Shown: one piece after another, positions 1-64,000 of the stretch
Layout: the number at the start of each line of letters is the position of its first letter
Numbering within the stretch: position 1 is the stretch's first letter
DNA from: Enterococcus haemoperoxidus ATCC BAA-382
GTDB taxonomy: Bacteria; Bacillota; Bacilli; Lactobacillales; Enterococcaceae
NCBI RefSeq assembly: GCF_000407165.1
Contig: NZ_KE136480.1
Span: forward strand, 930,001-994,000
Length of the DNA stretch: 64,000 nt
Direction: 5' to 3'
Position numbers and translations under genes: made by a program
The notes under the pieces: generated by a model
Database searches by the model: none
What the model saw: only the letters and a program-made list of their open reading frames with translations
Told to the model about the DNA's origin: nothing

Positions 1-1
1 T

Positions 2-415
2 GCCTTAAAATTCTATGCAACTGTTCGTTTGGAAGTAAGACGCGCAGAACAATTGAAGCAAGGAACAGATATTATCGGTAACCGTACAAAAATTAAAGTT
101 GTCAAAAACAAAGTAGCACCACCATTTAAAGTCGCTGAAGTAGATATCATGTACGGTCAAGGGATTTCTCAAGAAGGAGAATTACTTGATATGGCTGTCG
201 AAAAAGATATTGTCGATAAGAGCGGAGCTTGGTATAGCTATAAAGAAGAACGTATCGGTCAAGGTCGCGAGAACGTTAAAGTCTATATGACGGAACATCC
301 AGAAATGGTTGAAGAAGTCTCGAAACGTGTTCGTGATGCATTTGGTATTGGTGATGGAACGGCTATCGTTGAGGAAGAACAAGCACAAGAAGAACTTCCA
401 CTTGACGAAGAATAA
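2..415 (+). CDS. recA: RecA recombinase, C-terminal part (5' end outside window)
   Basis: The reading frame is open from base 2 and ends at TAA 413-415, giving the last ~137 residues of RecA. It begins [14 protein letters not shown], a strongly conserved stretch of the RecA core, and ends in an acidic tail (LPLDEE), as RecA usually does. RecA forms the ATP-dependent strand-exchange filament and triggers LexA self-cleavage. The N-terminal ATPase core lies upstream of the window. recA next to rny is a common Firmicute order. A terminator follows, so it is not co-transcribed with rny. Confidence 0.97.
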
Positions 416-430
416 TATAGAGTACAAAGT

Positions 431-476
431 AAACCAATGAGAGCTGTCAAAAGCATTTCATTGGTTTGTTTTTTTG
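431..476 (+). terminator. Rho-independent terminator of recA
   Basis: A perfect 10-bp stem (AAACCAATGA pairing with TCATTGGTTT) is followed at once by a T-rich run. It lies 16 bp after the recA stop. Confidence 0.9.
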
Positions 477-506
477 TGTATCGCAAATTCTTTTTCCCAT
501 TGAAGA

Positions 507-531
507 CCTTTCAGCGGGAAAGGGCTTTTTT
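507..531 (+). terminator. Second weak hairpin before rny
   Basis: CCTTTC and GAAAGG pair across a 5-base loop, followed by GC and a T run. It may back up the recA terminator. The stem is short. Confidence 0.4.
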
Positions 532-534
532 AAG

Positions 535-563
535 TTGACACACTGGTGTACAAACATTAGAAT
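535..563 (+). promoter_or_regulatory. Sigma-A promoter of rny
   Basis: TTGACA (535-540), a 17-bp spacer and TAGAAT (558-563). This is a consensus -35 with a 5/6 -10, giving a leader of about 105 nt before the rny start. Confidence 0.75.
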
Positions 564-673
564 AAAGTTGTGTGCAAAACACGTATGCAAGTAGGCATAT
601 TGATAATTGATTATAGTTTATCAGAAAACTACATGAATATTGAAAAATTGAAGATAGTACGGAGGTGGAAACA

Positions 674-2230
674 ATGGTTTTAGGAATTCTCCTCGCTATC
701 ATCGGTTTAGTTGTCGGTCTTGGTTTAGGGTTAGTCGTTGCAAAATCACGTCATGAAAAGGCTATAGATGGTGCAAAGTCCTCTGCAGAAGGTATAATTG
801 AAAGTGCCAGTAAAGAAGCAGAGACTCTGAAAAAAGAAGCTTTATTAAAAGCTATGGAAGAAAACCAGAAGTATCGGTCAGAAATTGAAAGTGAGTTGAA
901 AGAAAGCAAAGTAGAACTTAAATCTCAAGAAAATCGTTTATTACAAAGAGAACAAACGTTAGATCGTAAAGATGATTCTCTTGAAAAACGTGAAAACTCA
1001 CTGGAAGAAAAAGAAGAGAAACTTGGTGCTAGACAGCAATTAATTGATGAGCGAGAAAAAGATGTAGAGAAACTAGTTGAAAAGCAACACCAAGAAATAG
1101 AACGTATTGCTTCACTATCTAAAGATGAAGCGAAAGATATTATCATGAAATCAACAGAAGAAGAATTAAGTCATGAATTAACAGTAATGGTTAAAGAGTC
1201 CGAACAACGGGCTAAAGAAGAGTCGGATCGGAAAGCCAAAAATTTACTTTCTCTGGCGATTCAACGCTGTGCTGCGGATTCAGTTTCCGAAACAACTGTC
1301 TCTGTTGTTAGTTTACCAAACGATGAGATGAAAGGAAGAATCATTGGCCGTGAAGGTCGTAACATTCGTACATTAGAAACCTTAACAGGAATCGACTTGA
1401 TTATTGATGATACGCCGGAAGCTGTGGTACTTTCAGGATTTGATCCGATTCGTAGAGAAATCGCTCGTATGACTCTTGAAAAATTGATTCAAGATGGACG
1501 GATTCACCCAGCTCGTATTGAGGAAATGGTTGAAAAATCTCGTAAAGAAATGGATGAACGTATTCGCGAATACGGTGAACAAGCAGCTTTTGAAGTTGGT
1601 GCGCACACATTACATCCAGATTTGATCAAGATTTTAGGTCGTTTACGTTTCCGTACAAGTTATGGTCAAAACGTATTGAACCACTCAATTGAAGTAGCTA
1701 AATTAACTGGTGTCTTAGCCGCAGAAATAGGCGAAGATATCCAATTAGCAAAACGTGCCGGATTATTACATGATATCGGTAAAGCGCTGGATCATGAAAT
1801 CGAGGGCTCGCACGTTGAGATCGGTGCAGAATTAGCTGCTAAATACAAAGAAAATTCAACAGTTATCAATGCTATTGCATCCCATCATGGCGATGTAGAA
1901 GCAACCTCTGTTATTTCTGTATTGGTTGCTGCAGCAGATGCGTTATCAGCTGCTAGACCTGGCGCTCGCAGCGAGTCAATGGAAAATTATATTCGACGCT
2001 TAGAAAACTTAGAAAATATTTCTAATGGATTTGAAGGAGTTGAATCTAGTTTTGCCGTACAAGCTGGACGTGAAGTTCGCGTAATGGTCAAACCAGATGA
2101 AATCACAGATTTAGAAGCTGTTCGCTTAGTTAGAGATATTCGTAAGAAGATCGAAGACGACCTAGATTACCCAGGGCACATTAAAGTGACAGTTATCCGG
2201 GAAACTCGTGCAGTAGATTATGCGAAATAA
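674..2230 (+). CDS. rny: Ribonuclease Y
   Basis: This is the membrane-anchored endoribonuclease that starts mRNA decay in Firmicutes. In order it has an N-terminal membrane helix ([17 protein letters not shown]), a long charged coiled coil (about residues 30-200), a KH RNA-binding domain ([15 protein letters not shown]) and an HD phosphohydrolase domain with the metal motif [10 protein letters not shown]. Length (518 aa) fits the family. I chose ATG 674 over the in-frame GTG at 665 because the ribosome site GGAGG (661-665) overlaps the GTG and is correctly spaced for the ATG. In Bacillus the next gene is ymdB; here ymdB lies 36 kb downstream, beyond surface-protein loci. Confidence 0.97.
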
Positions 2231-2245
2231 GTAAATATTACTTGG

Positions 2246-2284
2246 AAAGAAGCAAAGCCGTTAGGTATTTTGCTTCTTTTTTTA
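2246..2284 (+). terminator. rny terminator
   Basis: AAAGAAGCAAA pairs with TTTGCTTCTTT across a 12-base loop and runs into a T tract ending near 2283. Confidence 0.9.
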
Positions 2285-2401
2285 TTATAATTAGAAAAAA
2301 TTCAGAATATTTTTACTAAACCAGTTGTAATATTTTAATTATCATAGCCTCGTAAATCTGATATATTCTTTATAGATTTTATTAAAATGGGGGTTTTTTA
2401 T

Positions 2402-4054
2402 ATGAAATTAAAGAAAATTGCCTTACTAGGCTTGGTTACGGTATCAAGTATTGCCCTAGTTGCTTGCGGCGGAAATTCTAAAAATACTGACAGCGGATCT
2501 GGCAGTAATGAAAATGTATTTAGATTCATTGAAAGACAAGAAATGCCAAGTGCGGATCCTTCACTTGCAACAGATGAAGTAAGCTTTGTTGCATTAAACA
2601 ATGTTTATGAAGGAATTTATCGACTAGATAAAGATAGCAAACCACAACCTGCTGGAGCAGCTGAAATGGCTACAGTTAGCGAAGATGGTTTAACCTACAA
2701 AATTAAATTAAGAGAAGATGCGAAATGGACAGATGATAAACCTGTAACAGCGGCAGATTTTGTTTATGGTTGGCAGAGAACAGTTGATCCTGCGACAGGA
2801 TCAGAATACGCATATATGTTTAACTCTGTAAAAAATGCTGAAAAAATTTCTAAAGGCGAAATGAAAAAAGAAGATCTTGGGATCAAAGCACTTGGTGATT
2901 ACGAATTAGAAATCACATTAGAAAAAGCTACACCGTACTTTGATTACTTATTAGCTTTCCCATCATTTTTACCGCAAAGACAAGATATTGCTGAGAAATA
3001 TGGCAAAGACTATACAACAGCGAGTGATAAAGCAGTTTATAATGGACCATTCACGTTAACTGATTTTGATGGACCTGGAACTGATACAAGCTGGTCTTAC
3101 ACGAAAAATGATAAATACTGGGATAAAGATACAGTAAAATTAGATAAAGTTGCAATCGATGTTGTAAAAGAAGCGCCAACGTCATTGAACCTATTCCAAG
3201 ATGGACAAGCAGATGAAGTTCCATTGTCTGGTGAATTGGCGCAACAAATGAAAAATGAACCAAACTATATTGTGTTAAAAGGTGCGTCAACTTTCTATCT
3301 TGAACCAAATCAAAGAGAAGAAAACTCACCCTATCGTAACGTGAATTTACGTAAAGCAATATCATATGCGATCGATCGCAAAGCGTTAGTTGAACAAATT
3401 TTGGCAAACGGTTCAGCAGTTCCTACGGGGTTAGTTCCAGAAGGTCTAGCGACTGATCCTAAAACAGATGAAGACTTTGCCAAAGAATCAGGTGACGAAG
3501 TTGTTTACGATGTTAATAAAGCCAAAGAATCATGGAAAAAAGCCAAAGATGAATTAGGTGTTTCTACATTATCAGTAGATTTATTGATTGATGATACGGA
3601 TAATGCGAAGAAAATGGCTGAATATCTTCAAGGTTCATTATCGGATACATTAGACGGATTAAAAGTATCTGTTAGTCCAGTGCCATTCTCTGTTCGTTTA
3701 GATCGTTCTAATAAAGGAGACTTCCAAATCTCCGTTAGCGCTTGGGGTGCAGACTATGCGGATCCAAGTAGTTTCTTAGATTTATTTACAACAGGTAATT
3801 CTTATAATAGAGGACACTATTCAAATCCTGAATATGATAAATTAGTAGAAAGTGCTGCAACGACGAACGCAAATAATCCTGAAGCGCGTTGGAAAGACAT
3901 GCTGGATGCAGAAAAAGTATTAATGGATGATATGGGCGTTATCCCGTTGTATCAAAAAGCTGAAGCACATCTTCGCTCTGATAAGGTCAAAGATATTGTC
4001 TACCACTCAACTGGTGCAAAATATGACTTTAAATGGGCATATATTGAAGAATAA
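2402..4054 (+). CDS. Oligopeptide ABC transporter substrate-binding lipoprotein (OppA-like)
   Basis: A 550-aa extracytoplasmic peptide-binding protein of the SBP_bac_5 family. The signal peptide ends in the lipobox LVAC (about residue 22), so it should be lipid-anchored to the outer membrane face. Family landmarks include LNNVYEGIYRLD near the N-terminus and ISYAIDRKALVEQIL in the middle. Start ATG 2402 is preferred over in-frame ATG 2387, because the only ribosome-site-like sequence is the G run at 2389-2393. No permease or ATPase genes are adjacent, so it is an orphan that may serve a remote Opp system or bind peptide pheromones. It is closely related to the protein at 52565-54238. Confidence 0.93.
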   Translation: MKLKKIALLGLVTVSSIALVACGGNSKNTDSGSGSNENVFRFIERQEMPSADPSLATDEVSFVALNNVYEGIYRLDKDSKPQPAGAAEMATVSEDGLTYKIKLREDAKWTDDKPVTAADFVYGWQRTVDPATGSEYAYMFNSVKNAEKISKGEMKKEDLGIKALGDYELEITLEKATPYFDYLLAFPSFLPQRQDIAEKYGKDYTTASDKAVYNGPFTLTDFDGPGTDTSWSYTKNDKYWDKDTVKLDKVAIDVVKEAPTSLNLFQDGQADEVPLSGELAQQMKNEPNYIVLKGASTFYLEPNQREENSPYRNVNLRKAISYAIDRKALVEQILANGSAVPTGLVPEGLATDPKTDEDFAKESGDEVVYDVNKAKESWKKAKDELGVSTLSVDLLIDDTDNAKKMAEYLQGSLSDTLDGLKVSVSPVPFSVRLDRSNKGDFQISVSAWGADYADPSSFLDLFTTGNSYNRGHYSNPEYDKLVESAATTNANNPEARWKDMLDAEKVLMDDMGVIPLYQKAEAHLRSDKVKDIVYHSTGAKYDFKWAYIEE

Positions 4055-4084
4055 TTAGTCGGAAAATAGAATGTTATTCTGTTG

Positions 4085-4130
4085 AAAGAGATGAGAGCAA
4101 CTTATAAAGTTGTTTTCTCATCTCTTTTTT
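4085..4130 (+). terminator. Terminator of the oligopeptide-binding gene
   Basis: AAAGAGATGAGA pairs with TCTCATCTCTTT, with an inner AACTT/AAGTT stem, and ends in TTTTTT. Confidence 0.9.
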
Positions 4131-4265
4131 AGTTTATAGTATCTAGGAAATAATGAATAGTAAGAGTTAAACATTGAGGAAATCTAAAAGTGAGTAAGAA
4201 AACAACGTGTTTTGATTCGAAAAAGAAAGAAGGAATTGTTAGTTTTACACTATTTATACAGATAA

Positions 4266-4308
4266 ATAACCCGAAATAAAACTGAATCTTCGTTTTATTT
4301 CGGGTTAT
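4266..4308 (-). terminator. Isolated 17-bp hairpin, candidate stop for leftward transcription
   Basis: Two perfectly complementary 17-base arms (4266-4282 and 4292-4308) flank a 9-base loop. No gene abuts it. Read on the minus strand the 3' arm is U-rich and followed by TTATCTG, so it could end transcripts arriving from the leftward promoter at 4518-4546. Read on the plus strand it lacks a T tract. The rest of 4131-4452 is AT-rich with no convincing gene. Confidence 0.5.
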
Positions 4309-4452
4309 ATTGATTCTCATATAAAAAAGGATAAATTTCCCAAAAAAATTCTGGAAATAAATAGTAATGTAATTTATATGCGTTAAAATAGGTACGCAGG
4401 GTATAAAATCAGTTTCAAAAATATATTTATTTAAGATATTTTTGATGGAATT

Positions 4453-4475
4453 TCTTTATTGTTTGACAATATAGA
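4453..4475. repeat. Left arm of 23-bp perfect inverted repeat
   Basis: Bases 4453-4475 are the exact reverse complement of 5965-5987 over all 23 positions, and the match stops at the next base on either side. The core contains TTTGACAATATAG. The pair encloses the whole recombinase gene. I read it as a recombination site of an invertible segment. Confidence 0.9.
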
Positions 4476-4517
4476 ATGAAATATAAATAGAAAATAATTA
4501 TTTCTATTACATCTACG

Positions 4518-4546
4518 ATTCTAATGTTAAAACGCAAGTAAGTCAA
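4518..4546 (-). promoter_or_regulatory. Outward-facing promoter inside the invertible segment
   Basis: On the minus strand TTGACT (4546-4541), 17 bp, then TAGAAT (4523-4518): five of six matches in each hexamer at ideal spacing. It fires leftward across the left repeat arm, where no gene is in the right orientation. After inversion it would drive the regulator at 6126 with a leader of about 200 nt. Confidence 0.7.
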
Positions 4547-4716
4547 TGGGAGGATAAACTTATTATTTTCATTTTTTTTAAAAATATTTTAAAAATTAGA
4601 GAATTATTAATAATTATTTGTATTATTTATATGCAAAACACTGATTAAACAGGCTTTAAAGAGGGTTCTAAAAATAAGCCGTCAAAAATACCGTCAAAAA
4701 CTTGGAGGAAATCAAT

Positions 4717-5877
4717 ATGTCGAAAAAAGGAGAAAATATTTATAAACGAAAAGACGGACGTTGGGAAGGACGTTATATTAAAAATCGTACTCCTGACGGG
4801 AAAATTCAATACGGCTATGTTTATGGGAAAAAATATACTGAGGTTAAAGAACGTTTGATCGTTTTGAAAGCAAAATATACTGGCAAACAAAATTCACAAA
4901 ATATTTATTATGGTGATTTCCCAGATTGGCTATTATTCTGGAGAGAAAAATATTTAAAAAAAATGGTAAAACAAACTACATTTTCTGTTTATTCAGGTGT
5001 TATCAATAATTACCTTTTAATGTATTTTAATAAAAAAAGATTAACAAAAATAAATTCTATAGATATTCAAGAATTCATTGAGTACTTGGAAAATTTAGAC
5101 TTGTCTTCAGGATATATAAGGAATATTTTTCATATTTTGAAAATTTGTTTGCGTGAAGCGGAAAAGCAAGGATACATCAATCAGAATCCTTGTTTAGGGA
5201 TCACATTGCCGAAAACAAAAATAAAACCTGTACATGCGTTAACCATTAAAGAGCAACGTAAGCTTGAGTTGGCGGCATTTCAATCAAAAAGTTGTTCACC
5301 TATAATTTTAGCTTTGTATTCAGGAATGAGGATAGGTGAAATAAGTGGATTAAAGTGGAGTGATATTGACTTTGAAACAGAAACAATCCATGTTCAGCGA
5401 ACGGTTTACAGAATTAGTAAGTCCACAGGTGATAAAATGAAAACGCAACTCGTTGAAGGAACACCAAAAACAGAGAGCTCAAGAAGAATTATTCCACTAT
5501 CACAAAATTTAAAAAAATATTTATTAGATAAAAAAAAGGAAATGAACTGTGAATATGTTATTGCTGACAAAGGACGAATATCAGAGCCCAGACTGATCAA
5601 TTATCGTTTTAAACGCTTGCTTTGTATAGCTGGATTAGAGAATATACATTTTCATTCATTGCGCCACACTTTTGCTACTCGTTGCTTGGAAAATGGTGCC
5701 GATATTACAAGTTTAAGTCGTTTACTAGGACATACATCAGTGAAAATGACGTTGGATACATATACAGATTCTATGTTGGAAAATAGACGAGCGGCTATTT
5801 CCGCAGTTGATTATTTACTATCTTCCTCTTCACAAAACTTTATTGAAAAGCAAAAATTAGAAAAAATCGTAGGGTGA
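4717..5877 (+). CDS. Tyrosine recombinase (phage-integrase family), candidate invertase
   Basis: A full-length 386-aa site-specific recombinase. The N-terminus (residues 1-55, with GRWEGRY and DGKIQYGYVYGKKYTEVK) resembles the arm-binding domain of integrases. A SAM-like core-binding domain spans about 68-155 and the catalytic domain 175-365. The catalytic set is complete: Arg205 (GMRIGE), Lys251, His313-x-x-Arg316 (HSLRHTF), His339 (LLGHTS) and nucleophile Tyr349 (TLDTYTD). Start ATG 4717 follows GGAGG (4704-4708). It stands alone, fully inside the 23-bp inverted repeat, which suggests it inverts its own segment. The repeated CCGTCAAAAA units just upstream (4679-4700) could be accessory binding sites. 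Confidence 0.93.
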   Translation: MSKKGENIYKRKDGRWEGRYIKNRTPDGKIQYGYVYGKKYTEVKERLIVLKAKYTGKQNSQNIYYGDFPDWLLFWREKYLKKMVKQTTFSVYSGVINNYLLMYFNKKRLTKINSIDIQEFIEYLENLDLSSGYIRNIFHILKICLREAEKQGYINQNPCLGITLPKTKIKPVHALTIKEQRKLELAAFQSKSCSPIILALYSGMRIGEISGLKWSDIDFETETIHVQRTVYRISKSTGDKMKTQLVEGTPKTESSRRIIPLSQNLKKYLLDKKKEMNCEYVIADKGRISEPRLINYRFKRLLCIAGLENIHFHSLRHTFATRCLENGADITSLSRLLGHTSVKMTLDTYTDSMLENRRAAISAVDYLLSSSSQNFIEKQKLEKIVG

Positions 5878-5893
5878 TTCCTACGATTTTTTT
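5861..5893 (+). terminator. Recombinase terminator, overlapping its stop codon
   Basis: AAAAAATCGTAGG pairs perfectly with CCTACGATTTTTT across a 6-base loop; the TGA lies in the loop region. The symmetric A/T flanks should make it work in both directions. It would insulate the downstream regulator from recombinase transcription in this orientation. Confidence 0.9.
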
Positions 5894-5964
5894 GTTTTAT
5901 GCGCCGTCAGTAAAATCGTCAATGGATAGATAAATCAAGTAATATCAGTTTGCATTAGGCTTTA

Positions 5965-5987
5965 TCTATATTGTCAAACAATAAAGA
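5965..5987. repeat. Right arm of 23-bp perfect inverted repeat
   Basis: Exact reverse complement of 4453-4475. It lies 138 bp before the start of the regulator gene. Between this arm and 6126 I find no promoter as good as the one at 4518-4546. Confidence 0.9.
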
Positions 5988-6125
5988 TAAAGGAAATAGA
6001 CTATAGGTATTGTACAGCTAAAAATAGATTTTTGGTAAAAAATAGCTTGGAAATCACTGGTAAAAGAAAAAATCAAGGTAAATATAGGTTAAGAACCCTC
6101 AATAGTTGGAAGGAGAGGAACAGAT

Positions 6126-6812
6126 ATGTATCACATAGGCTATGTAAAATTAGCAGAAATAAATGAAGAAAAATACATACATTCAATCGAAAAGGAATGT
6201 TCGGTTGAAAAAATCGATCAAAATATATCAGCGCAACAGTTAGAAAAGATAGACGGTCTCATCATTTTTATCGAAAACGATGAGACGATTTGTGCTACAA
6301 GCGAAATCATTTTAAAAATAAAAGAGCGGTCGAATACGCTTATTTGGATTGTTGCACAAAAAATGAATACTATCAGCAAAGTTGTTTTTCTCCAATTAGG
6401 TGCGGATGGAAACTTTGATGATGAGCAATCTCTAGATATCTTTCGTTTAACTATGATCAATGCGTTGAAAAGAAAACGAATAGACCAACAAGAATTATCA
6501 TCGACAAAAGATGAAGAAACAACATCATTTACTTTAGATAATAGAAACCAAGTTATGAAGATTGCAGGAAAGCCAACTACTCCGCTAACCAATTTAGAGT
6601 ATAGAACAATACAAGTTCTTGCAGATAACATAGGAAATACTGTAACGTATGCAGAAATTTATGAAGCAGTCTGGCACAAAAAATATACAGACGAAAAATA
6701 TAAGATCGCTAATGTTATGTTCCATATTAGAGGAAAAATAGAAGAAGATACTTCAAATCCAATCTACATAAAAACGGTACGATCAAGAGGTTATTTACTT
6801 TGTAAAACATAA
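6126..6812 (+). CDS. Orphan OmpR-type winged-helix regulator of WxL locus 1
   Basis: A 228-aa protein. The C-terminal half (about 135-228) is an OmpR/PhoB-type winged helix, with LTNLEYRTIQVLADN and the wing motif TVRSRGYLL. The N-terminal half has receiver-like layout (IDGLIIFIEN, then FLQLGADGNFDD) but no acidic pocket and no Asp at the end of the third strand, so phosphorylation control is unlikely. No kinase gene is adjacent. The start has a strong site, GGAAGGAGAGG. It is the first gene after the invertible segment and heads the locus, so it probably activates the WxL operon. The regulator at 27526 is a paralogue. Confidence 0.88.
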   Translation: MYHIGYVKLAEINEEKYIHSIEKECSVEKIDQNISAQQLEKIDGLIIFIENDETICATSEIILKIKERSNTLIWIVAQKMNTISKVVFLQLGADGNFDDEQSLDIFRLTMINALKRKRIDQQELSSTKDEETTSFTLDNRNQVMKIAGKPTTPLTNLEYRTIQVLADNIGNTVTYAEIYEAVWHKKYTDEKYKIANVMFHIRGKIEEDTSNPIYIKTVRSRGYLLCKT

Positions 6813-6856
6813 GGAAAAACGTTTTACTTCATTTGGTGAAAGGGGACAACTAAAAA

Positions 6857-9406
6857 ATGAAAAGAAGAACAATAGTATTTGTTTGGATTGTAGCATGTAT
6901 TTCAGTAATTGGCATTTTTTTTACGATAAAATCATTTTCTCCAATCAAAGCAGCGGAGCAACCAAATGATCAAATCAAAATCGATTCATTTGCTGAAGCG
7001 GACTTGGATCAAGCCACTGTAGTCTTAACGATCGGAGATACTAAAAAACAAAATGTAATACTGCAAACAGAAGGAATCCAAGAAGTTGACAAAAAATTAA
7101 TAAACAGTGGAATTGATTCAGGCTTTGACGGGAAAATTACTGTAGAAGAAACAGAAGCCAAAAATCGTAAAAAGTTACGCATTGAGAATGGCACCAAACC
7201 ACTGATTTTATCGTTCCCCGTAAAAAAAGAAAAAGCTAGCACACAGGGAAAGATTCGTTTAATGGGAGATGCTGAAGAAAATGTAGCAGAAAAAAGTATT
7301 GCCTTTGCTGAAGCATCAAAAGTTAACGAATCCATAGAAACTCAAGATTTAAATACGCCGCCAACGAAACAATCTAGAGCATTGACAAGAGATGCCACAA
7401 CACCGCCTGTTGATAGCTTACCATTATTAGAAGTTTTTCGAGCACCGATAGGAACAGGGCCGGAATTGATCAATGATGGAAAAGTCCTACGGGTCACAAA
7501 AAATACAGGTAGCCAAATTGGTGCGATCTGGTCACAAAAAAAAATAAATCTAAAAAAAGATTTTCACCTTAAATCTTATTTATATCTAGGCAATCAAGGA
7601 GCAAAAGCTGGAGATGGGATTACGTTTACCTTGCAAAATGATCCTAGAATGGCGACATCACCGACATCAGTTATTGGTTCTTCTGGAATGGGATTGGGTG
7701 CTTATTATGGCGGACGTTCTGGAAATCCATATGTTCAAAGAGGTTTATCAATCGAGTTCGATACTTATTTTAATAATGGCTCAAGTAATCGCATGGACCG
7801 AGAAGTTGGTGAGAATGGTAAAAAGGGACACGTTGCCTTTGTTACACCTAGTACACAAAATAATAGCTATACAGGTCAGCATCATAGTTGGATTTTATCA
7901 CCTGAGTATTTATCTAACGATACATGGCGAACGCTGGATGTATTATGGGATTCTGCCACTCAAACTTTGTCTTATACTCTATCTGGAGTAGGTTCAGATT
8001 CGTATAGAATTCCTGATTTAAATGCAAAATTTGGTGGTACAGAAGTTTATTGGGGCTTTACCGGATCGACAGGTGGATCATATGAAGAAAATGCAATAGC
8101 TATCACACAACTACCAGGTGACGTCGAGCAAACGGCACAGATAGAAAATCTTACACAAAATAGTCAAGCGCAAGAAACGATAGCTGCTAAAAAAAATGAT
8201 ACGTTAAAACTGAAGGATACGATCGTTTTTGATGGAAACAGCATCATGAGTACAGACGGAACAAAAATGAGGGTCAATTTAGCCGAAGGTTTAAGCTATA
8301 AAGCGGACTCTTTGGTATTAGATGGTGTAAAAATACCAGAAAGCTCTATTCAGCAGGTAAACAATCAGTTGATTCTTTCTAACCTTTCATTTTCACGTGC
8401 AGATTTTCCGTATGAATTAAGTCTAGAAGCAACAGTCACAAGTAATGAAAGCGATGTTCAATTAAAGTCTACATTTGACTATCTTTCTTCAGCGGATGAA
8501 GTGGTCTCCTCATCAAATCCCGTTGTTGCAAATATTCCGTTAGTAAAAGGAACGGTGACAATTCATTATGTCGATGAAAACAAAGTTGACTTGGCAACAC
8601 CTAAAATAATAAACCAAAAAGTCGGTACATCGTATGATGAAACGCCTATTACAATCGCTGATTACCTATATGATCGAACAGAAGGAAATGCATCTGACAC
8701 AGTTCAAGAAACCGTACAGGATGTGTACTTCTATTACAAAAAAGCGAAAGCAAACCTGACCGTTCAATTTCTAGACGAATCAGGAGCTGAACTTCACGAT
8801 GCAATTGTAAAAGAAAAAACGATTGGTGAAAAAATTGATTTGACGAAAGATCAAGATGTAAAAGACGCGATCACGAATGTCTTGGCTAAACGATATTTGC
8901 TAGAAAACTCAGGACGTCCCACTAATGAGACGACAGTTCAAATCAGTGCTGATGGAGCGAAAGCCACATACACATTTCAAGGAACCTTATCAATTTACTC
9001 AGGACCCACAGAAATTAATTTTGGTAGTCATGAGGTCAGTTGGAAAGGGACAAAAGATGCGAACCCAACGTATGATCAACCCTTGATTATTTGGGATAAT
9101 CGTAAAACCCTTGATAATTGGAAACTATCCGTCAAGTTAGAAGATGAATTAAGTATGCCAAACAATCCTGAACATGTGCTGAATGGCGTGTTGAGTTATC
9201 AAACAGCAACAGACAAAAAAACACTATCTGTCGATGCCCAAGAAGTATTACAAACAAAACACGAAGCATCAGGACAATATAACGTTTCAAACAAAACATG
9301 GGGACCTGATAAACAAGGCCTTCGCTTAGATGTACCTTCTGGAGCAGTAAAATTGATTGGTGATTATGAAACAACTTTGATTTGGCGAGTAGAAGAAGCA
9401 TATTAA
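6857..9406 (+). CDS. Large WxL-domain surface protein with L-type lectin and MucBP-like modules
   Basis: An 849-aa secreted protein. A signal peptide (about 1-34) is followed by a linker, a bacterial L-type lectin domain (about 188-418; GDGITFTLQNDPR, SIEFDTYFNN, YWGFTGSTGG), a beta-rich stretch, a MucBP repeat (about 566-635, VTIHYVDENKVDL), a related repeat and a C-terminal WxL domain (about 715-849). WxL marks are NWKLSVKL and the terminal LIWRVEEAY, where the second motif is W-x-V rather than W-x-L. The likely role is a non-covalently wall-bound adhesin binding glycans. It is co-directional and closely spaced with the small proteins that follow, so probably one operon. Confidence 0.88.
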   Translation: MKRRTIVFVWIVACISVIGIFFTIKSFSPIKAAEQPNDQIKIDSFAEADLDQATVVLTIGDTKKQNVILQTEGIQEVDKKLINSGIDSGFDGKITVEETEAKNRKKLRIENGTKPLILSFPVKKEKASTQGKIRLMGDAEENVAEKSIAFAEASKVNESIETQDLNTPPTKQSRALTRDATTPPVDSLPLLEVFRAPIGTGPELINDGKVLRVTKNTGSQIGAIWSQKKINLKKDFHLKSYLYLGNQGAKAGDGITFTLQNDPRMATSPTSVIGSSGMGLGAYYGGRSGNPYVQRGLSIEFDTYFNNGSSNRMDREVGENGKKGHVAFVTPSTQNNSYTGQHHSWILSPEYLSNDTWRTLDVLWDSATQTLSYTLSGVGSDSYRIPDLNAKFGGTEVYWGFTGSTGGSYEENAIAITQLPGDVEQTAQIENLTQNSQAQETIAAKKNDTLKLKDTIVFDGNSIMSTDGTKMRVNLAEGLSYKADSLVLDGVKIPESSIQQVNNQLILSNLSFSRADFPYELSLEATVTSNESDVQLKSTFDYLSSADEVVSSSNPVVANIPLVKGTVTIHYVDENKVDLATPKIINQKVGTSYDETPITIADYLYDRTEGNASDTVQETVQDVYFYYKKAKANLTVQFLDESGAELHDAIVKEKTIGEKIDLTKDQDVKDAITNVLAKRYLLENSGRPTNETTVQISADGAKATYTFQGTLSIYSGPTEINFGSHEVSWKGTKDANPTYDQPLIIWDNRKTLDNWKLSVKLEDELSMPNNPEHVLNGVLSYQTATDKKTLSVDAQEVLQTKHEASGQYNVSNKTWGPDKQGLRLDVPSGAVKLIGDYETTLIWRVEEAY

Positions 9407-9424
9407 ATATTGGAGGAAAAATCA

Positions 9425-9772
9425 ATGAAGAGAAACAACCTAATTTATTTCCTATTGACCTCTGTAATCTGCTTCAGTTTTGGGTTAAGTAGTTTTTTGA
9501 CTGTTGATGCTGAAGAAATAGGACAAGTTCAGACAAATGCAGGTGTTGGTTTTTATGAGGAAAGTACACAAAGTAGCAGTTCAACAGAGACTACAGCCGC
9601 AACTACTCAGTCAGATATTTCAAAGAAACCGATAGGCAGATATCCTTCTACAGGTGAACTGGTGAAAAAAAGTGTAGCACTTAGCGGAGTTGTTCTTATT
9701 CTTTTTGTTGCCTTATTCATTTTATGGAAACGGAAAAAGAATAATCAAAAGGAAAAGACAAAGGGGGAGTGA
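9425..9772 (+). CDS. Small cell-wall sorting-signal protein (YPSTG variant), locus 1
   Basis: A 115-aa protein with signal peptide (to about residue 29), a short Ser/Thr-rich stretch (SSSSTETTAATTQ), a sortase-type signal YPSTGE, a hydrophobic helix and a basic tail (WKRKKNNQKEK). The usual Leu of LPxTG is Tyr here, so anchoring efficiency is uncertain. Start ATG 9425 follows TTGGAGG. One such tiny sortase substrate occurs in each of the three WxL loci (also 28333 and 43421). Function is not known to me. Confidence 0.8.
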   Translation: MKRNNLIYFLLTSVICFSFGLSSFLTVDAEEIGQVQTNAGVGFYEESTQSSSSTETTAATTQSDISKKPIGRYPSTGELVKKSVALSGVVLILFVALFILWKRKKNNQKEKTKGE

Positions 9773-9779
9773 ATCGTTC

Positions 9780-10583
9780 ATGTTGAAAACCAATAGCGTA
9801 ATTCTTCAAGCAACCGTTACGATCATGATCCTTTCCTTCATTCAGCCGATAAGTGTGAATGCTGAGTCACTTAGTCATTCAGACAGCGGGAAAGTCAAAT
9901 TTAGTGGAGAGTATCCTAAAGGTATTGTCGATCCAGAACATCCAAATAAAGGTGTCGATCCAGGTCCTAGTCCTTCGACAGATGGTGCGTTGAGATTCGA
10001 TTTTGTTCCTCAGTTAAATTTTTGGAACAATGTAATTTCAGAAAAAGATCAAGTATATCATGCAAATGCACAACTGTTTTTAGACGGTACAGGTGCAAGA
10101 GGAAATTTTGTCCAACTCTCTGACTATCGGGAAAAAGGCAGCGGCTGGAGTTTACAAGTTCGCCAAGAAACCCAATTGATCAATGCGTCTACAAAAAATA
10201 AAGAATTGAAAGGTTCTGTGATTTCATTTGATCAATCATGGACGAATTCAATCAATAGTCCATCATACGCGCCAAATGTCTCAAAAGAAGTGATCCATAT
10301 CAATAATATTGGAGAGACATATGATTTAGCACAAGCAAAACCAGGGACAGGCGAGGGGACATGGTCGATCATCTTCGGTGCTTCCATCGATAATGGCCAG
10401 GGGAAAAAAGACACATTAAGCCCTAGGATCGACCAATCAGGCCAGCCATTTTTAGATTCGGATTTTAATAATCAGCCAATCTATCAAAACAGTGCAGTCT
10501 CTTTATTCATACCAGGTAAAACAAAAAAGGACCCAGTCCACTATCAAACGATGTTAACTTGGATATTATCTGAGTTGCCATAA
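9780..10583 (+). CDS. WxL-domain surface protein, locus 1 (first)
   Basis: A 267-aa secreted protein: signal peptide to about residue 26 (VNAES), a Pro/Asp/Gly-rich linker (VDPEHPNKGVDPGPSP), then a WxL domain filling the rest. Both signature motifs are present: WSLQV (GSGWSLQVRQE) and the C-terminal LTWILSELP. The domain binds peptidoglycan non-covalently. ATG 9780 is chosen because it gives a clean signal peptide and follows GGGGGAG (9763-9769). It starts 7 bp after the sorting-signal gene. Confidence 0.88.
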   Translation: MLKTNSVILQATVTIMILSFIQPISVNAESLSHSDSGKVKFSGEYPKGIVDPEHPNKGVDPGPSPSTDGALRFDFVPQLNFWNNVISEKDQVYHANAQLFLDGTGARGNFVQLSDYREKGSGWSLQVRQETQLINASTKNKELKGSVISFDQSWTNSINSPSYAPNVSKEVIHINNIGETYDLAQAKPGTGEGTWSIIFGASIDNGQGKKDTLSPRIDQSGQPFLDSDFNNQPIYQNSAVSLFIPGKTKKDPVHYQTMLTWILSELP

Positions 10584-10611
10584 ATAAAAAACATTTTGGG
10601 AGGAAACAAAA

Positions 10612-11406
10612 ATGAAATTAGCACACAAATTATGCGGAGCAGCGTTATTAACAGCGGTCGGAATCGGACTTGCTTTACCATCAGCAACAAAAGCGGACGG
10701 AGGAAATGAAAAAGTTCACTCTTCAACCGGTAAAGTAAAATTCACCCAAGAAGGTACAGGAACAGATACGGTCACACCACCAGAAACGGATGGTCCTGAA
10801 ATTACAGAACCAACTGGAAATACAGACAATGGTCCATTGAAAGTGATTGCTATTTCACCACTTGATTTTGGAACAAATGAAATCACTTCAGCAACTGCAG
10901 GTGGTTGGGAGTATTATGCAAAAATCTTTAAAACAACTGAAAAAGGCAATGAATCAAATGAAGTTGAGATGCCAAACTTTGTTACATTCAAAGACGAACG
11001 TGCAGATGATAAACCAAATAAATACACATTAACTGCAAAAGCAACAACCTTCACCAATACAGCTGGGAAAGAATTGAAAGCTGCTACAATAACATACGAC
11101 AACATCCGTCTAACAACAACAGGTGATGCTGGGCAAATCAATTCAGCAGCAGCTCCGACAACAAAAGTATTAGCGACTGACGGAACAACACCTTCTGAAT
11201 TTGTAAACCAAGATGCAGATGATAAAGGATTTGGTCGTTTTGATTTAGTCTTCGGTAAAATAGCTGACGGAAATGCAGATAAGTCAATCAAACTCTGGAT
11301 TCCAGCAGCAAACAATAAATTATCAACAGCAAGTGAATATACATCAACAATCACTTGGACAATTGCAGATACACGCGCTCCTGAGGTTCCAGAAGAAGGC
11401 GAATAA
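10612..11406 (+). CDS. WxL-domain surface protein, locus 1 (second)
   Basis: A 264-aa secreted protein with a signal peptide ending near ATKADGG, a Thr/Pro/Asp-rich linker and a WxL domain beginning LKVIAISPLDFGTNEIT, a form typical of the family. The distal motif is ITWTIAD (W-x-I), followed by an acidic tail PEVPEEGE. AT-poor lysine/threonine codon bias and a strong GGGAGGA ribosome site suggest high expression. It is followed by an intercistronic hairpin and then the WxL-interacting protein. Confidence 0.9.
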   Translation: MKLAHKLCGAALLTAVGIGLALPSATKADGGNEKVHSSTGKVKFTQEGTGTDTVTPPETDGPEITEPTGNTDNGPLKVIAISPLDFGTNEITSATAGGWEYYAKIFKTTEKGNESNEVEMPNFVTFKDERADDKPNKYTLTAKATTFTNTAGKELKAATITYDNIRLTTTGDAGQINSAAAPTTKVLATDGTTPSEFVNQDADDKGFGRFDLVFGKIADGNADKSIKLWIPAANNKLSTASEYTSTITWTIADTRAPEVPEEGE

Positions 11407-11436
11407 TCTAAGAATCATAAAATATAAGTAGGTTTG

Positions 11437-11477
11437 GGACAGACTCATCAGTTTTATTTTTGTGATGAGTCCTGTTC
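11437..11477 (+). promoter_or_regulatory. Intercistronic hairpin between WxL gene and WxL-interacting protein gene
   Basis: GACTCATCA (11442-11450) pairs with TGATGAGTC (11463-11471), extended by a GGACA/TGTTC outer stem with one bulge. There is no proper T tract after it, so it looks like a partial terminator or mRNA stabiliser. Hairpins sit at the same place in loci 2 and 3. Confidence 0.6.
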
Positions 11478-11498
11478 TCTTTGAAAGAAGGCAAGAGA

Positions 11499-12572
11499 AT
11501 GAAGAAAAAAGTAAGTATTTGGTTAATAAGCATTATATACATAGCGTTGCCACTTTTTGCCATCCCTAATTGTGTATCGGCAGATGAAAAAAGTGAACAG
11601 GCTGCGGCTGGTGGGTTTACTTATAAAGTAATCTATCCGGAGAATCAACATAAAGAAGTGAGCTATTTTGATTTAAGAATGAAGCCAGGGCAAAAACAAA
11701 CAGCCGTTATCCAAATGAGCAACAATTCGGATAAGGAAATTACAGTTGATGTTAGTTTGAATGCTACTAAAACCAATAGTAATGGTGTGTTAGAGAATGG
11801 GCCATCAAGTTTAGAGAAAGATCCCTCTTTAAAATATGACTTCGCTGAAATCGTAAAAGGAAAAGAATCTGTAGTAATTCCGCCAAAGCAGACCGTTGAT
11901 TACCCTCTAGAAATTACGATGCCTGAAACCACATTTGACGGTGTTATTTCTGGTGGTATTTATATGATCCAAAGAGACCAAGAATCTGAGAAACAAGCAG
12001 GCATGATCAAAAATAAATATGCTTATCTAGTGGGAATGTTACTTACGGAAACGGATAAAAAAATCAAACCAGATTTGGAATTGAATAAAGTTTATGCAGA
12101 TCTAAAGAACTATCGGAATACAATTATTGTTGATTTTTCAAATACCCAACCGGCTTATCTGGATGAGATGGCAGTGGATGTTCAAGTAATGGGCGAAAAG
12201 TCTGATGAAGTTCTGTATGAAACAAAGCAAACAAAAATGCGGATGGCCCCTAACTCCAAAATCAATTTTCCTGTATCGATGAATGGCGAAAAAATGGTGC
12301 CGGGAAACTATCGTGCACATATTTTGGTGACAGCTAAAACGGGTGAAAAATGGGAGTGGGAAGAAAACTTTACTATTACAAATGAAGAAGCTGATAAATT
12401 TAACCAAGAAGATGTTAGTTTGCTTCAGGAAAATCGAATTAATTGGCAATTGATCGTAATGATTATTTTAAGTGTTCTTGTAGTTATTTTGATCATATTT
12501 GTTAGTGTTCGCGTCATAAATAAAAAGAAAAATAAGAAGAAAAGAAAAGTGGTTGGACGTAAAAAACGCTGA
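11499..12572 (+). CDS. WxL-interacting protein (DUF916/DUF3324), locus 1
   Basis: A 357-aa membrane-anchored wall protein: signal peptide (to about residue 29, CVSADE), DUF916 (about 35-160; YFDLRMKPGQKQTAVIQMSNNS), DUF3324 (about 165-305; KPDLELNKVYADLKNYRNTIIVDFSN), a transmembrane helix (about 317-342) and a basic tail. In this family the first domain binds peptidoglycan and the second host ligands, and the protein complexes with WxL proteins. ATG 11499 gives the natural signal peptide, with AGAAGG upstream. It partners the WxL proteins just upstream. Confidence 0.93.
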   Translation: MKKKVSIWLISIIYIALPLFAIPNCVSADEKSEQAAAGGFTYKVIYPENQHKEVSYFDLRMKPGQKQTAVIQMSNNSDKEITVDVSLNATKTNSNGVLENGPSSLEKDPSLKYDFAEIVKGKESVVIPPKQTVDYPLEITMPETTFDGVISGGIYMIQRDQESEKQAGMIKNKYAYLVGMLLTETDKKIKPDLELNKVYADLKNYRNTIIVDFSNTQPAYLDEMAVDVQVMGEKSDEVLYETKQTKMRMAPNSKINFPVSMNGEKMVPGNYRAHILVTAKTGEKWEWEENFTITNEEADKFNQEDVSLLQENRINWQLIVMIILSVLVVILIIFVSVRVINKKKNKKKRKVVGRKKR

Positions 12573-12755
12573 TGTTGAAAAGAATAAGATGGAGCGTAGT
12601 AAGACGTTGTTACCATACAATATCTAGCATCAAGAGCTAGCCTTTCGGGAAAAAGATAAAATATGTCTGTGACAAAAAGCGTCACGCCTCTATTTTCTAT
12701 TTTCCTGTCAAGGCTGACAGAGCTCTTTCAGCTTTTATATTAGGAGGATAGAAGT
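12573..12755 (+). ncRNA. Structured intergenic leader, type not recognised
   Basis: About 180 nt upstream of the small membrane protein can form several hairpins: CTAGC/GCTAG (near 12627-12641), GTGAC/GTCAC (near 12670-12686), and two that exclude each other, CTGTCA/TGACAG (near 12707-12721) and GCTGA..TCAGC followed by TTTTAT (near 12714-12739). This antiterminator/terminator layout suggests attenuation. I cannot match it to a riboswitch class. Confidence 0.4.
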
Positions 12756-13421
12756 ATGTCATTACTGGATTGGGTATTTATTGGAACATTATCAAGTGCT
12801 ATCCTCTTTGCACTATTTTCTTTACTAAGCGTTATTTTCCTTTTCAGTACTCGAAATCAAGTTCGGCAGCTAGCGAGAATTAGGACAAAAAACGCACGAA
12901 AACGAAAGAAAATCAAACGAGTGTTGAAAAAAACTGAAGCAAAGCGTAAGAAACAAGGTTGGAATCTAGTGGTGTTTATCATGTTAGCTTGCATTATGAG
13001 TGGGACAGCATTTTATGCACGTTACTACCAAGCGACAAATTTAGGAGAACGAGATTCAGAGGGAATTGTCCAAGGATACTATTTACTCAATGAAACGAAG
13101 AATCAAATCAATATTTTGAATGAAAGTAGTAATCCAGAGAAGGCAGAGAATAATTTACGTGAATTAGCAGCGAAACTATCAAGTTTTGGAATGCGTGGTG
13201 CCGATGGCCGATTAACAGCAGAAGGCCAACGATTATTGACTCGCTATTATAATCAAGTCAAAGAATTAGGACTAAATTTGAATAATCAAAGTGTGGAAAT
13301 GGTGGAAAATACTCAAACACGTGAAACATATATCAACGATTTGCAAAAAGCACAAAAAATCCAATCGAAGATCATTACCTATTTTAAAATCAATGAAAAT
13401 GCATTGAAACAAAAGAAATAA
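12756..13421 (+). CDS. Small two-helix membrane protein, unknown
   Basis: A 221-aa protein I cannot assign. It has a membrane helix at about 8-31, a very basic stretch (about 35-67, rich in Lys/Arg), a second helix (about 69-87), then an outside domain of about 130 residues with helical, Asn/Gln/Glu-rich character. It starts after TAGGAGGA. It ends 4 bp before the signal-peptidase-like gene, so the two are probably co-transcribed and may act together in processing or assembly of exported surface proteins. Confidence 0.75.
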   Translation: MSLLDWVFIGTLSSAILFALFSLLSVIFLFSTRNQVRQLARIRTKNARKRKKIKRVLKKTEAKRKKQGWNLVVFIMLACIMSGTAFYARYYQATNLGERDSEGIVQGYYLLNETKNQINILNESSNPEKAENNLRELAAKLSSFGMRGADGRLTAEGQRLLTRYYNQVKELGLNLNNQSVEMVENTQTRETYINDLQKAQKIQSKIITYFKINENALKQKK

Positions 13422-13425
13422 GCAG

Positions 13426-14133
13426 ATGAAAATAATGACTGAAAAACAAAAGGGAAACAATCAGAACCTCACGAAGAAAAAATGTTCGAAAATACAAAGG
13501 TACACGACACGAGAAAATAGAAAAAGAATAAGCAACACCTCTTTTAAAAAGAAAAAGAAGCTAAGGAAACGAAGAAAACAACTAAAATCGACAAGAGAAC
13601 TTTGGAAAGAAATAGGATTGACTATTCTTATCGTGCTCTTTCTTTTTATTATCCTATCGACAACTATTTTTGCTTTGCCAAAAAGTGAAGGCTATGGCAT
13701 GGCGCCAACAGTCAACGATGGTGAGCGAGTCTTTGTGAATCGGTTTGGCACCGTTAGACGATTTAATTTGATTTATTTTAAAGTCCCCGATAGTGGAGAA
13801 AAATCAATTCGTCGTGTGATTGGTTTACCAGGAGAAAATATTCAGTACAAAAATGATCATCTTTTTATCAATCAACAAGAATCAATTGAGCGTTTTTTAC
13901 AAAGCCAACTAAAACGAGCAGAACAAAATGAAGCATTATGGACAGATGATTTTCGGTTGCCACAAATTCCTAATAACAAATTTGACCGAATACCAAAAGG
14001 CAAATACTTAGTATTGGGTGATAATCGTCCTTATTCGTCAGACTCACGCTACTATGGATTAGTGGATGAAAAGGAAATCATCGGAACGGTTGAAATGAGG
14101 ATTTGGCCTTTACATAAGCTGAAAAGCTACTAA
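13426..14133 (+). CDS. Signal-peptidase-I-like protein lacking both catalytic residues
   Basis: A 235-aa S26-family protein with a long basic N-terminus, one membrane helix (about 63-83) and the family boxes. Box B reads GYGMAPT, putting Gly91 where the catalytic Ser should be. Box D reads IRRVIGLPGE, putting Arg129 where the general-base Lys should be. Box E (LGDNRPYSSDSRYYG) is intact, so the fold is kept. It should not cleave signal peptides. The intact paralogue lies 18 bp downstream. Signal-peptidase-like SipA of streptococcal pilus loci also lacks the dyad and assists assembly, a useful parallel. No strong ribosome site is visible. Confidence 0.85.
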   Translation: MKIMTEKQKGNNQNLTKKKCSKIQRYTTRENRKRISNTSFKKKKKLRKRRKQLKSTRELWKEIGLTILIVLFLFIILSTTIFALPKSEGYGMAPTVNDGERVFVNRFGTVRRFNLIYFKVPDSGEKSIRRVIGLPGENIQYKNDHLFINQQESIERFLQSQLKRAEQNEALWTDDFRLPQIPNNKFDRIPKGKYLVLGDNRPYSSDSRYYGLVDEKEIIGTVEMRIWPLHKLKSY

Positions 14134-14151
14134 AAATCAAAGGATAAACAG

Positions 14152-14760
14152 ATGGAAAAGAAAATAAAACATAAAAATAAACGAGCACAAAAGAAGCGTA
14201 AACAAAAGCGTAAACAATTATTAAATTTAGTATCAAACAGCGTGTTTTTCCTTTGTGTCTGTCTATGCTTATTATTTCTATTCAAAGTGAAGACACATAA
14301 GGTGGAAGGTTCCTCGATGTTTCCAACTTTAGAAAACGGAGATCGAATTTTTGTAAATAAAGGTGCAGAACCAAAACGATATTCGATCATAACGCTAGAT
14401 CCATTAAAAAAGAAGAAAGAATCGTATGTAAAACGTGTAATCGGTTTGCCAGGCGATTCTATTTGGCTAGAGGGAACGAGTTTATTTTTAAATCAGGAGT
14501 CGTCTAGTTTTATTTTTGAGCCGAAAAATAGCAAGTCTAGCCAACTTCCAGATGGCACGATCAAGATTACGGTGAATAAAGCAGTTGCCTCAAAAATAAA
14601 AGGAATGAATCAAATCCCTAAAGAGCATTACTTTGTGCTAGGGGATAACCGTAATCATTCCAATGACAGTCGCTCATTTGGATTCGTTTCAGCAAAGCAA
14701 ATTGAAGGTGTGGCGATGTATCGTTATTATCCATTGAATCGTTTAGGAAGACTGCACTAA
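14152..14760 (+). CDS. Signal peptidase I
   Basis: A 202-aa membrane-bound S26 peptidase. It has a basic N-terminus, one membrane helix (about 26-45), box B VEGSSMFPTL with nucleophile Ser55, box D YVKRVIGLPGD with general base Lys94, and box E LGDNRNHSNDSRSFG. It removes signal peptides from exported pre-proteins. Its place behind a dead paralogue in a WxL operon suggests dedication to the surface proteins of this locus, though housekeeping function is possible. Confidence 0.93.
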   Translation: MEKKIKHKNKRAQKKRKQKRKQLLNLVSNSVFFLCVCLCLLFLFKVKTHKVEGSSMFPTLENGDRIFVNKGAEPKRYSIITLDPLKKKKESYVKRVIGLPGDSIWLEGTSLFLNQESSSFIFEPKNSKSSQLPDGTIKITVNKAVASKIKGMNQIPKEHYFVLGDNRNHSNDSRSFGFVSAKQIEGVAMYRYYPLNRLGRLH

Positions 14761-14788
14761 AAGTCGAATAGCAATAGAAAGGAATTTT

Positions 14789-17401
14789 ATGAAAAAACAA
14801 CAAGCACTATTTTTTTCAGGAAGAGTTCGATATGCCGCAGCAAGTTTTATATTGCCTGTACTGATATTAGTCGGTGTTTATCTGTCCATTGGTATTTATC
14901 CAGGAAGTAAAATGAGTATTTTAGCTAGTGATGGATTTGGCCAGTATGCCAACTTTTTTGCTAGTTTCAACAATATGATGAAAAGTGATCAGAGTATTTT
15001 TTATACATGGTCAGGTTCATTGGGGTTAAATTATTTGTCACTAATCAGTTATTATTTAGGTGGTATTTTTACACCGCTTGTTTATTTCTTTGATAATCAG
15101 CAAATACCTGATTTCATCTATTATGTAACCTTGATCAAGGTTGGTTTGATGGGTCTAGCCTTTTGGTATTTTTCTACAAAGACATTTTACTTACCTAAGT
15201 GGGGCGATCTTTTACTGAGTCTCAGCTATGCTTTGATGGGATTTACGATCGCTAATTCGGAAATGATCATGTGGCTAGATGGGTTGATATATTTTCCTTT
15301 TGTGATTTTAGGCATAAATCTTATCATGGATAAACGCAGTCCAGGGCTTTTATTTATCAGTTATTTTCTGCTGTTTATTTCTAATTTTTATATTGGTTTT
15401 ATGATCGGTGTGTACTCCTTTCTTTATTTTATCGTGCGATTATTTACGAATCAGAGGCGTTACATAAAACGTCTGCCAAGTTATTTGTTTACTTCACTGT
15501 TAGCAGGAGGATCTTCAATGATTTTACTTTTGCCAACGTTGATCGATTTACAAACAAATGGAGAGGCATTGACTGCAATAAAAGGTTGGAAGACAGCCGT
15601 TACGGGACCGTGGGATTTGATCATAAAAAATATGGTCGGGGTTTATGACACAACGCGCTATGGTTCGATTCCGTTTATATATGTTGGATTACTGCCGCTC
15701 GTTTTTTGCGTGTTTTTCTTCATGAGTAAAAAGATTATAGGACGAGATAAAATTTGTTACGGGATATTATTGATCGTATTGATCGTCAGCTTTTATGTAG
15801 AACCGTTGAATTTATTCTGGCATGGATTACACGCACCAAATATGTTTCTTTTTAGGTTTAGTTTCTTATTTTCTTTTACAATTTTGCTACTGGCTGGATA
15901 TGGCTGGTCGGTGTATAAAAAAACGGATTTTGAGCAGTTAGTCAATATTTTTATTGGTTTGATGGTACTCTTTGTGGTTGTCCGTGTCGTTACAGCGAAA
16001 AGTCATGATTACGAGTATTTGACCCATACTTCATTTATTTTAACCTTGATTTTTCTAGCAGCATATTTGCTTTTCTTCTTTTTTGTTTATAAGGGGAAAG
16101 GGAAAAAAAGGGTGTTTATTTGCCTATTTGCGGGGATATATTTCTTAGAATTGGGCCTGAATGCGCAATTATTGGTGAAAGGGATCGATGCTGATTGGGG
16201 CTATGCACAGCGTTCAGGTTATGACAAAGAGTATAAAGATATTCAAAAGTTAGTAAAACAAACCAAAGATGAAAATAATTCCTTTTATCGCATGGAAAAT
16301 ATCACAGCCAGTTCTCCTAATGAAAGTTTTCGCTATGGGTACAGTGGCATCGGAATGTTTTCATCAATCAGAAATAGGCATTCTTCTTTTTATATGAACA
16401 CATTAGGTTTTCGCTCATATGATACCAATTTATCTATCCGATATCAAAATAATACTATTTTGATGGATGCACTGATGGGAGTCAAATATAACCTATCAAA
16501 CAAGGACCTATCTAAAGCAGGTTTTGAAAAGATAGCTACAAGTGGTGACTATCAATTGTATAAAAACCAGTATGCATTGCCAATGGGGATGGTAACGGAT
16601 GAAGGGATTTATGATGAAGATACGGCCAATGATCCTGCTAGTCTATTGTTGGCACTTTCAGGTGTTAAAGAAGCGCTCTATGCTACAGCCTTTCCAGAAC
16701 TGGTCGAAACTGAAAATACGGTATTAAGCGAAGGGATTAAATATGATCGTAACACGTTGATTTTAAAAGCGAAGGATAAAAATAAGCCAATGAAAATCAA
16801 GTGGAAAGTCAATGCCAATCCTCATTCTCAGCTATATCTAGATTTATTTCCAGCTGATTTTACAGGTCAAGATCGTACAAAAGTACATGTGACAACAGCT
16901 AAACAGGAAACAAATACGCAATTAACGAAGACCGGCCAATTTTACTCCTTAGGTGACTACGAAAAGGCCAAAGAAATCACGGTGGAAACAACATTTTATT
17001 ATACGGATCAGCTAGAATTGTTTGAACCAACTGTGAGGGTATTGAATACAGTCAAATTTAAAGAAGCGGTACAAAAAGCCCAAGAAAAAGGCGTGGATTT
17101 TCAAGTGAATGGACGAAAGGCAACGGCTGAGGTTACTACGGAAAAAGAGCGTATTCTATTCACAACAATTCCAGCTGATAAAGGTTGGCAAGCGAAACTA
17201 GATGGAAAAATAGTACCGATCCGTACAATCAATGACGGCCTGCTTAGTATTACGGTGCCAGCAGGAAAACATCAAGTGGAATTCATCTATCTGCCACAAG
17301 GCGTATTAGCAGGTACATTTTTATTTATCCTTTGCGTGATCGTTTTCGGTGTGTATCAACACTATCTAATTCGTCGTGGCAAAGATCCATTTTACGAATA
17401 A
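14789..17401 (+). CDS. YfhO-family polytopic membrane protein (GT-C-like)
   Basis: An 870-aa protein of the YfhO family. About 12 membrane helices fill residues 20-460, followed by a large extracellular domain (about 470-830) and a last helix near the C-terminus (FLFILCVIVFGVY). The motif SDGFGQYANF after the first helix is typical. The B. subtilis member works with CsbB and GtcA to add sugar to lipoteichoic acid. In this operon a role in glycosylating wall polymers or the exported proteins is plausible but inferred. Ribosome site AAAGGAA precedes the ATG. Confidence 0.88.
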   Translation: MKKQQALFFSGRVRYAAASFILPVLILVGVYLSIGIYPGSKMSILASDGFGQYANFFASFNNMMKSDQSIFYTWSGSLGLNYLSLISYYLGGIFTPLVYFFDNQQIPDFIYYVTLIKVGLMGLAFWYFSTKTFYLPKWGDLLLSLSYALMGFTIANSEMIMWLDGLIYFPFVILGINLIMDKRSPGLLFISYFLLFISNFYIGFMIGVYSFLYFIVRLFTNQRRYIKRLPSYLFTSLLAGGSSMILLLPTLIDLQTNGEALTAIKGWKTAVTGPWDLIIKNMVGVYDTTRYGSIPFIYVGLLPLVFCVFFFMSKKIIGRDKICYGILLIVLIVSFYVEPLNLFWHGLHAPNMFLFRFSFLFSFTILLLAGYGWSVYKKTDFEQLVNIFIGLMVLFVVVRVVTAKSHDYEYLTHTSFILTLIFLAAYLLFFFFVYKGKGKKRVFICLFAGIYFLELGLNAQLLVKGIDADWGYAQRSGYDKEYKDIQKLVKQTKDENNSFYRMENITASSPNESFRYGYSGIGMFSSIRNRHSSFYMNTLGFRSYDTNLSIRYQNNTILMDALMGVKYNLSNKDLSKAGFEKIATSGDYQLYKNQYALPMGMVTDEGIYDEDTANDPASLLLALSGVKEALYATAFPELVETENTVLSEGIKYDRNTLILKAKDKNKPMKIKWKVNANPHSQLYLDLFPADFTGQDRTKVHVTTAKQETNTQLTKTGQFYSLGDYEKAKEITVETTFYYTDQLELFEPTVRVLNTVKFKEAVQKAQEKGVDFQVNGRKATAEVTTEKERILFTTIPADKGWQAKLDGKIVPIRTINDGLLSITVPAGKHQVEFIYLPQGVLAGTFLFILCVIVFGVYQHYLIRRGKDPFYE

Positions 17402-17429
17402 AGTCCGAAGAAATGGCGGTGTAAGACAG

Positions 17430-18137
17430 ATGAAAAAAGTAAGGATTTTGATGTTTTGTTGCATTTTACTTCTTGTAGGGTGTACTAACGGAATCGAAAA
17501 AAATACTTCTAAGCAGAATAAGGATGTAGCAAAATGGTCAAAGCCCCGTACCAATTTATTTAGTTCATTGGATTACCCGGAACTATCTAAGACAGAAGCA
17601 GAAAAGTTGATGGAAGAAAAGTTTGAGTTAGTAATACCGTCTTTTTTTGAACAGTCATTAGCACTAACACAAAAATTATTGAGAATCGAGAATCAAGTAC
17701 AATACTCAATAAAGAGTGATGCAGAAATTTTGACGATTCGAGGGGGTATGACAGGAAAAGAGGATAAATCGCCCAATTCCGTTGGATTAGCAGAAGCTCA
17801 GTTTCAAGTGAATCAACAAAGAAAACAAGTTTATTTAACCAAACAATCGATACTGATTCAAAATATAGCAGCAGGCAATGCGCTTCAGGGAGATTCAATC
17901 AGGTCACTAGTAAAAAGAGTAGGCGAAGCAATGGAATTGCCTGACTTGGATCAAGTAATGAAACAATCTGAGAAGAAGATGGCCCATGAAAAAAATGAAG
18001 GACCTAACCAGTTGCTCGAAATCTATAATGATAGTGAGACAGCAAAAAAACAACAGAGGGCTAGTCGTATTCTAACTATTTCCTATGACGAGAAGCATCT
18101 TGTTAAAGAAATATATGGATTGATTTCGATTGAGTAA
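17430..18137 (+). CDS. Lipoprotein of unknown function
   Basis: A 235-aa protein whose signal peptide ends in the lipobox LVGC (Cys at about residue 19). I recognise no domain in the mature part, which is charged and helical with an internal beta-like stretch. ATG 17430 is chosen because it gives the signal peptide. It follows yfhO by 28 bp and ends at a strong terminator, so it is probably the last gene of the locus-1 transcription unit. Confidence 0.75.
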   Translation: MKKVRILMFCCILLLVGCTNGIEKNTSKQNKDVAKWSKPRTNLFSSLDYPELSKTEAEKLMEEKFELVIPSFFEQSLALTQKLLRIENQVQYSIKSDAEILTIRGGMTGKEDKSPNSVGLAEAQFQVNQQRKQVYLTKQSILIQNIAAGNALQGDSIRSLVKRVGEAMELPDLDQVMKQSEKKMAHEKNEGPNQLLEIYNDSETAKKQQRASRILTISYDEKHLVKEIYGLISIE

Positions 18138-18143
18138 TGATTA

Positions 18144-18200
18144 AAATAAAGCGAGACTGTGACACAACTCTTTGAGTTAGTTCATCGTCTCGCTTTATTT
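18144..18200 (+). terminator. Terminator closing WxL locus 1
   Basis: AAATAAAGCGAGAC pairs with GTCTCGCTTTATTT across a 28-base loop that itself contains AACTC/GAGTT. T-rich 3' arm. Confidence 0.85.
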
Positions 18201-18219
18201 GCTGATAAAACTGGGTTGC

Positions 18220-18233
18220 ATGACAAATGTCAT
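18220..18233. promoter_or_regulatory. Palindromic candidate operator of the ABC/two-component operon
   Basis: ATGACA-AA-TGTCAT, a perfect 6+2+6 palindrome 78 bp before the ATPase start, with a further ATGACA half-site at 18242. It is a reasonable binding site for the NarL-type regulator encoded in the same unit (autoregulation inferred). Confidence 0.5.
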
Positions 18234-18311
18234 ATAGAGTGATGACAAGAACCTCTAACGAGAGCTCCCATAATCAGATAAAATGAGGGCATAAGTAAAG
18301 GGGAGAAAAAA

Positions 18312-19196
18312 ATGATTACAGTCACTAAACTCACAAAAATGATGAATAAAGCAACAATTTTAAACAACGTTTCATTTACCGTAAACAAAGGTGAAATCAT
18401 TGCCTTAGTTGGTCCAAATGGTGCCGGAAAAACTACCTTGATCAATTGCTTAACAGGATTGATTCGCCCGACAAATGGAGAAATAAGCCTTTTTGGTACA
18501 AATCCATTGAATAAAAAAAATAAGGTTAAAGTAGGTGTGATGCAGCAAGAAAGCACAACGTTAGAAAATGTCAAAGTCAAAGAATTGCTGACACTTTTCC
18601 GTAGTTTTTATCCCAAGCCACTTTCTTTAGACGACTTGTTAGATATAACTGGACTAACCGAACATCGAAATACATATACAACTAAATTATCTGGCGGACA
18701 AAAACGTCGGCTAACGTTTGGTTTATCAATTATCGGCAATCCAGAGTTGCTTTTTTTAGATGAACCGACAACAGGAATGGATGTAACGAGCCGCAAAATT
18801 TTCTGGAAAAAAATCAATATGTTAAAAGAGCAAGGCAAAACAATTATCTTAACCACACATTACCTAGAGGAAATTGAAAAAGTTGCTACTCGAATTTTAC
18901 TGATGAAACAAGGTGAAATCGTTCATGATGGCACATTGGAAAGCATTCAGTCTGAAATGCTGCAAAATAAATTGAGCTTTCAGTTGCTAGACATTCTTGA
19001 TGAAGCAAAACTAGTTGATTTACCTTATGTATCAACAATTGAAAAAGTAGAAAACAACGTAACTCTCTATTCGTCAAATAGTGATGAAACGCTTATAGAA
19101 TTGTTCACAACCGAAATTAAATTCAAGAATTTATTAATTAGTCCAGGGAACTTAGAAACAGCCTTCAATACTTTAGTTGAGGAGGAAGACAAATGA
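18312..19196 (+). CDS. ABC-2 type transporter ATP-binding protein
   Basis: A 294-aa ATPase: Walker A GPNGAGKTT (34-42), a Q-loop near VGVMQQE, signature LSGGQKRR, Walker B LLFLDEPTTGMD and the switch His in TTHYLEE. It powers the permease whose ATG overlaps its stop codon by 4 bp. Substrate is not visible; this transporter plus NarL-type kinase/regulator layout is common for drug, antimicrobial-peptide or lipid export. The start is preceded by AAAGGGGAG. Confidence 0.93.
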   Translation: MITVTKLTKMMNKATILNNVSFTVNKGEIIALVGPNGAGKTTLINCLTGLIRPTNGEISLFGTNPLNKKNKVKVGVMQQESTTLENVKVKELLTLFRSFYPKPLSLDDLLDITGLTEHRNTYTTKLSGGQKRRLTFGLSIIGNPELLFLDEPTTGMDVTSRKIFWKKINMLKEQGKTIILTTHYLEEIEKVATRILLMKQGEIVHDGTLESIQSEMLQNKLSFQLLDILDEAKLVDLPYVSTIEKVENNVTLYSSNSDETLIELFTTEIKFKNLLISPGNLETAFNTLVEEEDK

Positions 19197-19945
19197 ATCC
19201 ATTCGTTGTGCAAACTAAAACAGACTTAAACCGCTCTTTAATGAGAAGCAAACCATTTATCTTTTTTTCTTTAGGGATGCCAGTTGGTTTTTATCTTCTA
19301 TTTACCAAAGTATTTAATATGGGAGTTCCACAAGAGTACATGGCTGTTTTCTATAAAGACAGTATGATTCAAATGGCAACCTATAGTGTGATGATCAGCT
19401 CATTATTTTCTTTTTCGATGACGTTGATTGAAGACCGTAAACAAGGTGTGAAGCAGTTTTTACGCCTATCACCTATGCCGGAATGTATTTATTATACGAG
19501 TAAGATTTTAACGCAATTTTTGATCAATAGTTTGTTATTAATCGTTATTTTTCTAGTAGGACATTTTGTAAATGGGGTTCAAATGAATTTTATGACCTGG
19601 CTTACCAGTGGATTATGGATTTTATATGGTTGTTTACCGATCGTCGCATTAGCAACGATCGTAAGTCTGGTGAAAGATCCAAATACAGCTAGTGTGTTGA
19701 ACAATATAATCTTAATGCCGCTTGCGATCATAAGTGGATTGTGGTGGCCGATCGACATGTTTCCAGAAGTCGTTCAAAAAATTGCGACAGGGTTACCGAC
19801 CTTTTATGCAGCACAAGGAGCGAAAGAGTTGGCAGCTGGACAATTACCAGATGGAAAAGGACTGTTGATCATCTTCATTTATTTTGTAGGAATTATGGTA
19901 TTATCAATATATCTGAATGGTCGTAAAGAAGAAATAAAACGTTAG
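19193..19945 (+). CDS. ABC-2 type transporter permease
   Basis: A 250-aa protein with six predicted membrane helices in ABC-2 permease layout and the family feature WPIDMFPEVVQKIATGLPTF near the fifth helix. Translationally coupled to the ATPase through an ATGA overlap. Forms the membrane channel of the exporter. Confidence 0.9.
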   Translation: MNPFVVQTKTDLNRSLMRSKPFIFFSLGMPVGFYLLFTKVFNMGVPQEYMAVFYKDSMIQMATYSVMISSLFSFSMTLIEDRKQGVKQFLRLSPMPECIYYTSKILTQFLINSLLLIVIFLVGHFVNGVQMNFMTWLTSGLWILYGCLPIVALATIVSLVKDPNTASVLNNIILMPLAIISGLWWPIDMFPEVVQKIATGLPTFYAAQGAKELAAGQLPDGKGLLIIFIYFVGIMVLSIYLNGRKEEIKR

Positions 19946-19954
19946 GGGAAAGTG

Positions 19955-21073
19955 ATGATTGGGAAGTTTAGGGTGTACCCGAAAGAGGATGGCTTTGTTT
20001 CATTTATATGGTTGATTTTTATTTTGATTCCGATTATTGCAATGTTTCCGTACGATACTTTTGATAAGCAGTTAGCACTGTTTACATTAGGAATTTTTGT
20101 AGTGACCTATCGAAATTGTTTATTTAATGGGAAATGGTTTCCGTTTTGGATGGCGTTGATGTATGGAATATCACTGTTTTATACGATATATTTTGGTTAT
20201 ATCTATTTGTTTATCTATCCAGCGTGGATGATTGGTTTTATTCCAATGAAGAAGCACGTGTTTAAGTATTATTATATTGCGTTATTATGTATGCTGACGC
20301 CTGTGCCGTTTAGTTTAAGCCGATTGCCAGAATATGTAACACAGGATTTAAAAATCACGATTTTTGTTTATGGCTTTTTTATCTGTGCGGCACCTTTTGC
20401 TGGTCGTTCAATTCGTAAGCAAGCAGAGTTACGTAAGCAAATATATCAATCTACCCAGAGGATGGAATACGTGATCAAACAAGAAGAACGTTACCGAATC
20501 GCTAGAGATTTGCATGATACATTGGGACAATCATTATCGATCATGACGATCAAAGCAGAGTTAGCAGGGAAGTTGGTAGATAAAGATCAGGCGCTGGCTA
20601 AAAAAGAAATCGCAGAAGTTGCTGAAACCTCTAGAGGTACTTTGCAAACAGTACGGGAAATCGTTTCAAGTATGCGTCATGTATTGATTGCTGAAGAAAT
20701 GATAACAATTGAAAAAAGCTTAAGGGATGCGAAAATCATCTTAGCCACAGAGGGTGAAGAATTAACTGGAGAAATTGCCACAGATCTTCAAAATACCGTG
20801 AGTTATTGTTTGCGTGAATGTGTCACGAATGTAATTCGTCATAGTAGAGCTAGTCACTGTAGGATCATCATTGAAAAGAGTGGCGTAAATTATACCTTTA
20901 CAGTTGAAGATGATGGTAAAGGAATGAAAGACTTGATTCAGGGGAATGGACTGACGGGGTTAAAAGAACGAATCGAAAGCGTCTGTGGAAAACTCGAATT
21001 TACGCAAAAAAATGGAATGAAGGTTCTATTCACAGTTCCTGTGGATAAAAAAGAGGAGAAGATCCATGATTAA
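19955..21073 (+). CDS. Sensor histidine kinase, NarL/LytS-like (HisKA_3)
   Basis: A 372-aa kinase. Five or so membrane helices fill the first 150 residues with almost no extracellular loop, so it probably senses within the membrane or through the neighbouring transporter. The HisKA_3 dimerisation helix has the phosphoacceptor His in RIARDLHDTLGQSLS. The HATPase domain shows the N-box (RECVTNVIRHS) and G-box (DDGKGMK, GNGLTGLKERI). ATG 19955 is preferred to GTG 19952 by spacing from AGGGG. The 3' end overlaps the regulator gene by 8 bp. Confidence 0.92.
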   Translation: MIGKFRVYPKEDGFVSFIWLIFILIPIIAMFPYDTFDKQLALFTLGIFVVTYRNCLFNGKWFPFWMALMYGISLFYTIYFGYIYLFIYPAWMIGFIPMKKHVFKYYYIALLCMLTPVPFSLSRLPEYVTQDLKITIFVYGFFICAAPFAGRSIRKQAELRKQIYQSTQRMEYVIKQEERYRIARDLHDTLGQSLSIMTIKAELAGKLVDKDQALAKKEIAEVAETSRGTLQTVREIVSSMRHVLIAEEMITIEKSLRDAKIILATEGEELTGEIATDLQNTVSYCLRECVTNVIRHSRASHCRIIIEKSGVNYTFTVEDDGKGMKDLIQGNGLTGLKERIESVCGKLEFTQKNGMKVLFTVPVDKKEEKIHD

Positions 21074-21665
21074 ACTAATTATCGCAGAAGATCAAGGGTT
21101 ACTGTCATCTGCCTTAGCAACGATTCTGGGCTTGGAAGATGATTTGGAAGTGGTAGGTATTGCTAAAAATGGCGTAGAAGCATTAGCGTTGATCGAAAAG
21201 CATCAACCAGATATCTGTTTAACTGATATTGAAATGCCATTGAAAACGGGGTTGGATATAGCAGAAGCATTGCAAAATCAGGAACAAAAGGTGATTATTT
21301 TAACCACTTTTGCTAGAGAAGGTTATTTTGAACGAGCCGTAAAAGCGAATGTATCGGGCTATCTGTTAAAAGATACACCCACGGATGAACTGATTGGGAA
21401 TATCCGCGCTGTTATGAAAGGAAAAAAATTTTATTCCCCTGAACTTGTAACGGGACTATTTTCACAACAAGAAAATCCCTTGACTGAACGAGAACAAGAA
21501 GTGTTGCTGGCAGTAGGGGAAGGCTTGTCCTCTAAGGAAATTGCGGGAAAGCTGTTCTTGACGAGCGGAACGGTACGGAATTATATGTCAGAGATTTTGA
21601 ATAAACTAGGGGCAAAAAATAGAATTGAAGCAGTGAGTATTGCGAAGGAAAAAGGCTGGATCTGA
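21066..21665 (+). CDS. Response regulator, NarL/FixJ family
   Basis: A 199-aa regulator. The receiver has the acidic pocket (IAEDQG), phosphoacceptor Asp in CLTDIEMP, the conserved Thr in ILTTFA and Lys in LLKDTP. The LuxR-type helix-turn-helix is LTEREQEVLLAVGEGLSSKEIA at about 138-195. It pairs with the overlapping kinase and probably controls the transporter through the palindrome at 18220. Confidence 0.93.
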   Translation: MIKLIIAEDQGLLSSALATILGLEDDLEVVGIAKNGVEALALIEKHQPDICLTDIEMPLKTGLDIAEALQNQEQKVIILTTFAREGYFERAVKANVSGYLLKDTPTDELIGNIRAVMKGKKFYSPELVTGLFSQQENPLTEREQEVLLAVGEGLSSKEIAGKLFLTSGTVRNYMSEILNKLGAKNRIEAVSIAKEKGWI

Positions 21666-21762
21666 TTAGGAAGATACATGTAAAGTAAATAAGAGTAGGA
21701 ATCGAGTATGTATATATAGTAAAAAAACATTTTTTATTGATTAATTTTTTAATAAGTACCGT

Positions 21763-21771
21763 GATATAAAA
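21763..21771 (+). promoter_or_regulatory. Extended -10 promoter candidate of the MucBP gene
   Basis: GATATAAAA preceded by TG gives TGA-TATAAA, an extended -10 about 62 bp before the start at 21833. No good -35 lies 17 bp upstream, so activation may be needed. Confidence 0.35.
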
Positions 21772-21832
21772 TGTATTTATCTAATTTTTCTTTTATTATT
21801 TGAGAGTACATTTTATAAAAAGGAGCTTAATT

Positions 21833-23305
21833 ATGAAAAAGACTATTGTCAGCATGATAATTTTAGCAACAGCGGTATTTTTATTGCCATTATCAAGTGA
21901 AGCAGCACAACTTAATTTTTATGATATTGATACACTTAGTTCACAGGAAAAAGAAGCTATTATCAAAGAAAAACCTTCAATAAGTTCAGAGTATGAGCAG
22001 TATACGATTGTTTATCAAAAGGATTCAGCAGGCGATGGAACGGATGAACATACTGATTTAGGCGGTTCATTTGGACAGGGAAACTCTGGAAAGGCTTTAA
22101 AGTCAACGACCCAGTCCGCGTTACCAAAAGCGGGAGAACTTGACCATGCTAATTTACTCTTATACGGAAGTGGCGTTATTGCGATTAGTTTATTTACTTT
22201 GTATAAACGAAAAAAGTATAGCAAGTTGTTATTGGTTATTTTGATTCCTGCTTCGATAGGAACGCGTTCAATGACGGTCTTAGCAGCGGGGGAATCATTG
22301 ATTCCAACAGAAACTATTTCACTTTCCAAAGGGGAAGTAAAAAGTATTGAGCCTACTGTGATCAAAGGGTATACCTATGTAGGTTATTTTCCAGTAGGGC
22401 AAACTAATCCGCCGAAAGGAGACTCGACAATCATTGTCCGTTATGTTGACGGAAATAACAATGAACTTCATGGATCGCAGATAATTACGGGGACAATTGG
22501 TGAAAACTATGATGCATCGACAGAAAAATATGTATTAGCAATCCCAGGCTATACTTTAAACGAGGCTAAATTACCAGTGAATGTTACTGGTATGTTTGAA
22601 GAAAAAGAGCAAACAGTCACGTATGAGTACGAAAAAGAGGCTGATAAAGAAGGAAAGGTCACGATTCATTATTTAAATACAGATGGTGTTGCCATCATGC
22701 CACCTGATAGTTTAAGTGGGGAAATCGGCCAGGCTTTCCATGTTGAGAAAAAGGAAATTCCAAACTTTTTATTTAAACACGCAGAAGGTGAATTTGATGG
22801 GGTATTTTCACTGGAAGAAACAACTATCAAGTTATATTATACAGATGAAGTGAAAATTAACATTCATTACATTAATAAAAGCACGAAAGAACCACTTATG
22901 TTGAACTCTCTAAACTACTATGCTGATTACTTACGACCAGAGCTAAGTGATATTGATGATTATTATTATACGAGTTCCTATAATGGGAAAACATATAGCT
23001 CAGGTAGCGTTGTATCATCTGATCAAGTAACAGTAAAAGCTGGAACGGAGTATATATTACCAAAAGAAATCAGATTTTTGATCACCAAACCAGATGGACA
23101 AACAATGGATAGCTTCATTTTTCCAAAGGTCATTGTAACATCTGAAGGTGGATGGATCGCAGGTATTTATAGTTATTCCAACTACTTGTATTTTAGTGAA
23201 CGACCAGAGTACATTCCTGAAAACTATAAAGGAACGGCAGATCAACTTGAAATAAATGTTACGTATGAAGTAAGCTATATCACAATTGCGATTCCAGAAC
23301 CTTGA
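21833..23305 (+). CDS. MucBP surface protein with an internal sorting signal (apparent fusion)
   Basis: A 490-aa protein of unusual order. A signal peptide (1-24) and a 70-residue stretch lead to LPKAGE at about 96, a hydrophobic helix and KRKKYSK, exactly like the small sortase substrates of the WxL loci. The frame then continues into a second hydrophobic stretch (about 133-150) ending in an AAG cleavage-like site and three MucBP-type repeats (near 199, 277 and 341: IIVRYVDGNNNEL, VTIHYLNTDGV, INIHYINKSTKE). It looks like a sorting-signal protein fused in frame to a separate secreted MucBP protein. Start ATG follows AAGGAG. Confidence 0.8.
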   Translation: MKKTIVSMIILATAVFLLPLSSEAAQLNFYDIDTLSSQEKEAIIKEKPSISSEYEQYTIVYQKDSAGDGTDEHTDLGGSFGQGNSGKALKSTTQSALPKAGELDHANLLLYGSGVIAISLFTLYKRKKYSKLLLVILIPASIGTRSMTVLAAGESLIPTETISLSKGEVKSIEPTVIKGYTYVGYFPVGQTNPPKGDSTIIVRYVDGNNNELHGSQIITGTIGENYDASTEKYVLAIPGYTLNEAKLPVNVTGMFEEKEQTVTYEYEKEADKEGKVTIHYLNTDGVAIMPPDSLSGEIGQAFHVEKKEIPNFLFKHAEGEFDGVFSLEETTIKLYYTDEVKINIHYINKSTKEPLMLNSLNYYADYLRPELSDIDDYYYTSSYNGKTYSSGSVVSSDQVTVKAGTEYILPKEIRFLITKPDGQTMDSFIFPKVIVTSEGGWIAGIYSYSNYLYFSERPEYIPENYKGTADQLEINVTYEVSYITIAIPEP

Positions 23306-23321
23306 GGCTCTATTAAACTTC

Positions 23322-23373
23322 AAATAAGCATGAAGACAAACTGTTCAAAGGTTGCTTCATGCTTATTTTTTTT
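23322..23373. terminator. Terminator between convergent genes
   Basis: AAATAAGCATGAAG pairs with CTTCATGCTTATTT and runs into TTTTTT on the plus strand. It lies between the MucBP gene and the end of the minus-strand gene at 23396 and may serve both. Confidence 0.85.
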
Positions 23374-23395
23374 GGATCAGCTTCTCATTCAATGA

Positions 23396-23734
23396 TTACA
23401 ATCGAGTTGAACCAAAAAGAAAGATCCCGGAAAGATTTCCTAATAATATTCCGTATTGTGTGGTCGGTTTCTGTCCAGGAGGAACCACTACAGTAGGATA
23501 TTCTATTGTGAGCATTCGCGAGGGAATCGAGGCTGTCTTTTTCCGATAAACAAAAACAACTTCTTGAGGTTCGTTTGTAAATATTCCTTCTTGTGAAGCA
23601 GAGTGACTCACTAATTCCCAGTATTGACGTTCTTCCTCCTTAGCATAAAAAATAATCGTTGTTGGCTGGGCGATTAGTAAAAAAGCAAGAAAAACTGTTA
23701 ATACACACAGATTAAAAGATATTGTTTTTTTCAT
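23396..23734 (-). CDS. Small secreted protein carrying the C-terminal half of a MucBP repeat
   Basis: A 112-aa protein with signal peptide-like N-terminus (MKKTISFNLCVLTVFLAFLL) followed by YWELVSHSASQEGIFTNEP and QEVVFVYRKK, which matches the second half of the MucBP repeats of the LRR protein upstream. The tail (KPTTQYGILLG, then a hydrophobic run) resembles a decayed LPxTG signal. Its start overlaps the 3' end of the Mga-like gene by 23 bp and has a GGGAG site, so it is translationally coupled. I read it as the detached C-terminus of the LRR/MucBP protein at 25220 with a new signal peptide. Confidence 0.65.
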   Translation of the reverse strand: MKKTISFNLCVLTVFLAFLLIAQPTTIIFYAKEEERQYWELVSHSASQEGIFTNEPQEVVFVYRKKTASIPSRMLTIEYPTVVVPPGQKPTTQYGILLGNLSGIFLFGSTRL

Positions 23735-25157
23735 TTTCGTTCTCCCTTAATTCAATCACTAAATCAGCAAATTTTGCCCAATCAGACGGAGTTGGCGGCT
23801 GTTTCCAAATGATTTGCCGACAACTTGTTTCTTTTAGATGGTAATCAGACAAAAAGATATGGGTGTCATTGTTAAATTTCTTCTGAATACTAACATTTAA
23901 ATCACGAAAGCGCCGCAAGCTTTGACAAATATACTCTGTATAGGCTATTCCATGTGAAAAATCGATATAAATATTGATCGGTGTTCCTAATTGAGAAGGT
24001 TCTAAAATAGATAATACGGAAAACATTATGTCATAGTAAAGTTTTGCTTGATCGTTTTTGGACAGTTCTAGAGCTATCAGAAAGTGAGTTTTTCGGATAA
24101 ACCGCAAGATCAATGTATGTAAGGGATAATAAACCTCAGCAAAATAGCTATACGCTGCCGTTTCGACAAACGTAGTATAACTTTGTTTGAAAATAGATAG
24201 ACTTAACAATTTTTTTAAAAAAGAATCATATAGCTGCGTTTTTTGTAAATCTGTAATTTGAAATTGAGCAGCTATACGCTCTACTAGTTCTTGTGTAGCC
24301 TCTTGGTTTTGCGTAAACAACTCTTGATTGAATGTCAATTCAGGTGTAAACATTTCAGAAACAAATAGAAAGGCTAATAAGTAGTTACTTTCATTGAACG
24401 ATTCAGGAACCGAGTCTTTTGTTGGATGAAGTGCTTGCTCAATCAAGGTCATCTGTTGTGCAAGTGAGTGATTGGTCTTTTTATTGATAGAACACAGGTT
24501 TTCTTTTACATCGTGGTGCTTTTTTATTCTAATGTAGACGATGTGGATAAATAATGCTAACTTTTTTTTCTGAAAAAAGGTTAAGTCTAAATCAAAATGC
24601 GTAGTCAACAACTGTAAAAGCTGTTGTACTTCTTGATTGCTATCCTTGGAAAATGGATAGTCTTCTCCAAAATAGAAATAAGAAACAAGGTCAAAAATAA
24701 TGGAACGTACTTTCATCTCGTTTCCAGTCAGTTTGTTTTTTTGAATCACGATCCGCTCTTTTTTTAGCTGAGTTAACACTTTGCTGCGAATTTGGTAAAG
24801 CGTTGTTTTTGCAATATGTTGTTCTTCTTGAAATTTTTTTATCGTTTTCTCTTCTACTAGCACCTCAATAAAAAAACGAAATTTCAATGAACGTTGAGCG
24901 AAAGTATGTTGTATCTTTTGAATCATATCATTAGAGATCGGCTGATAAATCAATTCATCGTAAATTTCTTCAGAAATCGTTATTTCTGGACACTCTTCAT
25001 TTAACTCTTTTATATATTTTTCCAATAAAAACTTCGATAACCCTGTGAGCTCCAGTAATCTTTTTTGCGTTAAATATTGATCGTTGTAAAGTTGTAAGTT
25101 CATAAGTAAGTGTAACTTATCGCGATCTTCTTCATCTAAAAATTGTAAGTATTCCAT
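23712..25157 (-). CDS. Mga-like transcriptional regulator
   Basis: A 481-aa regulator with N-terminal helix-turn-helix (about 20-60; YLTQKRLLELTGLSKFLLEKYIKEL), a second Mga HTH around 120 (IAKTTLYQIRSKVLTQL), and a long helical PRD-like middle. The C-terminus resembles an EIIB-like fold. Such proteins activate surface-protein genes, sometimes under phosphotransferase control. ATG 25157 is chosen because GGGGAG sits just before it. It lies between the LRR/MucBP gene and its apparent C-terminal fragment, all on the minus strand. Confidence 0.85.
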   Translation of the reverse strand: MEYLQFLDEEDRDKLHLLMNLQLYNDQYLTQKRLLELTGLSKFLLEKYIKELNEECPEITISEEIYDELIYQPISNDMIQKIQHTFAQRSLKFRFFIEVLVEEKTIKKFQEEQHIAKTTLYQIRSKVLTQLKKERIVIQKNKLTGNEMKVRSIIFDLVSYFYFGEDYPFSKDSNQEVQQLLQLLTTHFDLDLTFFQKKKLALFIHIVYIRIKKHHDVKENLCSINKKTNHSLAQQMTLIEQALHPTKDSVPESFNESNYLLAFLFVSEMFTPELTFNQELFTQNQEATQELVERIAAQFQITDLQKTQLYDSFLKKLLSLSIFKQSYTTFVETAAYSYFAEVYYPLHTLILRFIRKTHFLIALELSKNDQAKLYYDIMFSVLSILEPSQLGTPINIYIDFSHGIAYTEYICQSLRRFRDLNVSIQKKFNNDTHIFLSDYHLKETSCRQIIWKQPPTPSDWAKFADLVIELRENENEKNNIF

Positions 25158-25219
25158 GATTTTCTCCCCATTGTTGGTCAGAAGCAAAGCTGTTAAAAAA
25201 GTTGCTTCTAAGCCAGTGC

Positions 25220-27148
25220 TTAGTTTATTTTTTTTACTTTTTTGGCTGTGATTCTGTAAGATTCTCCGATTTTCCCTGTAATAGTACTCGGCGCAGCAAG
25301 TTCATTGCCTTGTTCATCAACAAACTTAATCGTCACAGAGCCTTTACCATCATGATGTGTTTGTTTTTCCTTAGATTGTTGTTTCACCGTTTCTTTGGAA
25401 TCAATCATTTTTTCAGTGGCTGGCAGCGTATTCGGAAACAATGTTGGCAACACTAGAGCCTCTTTCAATGCCTCAGAAACGTCTACTTGGTTCTTAACGA
25501 TGTGAGTAATGCTGCTAATGATAGGGTCAGTTCCGTAACCAAAATATTCTCTGGGGAATGTAGAATGTGAATTGGTCAAAGGAATCAATGGTTTCTCTAT
25601 CTTTTTATACAAGTAATGGACTGCTTGTGCTTGATTCGTAAACGAGCCACTAGCATTTTTAGGAAGTGCTATTAGTTGCCAGCCTGTTATTTGTTTGTTT
25701 ACAGAAGTATAAGGTGTATCAAGCTTTCCCTGCAATTTTTCTGGTTCAACAAGTGTATTCCCATTTATATCTGTGTAGTAGATCATTACAGGTTCACCAA
25801 GTGCTCTTTCATAGGTAAAAATAACTTCCTGTGGATTTTGTGTGAAAGAGCCTTCTGTATTCCCAGTGGTTGATTTCAATACCCAAGTATTGATGTCTTT
25901 AGGTACAGCGGTGAATGAGGCATCGATTTTTCCTTCTAAGACAGTAGATTCACTAATGGGCTGACCTGCTTCATCCTGGTATTTAATGGTCACTGGTGCT
26001 CCGTCTTCAGGTTCGTCAATCACGTTAAATTGTTGGAAGTACGTTCCAGCAGAAATGGCATAGAAACTAAAATGAGGTGGGGTCTCATAGCTTCCTACAG
26101 GATTATTTATCCGAGCATTATATGTAATACTAGCGAGACTATGAAATTCCTCTTCTGTAACAGCTGAGACAGTAATTCCGAGATCTGTGATTTGTAAGCG
26201 ATCTGCCGGCAATTGTGCATCATTGAATTCAAGTACAGTGTTACTAGCAGAAGTTGATGTGGTAAATGGCGGCACATAACCATCAAAATTTGTGAGTCGG
26301 TTAGGCATTCCAGCAAATGGAATAAACATTGTTTGCTGTGTGGCATCATAGTCTAAGATACTCCGGGACATCGTTACTGGAAGACTTGTTAGACCGGTAT
26401 TTTGCCCAAACGCTGCTAGGTCATTCAACGCTGGAAAATCATTGATTACAGTAAAATCTGTAATACCGCAAAATTGAACAGAAATGGAACGTAATTTAGG
26501 TAAATTTTTCAAAGGTTCAAGTGTCGTAATAAACATGTTTTTATCCAAATATAGACGTTCAAGGCTCATAAATGTAGTGAATTTTGATAAGACCGCATTA
26601 TCTAGTTGGCTAGAAGTTACTGAGATATGAGTAATTCCAGTACTTTTGCTTAGATCAGGAAAAGTGCTAGAGGTTAAAAAGTTCCCACTTAAACTGACGA
26701 AAACGAGCGATGTCAATTGTTCTAAAGGGGTAAAGTCCGCCACGTTGTTATTATCTAAAGAGATAGCCCCTAAGTTTGTCGCGTATTCTAGACCTACCAA
26801 ATTGTTGATTTGTATAGACGTATCATTCGTTATCGTTAAAGAAGTCAGGCTCTCCATATCTTGCTTAGTAAGTACATCATCTGTTGATTTTCCTAATTTC
26901 TTTAAAATAGTTTCTCTTAGAACCTTGTCAGGAACGGATACTATTTCTGATGCAACTCTTGTAAAAGGAAGATCTGGACTGGATGAGTGTAGAGAAGAAT
27001 TGTACGGAGCCGATTCAGAAGAAGGTATGGGTTCAATTGTCGTTGGGTCATCTTGGTTGATAGCTGTCGCTTCGATGGGCAAATTTACTAAAGTATAAAT
27101 ACTCAAACAGAGCATCGAAGGTAGGAAAATTTTTTTTGCGTTGTTCAA
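25220..27148 (-). CDS. Leucine-rich-repeat/MucBP surface protein, truncated in its third MucBP repeat
   Basis: A 642-aa secreted protein. After a signal peptide (1-30) and Pro/Ser linker come internalin-like leucine-rich repeats (about 75-300; LTSLTITND, LGAISLDNNNVADFTPLEQL), a beta-rich spacer, two complete MucBP repeats (about 386-450 and 453-520), a linker and the first half of a third (GSVTIKFVDEQGNELAAPS, near 609). It stops there with no sorting signal. The start is TTG 27148 with a good GAGGAG site. Without an anchor it should be released unless the wall-binding part is supplied otherwise. Confidence 0.85.
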   Translation of the reverse strand: MNNAKKIFLPSMLCLSIYTLVNLPIEATAINQDDPTTIEPIPSSESAPYNSSLHSSSPDLPFTRVASEIVSVPDKVLRETILKKLGKSTDDVLTKQDMESLTSLTITNDTSIQINNLVGLEYATNLGAISLDNNNVADFTPLEQLTSLVFVSLSGNFLTSSTFPDLSKSTGITHISVTSSQLDNAVLSKFTTFMSLERLYLDKNMFITTLEPLKNLPKLRSISVQFCGITDFTVINDFPALNDLAAFGQNTGLTSLPVTMSRSILDYDATQQTMFIPFAGMPNRLTNFDGYVPPFTTSTSASNTVLEFNDAQLPADRLQITDLGITVSAVTEEEFHSLASITYNARINNPVGSYETPPHFSFYAISAGTYFQQFNVIDEPEDGAPVTIKYQDEAGQPISESTVLEGKIDASFTAVPKDINTWVLKSTTGNTEGSFTQNPQEVIFTYERALGEPVMIYYTDINGNTLVEPEKLQGKLDTPYTSVNKQITGWQLIALPKNASGSFTNQAQAVHYLYKKIEKPLIPLTNSHSTFPREYFGYGTDPIISSITHIVKNQVDVSEALKEALVLPTLFPNTLPATEKMIDSKETVKQQSKEKQTHHDGKGSVTIKFVDEQGNELAAPSTITGKIGESYRITAKKVKKIN

Positions 27149-27525
27149 TAGTAATACTCCTCAATAAATATAGTTATAAAGTGAAAGAATCAATCTGTTT
27201 GTGAAGTTTATTTTTGATTAAAAATCGTCTATTTTTATAGATTATTCTTTCTGGATAACTTTTTAATATCAAAAATATTTTATATAAGAAAAAGAAATCA
27301 ACTAATATAGTACACTTTTTCACTAATAACATCTATAAAATAATCAAAAGAATTTCTTTATTTTTTTGTAAGTTCGGAAAAAATGCGGACATTTGCAAAA
27401 AAACGGGAAAATAGTTTCTTTCGTGTGATTGTATTTTATTTGTATCTAGACGAATATTAAATAAGCAAAATAAAAATAATTGTGATTTGTTTTTGAGATT
27501 TTTTATTGAATAGGAGAGGAATGTT
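27149..27525. promoter_or_regulatory. Divergent AT-rich promoter region
   Basis: This 377-bp spacer separates the LRR gene from the locus-2 regulator. It is very AT-rich. An imperfect inverted repeat (GAAAGAAT-c-AATCT at 27183-27196 against AGATTATTCTTTC at 27239-27251) lies in the LRR leader and could be an operator or leader hairpin. I find no consensus promoter in either direction and no copy of the 23-bp repeat from 4453. Confidence 0.4.
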
Positions 27526-28206
27526 ATGAGGGTTGGGATACTAAACACAGAAAAAAAGAGTAGTGAAACATTTATTTCCTATAAAGCCTCTGGATGTTTA
27601 GTAGAAAATAAAAAAGTAGTCGATGAGAAGGACTTACAAGATATAGATGCATTACTCATTTGTAAAAATCAGACATTCAGTGTTGTAGAGGTTTGTGAAT
27701 GGGTTATCAAAAGTAAAATGTGTCGTTCGATTCCGATCTGGATAAGCACTACTGAAAAACAAGTAGAGGAAAAAAACATTTATTTACAATTAGGTGTTTG
27801 TGGGATTTTTGAAGATTACTCCCTTGAAGAAATAGATTTGGCTATTAGCAACAGCTTAAATACAATGAAACCGACGCAACACATGAAAATGAAAGAAGAG
27901 TCAATGTTGCAATTAGATCCGTTAAAGCTAAGCCTTAATGTTAATAATGTAACCATTTCACTGACAAAATCAGAATATTATCTGGTTGCTCTTCTTTATG
28001 AAAACAAGGAAGAGGTCTGCACCTATGAAATGCTTGCGGAATCTATTTTTGGTAAAGATAGTGAGTTATTGGGTGAAAGTGGGCAAAGTAGAGTAGCGAA
28101 TATTGTTTGTAAAATTCGAGCAAAAATAGCCCAAGCCAGTGATGGAAAAAAAGAGTTGCTCAAAACAATCCGCTCAAGAGGCTACATGCTAACTTTATCC
28201 GAATGA
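27526..28206 (+). CDS. Orphan OmpR-type winged-helix regulator of WxL locus 2
   Basis: A 226-aa paralogue of the regulator at 6126. The C-terminal winged helix (about 135-226) carries LTKSEYYLVALLYENKEEVCTY and the wing motif TIRSRGYMLTL. The N-terminal half is receiver-like (IDALLICKNQ, YLQLGVCGIFED) but lacks the acidic pocket and phosphoacceptor Asp. No kinase is near. Site AGGAGAGG precedes the ATG. It heads locus 2 and likely activates it. Confidence 0.87.
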   Translation: MRVGILNTEKKSSETFISYKASGCLVENKKVVDEKDLQDIDALLICKNQTFSVVEVCEWVIKSKMCRSIPIWISTTEKQVEEKNIYLQLGVCGIFEDYSLEEIDLAISNSLNTMKPTQHMKMKEESMLQLDPLKLSLNVNNVTISLTKSEYYLVALLYENKEEVCTYEMLAESIFGKDSELLGESGQSRVANIVCKIRAKIAQASDGKKELLKTIRSRGYMLTLSE

Positions 28207-28332
28207 AGCAAACATGGAGAGGAGGTGAGCAATAGAATCTGACGAGTCATTAGACAAGGCAAATCCTCCGACAAACAAAATCGGTACTTAGTAGAAAAGA
28301 ATATCGTTATTTAAGGCAGAGGGGAGGCAATT

Positions 28333-28626
28333 ATGAAAAAACTAATTCAATCTAGTATTTGTTTACTGCTCTTATTTGTCCTATTTTATGGAACAACTGC
28401 AGAAGCCTCTGGAAAAACGCAATCAGATATTACTTTTATTCAAGGTGACCATCCGAAAAAACCGATTATTGATACTATTTTTTCTGGAAATAAAAAAGGA
28501 ATACTTCCTCATACAGGGGAAGCGTTAAGCCTGTACTTACTTATTATCGGGATTTGTCTGTTGATTTTCATTTATCTAGGGTTTTACTTAAAAAATAAAA
28601 ACACACGAAAGAAGGAACAAGAATGA
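28333..28626 (+). CDS. Small LPHTG cell-wall-anchored protein, locus 2
   Basis: A 97-aa sortase substrate: signal peptide (to about 26), a mature part of only about 30 residues, LPHTGEALS, a hydrophobic helix and basic tail (KNKNTRKKEQ). Its stop overlaps the next start by 4 bp (ATGA). Equivalent to the small proteins at 9425 and 43421. Function unknown. Confidence 0.85.
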   Translation: MKKLIQSSICLLLLFVLFYGTTAEASGKTQSDITFIQGDHPKKPIIDTIFSGNKKGILPHTGEALSLYLLIIGICLLIFIYLGFYLKNKNTRKKEQE

Positions 28627-29471
28627 AAAAGAAATTAGTTGCAAGTTTATTGTTGAGTGGATTGGTATTAAGTTACGGCTCTACAGGAGTTTATGCAGAG
28701 GAAACAAGTGCAGCAGCCAAAACAAAAGCTGAAACAGAATTTACTGCAGGGGATCGTCCCGATCCATCGAAACCAGAAGAAGGACCAAAAGATCCTAATC
28801 CAGTAGATCCAGACCCAGATCCGACAGATCCAACGAAACCCAAACCACTACCAGAAGCAAATAATGTTTATGTCACCCATTTACCAGACATTTCATTTGG
28901 TACAAATAAAACAGAGTTGAAAACAACTGAATACGAAGCGCTAACTGAAAAAAGAACAAAAGGGCAAGGCACTGAAACATTTTATATGCCTCATTCTGTT
29001 CAAGTAGCAGATTTATCCGGGAATAGTGAAACAAAATGGAAATTGAGTGTTCAACAAGATGACGTATTCAAAACAAACGATAGCACACCGAAACAATTAG
29101 ACAATTCTCGTATTCGAATTTATGGAAATACATTAACAAGTACCGCCTATGCAGCCGCAGATTTAGTGGACAAAGTTGCAGGTGTTGCACTAAATGAGAC
29201 GGATGAATTTGGCGCGTTTTCAACGATCCCAGTTAAAAGTGATACACAAGATGAATTAGTGGTGTTGGAAAACAAAACACCTGGCTTCACATTGAACTCG
29301 TATACTTCTTCTGTTTTTAGAAATAGTTATATTGAAGAAGACTACGATGCGACTAAAACACCTACAGCATCTCGCTACGAAGGGGTCAAATTAAATGTGC
29401 CAGCCAGTGATCAATCACAAGCGAAAGCTTATTCAACGAATTTAACTTGGACATTGACTGTAGAACCGTAA
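28623..29471 (+). CDS. WxL-domain surface protein, locus 2 (first)
   Basis: A 282-aa secreted protein: signal peptide (to about 26, VYAEE), a Pro-Asp-rich linker (KDPNPVDPDPDPTDPTKP), then a WxL domain from about residue 75 (ISFGTNKTELKT). Both motifs are present: TKWKLSVQQD and the terminal LTWTLTVEP. Translationally coupled to the LPHTG gene. Confidence 0.92.
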   Translation: MKKKLVASLLLSGLVLSYGSTGVYAEETSAAAKTKAETEFTAGDRPDPSKPEEGPKDPNPVDPDPDPTDPTKPKPLPEANNVYVTHLPDISFGTNKTELKTTEYEALTEKRTKGQGTETFYMPHSVQVADLSGNSETKWKLSVQQDDVFKTNDSTPKQLDNSRIRIYGNTLTSTAYAAADLVDKVAGVALNETDEFGAFSTIPVKSDTQDELVVLENKTPGFTLNSYTSSVFRNSYIEEDYDATKTPTASRYEGVKLNVPASDQSQAKAYSTNLTWTLTVEP

Positions 29472-29529
29472 AAATCGAATCATTAAATAAAAAAACATCT
29501 CATCAGCAACAAAGATAAGGAGCGGAAAA

Positions 29530-30348
29530 ATGAAAACAACTATAAAAAGAATTTTAGGATTAAGCTTAGCAGCAGCGGGAATTTTAAGCTTAGCAACACC
29601 CGCTTTTGCCGAAACAGGAGCAGTAAAAACAGATGGAAAAGCGTCCTTTGTGCCTCAATCTGGTGACATCAATACGATCAAACCTGGTACAGATGAAAAA
29701 ATCGATATCGTAGACGGAAACAACGAACGAGTAACCGTTGAAAATATTCAATTAATGCATGTTCCAGATTTTGATTTTGGTAGTAACGAAACAAGTGTTG
29801 ATACAAAAAATTATGATGCTATTTATGAACATTATCAAAAAACAGGCGATACGACAAAATACGCGATTCCTCACTTTGTACAAGTCGGTGATGTTTCTGG
29901 TGTGCAAGGAACAGCATGGGCTGTGACAGTGGAACAAGAAGCGCTGTTTAAAGAAACTGGAGGACATGCCTTGAAAGCATCCAGAGTCAATTTATACAAC
30001 CAAACCTTGACCAATAATGTTCAAACTGGAAATGTGGCGGATGTTGTGACAGGATTGACGATCCCAAGTGATGGTGCTGTTCAAGTTCCTGTAAAAGGTG
30101 TGGATACAACTGGCAGTATTGCGGTACTAACATCTAAAGCTGGAAAGACTGACCAAACAACCACAAACGGAACCATCAGTTCAGTTGTCTTCCAAAAAGA
30201 TTACGACGAATCAAACTACGGAAAAGCTGATTCCCCAGCGTTAACAGACAAAAATACAGATGTAAAACTAAATGTTCCACAAAGCGATGGTGTACAAGCC
30301 AAGGCTTACGGAGCTAAATTAAATTGGACGTTAACGGTCGGACCGTAA
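29530..30348 (+). CDS. WxL-domain surface protein, locus 2 (second)
   Basis: A 272-aa secreted protein with signal peptide ending TPAFAET and a WxL domain (from about 70, VPDFDFGSNETSVDT). Motifs are TAWAVTVEQ (W-x-V) and the terminal LNWTLTVGP. It is similar over its length to the preceding WxL protein (shared FKE/RVNLYNQTLT and Y-DESNYGKA-type segments), so the pair probably arose by tandem duplication. Confidence 0.92.
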   Translation: MKTTIKRILGLSLAAAGILSLATPAFAETGAVKTDGKASFVPQSGDINTIKPGTDEKIDIVDGNNERVTVENIQLMHVPDFDFGSNETSVDTKNYDAIYEHYQKTGDTTKYAIPHFVQVGDVSGVQGTAWAVTVEQEALFKETGGHALKASRVNLYNQTLTNNVQTGNVADVVTGLTIPSDGAVQVPVKGVDTTGSIAVLTSKAGKTDQTTTNGTISSVVFQKDYDESNYGKADSPALTDKNTDVKLNVPQSDGVQAKAYGAKLNWTLTVGP

Positions 30349-30360
30349 AACCCAGTTTTT

Positions 30361-30403
30361 ATTGGTGGAAAGTTCCATTTTTAGGAACTTTTTGCCAATT
30401 TTG
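30361..30403 (+). promoter_or_regulatory. Intercistronic hairpin, locus 2
   Basis: AAAGTTCC (30369-30376) pairs with GGAACTTT (30384-30391), with an outer TTGG/CCAA stem and a short TTTT after it. A weak terminator or processing site between WxL and WxL-interacting genes. Confidence 0.6.
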
Positions 30404-30420
30404 TTAGAAAGGAAAAATGT

Positions 30421-31584
30421 ATGACTCTACTAAAACAATCGATGAGCTGGAGCAGACGAGTCTTTTTATGTTTAGCTTTGCTGATCCTACTACCATTTTC
30501 TCCAGCGTATGGAGAAGAAATTCCCATTTCCGTCAAAGCAATTTTACCAGATAATCAAGTGACAAAAGATGCCGGCTATTATGATTTAAAAGTGAACCCG
30601 GGAGAAAAACAGGAACTCTCTTTTCAACTCTATAACCAAGGGGACAAAGACGCGACAGTCAATATCAACATCAACCCAGCCTATACAGGAGATGGCGGTT
30701 CATTTGTCTATACAGAAGATGAAACCAACAAAGATTCTTCTTTAAAATATCCTTTATCAAGTATTGCGACCTCAGAACAAACGGTCAGCATTCCAGCAAA
30801 AGGCACGACCGTTACGAAAGTAACATTAGATATCCCAAGTGAGCCTTTTGAAGGACTGATTCTTGGTGCAATTCGTGTGACAAGTGCCGATGCAGGAGAA
30901 AAGAAAACCGAAGAAACAAAAAAAGGTTTCAACATTTCTAATAATTTTGCGTATTCAGTAGCGATTCAATTAAGAGAATCAGACGATCTGCCAAAATCCG
31001 ATTTAGCACTCAAAAAAGTCTTTGCCTCCCAAGTTGCAGGGCGCAATACAGTAAAAGTAAATCTGCAAAATCCCACAGCAACGATTATCGATAACGTCTC
31101 CTATGATGCTGCTGTCAGTAAAAAAGGAGACAACGCGCCTTTGCATGAAACAAAGGTAAAAGGCTATCGAGTAGCGCCAAACACTAACTATAATGTTCCG
31201 ATTAGCTGGGAGAATCAACCTTTTTCAGCAGGTACATATGTTGCCAAAGTTAAAGCAAAATCAGAAGATACAGGACAAGAATGGCAATTCGATCAAGAAT
31301 TTGTCATCAGTGCAAAAGAAGCAAACGAGCTGAATGAACAAGCAGTGGATCTTGAGAAGGACTATTTGTTCTATATCTTGATTGGTGGGGGAATCTTCAT
31401 TTTACTTGTTATTGTTCTTATTATTCTATTGGTCATTTTATCCAAAAAGAAGAAAAAACGAAAAGAACAAGCAAGACGAGCGCGTCAAAAAAAGCAAAAA
31501 AAAGGAAAAGAACATGACAAACGAAAACAACGAACAACCGATAAACGATCTTCCCCAAGTTCAGGAAACCATAAACGAAGATAA
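30421..31584 (+). CDS. WxL-interacting protein (DUF916/DUF3324), locus 2
   Basis: A 387-aa protein: signal peptide (to about 32, AYGEE), DUF916 (about 35-160; YYDLKVNPGEKQELSFQLYNQ), DUF3324 (about 170-305; KSDLALKKVFASQVAGRNTVKVNL), membrane helix (about 320-343) and an unusually long basic cytoplasmic tail rich in KKK and RKQ. It should bind peptidoglycan and the WxL proteins of the locus. The next gene starts 71 bp inside its 3' end in another frame. Confidence 0.92.
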   Translation: MTLLKQSMSWSRRVFLCLALLILLPFSPAYGEEIPISVKAILPDNQVTKDAGYYDLKVNPGEKQELSFQLYNQGDKDATVNININPAYTGDGGSFVYTEDETNKDSSLKYPLSSIATSEQTVSIPAKGTTVTKVTLDIPSEPFEGLILGAIRVTSADAGEKKTEETKKGFNISNNFAYSVAIQLRESDDLPKSDLALKKVFASQVAGRNTVKVNLQNPTATIIDNVSYDAAVSKKGDNAPLHETKVKGYRVAPNTNYNVPISWENQPFSAGTYVAKVKAKSEDTGQEWQFDQEFVISAKEANELNEQAVDLEKDYLFYILIGGGIFILLVIVLIILLVILSKKKKKRKEQARRARQKKQKKGKEHDKRKQRTTDKRSSPSSGNHKRR

Positions 31585-32140
31585 GCAAAAGCCTTTTTCT
31601 TTCTACCTTGTTCTGACATTACTACTTATGCTTCTAATAAGCGGTGGTATTGCAGGGTATATATGTTATCCATTCGCCAATAAAATCAGCGGCAACTGGG
31701 TATCGACCGATCAAGCCATGCAGCTAACGAGCCAAGGGAATATGTGGGAATTAGCTATTGCGGATTACCAAAAAACAAAAGGGTTTACGCTTGTGTTTAC
31801 AGGAAAATGGACAGCCGCAGGGGTCAATAAATATGATGGGAAACAAGTACAATTATTCGCTAAAATAGCGAAAGCGAGCTTTTCTAAAGAGGAAATCAAT
31901 ACATTGGAAAAAAAGTCCGATCTATACACAGTTTCTGATCAAACTGAAAAAGAGCTTACCTTGCAGTACACAAAAAAAGGAATCAAACAAATTCAGCCAG
32001 GTTCTAATTTGAATAAAGTCGTACATATGACGTTAGAAAATAGTCATTGGACGAAGCAGAAAGAAAAGTTGTACCTAAATAGCAGTTACTTTTCTACTGA
32101 ACGGATTGAATTTACGTACAAAGGTGAAAACGAAATATAA
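31514..32140 (+). CDS. Single-pass membrane protein of WxL locus 2, unknown
   Basis: A 208-aa protein I do not recognise: acidic/polar N-terminus, one membrane helix (about 25-50, VLTLLLMLLISGGIAGYI), and an extracellular domain with KGFTLVFTGKWTAAG. ATG 31514 is chosen because AAAGGAAAAG lies before it and it keeps the helix near the N-terminus. The 71-bp overlap with the preceding gene points to translational coupling. It takes the place that the two-helix protein has in locus 1. Confidence 0.75.
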   Translation: MTNENNEQPINDLPQVQETINEDKQKPFSFYLVLTLLLMLLISGGIAGYICYPFANKISGNWVSTDQAMQLTSQGNMWELAIADYQKTKGFTLVFTGKWTAAGVNKYDGKQVQLFAKIAKASFSKEEINTLEKKSDLYTVSDQTEKELTLQYTKKGIKQIQPGSNLNKVVHMTLENSHWTKQKEKLYLNSSYFSTERIEFTYKGENEI

Positions 32141-32165
32141 AGTGTTGTGGAACATCGGACGAAAC

Positions 32166-32207
32166 GAGAGGAGTGAACAGTTGAAATAGTGTTCTATTTC
32201 ACGGCTT
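32166..32207 (+). promoter_or_regulatory. Unusual start region: two-codon upstream frame and hairpin before the large WxL gene
   Basis: The only strong ribosome site, GAGAGGAG (32166-32173), is 34 bp before ATG 32208. At the right distance for it is TTG 32181, in frame with the ATG but followed by AAA then TAG. A perfect hairpin (TGAAATAG 32182-32189, CTATTTCA 32194-32201) fills the gap. Confidence 0.6.
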
Positions 32208-35200
32208 ATGAAAAGAAAAAAGTATATTCTCTCTTTGCTTATTTTAGGGGTTAGTTTAGTGACAGGTATATTTATCGCTACTTCTTTAAGTTCTAAAAAT
32301 AAGCTCCAAGCGCAAGAAGTACAACCAACCAGAGCAATCACAGATAATATTTTTCAAGAAGTGAAAATCATCGTTCCAAGCGAAAAAAGTCGAGTATTAG
32401 AGCAAGAAGATTACCTCAAAAATGATTCGGAAGTTAAAGCTACGATGACGTTTAAATTCACGAATAAAAATTATAAAACAGGCGATACGTTTGAAACGAC
32501 GTTACCAGAAGGGTTCACTTTTTCGCAAGTCATAGAAGGTCAGTTAAGTGATACAGCGGCTTATCGCATTGATCCAGTAACAAGAAAATTAGCTTTAACG
32601 ATGATAAAAGATGTCCAGTCGGCAGAATATAAATTGGATTTAGTCACACGTATCAAATTTGATAGCAAACTGAATTCCAAACAAACCATGCCTTTTGAAA
32701 CACAAACGCCAACAAATTATATCTTTCATCTATATGAGAAAACCAGCACACAATATCTTTATGGAAAGGCTTTTGACAAAGATAAGAATGAAACAACATT
32801 GATGCCGGCAAGTGGCGGTGCTTATGGCGCAATGGACGTCAATTACGCCCGTGTAGATTTATCAAAAAATAATCTTCAAGTCAGTTTCTCAACAAAATTA
32901 ATGCCAAGTGGTTGGAGTGACGGTTACGTTAATGCAACACAAGACCTTTCATCATTTAAATTCTATACGTATGAAACAATGATTGATGGAACGCGCATAG
33001 GTGAAAAAAAAGAATTAAAGGTCAATGAAGATTTTGATGTGATTGAAAAAACAAATGTGTTGAGCCAAATTAAGTTTAAAGAGAGATTCCATGAAGCATT
33101 AGAAGTTTCAGAGGGGGAAATAAAGTTTGACTACACTGGTTTTAACCCTATCTCTAACGGGAAAAGAGGAACAGTATCATCTTGGAACACATTTAATGTT
33201 TATCCAGGAACAACTTCTGATAATTTTATCAGTTACAGCCGGTTTTCAGTTAACTTCTTTGTCGTGGAATTAGGCTATTTAGGATTAGGGACAATTGTTG
33301 CAGATACTAATGTCAAAGAAAGTGAAATGATTGTTAAAACACCGATCTACATCAATGGAACCAATCAGCAACTAAAAAAAGGGGATACATTCACTCTGAC
33401 AAATGATAAGGATCCAGCTTTGGTGGCAATTGATACAAAATTGGCTCAAGAATATAATGTCACATTCAATGCCAATGGCTCTATTGTCGAAGGGGCTAAA
33501 AAAGCAATCAGTAACTGGAAAATCACGAGTACTGCATTCGGTGAGATAACACTGACATACTTAGGTGAGGATACGACGAACACATTTGGCTTGGATATTT
33601 ATACTGGAATAGATGAGACGGTTACACCATCGTATAATAGTAACTATATACTTTCAGGGAATGGCTACGAAACAAGCGGAAAAACAACCTTTAAAGGAAA
33701 TTCCCATAATGTAAAAAAAGGAGACTTCAATACAGAGAAGAGTAGTATTACCTGGACAGCAACCATCAATTCTCTTTATCAAAAAATCTCGAAAATAACA
33801 GATACATTTGGTGATGGTGTCAAAGCTGGAACCTTGAAAAATTTAAAAATCAGCTCTGTGGAATTTGGAAGAAATGGTGTGAAAAAGGAGTTAGTTGAAG
33901 GAACCGATTATGAAGTGATTGATTCCTCCAACACTTTTGAAATCAAATTCTTAAAAGAAACCAAAGAAAAACTTACGATCACCTACGAAACAGGTGTTGA
34001 TCTTCAGACGATCGATCCTAAAGTATTGCGGGCGAAAAACACCATCACCCCAAAACTGGCATTTGCTTCTTCTACAGAAAAAGAATTTCCAACGGATGGA
34101 TACGCTTATATACCAAGTTATCTTTTTACAAATTCACCATTTGTACTAGGAAAAAATGGCATGTATGATCTGGCTGAAAAAATCCAAGGACAACCTGTAA
34201 ACCAAGTGAAATTACTGATAAATCCATCAGGAACTGATCTTACAAATAATGAGGTCGTTATCAATTATAAAAGTATGGATGTATCGATTTTAGATAAAAA
34301 GTTTACAGTAAACAAGGTCAAACAATTTTCTACAACAGCTTATACCCAACTGCTGCCAGATGAAGAAATCACTTCTGACAGTGAAGACTATCCTGAAATA
34401 AGTATCGAAGAGAATCAAATTCGCGTGAAAAACAAAAAATTGACCCAATCAATCATCGTTAGTTTTACTTTAGGCAAAAATAATTATTATAATGCTGCGA
34501 GTGATTATGCAACGATCAGTCAAACAAATGATAGCTTTGACCCAGTCAATGCAACGTCGGCCAGTCTTTATTTTAATAACCAGTTAGTAAAAAGTTTTAC
34601 ACTAAAAACAAGTGAGGCGTACGCCAATATTGCTGAAGGAACCTTGACAGTCAATAAAAACAACGGATTTGCTTTAATCAAAGGGACGAAAATCGACCTT
34701 GCAAATATTATTCCGCCAAGGGACTCGGGAGAACTCTCAAGTTTAAGAGAAGTGACAGATGTAGACGGCAATCCTTTACCAGTATCAACTATTTCAGTGG
34801 GTGGTGGTGGTTATTCAGCGTGGAATATCACCATCAATGATGATCAGCTGAAAAATGGGTTGATCGTAAAATTAAAATGGAATTTTAACACTAGTGGTTC
34901 GAAAAGCTACTCAGGTGGAAGTTCAAGCCATCCGTTTATTGATTATCGGGGGTACACAACAACGCAAAATTATTCAAACAATAATTGGTCAGGAAAATTT
35001 GATATCGATAATTCTGGAGCAGGTGGCGGCGGAAATCTGATTTTAAAAGATATGACGATTAATATGATCGATTCTGTGACCAATAAACCGTTAGCTGGTG
35101 CAACATACGAGATCATCGATAAAGATGGAAAGGTAAAAGATACGCTAACATCAAATGCAAATGGACAAATCCTTTTAAAAGAATATGTCGTTACAAACTA

Positions 35201-36041
35201 TACCTTGAAAGAAATCAGTCCGCCAGAGGGCTATGTGTCTAATCAGGAGTATAAAGATCCAGGTAAGGAAATCACTTTGACGCCAACAGGTGAAAATAAA
35301 CTGACGATTCCCTACGTTAAAGAAGGGAAAATCAATGTTCATTTTACCTACCAGGATGGAACGGATATAGAAATGATTGATCCGATAACAATCAAAGGCG
35401 GTAATGGCACTATCGTTAATTTAAAAGAGCAAAAAGCAATCACAGACCAACTTGATGCGTTAGCGCTAGAAAATCTAGATTATCGTTTTTTAACCTTTGA
35501 TAAAGGGAAAATGAACGGCTCAGAAGAAGCGCTGACGATTCCTTATGATAGTGAAGCAGTCTACTATAAATACGAAGGGCTGATTTCATTGAAGGTGCCA
35601 GAGCTGTTAAATTTTGAAACAGGATTTGTATCACCGTTTACACAGGTACTTTCTTATGCTAATTCAGATGATTTTAAGGTTGCCTTTAGAGACAGTCGCC
35701 AAATCACTACATCTTCCACAACGAAACAAGGGAAAACACGAGGCAACATTCGCTTGAATGCTTTTCTATCGAAAGAATTTACGACACAAGAAAACAAGGT
35801 CTTGAAAGATGCCCGTTTGATTTACCGAAATGGCGGAACCGATATTGTTTTAAATGGATCGGGTGGGGAATTAGTGAATAATAAACAAGATGCTAACGAT
35901 AAAGGGAAAAAAGATTTTAATTTCATTTTAGATACAGCGGGAAGTGAAAACCGAGGCTTTAAACTGGAAGTACCAGCTAAAGGGACATTGGCTGATGAAT
36001 ATACAGGGGAAGTTACTTGGGAAATCATTCAAGAACCGTAA
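32208..36041 (+). CDS. Large WxL-domain adhesin with SpaA-like module, locus 2
   Basis: A 1277-aa secreted protein, the largest here. Order: signal peptide (to about 34), a long adhesin-type beta region (about 40-930) with Ig-like character (TTLPEGFTFSQVIEG), a Gly-rich turn (GAGGGGN), a SpaA/prealbumin-like domain (about 944-1030; NKPLAGATYEIIDKDG, YTLKEISPPEGY), a MucBP-like domain (about 1040-1125; INVHFTYQDGT) and a C-terminal WxL domain ending EVTWEIIQEP (W-x-I). Likely a wall-associated adhesin presented with the locus-2 WxL complex. Start discussed at 32166-32207. Confidence 0.87.
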   Translation: MKRKKYILSLLILGVSLVTGIFIATSLSSKNKLQAQEVQPTRAITDNIFQEVKIIVPSEKSRVLEQEDYLKNDSEVKATMTFKFTNKNYKTGDTFETTLPEGFTFSQVIEGQLSDTAAYRIDPVTRKLALTMIKDVQSAEYKLDLVTRIKFDSKLNSKQTMPFETQTPTNYIFHLYEKTSTQYLYGKAFDKDKNETTLMPASGGAYGAMDVNYARVDLSKNNLQVSFSTKLMPSGWSDGYVNATQDLSSFKFYTYETMIDGTRIGEKKELKVNEDFDVIEKTNVLSQIKFKERFHEALEVSEGEIKFDYTGFNPISNGKRGTVSSWNTFNVYPGTTSDNFISYSRFSVNFFVVELGYLGLGTIVADTNVKESEMIVKTPIYINGTNQQLKKGDTFTLTNDKDPALVAIDTKLAQEYNVTFNANGSIVEGAKKAISNWKITSTAFGEITLTYLGEDTTNTFGLDIYTGIDETVTPSYNSNYILSGNGYETSGKTTFKGNSHNVKKGDFNTEKSSITWTATINSLYQKISKITDTFGDGVKAGTLKNLKISSVEFGRNGVKKELVEGTDYEVIDSSNTFEIKFLKETKEKLTITYETGVDLQTIDPKVLRAKNTITPKLAFASSTEKEFPTDGYAYIPSYLFTNSPFVLGKNGMYDLAEKIQGQPVNQVKLLINPSGTDLTNNEVVINYKSMDVSILDKKFTVNKVKQFSTTAYTQLLPDEEITSDSEDYPEISIEENQIRVKNKKLTQSIIVSFTLGKNNYYNAASDYATISQTNDSFDPVNATSASLYFNNQLVKSFTLKTSEAYANIAEGTLTVNKNNGFALIKGTKIDLANIIPPRDSGELSSLREVTDVDGNPLPVSTISVGGGGYSAWNITINDDQLKNGLIVKLKWNFNTSGSKSYSGGSSSHPFIDYRGYTTTQNYSNNNWSGKFDIDNSGAGGGGNLILKDMTINMIDSVTNKPLAGATYEIIDKDGKVKDTLTSNANGQILLKEYVVTNYTLKEISPPEGYVSNQEYKDPGKEITLTPTGENKLTIPYVKEGKINVHFTYQDGTDIEMIDPITIKGGNGTIVNLKEQKAITDQLDALALENLDYRFLTFDKGKMNGSEEALTIPYDSEAVYYKYEGLISLKVPELLNFETGFVSPFTQVLSYANSDDFKVAFRDSRQITTSSTTKQGKTRGNIRLNAFLSKEFTTQENKVLKDARLIYRNGGTDIVLNGSGGELVNNKQDANDKGKKDFNFILDTAGSENRGFKLEVPAKGTLADEYTGEVTWEIIQEP

Positions 36042-36060
36042 GGCTACTGAAACAATATAA

Positions 36061-36390
36061 ATTCCTCTGCTTATCACTGAAGATGGTTTAGGAGCAATCG
36101 ATACGCTGACGGAAGAGCAACAAGTGCCTGCTGAATATCGTATTGAGTAGTTAAAGAAACTGCTTGAGCAGATTCAGATGTCGATAACTGAAAATAACGT
36201 GGGCGTTTTTGATTTTTGCCTATGGTCATTTATTGATCTAATCAGCACGACCAGTGGCTTTAAAAAACGGTATGGGTTTGTTTACGTAGATCATACAGAT
36301 ACTGAGAACAGGGAATTGATTAGGTATAAAGAAGATAGCTTTTACTGGTATCAAAGAGTTATCGAGAGTAATGGAAAAAAGTTGTAACGA
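36061..36390 (+). pseudogene. Remnant of a GH1 6-phospho-beta-glucosidase (C-terminal end)
   Basis: Starting at 36064 the frame reads PLLITEDGLGAIDTL, then an in-frame TAG (36151-36153) where GH1 proteins have a Tyr (IE-stop-LKK), then continues through FDFCLWSFIDLISTTSGFKK and RYGFVYVDHTD to KEDSFYWYQRVIESNGKKL. These are the last ~105 residues of a family-1 glycosidase. The N-terminal three quarters are gone and replaced by the WxL gene. The segment marks a former core or accessory gene cut by rearrangement. Confidence 0.8.
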
Positions 36391-36417
36391 TAGAGTTTGA
36401 AGGGGCAAATTGAAGTT

Positions 36418-36456
36418 AGATCAGATTCTAGGTAAGATGGAATCTGATCTTTTTTG
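36418..36456 (+). terminator. Terminator after the GH1 remnant
   Basis: AGATCAGATTC pairs with GAATCTGATCT across 11 bases and is followed by TTTTTT. It may belong to the lost glycosidase gene and now close locus 2. Confidence 0.88.
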
Positions 36457-36504
36457 AATGTTCTGTCAATTTTTTCTGCAAAAAAAAGCTTATATTTTAG
36501 CGAC

Positions 36505-36702
36505 CTAAGAAAAAATCTCAGTAACTTCCTTGTTTAGTGAACGGGCAATATTAAGCGCTAATGAGTCAGAAGGTTTATACTTTCCTTTTTCAATGCTTTG
36601 GATCGTTTGAATCGACACGTCGACTTGATTGGCAAGTTCTTCTTGGGTCATATTGCTGTTATTACGGGTTTCTTGCAAATTATTTTTGATTGTTTTTTTC
36701 AT
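36505..36702 (-). CDS. XRE-family small DNA-binding protein
   Basis: A 65-aa Cro/C1-type helix-turn-helix protein, essentially only the DNA-binding domain: LQETRNNSNMTQEELANQVD then VSIQTIQSIEKGKYKPS. ATG 36702 follows AAAGAGG. Stand-alone proteins of this type are usually repressors of small accessory modules. No partner membrane gene is adjacent. Confidence 0.85.
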   Translation of the reverse strand: MKKTIKNNLQETRNNSNMTQEELANQVDVSIQTIQSIEKGKYKPSDSLALNIARSLNKEVTEIFS

Positions 36703-36838
36703 AGTGAATCGCCTCTTTCTTTAGTGATTATGATGGTAAGAAAATAACGTACAAAACATTTACTAACAAATTTTACTCAAAAAAATATATACTAATTTGA
36801 CCTTAGTGTGTTATATTTAATACGTAGTGGTGAACTAC

Positions 36839-36920
36839 AGATAAATGGAAAACAATCCATTTATCGATGACTTCTAGCATGAATAACTTCCCCAAGTTTT
36901 ATGATTGCTAGGAGTTTTTT
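36839..36920 (+). ncRNA. Small hairpin-rich RNA candidate converging on the peptide gene
   Basis: A perfect 10-bp hairpin (GATAAATGGA 36840-36849, TCCATTTATC 36856-36865) is followed by a long stem (CTAGCA/TGCTAG, inner AACTT/AAGTT) and TTTTTT at 36915-36920: a terminator with no gene before it on this strand. TTGACC (36797) with an imperfect -10 lies upstream. A short transcript of roughly 100 nt is inferred. It would meet the minus-strand peptide transcript tail to tail. Confidence 0.45.
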
Positions 36921-36925
36921 AGGTA

Positions 36926-36985
36926 CTAAGGTCCTACTTGCCAAGTATAAACACTAATAATACAAGCGAGTGCAGTAAAAAACAT
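36926..36985 (-). CDS. 19-residue hydrophobic peptide gene beside Rgg
   Basis: The minus strand carries ATG at 36985 with an excellent ribosome site AAGGAGGAA seven bases before it, encoding MFFTALACIISVYTWQVGP and ending TAG. The peptide is hydrophobic and uncharged. It is divergent from the Rgg gene at 37179, as signalling-peptide genes often are. It also converges on a hairpin-rich RNA, as type I toxins do. The coding potential is supported by the ribosome site only, so it stays a candidate. Confidence 0.5.
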   Translation of the reverse strand: MFFTALACIISVYTWQVGP

Positions 36986-37022
36986 TTCTTTTCCTCCTTA
37001 AGCATATTTATGTTTATCAAGT

Positions 37023-37040
37023 TATCATAAATATATGATA
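37023..37040. promoter_or_regulatory. 18-bp palindrome between the peptide gene and Rgg
   Basis: TATCATA-AATA-TATGATA, perfect, in the divergent spacer 38 bp upstream of the peptide ATG and 139 bp upstream of the Rgg start. A plausible regulator-binding site. Confidence 0.4.
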
Positions 37041-37178
37041 TCTAATGCTAATACTAACAAAAATTAAGCTGGTTATAAATATATTATTAAATAAATTGTT
37101 AAATCCTCATAAAGTAATAAGAAATAAGGTGAAAATCAATGTTTTTGTGCAAATATGTCATTGGAAGGAGAGTAAGTT

Positions 37179-38087
37179 TTGGAAATATATGAAGCTTTAC
37201 GATTTTTTAGGAAAAAATTGAATTTTACTCAAAAAGAAATTTTACCTGATGTAGATCCTTCTGTTTATTCTAGAATTGAGAGTGGAAAACAAGAACTCAA
37301 AATAAATGACTTGAAAAGAATATTAGACAGCCTATCGCTTTTACCAGAAGAAGTTTTTTCTATGGCACCATTAAGTAAAGATCAACAAAAATTTCATTTT
37401 TTGTTTACTAATTGTGCAGAGAATTTACACGGTGAGAATAGGAAAGATGACTTGATTAATTACTACTATGAACTATCTGATAAAAATAAAGATTTAAGAG
37501 AATTATCCAATTATTTTGCTATAAAGAGTTACTTTGCTCAAGTATGGAGTGAAGTTGATGAGATCGGTGTGGAGGAATTAGATAATATATTTACTATGTT
37601 GTCTAATAAAGAATATTATCAACATTATGACTATATAATTATCAGAAATGCGATGCGAATTCTTGAAAAGGAAAAGGCTGATATATTGATTAAAAAGATT
37701 TTTTCCACTAAAAAAAATAAACTACAAACGGAGCCTATGGATGATGCTTTCTATTATATCCTCTTAAATGCAACGACAACAAGAATATATGAAAAGGATT
37801 ATACTAGTGCTAAAAAATATATTCATTTAGCAAAAATGCAGGATAAGGAACGAAAAAATATTAATTATCGAATTCATCTAAAATATTTAGAGAATTTGTT
37901 AGATTATATAACTATCGGTGATTATCAATATATTCAGCGAATTCAAGAGTATATTCATTTACTTAAGGATATAGGAGACCTTGTATTAGCTAATCAAATT
38001 AGCACTGATGTTAAACTAGTTTTAGATGGTATTGATGAACACATTGATAAAAAAGATTATCCAGTTATTTTTGTAAAATATACTTAA
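37179..38087 (+). CDS. Rgg/MutR-family transcriptional regulator
   Basis: A 302-aa RRNPP-type regulator: N-terminal XRE helix-turn-helix (about 5-60; FFRKKLNFTQKEILPDVDPS, YSRIESGKQE) and a helical TPR-like C-terminal domain (about 70-302). Such proteins respond to short secreted peptides taken up through Opp. Start is TTG 37179 with site GGAAGGAGAG. The divergent 19-codon gene is a candidate ligand source. Very AT-rich codon use compared with the core genes suggests an accessory gene. Confidence 0.85.
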   Translation: MEIYEALRFFRKKLNFTQKEILPDVDPSVYSRIESGKQELKINDLKRILDSLSLLPEEVFSMAPLSKDQQKFHFLFTNCAENLHGENRKDDLINYYYELSDKNKDLRELSNYFAIKSYFAQVWSEVDEIGVEELDNIFTMLSNKEYYQHYDYIIIRNAMRILEKEKADILIKKIFSTKKNKLQTEPMDDAFYYILLNATTTRIYEKDYTSAKKYIHLAKMQDKERKNINYRIHLKYLENLLDYITIGDYQYIQRIQEYIHLLKDIGDLVLANQISTDVKLVLDGIDEHIDKKDYPVIFVKYT

Positions 38088-38204
38088 GTACCTTTTTCTT
38101 ATACACTCAGCACAGTCAAACTCTCAAGATATCTCCACCTCTTCCTTTCTACTCCAAAAACCTCTATAATAAAAACAGTAAATCAAAAGAGAAGAGGAAG
38201 TTTT

Positions 38205-39002
38205 TTGCGTATATTATTTATAGGAGACGTCGTAGGATCTCTAGGTCGCGATACGATAACCACTTATTTACCAAAATTAAAGAAAAAATATCGTCCCCAA
38301 GTAACGATTCTTAATGGCGAAAATGCTGCAGCAGGTCGCGGAATCACTGGTAAGATTTATAAGAAATTTTTACAAGATGGTGTAGATGTTGTCACATTAG
38401 GCAATCATACATGGGATAATAAAGAAATATTTGAATTTATTGGCGATGCTAAAAAAATGCTTCGCCCAGCTAACTTTCCAGAAGGAACACCTGGACAAGG
38501 GATGGTTTTTGTTAAGGTCAATCAACTTGAACTGGCTGTGATCAACATGCAGGCTCGTGTTTTTATGGCAGATATCGATGATCCGTTTCGTAAAGCAGAA
38601 GAACTGATTGCCGAAGCTCGCAAGCGGACGCCGCTGATTTTTGTTGATTTTCATGGAGAAACGACTAGTGAAAAGCAAGCAATGGGCTGGTTTTTAGATG
38701 GACAGGTTAGTGCTGTTGTGGGGACCCATACGCATGTTCAGACTAATGATGCACGGATTTTACCAGCAGGAACAGCTTATTTGAGTGATGTTGGTATGAC
38801 AGGACCATATGATGGTATCTTAGGGATGAAGCGTGGACCAATCATTGAGAAGTTCAGGACAGCATTACCAAAACGTTTTGAAGTCGTTGAAGAAGGTCGA
38901 AGCTTATTATCGGCTTGTGTCATTGACATTGATGATCAAACTGGACAAGCTAAAAAAATCGAACCGATCCAAATCAGTGAAGATCGCCCCTTTGAAGAAT
39001 AG
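38205..39002 (+). CDS. ymdB: YmdB-type metallophosphoesterase
   Basis: A 265-aa calcineurin-like phosphoesterase. Metal-ligand motifs are GDVVGS (residue 7 on), NGENAAAGRG, GNHTWDN, DFHGETTSEK and GTHTHVQTND. The B. subtilis enzyme hydrolyses cyclic nucleotides in vitro and affects biofilm and motility decisions. The start is TTG 38205 after AGAGGAAG. TATAAT at 38165-38170 is a likely -10. In many Firmicutes ymdB directly follows rny; here 36 kb lies between them. Confidence 0.93.
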   Translation: MRILFIGDVVGSLGRDTITTYLPKLKKKYRPQVTILNGENAAAGRGITGKIYKKFLQDGVDVVTLGNHTWDNKEIFEFIGDAKKMLRPANFPEGTPGQGMVFVKVNQLELAVINMQARVFMADIDDPFRKAEELIAEARKRTPLIFVDFHGETTSEKQAMGWFLDGQVSAVVGTHTHVQTNDARILPAGTAYLSDVGMTGPYDGILGMKRGPIIEKFRTALPKRFEVVEEGRSLLSACVIDIDDQTGQAKKIEPIQISEDRPFEE

Positions 39003-39037
39003 TATGGTTAGCGTTATCTTAAGATAAAAATAAAAAG

Positions 39038-39095
39038 GACAGAAGCAGTTAGCTCCAAAGTATTAAAAGGAGTCGCATCTGGCTTTTTTATTTTT
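39038..39095 (+). terminator. ymdB terminator
   Basis: An imperfect stem (CAGA-GC-CTCC with GGAG-GC-TCTG) leads into GGCTTTTTTATTTTT. Confidence 0.7.
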
Positions 39096-39204
39096 GCTAA
39101 AAACAGTGATTGAGCATTTTTGAACAAGTGAGAAGTAAAGTGTTCTATAATTAAGGCAAGAATGACAGTAGAATGGCTATAAAGCAGATTGTAAGGAGGT
39201 CTTT

Positions 39205-40713
39205 ATGCGGAATTCTTTTATGGGAAAAAAAGAGCGAATGAAATTTGAACTATTTAAGTCGATCGTTTTCTCAAAAAACGGGTTAAGTTTTAATGAGCTA
39301 ATGAAAAAATACGACCTCGCGAAAAGTACACTTAGTCGATATATCAATGATCTAGCGCAAGAAGTGGGTGAAATATTCGGTGGAAAAGTTCATTTGATCC
39401 AAAACAACCAGACAGGAATGTATCAAATCGAATCGACTAAACCATATAGTATAGGGTATTTGATTGATTATACCCATTTGTTTTACGTCAAAAAAAGTGG
39501 TGTTTTTTTCATATTAGATGCGCTATTAAAAAATCATTATAGCTCGATTGAAGCGATGGCTCTTGATTTACATATGAGTAGCTCATCCGTTTACAAGCAA
39601 GTACGTGAATTAAAGCAGATGTTAGTTCCATTTGGAGGGAAGATTTCGTTTGAGCAACTGGCGAGTCCTTTAACTGGTAATGAGCTTGGTATCCGTCTGT
39701 TTGCTTTTTATTCCTATTGGTCTGTGTTCAAGTCGATAGAATTTGATAACAAAAATTATCCTGAATCATGGTGGAAGATAAATGAGATTGAAGAATATTT
39801 TGATCATACGGCTACGTTGTCAGAATCACAACGGGCAAAATTACGATTTATTCAACTAATTACACTGAAAAGAGTTCTCTGGCAAAAAAACTATATAGAA
39901 ATCTCCAAAGATTTTCTAGCAGATATTGCTTATTTCGATACCAAAGAGTCGGCATTGCTGACTTCATTGAAACAGCGATTACCAAAAGAGGTGTATTGTA
40001 AAGAAAGAGCTTTGTTATTATATGCAACGAGAGGACTGATTTATAATTTGGACTCTCTGGAAACAAAAAAAGAAATCGTTCAAAATTATCAACAATCCTC
40101 CTTATCGATTGCAGCATACACCACTACGTTGATGGCAGAAGTTCAAAAAGAATTTGATTTGGAGTACACGGAAGAAGGGTATATAAACTTTTATTTTTAT
40201 CTGGTTATTTTGTTGATTTATATCAAACACATCAATATTGATATTTCCGGCTACTATAAAAACGGGCTCTCGTTTCATTCCATAATCGACTACGATGAAG
40301 CAAATGTGGAGGTTTTTAAAAAAATCACCAAGATTATTGAGCAACAGGAGTTCTATTCTAAAATAAACAAGAAATCCTTGAAAGGCGTCATGTCGATTCT
40401 TTCATTAACAATCTATTCCGGGATGTATTTAAATAAAAAAGTAGGGAATATGTCGATTTGTGTTATTTTTAATAATAATTTGATTTTGGCAGATGGGATC
40501 AAGAAGATTATTACAGATGTATATAATCGTGATCGAATTATTTTTACGAATGATCCAATGTTCGCTGATTTAGTTATTTCTGATTCTTATGAAGCTGTAA
40601 ATCCTGAAACAGAACATTTCTACTTTGATGAACAGTTAAATCCAGAGCAATGGGGTAAGATGATCGATAAAATCAATCAAATTTTTTATAAAACAATTTT
40701 TTTAGGTTTGTGA
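39205..40713 (+). CDS. Mga-like transcriptional regulator heading WxL locus 3
   Basis: A 502-aa regulator: N-terminal HTH (about 12-55; LSFNELMKKYDLAKSTLSRYIN), second HTH (about 115-150; MSSSSVYKQVRELKQML), helical PRD-like centre and a C-terminal stretch FADLVISDSYEAVNPE that resembles an EIIB-like domain. ATG 39205 has the consensus site AAGGAGGT. Together with the terminator after it and the palindrome before the next gene, this suggests it activates the WxL genes of locus 3 in trans. Confidence 0.87.
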   Translation: MRNSFMGKKERMKFELFKSIVFSKNGLSFNELMKKYDLAKSTLSRYINDLAQEVGEIFGGKVHLIQNNQTGMYQIESTKPYSIGYLIDYTHLFYVKKSGVFFILDALLKNHYSSIEAMALDLHMSSSSVYKQVRELKQMLVPFGGKISFEQLASPLTGNELGIRLFAFYSYWSVFKSIEFDNKNYPESWWKINEIEEYFDHTATLSESQRAKLRFIQLITLKRVLWQKNYIEISKDFLADIAYFDTKESALLTSLKQRLPKEVYCKERALLLYATRGLIYNLDSLETKKEIVQNYQQSSLSIAAYTTTLMAEVQKEFDLEYTEEGYINFYFYLVILLIYIKHINIDISGYYKNGLSFHSIIDYDEANVEVFKKITKIIEQQEFYSKINKKSLKGVMSILSLTIYSGMYLNKKVGNMSICVIFNNNLILADGIKKIITDVYNRDRIIFTNDPMFADLVISDSYEAVNPETEHFYFDEQLNPEQWGKMIDKINQIFYKTIFLGL

Positions 40714-40788
40714 AAAACGAACATAATGGGTCATGAAATGGGAAAAATATATATTATGTACGGATTATATCAATTTTTTCTTTTTTAT

Positions 40789-40833
40789 AAAGGCTGAAAC
40801 GAAACAATCAAATGTTTTGTTTTAGCCTTTTTT
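40789..40833 (+). terminator. Terminator of the Mga-like gene
   Basis: AAAGGCTgAAACgAAACA pairs with TGTTTTGTTTTAGCCTTT (wobble and mismatch only at two places), then TTTT. Confidence 0.88.
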
Positions 40834-40883
40834 GACTGTTAATAGTGGTTTTTGATCACTTTTGAATGCTGTTTTTCAAATTT

Positions 40884-40900
40884 TGAAACAGATTGTTTCA
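40884..40900. promoter_or_regulatory. Palindromic candidate operator of WxL locus 3
   Basis: TGAAACA-GAT-TGTTTCA, a perfect 7+3+7 palindrome 102 bp before the large WxL gene. TATAAT at 40973-40978 has no good -35 at 17 bp, fitting an activator-dependent promoter. Confidence 0.5.
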
Positions 40901-41001
40901 GAAATATGTAATTATTTTCTGAAAAAAATTGTATTATTCATTGTAGCGAAAGAGTTGCTTGTATAAGTCTTATATAATGAAATAAGCAGATAGGAGAATC
41001 G

Positions 41002-43407
41002 ATGAAAAAGTATAGTTTAAGTTTGATCGTTTTGTTTTTCTGTCTTGTACATACTATTGGTTCAGCAGGTACCGTTTTTGCAGAAACACCTTCTCCACCA
41101 ACGGGTTATCCGCTAGGTGTTTCAACAAAAACGAATTTGACAGCTGGCGGTACACTTTACTTTAATACGGATCAGCTACAAGAAAAACAACTTGTTGGTC
41201 AGTTTTTAGCAAAAAATATCACGTCTAATGGTTCATCTGGATTATCAAAAGGTGGTTTTCAAAATTATCAAGGTTCACTGCGGCAGTGGGATTTAGAACA
41301 GATCGATCCAGCTGTTGTTTCTGAAACGATCACTGGAAGTGATGTTATTCGCTGGTACGCGAATGAAACAAGTTTTAAATATGTAGAAGGAGAAGACTTG
41401 CATTATTACATAAGTAATCCGCCTACAGAAAATGAACTGAACAATGCTTTGCAATATTATCCAGGGATGCGGGACAATTTTTCTAAAAGAATCTATAATG
41501 AGTCGCTTGACTCCTTTCCAACATTTGTAGACAATGGCGTTTCTAATTTTTCACAAGTAACAAGTAATATTCAGACGGTCAGTGATTATTATGCAGAATT
41601 GATCGATACTGATCAAGCTGTGCTCTGTAATTCAGCGGTTCAATCTGCAGAAGTAAATACAGAGAAAAAAGTTGTGAACTATAATGATTGGGGCGGACAA
41701 TCTTCGATTCAAATCAATATCGCGTTGAAAAAAGGCGTAACAAGTCAAGCTGTTGCGATTGTTGATATAGATGGACGAATCGAGCACTTTAAAGATGCTC
41801 AAGATATTTCAATCAATTATACCAACTATGATCCAGATACAATGCTACCACCGTATGTGATTATCAATTATAAACACTTCCCATCGTTTAATTTCAGTGG
41901 TAGCACGTTCTTCCATGCGGCAGCGTACCCAAGTTTACCAGGGAATAAAGAATACGAGTTTGAAGGGAATAAAGGTGTCTTTTTCGAAGGGAAATACGCA
42001 GATCAAGCTGTTCCTTTAATAAGATCAGACAGTCATACGATTGCTGACGAATTAAAAGATAAAACCTATAAAGTAGCTACACATCTTATTCATAATTTTA
42101 ATGATGAGGAAAAAGAAATTCAGTTTAGAAGTAATGCTTCATTATTTATTGGAACAGTTTTGGCGCCAAGAGCTTCAGTGACCTTAGATGATACACAAGG
42201 TCGAGTATTAGGAAGTGTTATTTCCGGGCATGATATCCACACCAATATGCCAATCAGCATCGAAGAAAGTACAGCCATGTTTGATTATGATGATTTCCCA
42301 GGATTAGGAGATATTGTTGGTGGACAAGAGCTGGAAGCACCTGTCAAAGTGGGTGAACAGTTTAACTATAATGGTAACGAGAAAAAACGATTATACAGTA
42401 TTTCTCAAAAAGTTCCAGAATACTCTTCCAGAACGCCTATTCATACCTTTAGAATGACGGATAAGTTGGCAGACTCATTAGAGATTGCGACAGAAGATGT
42501 CATGATCAAAGATGAGTCGGGTGCAGATGTAGTTGATTGTTTTACGATTGATAAAAATACAGAAAACGAGTTACTACTTGAAGCTACGCCAGAAAGTTTA
42601 GCGGACGAATCATTTTATGGTAAAACATACACGGTTGAATTGATTGGCAGTGTCAAAGTAAAACCAGAAGAACTCACAGATCCACAAATCGACCAACTTA
42701 TGATTGCAAATACAGCAATTACTACCGCTAATGAGCAAGTCAAGGCAAGTAATGAAGCCAATCTGATAGTTGATTTTGTTCAAGGAAAATCAGTTATTGT
42801 GAAGTATTTAAACGAAGATGGACAAGAGATTGCATCAACAGAAATTTTAGACGGTAAAGTAAGCATACCTTATCAAGCGAAAGCCAAAGAAATTTCTGGT
42901 TATACATTGCTACAAACTCCAGAAAATGAAAATGGATTTTTTTCCGATGAAGAACAAACCGTTACGTATAAGTATCATGGACAATTGAATTTTTCAGCTG
43001 TTCCAACACAGATCAGCTTTGGGACACATTCGCTTTCAGCTAAGGATGAAGAATACAAGATCAAGACAAAGGATAAAGACCTTGTCATAAAAGATACACG
43101 AATGCTAGGTTCTAATTGGCAATTGAGAGCAACGTTGAGTAAGCCGCTAACTGGAAATAAAACAAAACACGTACTTCCAGAAGCGCTATCCTATATAAAA
43201 GATGGAAAGCCAGTTACGTTAGCCACAGATTCATCAACAATCATTCAATCAGCCACTACAACGAGCCATGATGAATACAACCTAAGTCATCAATGGGGAA
43301 CGTCAGATGACGGATTGAAAGTAACTGTGAAGTCGGGAGAAGCGCGTGCGGATCAGTACTCTGGTGAGATTCGCTGGGAATTATATGATGTCGTATCAAA
43401 TGATTGA
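41002..43407 (+). CDS. Large WxL-domain adhesin with choice-of-anchor-A-type module, locus 3
   Basis: An 801-aa secreted protein: signal peptide (to about 30, VFAET), a choice-of-anchor-A-like adhesin module (about 40-425; LFIGTVLAPRASVTLDD, LGSVISGHDIHTN), a domain resembling isopeptide-forming fimbrial domains (about 450-590; SISQKVPEYSSRTPIHTFRM), a MucBP repeat (about 595-665; VIVKYLNEDGQEI) and a WxL domain (about 667-801) with NWQLRATL and IRWELYDV. Collagen- or matrix-binding is the usual suggestion for the first module; not provable from sequence. Confidence 0.87.
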   Translation: MKKYSLSLIVLFFCLVHTIGSAGTVFAETPSPPTGYPLGVSTKTNLTAGGTLYFNTDQLQEKQLVGQFLAKNITSNGSSGLSKGGFQNYQGSLRQWDLEQIDPAVVSETITGSDVIRWYANETSFKYVEGEDLHYYISNPPTENELNNALQYYPGMRDNFSKRIYNESLDSFPTFVDNGVSNFSQVTSNIQTVSDYYAELIDTDQAVLCNSAVQSAEVNTEKKVVNYNDWGGQSSIQINIALKKGVTSQAVAIVDIDGRIEHFKDAQDISINYTNYDPDTMLPPYVIINYKHFPSFNFSGSTFFHAAAYPSLPGNKEYEFEGNKGVFFEGKYADQAVPLIRSDSHTIADELKDKTYKVATHLIHNFNDEEKEIQFRSNASLFIGTVLAPRASVTLDDTQGRVLGSVISGHDIHTNMPISIEESTAMFDYDDFPGLGDIVGGQELEAPVKVGEQFNYNGNEKKRLYSISQKVPEYSSRTPIHTFRMTDKLADSLEIATEDVMIKDESGADVVDCFTIDKNTENELLLEATPESLADESFYGKTYTVELIGSVKVKPEELTDPQIDQLMIANTAITTANEQVKASNEANLIVDFVQGKSVIVKYLNEDGQEIASTEILDGKVSIPYQAKAKEISGYTLLQTPENENGFFSDEEQTVTYKYHGQLNFSAVPTQISFGTHSLSAKDEEYKIKTKDKDLVIKDTRMLGSNWQLRATLSKPLTGNKTKHVLPEALSYIKDGKPVTLATDSSTIIQSATTTSHDEYNLSHQWGTSDDGLKVTVKSGEARADQYSGEIRWELYDVVSND

Positions 43408-43420
43408 AAGGCGTTTAATA

Positions 43421-43693
43421 GTGAAGAATAAAAAAATAAAATGGCTTGTACTATTATTATGTTGCTACTTTTTATATTTAACGGAAATGGAAGAAAGCTA
43501 TGCGCAAGAGAACACAAAAGTGACAGTTGGCTTTTATGAAGTAGATGAAAAAGAACAGCAGGCAATCGGATTTTTGCCAAAAACTGGTGATAAGGTACAA
43601 AACACAGTGTTACTGATAAGTGGAGTATTCATTCTGTTATTCGTAACAGGGATGGTATCATATAAAAGTTTAAAGAATAAGGAGAGAATTTAA
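43421..43693 (+). CDS. Small LPKTG cell-wall-anchored protein, locus 3
   Basis: A 90-aa sortase substrate: signal peptide, about 25 mature residues (NTKVTVGFYEVDEKEQQAIG), LPKTGDKV, a hydrophobic helix and tail KSLKNKERI. I use GTG 43421, which follows AAAGG at proper distance and the stop of the previous gene; upstream ATGs in frame lie inside that gene. Its mature part resembles the locus-1 protein at 9425 (VGFYE in both). Confidence 0.82.
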   Translation: MKNKKIKWLVLLLCCYFLYLTEMEESYAQENTKVTVGFYEVDEKEQQAIGFLPKTGDKVQNTVLLISGVFILLFVTGMVSYKSLKNKERI

Positions 43694-44278
43694 ATGAAAA
43701 CAAACAAAATTTTAGTAGGATTTGCAGTCGTATCAATGGTATTTAGTGGAAGTATGGTCGTAAATGCAGAGGGAATTGAAAATCAAGAATCAAAAAGTGA
43801 TATTGGTTTTACTGCACCAGAAGAAGGCGCATTGACATTATTAAATGTTGCTGATTTCGACTTTGGTTCTAATCCAATTTCAGCGAAAGACGAAGTGTAT
43901 AAAAATAAAGCCGAAACAACTACAACAGTTCAAGATATCCGAGGAACAGAAGCTGGCTGGACTGTCCAAGTAGCTGAAAACGGTCAACTTAAAGCTGGTG
44001 CAAAAGAATTGTCAAATGCACAAATCACACTAAAAACACCAACAATTTCAGCAAAATCAACAGGTTCAGCGGATGTTAAGACAGATGTTGTCTTAAATAC
44101 AGATGGTTCAGGAACAACAATTTTAGAAGCAACAGAAGGTCAAGGTAATGGTGTGACGATTGAAGATTTTGACACAAATGCTGCAATTTTAGAAGTCCCA
44201 GGAGAAACAGTTAAAATTGCTAAACAATATGAAACAACATTAACCTGGACATTATTAGATCAACCGGCCAATAATTAA
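43694..44278 (+). CDS. WxL-domain surface protein, locus 3
   Basis: A 194-aa secreted protein, the shortest WxL protein here: signal peptide (to about 26, VNAEG), then directly the WxL domain (VADFDFGSNPISAKDE) with AGWTVQVAEN (W-x-V) and LTWTLLDQ near the C-terminus. It starts immediately after the stop of the sorting-signal gene and is followed by a hairpin. Confidence 0.92.
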   Translation: MKTNKILVGFAVVSMVFSGSMVVNAEGIENQESKSDIGFTAPEEGALTLLNVADFDFGSNPISAKDEVYKNKAETTTTVQDIRGTEAGWTVQVAENGQLKAGAKELSNAQITLKTPTISAKSTGSADVKTDVVLNTDGSGTTILEATEGQGNGVTIEDFDTNAAILEVPGETVKIAKQYETTLTWTLLDQPANN

Positions 44279-44288
44279 CATTATAGTA

Positions 44289-44329
44289 AGGAGTGGAACA
44301 GAACTAAAAAACAGTTTACGTCCACTCCT
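44289..44329 (+). promoter_or_regulatory. Intercistronic hairpin, locus 3
   Basis: AGGAGTGGA (44289-44297) pairs perfectly with TCCACTCCT (44321-44329), with an inner AACT/AGTT stem. No T tract. Same position as the hairpins at 11437 and 30361. Confidence 0.65.
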
Positions 44330-44364
44330 AATGTACATAGAAATAAAAAAATGGAGGCATATAC

Positions 44365-45417
44365 ATGTTAAAACGAATACGTAAAGTTTTGTTGCCGCTA
44401 GTAGTTGTTTTTTTGGGGTGTTTGGTAGGAACAGTGAATGTTTGGGCGCAAGATGCAGGTTATGAAGTAAAAGCAATTCCTTCAGCAACGCAAGTCGATC
44501 AGGCTAAAACATATTTTGATCTACGGATTGAACCTAAAGAAAGTGAAACAATAAAAGTCAAAGTGACCAATCAATCTAATCAAGAACGAATCATCAATAC
44601 TCAAGTCAAGACAGCAACGACTAATTCAAATGGTGTTGTTGAATATATCAAGAGCGATCAAAATCAATCAATCGACCTACCCTATGATTTGAGTAAATTG
44701 ATCCAAACGAAAACGCCTAAAATCAAATTAGCACCTCATGAATCAAAAGAAGTTGAATACACAATAACAATGCCTGAAAAAGATTTTTCAGGAATTTTAT
44801 CTGGCGGAATTATTTTTACAAGTAAAAATACAGACCAAACGGAAGACTCAACTGCAAGTGTAGCGATAAAAAATCAATTTGGGTACGTGATTGCCCTAGT
44901 TTTACATGGTAAAAACGAAGTAGAACCAGATTTAAGCCTATCAAAAGTTAGTTTAGGACAAGTTAATAATAGAAATGTCATTTTTGCTCACTTAGCTAAT
45001 CCAAAAGCGGCCTATCTGAACCGCTTGAATCTAACAGCGACGATCAAGAAAAAAAATACAGATAAGATACTATATGAAACGAAAAAAAACGAACGACAAA
45101 TGGCGCCAAATTCCATTTTTAACTATCCAATAAGTTTACAAGAAACTGAGTTTAAACCAGGTAAGTATTTGCTATCCTTACACGCAGAGTCTAAAGGGAA
45201 AAACTGGGATTTTGAAGAAGAGTTTGAAATCAAAGCCGAAGAAGCAAAAAAAATGAACGATCAAGCGTATATTCATCAAGATAAACATAATTACTGGTTA
45301 TATCTAATTCTATTTTTAATCTTCCTAGTGTTGATACTTTTGTTTATTTTATATAAAAAAAGACAACAAAAAATCAAAGCTTTAGAAGAACAAGTCGAAG
45401 AATTAAAGAAAAAATAA
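44365..45417 (+). CDS. WxL-interacting protein (DUF916/DUF3324), locus 3
   Basis: A 350-aa protein: signal peptide (to about 28, NVWAQ), DUF916 (about 35-155; YFDLRIEPKESETIKVKVTNQS), DUF3324 (about 160-300; EPDLSLSKVSLGQVNNRNVIFAHL), membrane helix (about 308-330) and a basic tail ending in a short coiled coil (IKALEEQVEELKKK). Bridges WxL proteins to peptidoglycan. Site TGGAGG precedes the ATG. Confidence 0.93.
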   Translation: MLKRIRKVLLPLVVVFLGCLVGTVNVWAQDAGYEVKAIPSATQVDQAKTYFDLRIEPKESETIKVKVTNQSNQERIINTQVKTATTNSNGVVEYIKSDQNQSIDLPYDLSKLIQTKTPKIKLAPHESKEVEYTITMPEKDFSGILSGGIIFTSKNTDQTEDSTASVAIKNQFGYVIALVLHGKNEVEPDLSLSKVSLGQVNNRNVIFAHLANPKAAYLNRLNLTATIKKKNTDKILYETKKNERQMAPNSIFNYPISLQETEFKPGKYLLSLHAESKGKNWDFEEEFEIKAEEAKKMNDQAYIHQDKHNYWLYLILFLIFLVLILLFILYKKRQQKIKALEEQVEELKKK

Positions 45418-45445
45418 CCATGCATAGCGAATGATCATGAGAAAG

Positions 45446-45486
45446 AACAGAGAAACCTGAGTAAAAAAAGGTTCTCTGTTTTTTTC
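45446..45486 (+). terminator. Terminator closing WxL locus 3
   Basis: AACAGAGAAACC pairs with GGTTCTCTGTT with one bulged A, followed by TTTTTTT. Confidence 0.88.
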
Positions 45487-45668
45487 GATTTACTTATTTT
45501 TATAGTTTCTTCTCTAGGAGGATGTCTTTTCAGCGGACATTTAAGTCATACAAAAAAAGAAACTTAGGCTGTTTTATTTTCCACAAACTGTTGATTCTGC
45601 TGGAATTATGTTAAAATAAGTAGACCTAACTTATAACAAAATCTTAACCAGAATAAAGGTGTGAAATC

Positions 45669-46037
45669 ATGGAGCCATCCATTAAAGATAAAAAAATCAA
45701 CGAAGAATTAATGAAATTATTAACCTTACTTGGTGAAGATGAATTGATTCAACGTTATAAAGAATTAGAAGAAAAAGTTCAAAAAAATGAAAAGCTCACT
45801 GATTTAGTAGAACAAATCAAAGCAGCCCAAAAAGATGCCGTTCAATTTGCCCATTATGATAAACCAGAGGCAGAAAAAGCGGCAATCAAACGAGCAGATG
45901 AGCTGACAAAAGAATTCGATGAACATCCTTTAGTTGTGGCATATAGAGAACAATTGATGGAAGCCAATGACCTCTTGCAGCACGTCACAGATATGATCCA
46001 ATATAGAATCAATGAAGAACTAGAGAAGGAAGGGTAA
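45669..46037 (+). CDS. ymcA: YmcA/YlbF-family protein (RicA-like)
   Basis: A 122-aa, almost fully helical protein of the YlbF/YmcA family ([32 protein letters not shown]). In B. subtilis RicA joins RicF and RicT in a complex that acts with RNase Y on mRNA processing, and its gene lies just upstream of mutS as here. The start has only a modest ribosome site (AAAGGTGTG). An extended -10 (TG-T-TAAAAT, 45609-45617) with TTGATT upstream is the likely promoter. mutS begins 2 bp after its stop. Confidence 0.88.
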
Positions 46038-46039
46038 CA

Positions 46040-48607
46040 ATGCCACAAAAAACAAAACACACACCAATGATGGAACAATATTTAGCAATCAAAGACCAGT
46101 ATCAAGACGCTTTCTTGTTTTACCGATTAGGCGACTTTTATGAAATGTTTTATGAAGATGCAATTAACGCATCACAATTATTAGAATTAACTTTGACTAG
46201 CCGTAACCGCAATGCGGATGACCCGATTCCAATGTGTGGGATTCCTCATCACGCAGCGCAAGGCTATATCGATACATTGATCGAAAAAGGCTATAAAGTA
46301 GCGATCTGTGAACAAGTGGAAGATCCTAAAACGACCAAAGGCATGGTCAAGCGAGAAGTTGTTCAACTGATTACGCCTGGAACTGTGATGACCAGTAAAG
46401 GCTTAGATGCTAAAGACAATAATTATTTAACGGCTATTGTTGAAGAGAATGGAACGTTTGGGTTGGCCTATGTAGATTTAAGTACAGGAGAACTAAAAAC
46501 TGCTGTATTAAGCGATGAAGACGCTGTAATCAATGAAGCATCAGCGCTGCAGACGAAAGAAATCGTATTAGGTAGCGTATTATCAGAAACGCTGCAGCAA
46601 ACATTAAAAGATCGTTTGAACATTATTTTTTCTGAACAAAATCAAGCAGAAGAAAATGCTGAATTTAGCTTTTTAACAAGTGAATTGACCCATCCGCTAG
46701 AAGTGGAAGTAACAGGCAAATTATTAACCTATTTAACCGTGACGCAAAAACGTGGATTGTCACACATTCAAAAAGCAGTAGAATATCAACCAGATCATTT
46801 CTTGAAAATGGATCATTATTCTAAATTTAACTTAGAATTGACCCAATCGATTCGAACTGGATTGAAAAAAGGGACTTTATTATGGCTGCTAGATGAAACA
46901 AAAACCGCAATGGGTGGACGTTTATTAAAGCAATGGCTAGATCGTCCATTGATTCAAGAGAAACAAATCCAAACAAGACAAGAAATGGTTCAATCGTTAT
47001 TGAATGCATACTTTGAGCGTGTTGACTTACAATCTACCTTAACAAAAGTCTATGATTTAGAACGTTTAGCTGGGCGTGTAGCATTTGGAAATGTGAACGG
47101 ACGCGACTTGATTCAATTAAAAACCTCATTAGAACAAGTGCCGTTGGTTCGTGAGTTGATCGTTGGTATCAATCAAGGTGAATGGAATGACTTATTATTA
47201 GATTTAAACCCGGCCGAAGATATCGTTGAACTGATCAATAATGCCATCAACGAAGAAGCACCGCTTGCAATCACAGAAGGAAATATCATTAAAGACAATT
47301 ACAATGAAAAATTAGATGAATATCGTGATGCAATGCGCCACGGCAAGCAATGGTTAGCTGAACTAGAAGCTAAAGAACGCCAAGAAACAGGGATCAAGAC
47401 CTTAAAAGTCGGGTTTAATCGAGTATTTGGTTATTACATCGAAGTGACAAAATCCAACTTAGCCAACTTAGCCGAAGGAAAATATGAACGCAAACAAACG
47501 CTAGCAAACGCTGAACGTTTTATCACACCTGAACTAAAAGAAATGGAAACCTTGATTTTAGAAGCAGAAGAAAAATCAGTGGATTTAGAATATCAATTAT
47601 TCCTAGAAGTCAGAGAACAAGTCAAAGCCAATATTGAACGTCTACAAAAACTAGCAAAAACAATCAGTGCAGTGGATGTCTTGCAGGCTTTTGCAACAGT
47701 CAGTGAAAGATACCAATATGTCCGTCCCATTCTAAAAAGCAATAGCAAAGAGTTGCATATTGTTGAAGGTCGCCATCCAGTTGTAGAAAAAGTTTTGGGT
47801 CATCAAGAATATATCCCTAACAGTGTTCATATGAGCAAAGAGAATATCATTCTATTGATTACGGGACCTAATATGTCCGGTAAAAGTACTTATATGCGAC
47901 AATTAGCACTAACAGTCGTAATGGCTCAAATAGGTTGTTTTGTTCCAGCTGAATCTGCGGATTTACCGATTTTTGACCAAATATTCACAAGAATCGGGGC
48001 ATCAGATGATTTGATCGCTGGGCAAAGTACCTTTATGGTGGAAATGATGGAAGCAAATCAAGCTTTACGTCATGCAACACCGAACAGTTTAATTTTATTC
48101 GACGAATTAGGTAGAGGAACCGCTACTTATGATGGAATGGCACTGGCTCAGGCGATCATTGAATATATCCATAGAGAAGTTAATGCAAAAACATTATTCT
48201 CGACCCATTATCACGAATTAACTGTCTTAGATGAAACCTTGACTGGTTTGAAAAATATCCATGTCGGTGCAGTAGAAAAAAATGGCGAAGTCGTCTTTTT
48301 GCATAAAATGATGGATGGACCAGCTGATAAAAGTTATGGGATCCACGTAGCTAAAATCGCAGGGTTGCCAAGCGCGTTATTAGAACGTGCAGCGACAATT
48401 CTTACCGCTTTAGAATCAGATGAACAGCCACTTAAAGCTGTGGAATACAAAGATGAGATCAAAGAAGATACGGAACAATTATCACTATTTAAAGAAGTAT
48501 CGACAGATGAGTTAGGTGTGATTGATACTTTGAAGAAAATCAATTTATTAGAAATGACACCAATGGATGCCTTAAATAAATTGCATGAACTGCAAAAAAG
48601 AATTTAA
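46040..48607 (+). CDS. mutS: DNA mismatch repair protein MutS
   Basis: An 855-aa mismatch-recognition ATPase. Domain I carries the mismatch-reading Phe-Tyr-Glu near the N-terminus ([13 protein letters not shown]). The ATPase shows Walker [10 protein letters not shown], Walker [12 protein letters not shown] and STHYHEL. The C-terminal tail resembles a beta-clamp and MutL-contact region. Coupled to ymcA, with mutL 38 bp downstream. Confidence 0.98.
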
Positions 48608-48645
48608 ACGAAATAAAAAAGCTGAGCAAGGAAAGGATCGTTTAG

Positions 48646-50730
48646 ATGGGGAAAATACAAGAATTATCAGAACAGCTTGCCAATCAGATCGCTGCTGGTG
48701 AAGTAGTAGAACGTCCTGCATCAGTTGTCAAAGAACTTGTAGAAAACGCGATTGATGCAGGAAGCACTCAAATCGATATTTTTATTGAAGAAGCAGGACT
48801 TAAAACGATCCAAGTAATCGATAATGGGGAAGGAATCGCAAAAGAAGATATTCTTAGCGCCTTTAAACGCCATGCGACAAGTAAGATCCATACCAGAGAC
48901 GATTTGTTTCGTATACGCAGTTTAGGATTCCGTGGAGAAGCCCTGCCCAGTATCGCATCCGTTTCAGAAATCGTCTTAGAAACGGCTGTTTCTGAAGAAG
49001 AAGAAGGTAGTTATGTTCAAATGAAGGGCGGTAAGGTTGAAGAACATCGCCCAGCTGCATTAAGAAAAGGAACAAAAATCACGGTTTCAAACCTATTTTT
49101 TAATACACCAGCTCGTTTAAAATATGTCAAAACGATTCAAACTGAATTAGCAAATGTCGGCGATATCGTTAACCGTTTAGCGTTAAGTCATCCCAAAATC
49201 GCTTTTCGCTTGGTTCATGACGGAAATAAGATGATGAATACTGCTGGCAATGGCGATTTGAAACAAACGATCGCTGGAATTTATGGTATTGGGACTGCGA
49301 AAAAAATGTTGAAGATCGAAGCGGAAGATTTAGACTTTAAGTTAACGGGATATGTTTCATTACCAGAAGTCACTAGAGCAAGTCGGAATTATTTATCAAC
49401 GATCATCAATGGTCGCTATATCAAAAACTTTGCGCTCAATAAAGCAATCGTAGATGGTTATGGCTCGAAATTGATGGTCGGTCGTTTTCCTCTTGCTGTA
49501 TTAGAGATCGAGATGGACCCGTTACTTGTTGACGTCAATGTTCATCCGACAAAGCAAGAAGTCCGTTTAAGTAAAGAAAAAGAATTGATGGCTTTGATCA
49601 GTGAAGAGATTCGGGAAGTATTAAGCCATGAACAGTTGATTCCAAACGCTGTAGATAATCTTCGTTTTAAAAAGAAAGTCGAGCTACAGCCAAAAGTTGA
49701 GCAAATGGAAATTCCTTTAACAGAACCTGAGGAAACTAGCAAACCTATTCGAAAACCAGGAAGTTTAGGCTATGATCCTAGTAGTGGAAATTTCTTTGTT
49801 AAAGAAACGTCGCCAGAATATAAACCTCAAGCACCTACTAACAATTGGCCAAAACAAGCTGAACCACAGACAGAAGAAGAGCTTGAAAAAGAAGCATTGA
49901 TGGCGTATGCATTTAGTTCACCAGTTGAAATGGAAGAGCCAAAAATTTCTGATGAGCGCCATCTAACAGAAGCGACTGAGTCGGAAGAAGTGCCTGATTC
50001 AAAAGAAAAGGTGACCGTTGATGAACAGGTCTATGAAGAAGAATTAAGCCATCATCCAGAATTTGATTTTTCAGCAACTGGAGCTCAAAATGACTTAAAT
50101 AAAGTGTTAAACAAGTTAGCGGATGAACATCCTAAAGAACGTTTTCCAGAACTAGAATATTTTGGTCAGATGCATGGCACCTATCTATTTGCTCAAAGCA
50201 AAGATGGCCTATATATCATCGATCAACATGCAGCCCAAGAACGAATCAAATATGAGTATTTTAGAGAAAAAATTGGTGAAGTAACAAACGACCTACAAGA
50301 GTTATTAGTACCAATCGTCATTGATTATCCAAACAGTGATGCGCTAAAAATCAAAGAACAAAAAGAGACCTTAGCAGAAGTTGGTATTCATTTAGAAGAC
50401 TTTGGTCAAAATAGTTTCATTGTGCGGGCGCATCCAACTTGGTATCCGGCAGGCGAAGAAGAAACCATCATCCGTGAGATGATTGATATGTTTTTGACGA
50501 CAGGCTCTGTCAGTGTGAAAAAATTCCGTGAGGCGACCGCCATCATGATGAGTTGTAAACGTTCGATCAAAGCCAATCACTATCTAAATGAACAACAAGC
50601 CCGTGTGCTATTGAAGGATCTTGAAACCTGTGAGAATCCTTTTAATTGCCCTCATGGTCGACCTGTTTTGATCCATTTTACAAATTCAGACATGGAAAAA
50701 ATGTTCAAACGAATCCAAGATCCGCACTAA
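48646..50730 (+). CDS. mutL: DNA mismatch repair protein MutL (endonuclease type)
   Basis: A 694-aa GHKL ATPase with motifs VKELVENAIDAG, DNGEGI and GFRGEALPSI at the N-terminus and a variable acidic linker (about 340-480). The C-terminal dimerisation domain has the metal-binding endonuclease motif DQHAAQERIKYE plus CKRSIKANH and CPHGRP, so it is a nicking MutL as in Bacillus, consistent with no mutH. Site AAGGAAAGG lies upstream. Confidence 0.98.
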   Translation: MGKIQELSEQLANQIAAGEVVERPASVVKELVENAIDAGSTQIDIFIEEAGLKTIQVIDNGEGIAKEDILSAFKRHATSKIHTRDDLFRIRSLGFRGEALPSIASVSEIVLETAVSEEEEGSYVQMKGGKVEEHRPAALRKGTKITVSNLFFNTPARLKYVKTIQTELANVGDIVNRLALSHPKIAFRLVHDGNKMMNTAGNGDLKQTIAGIYGIGTAKKMLKIEAEDLDFKLTGYVSLPEVTRASRNYLSTIINGRYIKNFALNKAIVDGYGSKLMVGRFPLAVLEIEMDPLLVDVNVHPTKQEVRLSKEKELMALISEEIREVLSHEQLIPNAVDNLRFKKKVELQPKVEQMEIPLTEPEETSKPIRKPGSLGYDPSSGNFFVKETSPEYKPQAPTNNWPKQAEPQTEEELEKEALMAYAFSSPVEMEEPKISDERHLTEATESEEVPDSKEKVTVDEQVYEEELSHHPEFDFSATGAQNDLNKVLNKLADEHPKERFPELEYFGQMHGTYLFAQSKDGLYIIDQHAAQERIKYEYFREKIGEVTNDLQELLVPIVIDYPNSDALKIKEQKETLAEVGIHLEDFGQNSFIVRAHPTWYPAGEEETIIREMIDMFLTTGSVSVKKFREATAIMMSCKRSIKANHYLNEQQARVLLKDLETCENPFNCPHGRPVLIHFTNSDMEKMFKRIQDPH

Positions 50731-50757
50731 AAAATAGAGGAAGAAGGTTTTATCCTA

Positions 50758-51312
50758 ATGGCAGTTATCCTAGCTTCTCAATCTCCTCGCAGACGTGAGT
50801 TGTTGAGCCGAATCATTTCTGATTTTGATGTTGTACCAGCTGATATCAATGAAGAAGTCAAAGGTTATTTTACCCCGATGGACTATGTCTTGACGATGGC
50901 GGCACAAAAAGCGGCACATATTGCAAAACAATACCCAAATGATTTAGTGATCGGTTCTGATACGATCGTAACAATCGATAATGAAATATTAGGGAAACCT
51001 ACTTCCAGAGACGATGCTTTTCGGATGTTACGGCAACTGAGTGGCAGAACACATAAAGTTTATACCAGTGTTGTTTTAATGAAAGACGATCAAGAATCTT
51101 CAGCTACTGTTCCGGCTACAGTAGAATTTTACGATTTAACAGATGAAGAAATCAATCGCTACTTAGATACAAAAGAATACGAAGATAAAGCAGGAGCTTA
51201 TGGTATTCAAGAACAAGGCGCTTTGCTAGTAAAAAGTATTCAAGGTGATTATTATTCGATTATGGGATTGCCAATTGCGACACTTTACCGCATGCTGCCA
51301 TCATTTGATTAG
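50758..51312 (+). CDS. maf: Maf-family nucleotide pyrophosphatase
   Basis: A 184-aa house-cleaning enzyme that hydrolyses non-canonical nucleoside triphosphates. The family motif [10 protein letters not shown] is at residue 7-16, followed by GSDTIV and KVYTSV. Family length is about 190. It begins 27 bp after mutL and probably shares its transcript. Confidence 0.94.
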
Positions 51313-51343
51313 TAACTGAAACGATGAAAGAAGGAAACAATGA

Positions 51344-51838
51344 ATGAAATGTTCACAAACAAGAGCCATTCAAACACATATGATCACCTATCCTCATTTA
51401 AATTTTCATAAGACCTTATTTGGCGGTCAATTAATGGCATGGTTGGATGAAACAGCGGGTATTTCAGCTGTTCGTGTTTCAAGAGCTGCGATCGTCACAG
51501 CTTCTGTTGATCATTTAGATTTTCTTGCACCCTTAAAAGCGGACCATTCAGTTTGTATCGATGCCTATGTATCAGGTATAGGCACACGCTCAATGGAAAT
51601 ATTCGCCAAAGTGATCGGTGAAGATTTATTTACAGGAGAACGTTATCTAGCTGGAACTTGTTTCATGACTTTTGTAGTCCCTAAAGGAGCAAGTCTGCCA
51701 AAAACAATCGAGCCTGAGACAAAAGAAGAACGTTTTATCTGTCAAGGTTATGAAGCGAGAAAACAATTCAGACAAGCCAAACGACAAGAAAGTATCGACC
51801 TAGCCGAAAATATCGATTTAGATATTCCTTGGAACTAA
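51344..51838 (+). CDS. Acyl-CoA thioesterase (hotdog fold)
   Basis: A 164-aa single-hotdog thioesterase of the YciA/BACH type: HLNFHKTLFGGQLMAWLDET carries the catalytic Asp region and the NxxG-like turn, then ASVDHLDFLAPL. It hydrolyses acyl-CoA esters; chain-length preference is not visible. It lies 31 bp after maf and ends at a terminator. Confidence 0.9.
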   Translation: MKCSQTRAIQTHMITYPHLNFHKTLFGGQLMAWLDETAGISAVRVSRAAIVTASVDHLDFLAPLKADHSVCIDAYVSGIGTRSMEIFAKVIGEDLFTGERYLAGTCFMTFVVPKGASLPKTIEPETKEERFICQGYEARKQFRQAKRQESIDLAENIDLDIPWN

Positions 51839-51848
51839 TAATAGACGT

Positions 51849-51887
51849 AAAACACTCACTTTCTAAACAGAAGGTGAGTGTTTTTTT
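51849..51887 (+). terminator. Terminator of the mutS-mutL-maf-thioesterase unit
   Basis: AAACACTCACtTTCT pairs with AGAAGGTGAGTGTTT across AAAC, then TTTTTT. Confidence 0.9.
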
Positions 51888-51937
51888 CTCAATGATGCTA
51901 TGATAAGATTAATTAAAAAGTAAGGGTGTGATTTGTC

Positions 51938-52375
51938 ATGGAAAAACCATCAAAAGAAGAGTTGAAAGAAAAGCTATCCGATATTGAATACGCTGTAACA
52001 CAGGAAAATGCGACTGAACGACCTTTTACTGGTATATATGATGACTTTTACCAAGAGGGGATTTATGTGGATGTGGTGAGTGGCGAACCACTTTTTAGCT
52101 CAAAAGACAAATACGATGCAGGCTGTGGCTGGCCAGCTTTTACAAAACCAATTGAAAAGCAAGGCGTCAAAGAGAATTCAGATTTCTCTTTAGGAATGCG
52201 TCGCGTTGAAGTTCGCAGTAAAGAAGCGGATTCCCATTTAGGACATGTTTTTACAGATGGTCCACAAGATCAAGGCGGGTTACGTTATTGTATCAATGCA
52301 GCAGCTTTACGGTTTATACCTGTTCAAGAATTAGAACAAGAAGGATACGGGGAGTACAAATCCTTATTTGAATAA
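51938..52375 (+). CDS. msrB: Peptide-methionine (R)-S-oxide reductase MsrB
   Basis: A 145-aa Msr[32 protein letters not shown] and [11 protein letters not shown] with the catalytic Cys at about 118. The first zinc-type Cys pair is absent (SS in its place), so it is the non-zinc form. It repairs the R epimer of oxidised methionine in proteins. No msrA is adjacent. It has its own terminator. Confidence 0.95.
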
Positions 52376-52383
52376 TATAATAG

Positions 52384-52424
52384 CCTATCCAAACAGTTAA
52401 AATCTGTTTAGATAGGTTTTTTTG
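52384..52424 (+). terminator. msrB terminator
   Basis: CCTATCcAAACAG pairs with CTGTTTaGATAGG, then TTTTTTT. Confidence 0.9.
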
Positions 52425-52564
52425 TAGTTTGGTAAAATAAAAATGCGACTGTTATTTTATTTGCATATAAAAATGATTGCTATTTACTCCAATTTCTAGT
52501 ATTATAAGAATATTCAGAAAATTAAAATTCAGAAAGAAAATAATTGTTTATTGAGGAGAAAAAA

Positions 52565-54238
52565 ATGAAAAGAAAAAACATGACGAAATTAATCAGTGTA
52601 ATGATGCTGTCTACACTAGCATTAGCAGCCTGCGGTGGCGGTGGTAAGACTGATTCTACAGATAGTAGTAAAGACAACAAAAAAGCCAGTGGGGAACAGC
52701 TTTTTAAATTAGTCGTTCAACAAGAAATGCCAAGTGCAGATTTATCAGTTGCAACAAATACAATCAGCTTTTCAGCATTGAACAATGTTTATGAAGGGCT
52801 ATATCGTCTAGATGATAAGAGTAAGCCACAGCCAGCTGGTGCAGTAGAGTTGGCAAAGAAAAGCGATGATGGGTTGACGTACACGTTTAAACTTAGAGAA
52901 GAGGCTAAATGGTCAAATGGTGATCCTGTAGTCGCTTCAGATTATGTTTACGGATGGCAGCGCACAGCAGATCCTAAAACAGCGGCGGAATACGCTTATA
53001 TGTTTGAATTAGTCAAAAATGGCGCAGATGTTTCTGCTGGAAAAAAAGGCTTGGATGAATTAGGAATCAAAGCAATCAACGATCATGAATTAGAAGTAAC
53101 CTTAGAACAAGAAACACCATACTTTGATTACTTGCTGGCCTTCCCATCATTTTTCCCGCAAAATAAAAAAATAGTCGAAGAAAAAGGCAAAGATTATGCA
53201 ACTACGAGTGATGCGTCAGTTTATAATGGACCCTTTACCTTGACTGATTTTGACGGTCCTGGAACAGATACTGAATGGTCTTATACAAAAAATGATCAAT
53301 ATTGGGATAAAGAGGCAGTTCAATTAGATAAAATCGCAGTAACCGTCGTCAAAGAAGCACCTACGTCATTAAATCTTTTCCAAGATGGTCAAGCGGATGA
53401 TGTGATCTTGAGTGGAGAATTAGCAAAACAAATGGCTGATGATCCAGAACTTGTGATCGAAAAAGACGCACGAACTTCATATCTTGAATTTAACCAAAGA
53501 GATGAAAAATCACCTTACCACAATGCGAATCTACGTAAAGCAATCTCTTATTCGATCGATCGTGATGCGTTAGTTGACCGAATCTTAGGAGACGGTTCGA
53601 TTGCTTCGACTGGTCTTGTGCCAGCAGGCATGTCATTTTCACCAGAAGGCAATAAGGATTTCGCTGACGAAAATAAAAACGTATTGACACATGATACTAA
53701 AAAAGCGAAAGAATACTGGGAAAAAGCGAAAAAGGAATTAGGAATCGATTCATTCAAGTTTGATATCGTGGGTGACGATACTGATTCTACTAAAAAAGTA
53801 CTGGAATATATACAAGGAGCAGTGAAAGAAACGCTTGATGGCGTAGATGTGACCGTTACAAATGTACCGTTTACGGTTCGTTTAGACCGTGGTAAAAATG
53901 GTGACTTTGAAGTGATTATGGGCGGATGGGGTGCTGATTATGCAGACCCAAGCAGCTTCACTGACCTATTCCTAACTGGCGGATCATACAACAGAGGTCG
54001 TTACTCAAACGAAAAATACGACCAACTAGTCAAAGATTCTGGTAGTAAAAATGCTTCAAATCCAGAAAAACGTTGGACAGATATGGTAGATGCTGAAAAA
54101 TTATTGATGGATGATATGGGTGTTGCCCCAGTTTATCAAAAAGCAGAAGCCCACATGCGCAGCAAAAAAGTCCAAGGTGTAGTTGCTCACGGAGCAGGCG
54201 CGCGATATGACTACAAATGGACATACATTTCTGAATAA
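52565..54238 (+). CDS. Oligopeptide ABC transporter substrate-binding lipoprotein (OppA-like), second copy
   Basis: A 557-aa SBP_bac_5 lipoprotein with lipobox LAAC (Cys at about 24) and the same landmarks as the protein at 2402 (LNNVYEGLYRLDDKSKPQPAG, GPFTLTDFDGPGTDT, EAPTSLNLFQDGQAD). The two are clear paralogues over their whole length. ATG 52565 follows TTGAGGAG; the in-frame upstream start would add seven residues before the signal peptide. Again no permease genes are adjacent. Candidate receptor for peptides used by the Rgg regulators, by inference only. Confidence 0.93.
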   Translation: MKRKNMTKLISVMMLSTLALAACGGGGKTDSTDSSKDNKKASGEQLFKLVVQQEMPSADLSVATNTISFSALNNVYEGLYRLDDKSKPQPAGAVELAKKSDDGLTYTFKLREEAKWSNGDPVVASDYVYGWQRTADPKTAAEYAYMFELVKNGADVSAGKKGLDELGIKAINDHELEVTLEQETPYFDYLLAFPSFFPQNKKIVEEKGKDYATTSDASVYNGPFTLTDFDGPGTDTEWSYTKNDQYWDKEAVQLDKIAVTVVKEAPTSLNLFQDGQADDVILSGELAKQMADDPELVIEKDARTSYLEFNQRDEKSPYHNANLRKAISYSIDRDALVDRILGDGSIASTGLVPAGMSFSPEGNKDFADENKNVLTHDTKKAKEYWEKAKKELGIDSFKFDIVGDDTDSTKKVLEYIQGAVKETLDGVDVTVTNVPFTVRLDRGKNGDFEVIMGGWGADYADPSSFTDLFLTGGSYNRGRYSNEKYDQLVKDSGSKNASNPEKRWTDMVDAEKLLMDDMGVAPVYQKAEAHMRSKKVQGVVAHGAGARYDYKWTYISE

Positions 54239-54247
54239 AAAAATAAA

Positions 54248-54290
54248 CCGATACGAATTTAGTCTTAATTCGTATCGGCTTTCTTTTTTT
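54248..54290 (+). terminator. Terminator of the second oligopeptide-binding gene
   Basis: CCGATACGAATT pairs perfectly with AATTCGTATCGG, then CTTTCTTTTTTT. Confidence 0.92.
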
Positions 54291-54415
54291 CAAGCTACTG
54301 ATTTTTTTGAATCTGTGCTAAAATAGAAACGTATGTGCGTGTAAAGCGTAAGAAACGTTAGTGCAAAAGTAGTTACTTCTGTTCTAACCTCAACGGTATT
54401 AAGAAAGGTGAAATT

Positions 54416-55027
54416 ATGTACGAGTATATTATTGGTAAAGTGACATTTATCAGTCCATATTATATTGTAGTAGAATCAAATGGCATTGGTTATCAGATTT
54501 CTGTAGGCAATCCTTATCGTTATTCTGGTAAAACAGATCAGCAAGTGAAAATCTATGTGCATCAAGTTGTTCGCGAGGATGCTCATTTATTATACGGCTT
54601 TGGTGATTTAGATGAAAAACAACTCTTTTTAAAACTAATCAGTGTTTCTGGAATCGGACCTAAAAGCGGTTTGGCAATCATGGCATCAGAAGATCATGGT
54701 GGTTTGATCAATGCAATCGAAAGTGAAGATGCTGCTTATTTAACCAAATTCCCTGGCGTAGGTAAAAAAACTGCACAACAGATGGTACTTGACCTGAAAG
54801 GAAAATTAGGTGAACTGGAAACTTCAGAAGCAGCTGTTGAAGCAATGGCTAAAACACCAACGAACCAATCCGCTAATCAATCGCTAACAGAAGCTTTAGA
54901 AGCGTTGAGTGCGCTAGGATACAGCGATAAGGAAATCAAACGCATCACACCAAAACTAGAAGAACTAGGCAAACAGCAGACTGACGAATATTTACGTAAT
55001 GCATTGAAATTTATGATGAAACGCTAA
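54416..55027 (+). CDS. ruvA: Holliday junction helicase subunit RuvA
   Basis: A 203-aa protein: N-terminal OB fold ([20 protein letters not shown]), tandem helix-hairpin-helix motifs ([34 protein letters not shown]) and the C-terminal RuvB-contact domain. It binds four-way junctions and loads RuvB. ruvB follows with its ribosome site overlapping the ruvA stop. Confidence 0.98.
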
Positions 55028-55039
55028 GGAGGAATGGCT

Positions 55040-56050
55040 ATGACAGAAGATGAAAGACTACTTTCCGCTGAAACAAGTGAGGGGGAAGAGTCCCTTGAAA
55101 AGTCACTACGTCCCCAATTTCTCGCACAATATATCGGTCAAGATAAAGTAAAACAAGAGCTTACAATCTACATCGAAGCTGCCCGCAATCGGGAAGAAGC
55201 CTTAGATCATACTCTTTTATACGGTCCACCTGGTCTTGGTAAGACAACGATGGCCATGGTGATCGCCAATGAAATGCATGTTAATATCCGGACGACTAGC
55301 GGACCTGCAATCGAACGTGCGGGCGATTTAGTCGCAATTTTAAATGAACTAGAACCAGGTGACGTTTTATTTATCGACGAAATCCACCGACTACCTCGCT
55401 TAGTGGAAGAGATGTTATATTCTGCAATGGAAGACTTTTATGTAGATATCATGGTAGGCCAAGGAACAACGGCACATCCAGTTCATTTTCCTTTACCGCC
55501 GTTCACTTTGATCGGTGCAACAACGAGAGCCGGGATGCTATCTGCACCACTTCGAGATCGTTTCGGGATCATTTCTCATATGGAATATTATGAAACACAA
55601 GATTTAAAAGAAATTGTTCTGAGATCTGCTGATATTTTTCAAACAGAGATCGTAGAAGAAGGGGCTTTTGAAATTGCACGCCGTTCTCGTGGCACACCGC
55701 GGATTGCCAACCGTTTATTAAAGCGCGTCCGTGACTTTGCCCAAGTTCAATCAAATGGGACAATAGATCGAGGAATTGCAGATCAGGCGTTGACATTGTT
55801 ACAAGTTGATCATCAAGGATTAGATTATGTCGATCAAAAACTATTAAAGACAATGATTGAATTATATGGCGGCGGCCCAGTTGGTTTAAGTACGTTAGCT
55901 GTTAATATCAGTGAAGAAACTGAAACTGTAGAAGACATGTATGAACCGTATTTAATTCAAAAAGGCTTCATCAAACGGACACCTAGAGGACGGATCGCAA
56001 CGGCTTTAGCGTATGAACATTTTGGCTATGAATCGTATTATCAAGAATAA
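55040..56050 (+). CDS. ruvB: Holliday junction branch-migration ATPase RuvB
   Basis: A 336-aa AAA+ motor: Walker [10 protein letters not shown], Walker [10 protein letters not shown], sensor 1 GATTRAGML, Arg finger region LRDRFGI and a C-terminal winged helix. I use ATG 55040 rather than 55034 because the AAGGAGG site ends right at 55033, too close to the first ATG. Co-transcribed with ruvA. Confidence 0.98.
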
Positions 56051-56057
56051 TTAATGG

Positions 56058-56102
56058 AATTACTCAAACTACAGATAACAAGTAGTTTGGGTAATTTTCT
56101 TT
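56058..56102. terminator. Terminator between convergent ruvB and Rgg genes
   Basis: AATTACTCAAACTAC pairs with GTAGTTTGGGTAATT with one wobble, then TTTCTTTCT on the plus strand; could also serve the minus strand. Confidence 0.8.
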
Positions 56103-56164
56103 CTAGTGATAAGGTTTGCTAAACAGTAAAAACGGAAGTAGTTTTTAAAAGGTTAACTGTTTTC

Positions 56165-57037
56165 CTAATCTTTGATTGTTACAAAAAAAGCTTCAAACTC
56201 GGCGGCAATATCTGTTTGATCGATTATTTTCAACGTATTTAATGCCCAAAGAACTTTTTTCTCACCTGCTTTATAGTCTCCTTGACAGATAGCTAATAAT
56301 CCACTGTAGTAGATAAAAACGACTCGAAAAAAACTGCTTGTGTATTCCCTACTCAGGTGTTCCAACCAATCTAATGCTTGTGAAATTTCATCCCACTCTT
56401 GTTTGCGGAATAAAGTTGGCAAGATATTTGCCAGTAAAGAGGCATAAACTGGGATTGCTCTGTCATATGCTTGATAGTTCGGTAAGGATTTTAGCAATTG
56501 CTTAAAAAAGAAAATTTGTTGTTCTTGGTTAAACATATCAGCATTGTTACTAAACAAGACAATTTCCTGCAACGTCCAACTCTGAACATTCATCAAGTAG
56601 TGACTAATGATCTGGATATCTTCTGTATTCCCATGCCAATTTTCAAAATTTTTGTAGGTTTCAAAATAGTTGAAGGACTGAATTCTTAAACGTAGTTCTG
56701 CCTGACGAACAAGGGTCAACGTTGTAGGAGCAGCCTGGAGTAATGATTGGTACATGTTTTCTAGTGTTTTACTATCGTGGCGGTTGGCGGCATGGGAAAA
56801 TTTGTTAATATAATCATTTTCTTCCGCTAAATGATACTCATTATGAATATAAAAAAATTCATCGATATCTACCATTAAACGATCCAAAATCTGCATAAAT
56901 AAAAAAAGTGAGATATCGTGCTTTCCTTGTTCAAATTCAATAGCATATGATTTTGTAATGATGTCGGTATACACTTCTTTTTGACTGTATCCTTTATTTA
57001 AACGGATTTTTCTGATAGTGAGTCCATAATTTTTCAT
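56165..57037 (-). CDS. Rgg/MutR-family transcriptional regulator, second copy
   Basis: A 290-aa regulator: XRE helix-turn-helix (about 5-58; LTIRKIRLNKGYSQKEVYTD, YAIEFEQGKHDIS) and a TPR-like helical C-terminus. It is divergent from the CPBP membrane protease gene at 57261, with an inverted repeat between them, so control of that gene is likely. No nearby short peptide gene with a good ribosome site was found, so its ligand, if any, is unknown. Confidence 0.87.
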   Translation of the reverse strand: MKNYGLTIRKIRLNKGYSQKEVYTDIITKSYAIEFEQGKHDISLFLFMQILDRLMVDIDEFFYIHNEYHLAEENDYINKFSHAANRHDSKTLENMYQSLLQAAPTTLTLVRQAELRLRIQSFNYFETYKNFENWHGNTEDIQIISHYLMNVQSWTLQEIVLFSNNADMFNQEQQIFFFKQLLKSLPNYQAYDRAIPVYASLLANILPTLFRKQEWDEISQALDWLEHLSREYTSSFFRVVFIYYSGLLAICQGDYKAGEKKVLWALNTLKIIDQTDIAAEFEAFFVTIKD

Positions 57038-57107
57038 TTAGTCACGCCCTTCTAGAGCTAGTTTAGCTTGTTTTTTCAACTGTATCAAAAGGTTACACTT
57101 ATTTAGG

Positions 57108-57138
57108 TCCTATATATCAGACTAAAACGACTATAGGA
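57108..57138. promoter_or_regulatory. Inverted repeat in the Rgg/CPBP divergent spacer
   Basis: TCCTATA (57108-57114) and TATAGGA (57132-57138), 17 bp apart. Candidate regulator site. Confidence 0.4.
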
Positions 57139-57201
57139 AGAAAAAACAGTTATTATCTAAACAGCAGAGATGAATTATTTGTTTTGAACCAGGCGAATCA
57201 T

Positions 57202-57230
57202 TTGTTTACTGCAAAGATAGAAATTATACT
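57202..57230 (+). promoter_or_regulatory. Promoter of the CPBP protease gene
   Basis: TTGTTT (57202-57207), 17 bp, TATACT (57225-57230), 30 bp before the ATG. Confidence 0.6.
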
Positions 57231-57260
57231 AAAAGAAATAAACCTAAGGGTGTGGAAAAA

Positions 57261-57938
57261 ATGCAAGAATTATTTGATAGAAAAGTAAAACTAGTTCCAG
57301 CAATTGTTTCGTTATTATTATTAGGCGGTGCGTTTTACTCATTGTTGCATACAAAATTTATATTGAATTTTTGTATTATTCTCGTTGCGGGATTAATTGG
57401 AATGTACTTGATGTATGGTGTTGATGGAATCAAAAAGCTTTATTCTCCGCTTAAAAAAGGCTCAGTAAAAATTATATTGATTGCGTATGTGTTAAGTTGG
57501 GTAACAGCTCTTTTAGCAAAGTTTTTAGCTGGGGTGATTGGACAACCAACTGCTGATAATCCAATCGTAAGTCAGTTCAGTCATGGAGTAGTACCAGCCC
57601 TTACATTATTAGGGAAAACATTGTTTATGCTTGCTGGTGAGGAAATCATTACCACGATTCCGCTGATTTTATTGATTCATTTAGCACTGAATTATAAAGT
57701 TGAACGTAAAACAGCAATTATTGGCTCTGTTATCTTAACAAGTCTCATGTTTGGTTCGTTACATTTATCAACGTATGATTGGAATTGGTTCCAATGTTTG
57801 GTCGTGATTGGCTTGACTCGCATTCCATTTACGTGGGCGACATTAAAAACAAATTCAATATGGGCTGGTACAATCATTCATATTGCCTTTGATTGGCTGA
57901 TTTTTATAGGCGTGATGCTCTCTACTTTAGCACACTAA
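57261..57938 (+). CDS. CPBP-family intramembrane metalloprotease
   Basis: A 225-aa polytopic protein with about six helices and the CPBP (Abi/CAAX) motifs: GEEIITT (EE pair; the usual Arg four residues later is not seen), FGSLHLSTYDW (F-x3-H) and the last motif HIAFDW. Family members process prenylated or small peptides and some give bacteriocin self-immunity. ATG 57261 is preferred to GTG 57252 by spacing from AAGGG. It forms a divergent pair with the Rgg gene. Confidence 0.85.
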   Translation: MQELFDRKVKLVPAIVSLLLLGGAFYSLLHTKFILNFCIILVAGLIGMYLMYGVDGIKKLYSPLKKGSVKIILIAYVLSWVTALLAKFLAGVIGQPTADNPIVSQFSHGVVPALTLLGKTLFMLAGEEIITTIPLILLIHLALNYKVERKTAIIGSVILTSLMFGSLHLSTYDWNWFQCLVVIGLTRIPFTWATLKTNSIWAGTIIHIAFDWLIFIGVMLSTLAH

Positions 57939-57968
57939 AAGAAAAATCCTATTATATTTAAAATACAG

Positions 57969-58011
57969 TGTTATAGCTATACCATTATGAGGTTTGCTAT
58001 AACATTTTTTT
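57969..58011 (+). terminator. CPBP gene terminator
   Basis: TGTTATAGC pairs with GCTATAACA across 18 bases, then TTTTTTT. Confidence 0.88.
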
Positions 58012-58157
58012 GTTGTGTATGCAAAACATATCCTTTTTTTTATAAGAAGTGAGTATTTGATTAGAAAAAAAATCGTATCATTTGCACAAAATATTTTAAG
58101 CTCTTATAGTTGATAGTGTACCAATTAGTGAAAATAATAGACGAAAGGATGGAAATT

Positions 58158-59216
58158 ATGGAAAAGAATACGAGAAAAAAAGGATTTGTATCATACCTAA
58201 CAACGCAGGATGAAGCAGGGGTAAATATCTCTTGGGGGGCAATTATAGCAGGATTAGTTTCCTTCTTTGCGATTTTCTTTACCTTAAGTTTGATTGGTTC
58301 AGCAATTGGTTTTGGGATGGTTAAACCAACATCGGATAATCCGTTAGATGGTGTTGGAATGGGACTTATTATTTGGACAGTGGTGACATTTGTTCTTTCA
58401 TTATTTTGTAGTGGATTTATTGCAGGGGTAGCAGCGCGCAGAGTTGGCTTAGTTCATGGTTTTCTAACATGGGCAACAAGTGTCTTGGTATTATTGGCTA
58501 TCCTATCTTATACAGCAATCGGAGCATTTTCAGCGATCGGTTCTCTATTTGGGAATATCGCTTCAGCAACCGGCAGCACTGTGGAAACTGTAGCTTCTGG
58601 CACATCTGATGCGATTAGCAAAGGGTTTGATAAAGTGACTGACAATGTTCAATCAGTGGATACGACAGAATTACAAGGACAAGTCAAAAAAGTTTTATCT
58701 GACACTGATGTGAAAGAATTACAACCTGACTATTTGAAAGATCAAATGAAAGAAGCAACTGACGAAATCACAGATGCTGGAAAAGAAATCATTAAAAATC
58801 CAGACAACTCAGATAAAATCTTCAAAGATACTGCAGATTCGTTAGAAGCCAAAGCGAAAAAAATCGGTGATTCAATCGATCGTCCAGCAATTGCAAACGC
58901 AGTAGCAAAAAATACTGATTTATCACAAGAAGAAGCGCAACAAGCAACAGATAACATCTACAATGAATTACAAAAAGCATCGAAAGAAACGCAAACACAA
59001 ATCGAAAATGCCAAAACAAGTCTGGAAGATGCTAAAGAAGACTTAGATAAAAATATTAAAGAAGCAAGACAAACAGCAGAAGACGCTTCAAATACTGTCT
59101 CTAAAGCTTCTATCTGGGGCTTTATAGCGATGCTTCTTGGTATGATCATTACATCTCTAGCAGGTTTATGGGGTGCTAACTTAGTGAAAGATCCTGTGAC
59201 TGAAAGTAAGCTATAA
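58158..59216 (+). CDS. Membrane protein with long helical domain, unknown
   Basis: A 352-aa protein. Three helices come first (about 27-55, 70-95, 103-135), then a soluble, mostly helical region of about 170 residues rich in Asp/Lys/Ala (about 145-310, with coiled-coil-like KEATDEITDAGKEI), and a final helix (about 318-345). Proteins like it are common in enterococci and are sometimes labelled CAP-Gly, but I see no CAP-Gly motif. Start follows GAAAGGATGG; the in-frame TTG upstream was rejected. Confidence 0.75.
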   Translation: MEKNTRKKGFVSYLTTQDEAGVNISWGAIIAGLVSFFAIFFTLSLIGSAIGFGMVKPTSDNPLDGVGMGLIIWTVVTFVLSLFCSGFIAGVAARRVGLVHGFLTWATSVLVLLAILSYTAIGAFSAIGSLFGNIASATGSTVETVASGTSDAISKGFDKVTDNVQSVDTTELQGQVKKVLSDTDVKELQPDYLKDQMKEATDEITDAGKEIIKNPDNSDKIFKDTADSLEAKAKKIGDSIDRPAIANAVAKNTDLSQEEAQQATDNIYNELQKASKETQTQIENAKTSLEDAKEDLDKNIKEARQTAEDASNTVSKASIWGFIAMLLGMIITSLAGLWGANLVKDPVTESKL

Positions 59217-59249
59217 GAGAAAATAGAGATAGATTCGTTTAAAAGAGGA

Positions 59250-59354
59250 TGAGAAAAAAGTGTTTATTTCCGAAGGAGTTGCTTTTTCTCACCATTTATT
59301 CGGATTTAGAGCGCTGTACAAAACTGATTTTTAGTTTTGTACAGCGCTCTTTTA
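59250..59354 (+). terminator. Double terminator after the membrane protein
   Basis: First TGAGAAAAA (59250) pairs with TTTTTCTCA (59283). Then a perfect 18-bp stem (59308-59325 with 59333-59350) ends in TTTT. The remaining ~180 bp to the TetR gene shows nothing I can assign. Confidence 0.85.
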
Positions 59355-59535
59355 CATTGTGTTTATACTCTAGTTATGAAAATAATCTAAAAATTTATTA
59401 AAAGAGTAACTGTAAGTTATTTTCTCCCAGCAATGTCTACAACCATTAATAATCCATAAAAATCCCTCAAAACCTTATATTTCCTCTCATTTTTTTGGTA
59501 TGATGTATCTATCTAAAAAAAGCGAGGAAAAAATC

Positions 59536-60111
59536 ATGAGCGAATCACAAATAACCAAAAAAGCTATCTCTTCTGCATTGATCGAACTATGTGACAAAAA
59601 GCTATTCAGTAAAATCAGTGTTCAAGATATCACGAAAGAAGTTGGCTTAAACCGTCAGACCTTTTATTATCATTTCACTGACAAACAAGATCTCTTGCGT
59701 TGGATCTATACCCACGATGCATTGATTTATCTAGATTCACCTGATGTCAGTATCGACAATTGGGAAGAACAAGCCCTAAAAATGTTAAAAGCGATCCAAT
59801 CTAAAAGTGATTTCTACTATAATACTGTTAGTTCCGATTCAGATATCTTAAGGAAATGTTTTTCAGCAATCACGAATAAGCTCTTCATCAATTTATTCGA
59901 TCAAATGGACAAAGAAAATCAGTTGCTCCCAGAAGACAAAGTTTTTTACGCCCGTTTCTTTTCATACGGCTGTAGTGGAGTCTTGATCGATTGGATTTTA
60001 GGTGGTTATAAAGAGTCACCGCTAGAAATCGCTACGCAGTTATTCCGTTTAGCGAAAGACACTGAGTTTTTCTCCTATCGTCTCTATGCGCAAGAAAATG
60101 AACTGTTGTGA
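59536..60111 (+). CDS. TetR-family regulator upstream of oleate hydratase
   Basis: A 191-aa TetR protein. The N-terminal HTH is KISVQDITKEVGLNRQTFYYHF, and the C-terminus is of the type seen in DhaS-like regulators (TetR_C subclass). ATG 59536 follows GCGAGG. Its close co-directional neighbour is oleate hydratase, so control by unsaturated fatty acids is plausible. It carries no transposon or drug-pump context. Confidence 0.88.
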   Translation: MSESQITKKAISSALIELCDKKLFSKISVQDITKEVGLNRQTFYYHFTDKQDLLRWIYTHDALIYLDSPDVSIDNWEEQALKMLKAIQSKSDFYYNTVSSDSDILRKCFSAITNKLFINLFDQMDKENQLLPEDKVFYARFFSYGCSGVLIDWILGGYKESPLEIATQLFRLAKDTEFFSYRLYAQENELL

Positions 60112-60120
60112 CAAATTGTC
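60110..60120. promoter_or_regulatory. Palindromic candidate TetR operator
   Basis: GACAA-A-TTGTC at the very end of the TetR gene, with GTGTC 6 bp further on, about 100 bp before oleate hydratase. Confidence 0.4.
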
Positions 60121-60219
60121 CAAAGTGTCTAAAAAGAAGACGGAATGGAAAGGCTATCACAAGACATTTACATGGAATCATTGTACGCTAGGTTCATAAA
60201 TTGAATCGGGGGGATTTTC

Positions 60220-61914
60220 ATGAAAAAAAGACATATTGGATTAGCAGCAGCAGGTGCATTAAGTGCGGCTTTCCTTGCAAAAAAAGTATCCGCTGAAAAG
60301 AAAGTAGAAAAAATTGCTGAAATAGAAGAAGAAATCAATAGTCGATATTACGGAGATAAGCAGGTCTACCTGATCGGCGGTGGAATTGCCACTATGGCTG
60401 CAGCAGCTTACTTGATTCGAGATGCGAATTTTAGTGGAAAGAATATTCATGTAATCGAAGGAATGAAAATTCTTGGCGGAAGTAACGACGGGATCGGTAC
60501 AAATGAAAAAGGCTTCGTTGCTCGTGGCGGCCGGATGTTAAATGAAGAAACGTACGAAAACTTCTGGGAATTATTTAGCAGCATTCCATCATTAGAATGG
60601 CCTGATCACAGTGTGACGGATGAAATTTTAAATTTTGACCATTTACATCCAACACATGCGCAAGCACGTTTAGTGACAAAAGATCAAGAAATCCTTGATG
60701 CTCATACAATGGGCTTTGATAATGAAGACCGCTTAGCAATGACAAAATTATTAGCTGCTTCAGAAGAAAGTTTAGATGGTGTAACAATTGAAGAATGGTT
60801 TGGACCACATTTCTTTGAAACAAATTTCTGGTATATGTGGCAAACAACATTCGCTTTCCAAAAATGGAGCAGTGCTTTTGAATTACGTCGTTATATGAAT
60901 CGAATGATTTTAGAATTTTCTCGAATCGACACATTAGAAGGCGTTACTCGTACACCTCTAAATCAATACGATAGTGTGATTTTACCTTTGAAGTCATTTT
61001 TAGAAAAACATGGGGTCGATTTTACCTTGAATGAAGATGTAGTCGATTTAGAATTCAAACCAGGTTCTGAAATCACGGTTACTGCGTTGAAACTTGGAAA
61101 TGGCGAAACAATCGAGCTGAATGAAGAAGACGTTGTGATCATGACTAACGGAACGATGACAGATAGTTCTACAGAAGGTGATTGGAGCACTCCAGCACCG
61201 GCAGTTACCGAAGAATCTCGCTCTGCCCGCCTGTGGCGTAATATTGCGAAGAAAAAAGTAGGATTAGGAAATCCAGAACCATTCTTTGGCAATGAAGCTG
61301 AGACCAATTGGGAAAGCTTTACTGTCACTTGTCGTGGTGACAAACTATTAAAACGAATCGAAGAATTTTCTGGCAACATTCCTGGATCAGGTGCTTTGAT
61401 GACGTTGAAAGATTCAAGTTGGTTAATGAGTACCGTTGTGGCGGCGCAACCTCATTTTAAAAACCAAGATCCTGATACGACAATTTTCTGGGGATACGGC
61501 ATTTACACAGATAAAGTCGGCGATTATGTGAAAAAACCAATGCGTGATTGTACTGGGGAAGAAATTTTGTACGAATGGATTTGCCAAATGGGCTGGCAAG
61601 CAGATTGGGATGAAATCGTTAAAGATGTGGTGAATGTGATTCCTGCCTACATGCCATACATTGATGCACAATTCCAACCACGTAAAATGACGGATCGTCC
61701 CCAAGTTGTTCCAGAAAATAGCACAAACTTTGCAATGGTCAGCCAATTTGTGGAGATTCCAAAAGATATGGTCTTTACAGAAGAATATTCAGTACGTGCA
61801 GCGAGAATTGCTGTTTATACGTTATTTGAAATCGATAAGGAAATCATTCCAGTTACGCCATATAATCGTGATCCGAAAGTGCTAGCAAAAGCTGCACAAA
61901 CGATGTTTAGATAA
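60220..61914 (+). CDS. ohyA: Oleate hydratase
   Basis: A 564-aa FAD-dependent hydratase that adds water to the cis-9 double bond of unsaturated fatty acids to give 10-hydroxy acids, blunting their toxicity. The Rossmann motif VYLIGGGIATMAAAAYLIRD begins at about 49, followed by GMKILGGSNDGIG and ARGGRMLNEE, the substrate/FAD region. The first 40 residues are hydrophobic then charged, as in the family. Site GGGGGGA precedes the ATG. Likely regulated by the TetR protein upstream. Confidence 0.95.
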   Translation: MKKRHIGLAAAGALSAAFLAKKVSAEKKVEKIAEIEEEINSRYYGDKQVYLIGGGIATMAAAAYLIRDANFSGKNIHVIEGMKILGGSNDGIGTNEKGFVARGGRMLNEETYENFWELFSSIPSLEWPDHSVTDEILNFDHLHPTHAQARLVTKDQEILDAHTMGFDNEDRLAMTKLLAASEESLDGVTIEEWFGPHFFETNFWYMWQTTFAFQKWSSAFELRRYMNRMILEFSRIDTLEGVTRTPLNQYDSVILPLKSFLEKHGVDFTLNEDVVDLEFKPGSEITVTALKLGNGETIELNEEDVVIMTNGTMTDSSTEGDWSTPAPAVTEESRSARLWRNIAKKKVGLGNPEPFFGNEAETNWESFTVTCRGDKLLKRIEEFSGNIPGSGALMTLKDSSWLMSTVVAAQPHFKNQDPDTTIFWGYGIYTDKVGDYVKKPMRDCTGEEILYEWICQMGWQADWDEIVKDVVNVIPAYMPYIDAQFQPRKMTDRPQVVPENSTNFAMVSQFVEIPKDMVFTEEYSVRAARIAVYTLFEIDKEIIPVTPYNRDPKVLAKAAQTMFR

Positions 61915-62007
61915 TACTATAATAGAGTGTTCATCCTTAAAAAGTTTTAGACTTAATAAATCTAAATCACGCATCGTAAAAAATGTATTTTGTTATGTGG
62001 GAATTCC

Positions 62008-62055
62008 AAAGAGTAAAAGATAAATTGGGTTATAATTTATCTTTTACTCTTTTTT
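62008..62055 (+). terminator. Oleate hydratase terminator
   Basis: A 19-bp AT-rich stem (62008-62026 with 62034-62052) followed by TTTT. The rest of the 380-bp spacer to 62296 is extremely AT-rich, with a small palindrome AAATCTA-AAA-TAGATTT at 62081-62097 and no gene. Confidence 0.9.
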
Positions 62056-62295
62056 GTTACTATATTTTTCGGGAAAATAAATCTAAAATAGATTTTTGGA
62101 TTTTAATATCTTTTTTTGGGACAAAAATTTCTAAAAAAAAATAATAAAAAATATGTGAATTACTGCATAATAGTTTTAATCTAATCGAATTATTTCTTTT
62201 TTTGCTGAAAAAATAGTAAAAAAAGAAATAAAAAACGAGGAATAAAGGATATATTTATTGAAATAGAGTACTTTTTTTATTTTTAGGAGGGAATA

Positions 62296-63843
62296 ATGAG
62301 AGCTTTTTTGGATGAAACGTATGATAGGCAATTAAAAATTTTAAGTTATATAGATAATAAAAAAAAGGTAGTCACGATAAAGCAAATTTCTGATGATACT
62401 AATCTTTCAGAGAAAACAGTATTACAAATAATCAGAAGGTTCGAACAAGAACTTGATTTCCAAGAACATCAGTTTCAGATTATTCATTCCAATAAATCAA
62501 TTAGAGGAATTTATGCAGAAAACCTAGATTTGATGAGAATCTCATCAGGGTATGTAAAAAAATCTGTCCTTTATAAAATGATCCGCAATATTTTTTTATA
62601 TGAAAAAGTAGATGTTAAAAAATTTTGTGAGTTAGAATATATAAGTCCACCAACATTTTCTCGCTATCGGCAACGGCTAGTTACTATCTTAAAACAGTTT
62701 GGTTTAAGGTTATCCCGTGAAAACCAAATTCATGGAGATGAAATGAAGATCAGAAACTTCTTTTACCAGTTTTTCTCTCAATCATCAAGTGAATGGGAAT
62801 TTAGCTTACAAGAATATCGTGAAATTGAAACGTATATTTATAAGCAAATCAACACTTGGCAAGCTAACAACAAAATCAAACAACGAAAAATTTGCCTGCT
62901 TGTTTATATCAGTAACGTTCGTTCTTCGCAAAGACACTATTGTGAAAATAATATAATGACTCAACTAACAAAACAGCTTAATATGGATTATCATTCAGAC
63001 TACAAATATTTAAGTGGATTATTTGGTTATTTTTTATCAAAGAAAAATAGAACATTGGAGCAAGTTTGGAGTGAGTTAGCTTTCATACAATTGTTTTTAT
63101 ACATAGAAGATTTAAGTGATGAAACAATCGACTACGACAATTATGAAGCATATTTTAGTGAACAGAACTTTTCTTTTATTAAACAAAGTAATTTATTAAC
63201 AGAAACAATCATTACGACTTTTTTTTCAGAAATTGATACGACCGATAAAAAACTATTTTTACAAATCAGACAAGAAATTGATAAAATGCATCTAGTATTG
63301 TCTGAATTTTATATCGATTCGCGCATATTTTATTATGTTTATGATCCAGTCAATTTTTATTACCGTGATTCATTTGAAGATAAAATTTTTGAGCAGGTAA
63401 AGCAAATCGTGGCTGAACTGATTGAAGAACCTAAATATCAATATTTATGGAGTCAATTAAAAAGAAATACGAATGAAGAAGCCTTTGTAAATTACCTGTA
63501 TTTAATCGTTTATGCTCTTTTGAGCAAGCTTCAACAGTATACATATAAAACAGTCAAAGTGATGATCCAAAATTCAAAATTATTTATAGAAGGTATTATT
63601 TCCAATAAATTGAGGTTGATTTTTGGAGATAGAATTCAATTAGTAGATGGGTTTCGAAATAATCCTGATATTTTGATTACAGATGTATATTTACCTGACA
63701 CACCAAAGCAAACCAAAGAACTATTCGTCAGTTCCTTCTCCGACCTCGTGGATTTTAATAGCGCTGTTGATGGAATAAAAAAGGAAATCATCAATCAATA
63801 TGACCAACGAGTAGTTAAAAAAATTCAATCAATGTTCATTTAG
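62296..63843 (+). CDS. Mga-like transcriptional regulator, third
   Basis: A 515-aa regulator with an N-terminal HTH (about 20-60; VTIKQISDDTNLSEKTVLQIIRR), a second HTH (about 118-145; ISPPTFSRYRQRLVTIL), a helical middle and a C-terminal LIFGDRIQLVDGFRNNPDILITD stretch like an EIIB-type domain. ATG 62296 has site TAGGAGGG. Its target is not obvious. Its stop overlaps the stop region of a convergent relative by 3 bp. Confidence 0.87.
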   Translation: MRAFLDETYDRQLKILSYIDNKKKVVTIKQISDDTNLSEKTVLQIIRRFEQELDFQEHQFQIIHSNKSIRGIYAENLDLMRISSGYVKKSVLYKMIRNIFLYEKVDVKKFCELEYISPPTFSRYRQRLVTILKQFGLRLSRENQIHGDEMKIRNFFYQFFSQSSSEWEFSLQEYREIETYIYKQINTWQANNKIKQRKICLLVYISNVRSSQRHYCENNIMTQLTKQLNMDYHSDYKYLSGLFGYFLSKKNRTLEQVWSELAFIQLFLYIEDLSDETIDYDNYEAYFSEQNFSFIKQSNLLTETIITTFFSEIDTTDKKLFLQIRQEIDKMHLVLSEFYIDSRIFYYVYDPVNFYYRDSFEDKIFEQVKQIVAELIEEPKYQYLWSQLKRNTNEEAFVNYLYLIVYALLSKLQQYTYKTVKVMIQNSKLFIEGIISNKLRLIFGDRIQLVDGFRNNPDILITDVYLPDTPKQTKELFVSSFSDLVDFNSAVDGIKKEIINQYDQRVVKKIQSMFI

Positions 63844-64000
63844 AAGTAGCCAGTCTGAATTCTTGTGCTTACGAATAGAGATAGAGCTTCCCAAGTAGCC
63901 GAATTGAAAGGATCATCAAAGAAGAAAAAGTCTTGATTACTAATATCCCCTTCATAACTGTCAGAAATGACTAAGTTTGCTTGCTGAATATCTGAAGTAA
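63840..64000 (-). CDS. Mga-like regulator, C-terminal end only (runs off the window)
   Basis: Reading the minus strand from the window end gives SDIQQANLVISDSYEGD, SNQDFFFFDDPFNSATWEAL and a stop at 63842-63840, about 52 residues. ANLVISDSYE matches DLVISDSYE at the same distance from the C-terminus of the regulator at 39205. It is therefore the end of a fourth Mga-like gene, tail to tail with the third; both stop codons share bases. Confidence 0.75.
   Translation of the reverse strand, partial: TSDIQQANLVISDSYEGDISNQDFFFFDDPFNSATWEALSLFVSTRIQTGYF

Follow-up and report, generated by a model that had tools for sequence, protein, structure and literature searches.

A probable self-encoded promoter inversion cassette in front of the regulator of a WxL surface-protein locus in Enterococcus haemoperoxidus

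The window analysed here, a stretch of 64,000 nucleotides from the genome of Enterococcus haemoperoxidus ATCC BAA-382 (two contigs, 3.58 Mb), carries a tyrosine recombinase gene followed, on the same plus strand, by a regulator gene and a WxL surface-protein locus. The recombinase open reading frame (4702–5877) opens at a TTG codon, but the best start is the ATG at 4717, giving a three-domain protein of 386 residues (4717–5877) on the combined evidence of the reading frame, Pfam, alignment and a structure model. It contains a Pfam Phage_integrase domain (PF00589; E-value 2.8e-26), and R205, K251, H313, R316, H339 and Y349, which we take to be the catalytic R-K-H-R-H-Y set, are invariant across 46 aligned family members. 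The predicted model shows an N-terminal beta-beta-beta-helix domain, a helical core-binding domain and a catalytic domain. Lambda Int aligns from residue 1 of this model, but with an rmsd of 13.8 Å, in a fold comparison in which the absence of a family from the match list excludes nothing, and a sequence query of residues 1–67 matched no integrase. The nearest solved relatives are transposon integrases (Tn1549 Int), and the nearest named relatives are from Enterococcus sp. DIV0212c (89%) and E. crotali (84%).

The regulator (6126–6812) has an OmpR/PhoB-type DNA-binding domain, identified by Pfam and alignment, and is the presumed output of the switch proposed below. Its receiver-like N-terminal part gave no Pfam match to a receiver domain and, in an alignment of 20 relatives, the position at which a phosphorylated aspartate would be expected is occupied by another residue in the window protein, which may therefore be an orphan regulator. 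The WxL locus (6857–12572, plus strand) begins 44 nt further on, so that regulator and locus probably share one transcript; a gap of at most 150 nt to the next gene was likewise found behind the regulator in 40 of the 51 family loci, out of 103 regulator-linked cassettes, in which it could be measured. Pfam and the reading frames identify the locus genes as those for a lectin/MucBP/WxL protein, a small LPXTG-type protein, two WxL proteins and a WxL-interacting protein, with PF13731 present in three of the products and both PF06030 and PF11797 in one, as expected of a WxL locus.

As the original prediction had stated, the intact recombinase is the only gene enclosed by a perfect 23-bp inverted repeat, the arms of which (4453–4475 and 5965–5987) are complementary at 23/23 positions and lie 1489 bp apart. 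We regard these arms as the core recombination sites. The left site, on the plus strand, consists of an outer half TCTTTATTGT, a centre TTG and an inner half ACAATATAGA, and is quasi-palindromic (TATTGT-TTG-ACAATA); the right site is its inverted copy on the minus strand. The left site occurs at the same place in three orthologues, with 23 of 24 letters retained in each, the right site is also kept in three orthologues, and a search of the host genome with the 23-bp site returned no copies beyond the two arms. Outside the left site lies a perfect 17-bp hairpin (4266–4308), which from its sequence could end an outward transcript in the present orientation.

Just inside the left site, on the minus strand at 4546–4518, is a predicted sigma-A-like promoter, TTGACT-17-TAGAAT, which faces left and out of the cassette. 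With 10 of 12 letters matching, it is one of two tied for best among 13 hits between 3.5 and 7.5 kb; chance alone would give 18.8 such hits in this interval, and the promoter is not rarer than expected by that measure. Promoter scores here and below use generic base frequencies. Its −35 and −10 letters and their spacing are, however, identical in 4/4 orthologues, while the spacer sequence varies, and we take it to be real because of this conservation and because an outward promoter recurs throughout the family (see below). The terminator-like hairpin predicted at 5861–5893, where the recombinase gene ends, was located at 5860–5893 on the plus strand. Inversion about the repeat maps position x to 10440 − x, which agrees with the original prediction in placing the promoter at 5894–5922, facing the regulator at 6126; it would then stand some 200 nt before that gene, with the right core site in between. 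The best promoter score in the present gap between the right site and the regulator is 5.4, against a threshold of 9.

The host genome contains 13 members of the recombinase family (E-value 1e-60 or better), 12 of which sit between inverted repeats, each with a regulator paralogue downstream on the same strand. In 10 of the 11 cassettes other than that of the window, this neighbour matches the window regulator best; in the remaining one (L049) it matches the window's second regulator, and its longest reading frame overlaps the repeat. Surface-protein genes like those of the window (WxL, LPXTG-type and WxL-interacting) lie behind the regulator in 10/11, and were not matched in L038. The thirteenth member (L046, C2:837636) has neither repeats nor such a regulator. 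All 22 genomes examined in the genus carry the family, with 195 members in total and 6 to 13 in each.

A set of 198 loci, mostly from Enterococcus with some from Clostridia, and including named contigs and plasmids of both, was drawn, as far as the genus genomes are concerned, from among the matches listed for the 195 members, part of the listed places being retrieved. It was left from 281 reading-frame hits after removal of frames shorter than 600 nt, hits within 700 nt of the end of a stretch and duplicate copies of a single place; one locus of the genome designated G021 is counted twice in both the 195 and the 198, both assembly copies having been kept. Flanking inverted repeats scored at least 18 in 154 of the 198 loci and at least 16 in 160, compared with 0/198 shuffled controls scoring at least 16. 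When the left end of one locus was paired with the right end of another, 17/983 combinations reached 18, probably because related cassettes share a site. A wider search of the 38 loci scoring below 16, from 2.6 kb to the left to 4.2 kb to the right and as far as the sequence stretches reach, gave clear repeats in three (L053, L068 and L085). There were 31 loci with neither repeat nor regulator, a few of which (e.g. L109, L115 and L116) have short repeats scoring 14–15 and are possibly diverged cassettes. Inverted repeats, arm-type sites (described below) and a nearby regulator are all missing from family members such as L046, L224, L232, L237 and L256. The core sites are mostly 20–37 bp in length and their sequence differs from clade to clade.

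A single gene between inverted repeats of this length, present in many copies per genome and related most closely among solved structures to transposon integrases, might also describe an insertion sequence-like mobile element with a tyrosine recombinase, of which the repeats would be the transposon ends and any inverted copies re-insertions. We consider this very improbable. All 12 repeat-flanked cassettes of the host genome occupy the same place relative to a regulator paralogue, which scattered insertion would not produce; copies that are 87–95% alike share the regulator and some 110–130 nt outside the left repeat; and the repeats themselves vary between clades. Three of these copies (L041, L043 and L045) resemble one another to this degree in cassette and regulator, while the genes behind differ, so that the switch seems to travel together with its regulator as a unit. 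The downstream difference between L041 and L043 falls mainly in the front part of an adhesin gene: the two are 98.7% identical over 3 kb downstream and 95% identical in cassette and regulator, with only ~69–74% identity in the adhesin front between, a local diversification of the adhesin.

The setting of the cassettes extends beyond WxL genes. On a megaplasmid of E. raffinosus, a family cassette with 18-bp repeats precedes a regulator and the accessory Sec genes SecA2, SecY2 and Asp1, and on a plasmid of E. gilvus a cassette with a weaker repeat (score 17) precedes a WxL cluster. A Pfam scan of 15 chosen neighbour genes, some of which gave no match, placed clostridial cassettes before S-layer, dockerin/cohesin, chemoreceptor or TetR-type genes. 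Beyond the L049 cassette, at 8818–13991, the translations resemble, by eye, a type I-C CRISPR-Cas cluster.

The outward promoter is a general feature of these cassettes. Counts were made in the 122 of 123 Enterococcus-type cassettes that have at least 150 nt upstream of the recombinase. Within the first 110 nt of the cassette, and with the arm motif masked, an outward promoter was present in 107/122 (13.0 expected), and in 34 of 44 clusters at 70% identity it was found in the majority of members; it often takes the form T(T/A)GACT-17-TAnnAT and lies inside the left core site. The unmasked count over the whole upstream stretch was 114/122 against 23 expected, a figure that contains 13 hits whose −35 element is the reverse complement of the arm motif. 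Promoters directed towards the recombinase showed no excess, either in the first 110 nt (8/122; 9.8 expected) or over the whole upstream stretch (17/122).

The terminator and the regions outside the sites were assessed in the 103 Enterococcus-type cassettes with a regulator on the right. A terminator-like hairpin follows the recombinase gene, ahead of the right core site, in 74/103, compared with 3/103 shuffled sequences. A regulator promoter active in either orientation had been named beforehand as evidence against a switch; between the right site and the regulator, promoters occur family-wide in 7/103 cassettes (10.4 expected), which is no excess, and the window gap scores as given above. 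Together with the short gap behind the regulator, this suggests that both the regulator and the surface operon probably rely on the promoter that inverts. Outside the left site, 22/103 cassettes have a promoter facing in (13.1 expected) and nine have one facing out (13.3 expected). Outside the right site, an inward promoter was found in 50/103, against 9.3 expected, although most members carry it in only 13 of 38 clusters; examples are L063, L158, L145, L039 and L071. Such a promoter would read the recombinase in the sense direction only after inversion, favouring a return to the original state, and may represent a possible built-in bias to OFF in the family at large. We do not claim this for the window locus, where, as in two orthologues, it is weak (scores of 7.9, 4.4 and 5.4) and lacks conservation.

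A second set of short sequences accompanies the core sites. Just before the recombinase start in the window is a putative arm-type site (4678–4697, plus strand) with two CCGTCA motifs at a 12-bp period, and a putative downstream counterpart (5903–5922), with CCGTCA and TCGTCA at the same period, runs in the same direction. Using the strict pattern GTCA-n8-GTCA in the 154 loci with a repeat score of at least 18, we found it upstream in 96/123 Enterococcus-type cassettes, downstream in 86/123, at both ends in 64/123 and at either end in 118/123, compared with none upstream and one downstream on the opposite strand. One pair lies just upstream of the recombinase start and the other between the recombinase end and the right core site, and the two are co-directional. 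In the 200 nt outside either core site the pattern was absent from all 154 loci. The clostridial cassettes have it upstream in 20/31 and downstream in 4/31, and among the 31 loci with neither repeat nor regulator it is missing from 30. Separate arm-type sites beside the core sites are the arrangement of heterobivalent integrases of the lambda/Tn916 type, and the N-terminal domain of the recombinase would probably bind the CCGTCA motifs.

The quasi-palindromic core sites, and an arm motif beside the ribosome-binding site of the recombinase that would also allow autoregulation, could suit a quite different scheme, in which the recombinase serves in replicon resolution or element integration and the repeats act as operators, bound by that enzyme or by the regulator. 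Among integrases on viral contigs that do not have the family's N-terminal signature, however, 39 of the 40 that could be scored have no such repeats and one has them, while they are present in two of the four viral-contig members with the signature, the other two scoring below 16 (32 hits near contig ends were left out of this comparison). Taken with the inversions described next, this makes the operator scheme the least probable of the alternatives that we considered.

Orientation was compared at the window locus and across the family. An orthologous locus is present in 4/22 genomes of the genus, the other three being colinear with the window through the cassette and both flanks, and the locus DNA is ~80–83% identical between these species; homologues of the upstream neighbour, an oligopeptide-binding protein, occur in 22/22. 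None of the three orthologues is an inverted copy, and the four species thus share one orientation, which is half of what had been set down beforehand as refuting the original prediction. The proposed comparison of relatives therefore gave no inversion of the window's own locus, while it did reveal inverted paralogous cassettes in two genomes, G021 and G006, and it is from these paralogues that we infer switching in the window. A regulator lies within 1.5 kb in 115 loci; the recombinase points towards it in 113 and away from it in two, and both of the latter are inversions. Together with the single orientation at the window locus, this indicates that inversion happens seldom, strongly favours one direction or is rarely caught.

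In G021, a 3.84-Mb contig begins and ends with the same ~40 kb (99.9% identical), and the two copies are colinear save for one inverted cassette of 1.56 kb and small scattered differences. The breakpoints fall in the 28-bp repeats of this cassette and the exchange is reciprocal: the outer half-sites swap, whereas the inner half-sites stay with the cassette, so that the exchange is confined to 14 bp in the repeat and the crossover lies inside TATAACTTCTACTT. The simplest reading of the 40-kb repeat is an untrimmed circular overlap, with ends derived from molecules in different states, although it could be a true duplication. In G006, a cassette at another locus is inverted relative to its counterparts in the genomes G013 and G020, a difference between species, with near flanks colinear at ~78–81% identity. 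Among all pairs in which both flanks are related, orientation agrees in 135 and is opposite in three. Compared with three relatives, a clostridial cassette (L107) also looks inverted, judged by a single flank, an appearance that paralogous regulators could produce. No inverted copy was found among the E. raffinosus megaplasmid records, of which, beside the query record itself, three match over 94% on one strand and one matches only 26% of the query. Paralogous cassettes of the same anatomy, recurring throughout the family, have therefore inverted exactly at their repeats. Breakage at these positions is not expected of operator sites, and inverted copies that retain their flanks and exchange half-sites within 14 bp argue against re-insertion of a mobile element.

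A more serious alternative, although still an unlikely one, is that the window cassette once inverted and is now fixed in the OFF orientation. The single orientation in 4/4 species would agree with this, as would G006, in which the orthologous recombinase is broken while the repeats are still present, so that the switch can evidently be lost. This G006 orthologue (L053/L012) and L085 of E. crotali, each with a broken recombinase and both core sites present, are probably naturally locked switches. In the window, however, the recombinase reading frame is open and keeps its catalytic residues, the two sites match at all 23 positions, and both promoter and arm-type sites have been kept between species as far apart as the locus identity given above.

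We therefore consider that the window locus is, in all likelihood, a self-encoded invertible promoter cassette before a WxL regulator. That reading, put forward in the original prediction, remains the best one, with cassettes of the same layout occurring in both orientations and the outward promoter conserved. The window cassette would invert like its paralogues, with its own recombinase as the enzyme: the protein would act on the two inverted core sites, its N-terminal domain probably also engaging the arm-type sites, and turn over the 1.5-kb segment that includes its own gene. The present orientation would be OFF, since the promoter faces away and the recombinase terminator would shield the regulator; after inversion (ON), the promoter would transcribe the regulator and the WxL operon behind it. 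Both expression states are deduced here from the arrangement of the DNA. Given the 113/115 bias, either OFF would prevail in sequenced cultures or inversion would be rare. Flipping of such cassettes is probably how the bacterium switches many of its surface-protein clusters on and off.

Several known systems resemble this one in part. The FimB/FimE fim switch of Escherichia coli likewise couples an invertible segment between short inverted repeats, and a tyrosine recombinase, to a surface structure, and in both the fim and RecV switches the recombinase gene lies outside the invertible segment, whereas each cassette here encodes its own enzyme inside, with 12 such sets in one genome. The Hin segment carries an outward promoter, but Hin is a serine recombinase that uses an enhancer and Fis; here the enzyme is a tyrosine recombinase, and each end of the cassette has arm-type sites. 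The Tn1549/Tn916 and lambda integrases integrate and excise elements, whereas here the enzyme's own gene lies between two core sites in opposite orientation, and inversion is what was observed.

The RecV switches of Clostridioides difficile share with our cassettes short inverted repeats, an invertible segment, a tyrosine recombinase and a surface-structure output (PMC5903667), in keeping with the earlier remark that invertible promoters with tyrosine recombinases are known in other Firmicutes. Recombinase genes inside their own segment, of which Hin of Salmonella is an example, are already known, as is promoter inversion by tyrosine recombinases (PMC5903667). Rin of bifidobacterial prophages and Tsr15 of Bacteroides fragilis are armless tyrosine invertases acting between inverted sites, Rin being stressed as without an arm-binding domain, and how inversion is favoured in such enzymes is left open (PMC6109161); the family described here differs in its extra N-terminal domain and paired arm-type sites. 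In Clostridia, inverton group 139 and invertase group 35 place a tyrosine-type recombinase near invertons (PMC11892184), and are perhaps the clostridial relatives found here, matched by description rather than sequence.

Inversion has been reported as rare in Bacilli: PMC5903667 gives one inversion signature among 22 Bacilli samples, and PMC11892184, the main text of which does not contain the string 'Enterococc', gives 0 as the median number of invertons per genome among Bacillus-like Firmicutes. The 6–13 family members in each of 22/22 genomes, in a family with inverted repeats around most of the loci studied, stand against that picture. A search of open-licence PMC papers found no inversion switches at enterococcal WxL loci, in line with the suggestion that such a coupling was undescribed, no inversion enzyme with arm-type sites and no description of the number of switches per genome. 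Self-encoded promoter inversion is thus known, and it is the arm-site integrase design, the link to a WxL regulator and the number per genome that we did not find described.

More speculatively, the Enterococcus group may hold a large set of self-contained switches, in which lambda/Tn916-like integrases have become invertases that share one arm code and have core sites of their own, toggling regulators of surface proteins and accessory secretion, and in part of which the promoter outside the right site would make recombinase only in the ON state and drive the cassette back to OFF; we offer this as a tentative proposal. If the cassettes work as read here, phase variation would extend, in combination, over WxL loci, accessory Sec systems and further surface clusters, and could account for patchy surface phenotypes seen in culture. 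An arm-domain family with a constant arm motif and clade-specific core sites also allows the question of inversion preference to be tested, and may supply a set of orthogonal enzyme/site pairs.

Elsewhere in the window, a second WxL-like region (25220–36041) contains, as named by eye, a leucine-rich/MucBP-like protein, WxL-like genes and a surface protein of 1277 residues, together with a regulator paralogue (27526–28206) beside which no recombinase reading frame is listed. Three large regulators also lie in the window: that at 23712–25187 matches the AcpB/EbpR/MafR family just under the curated cut-off (114.5 of 130 bits), and those at 39205–40713 and 62296–63843 resemble it by eye.
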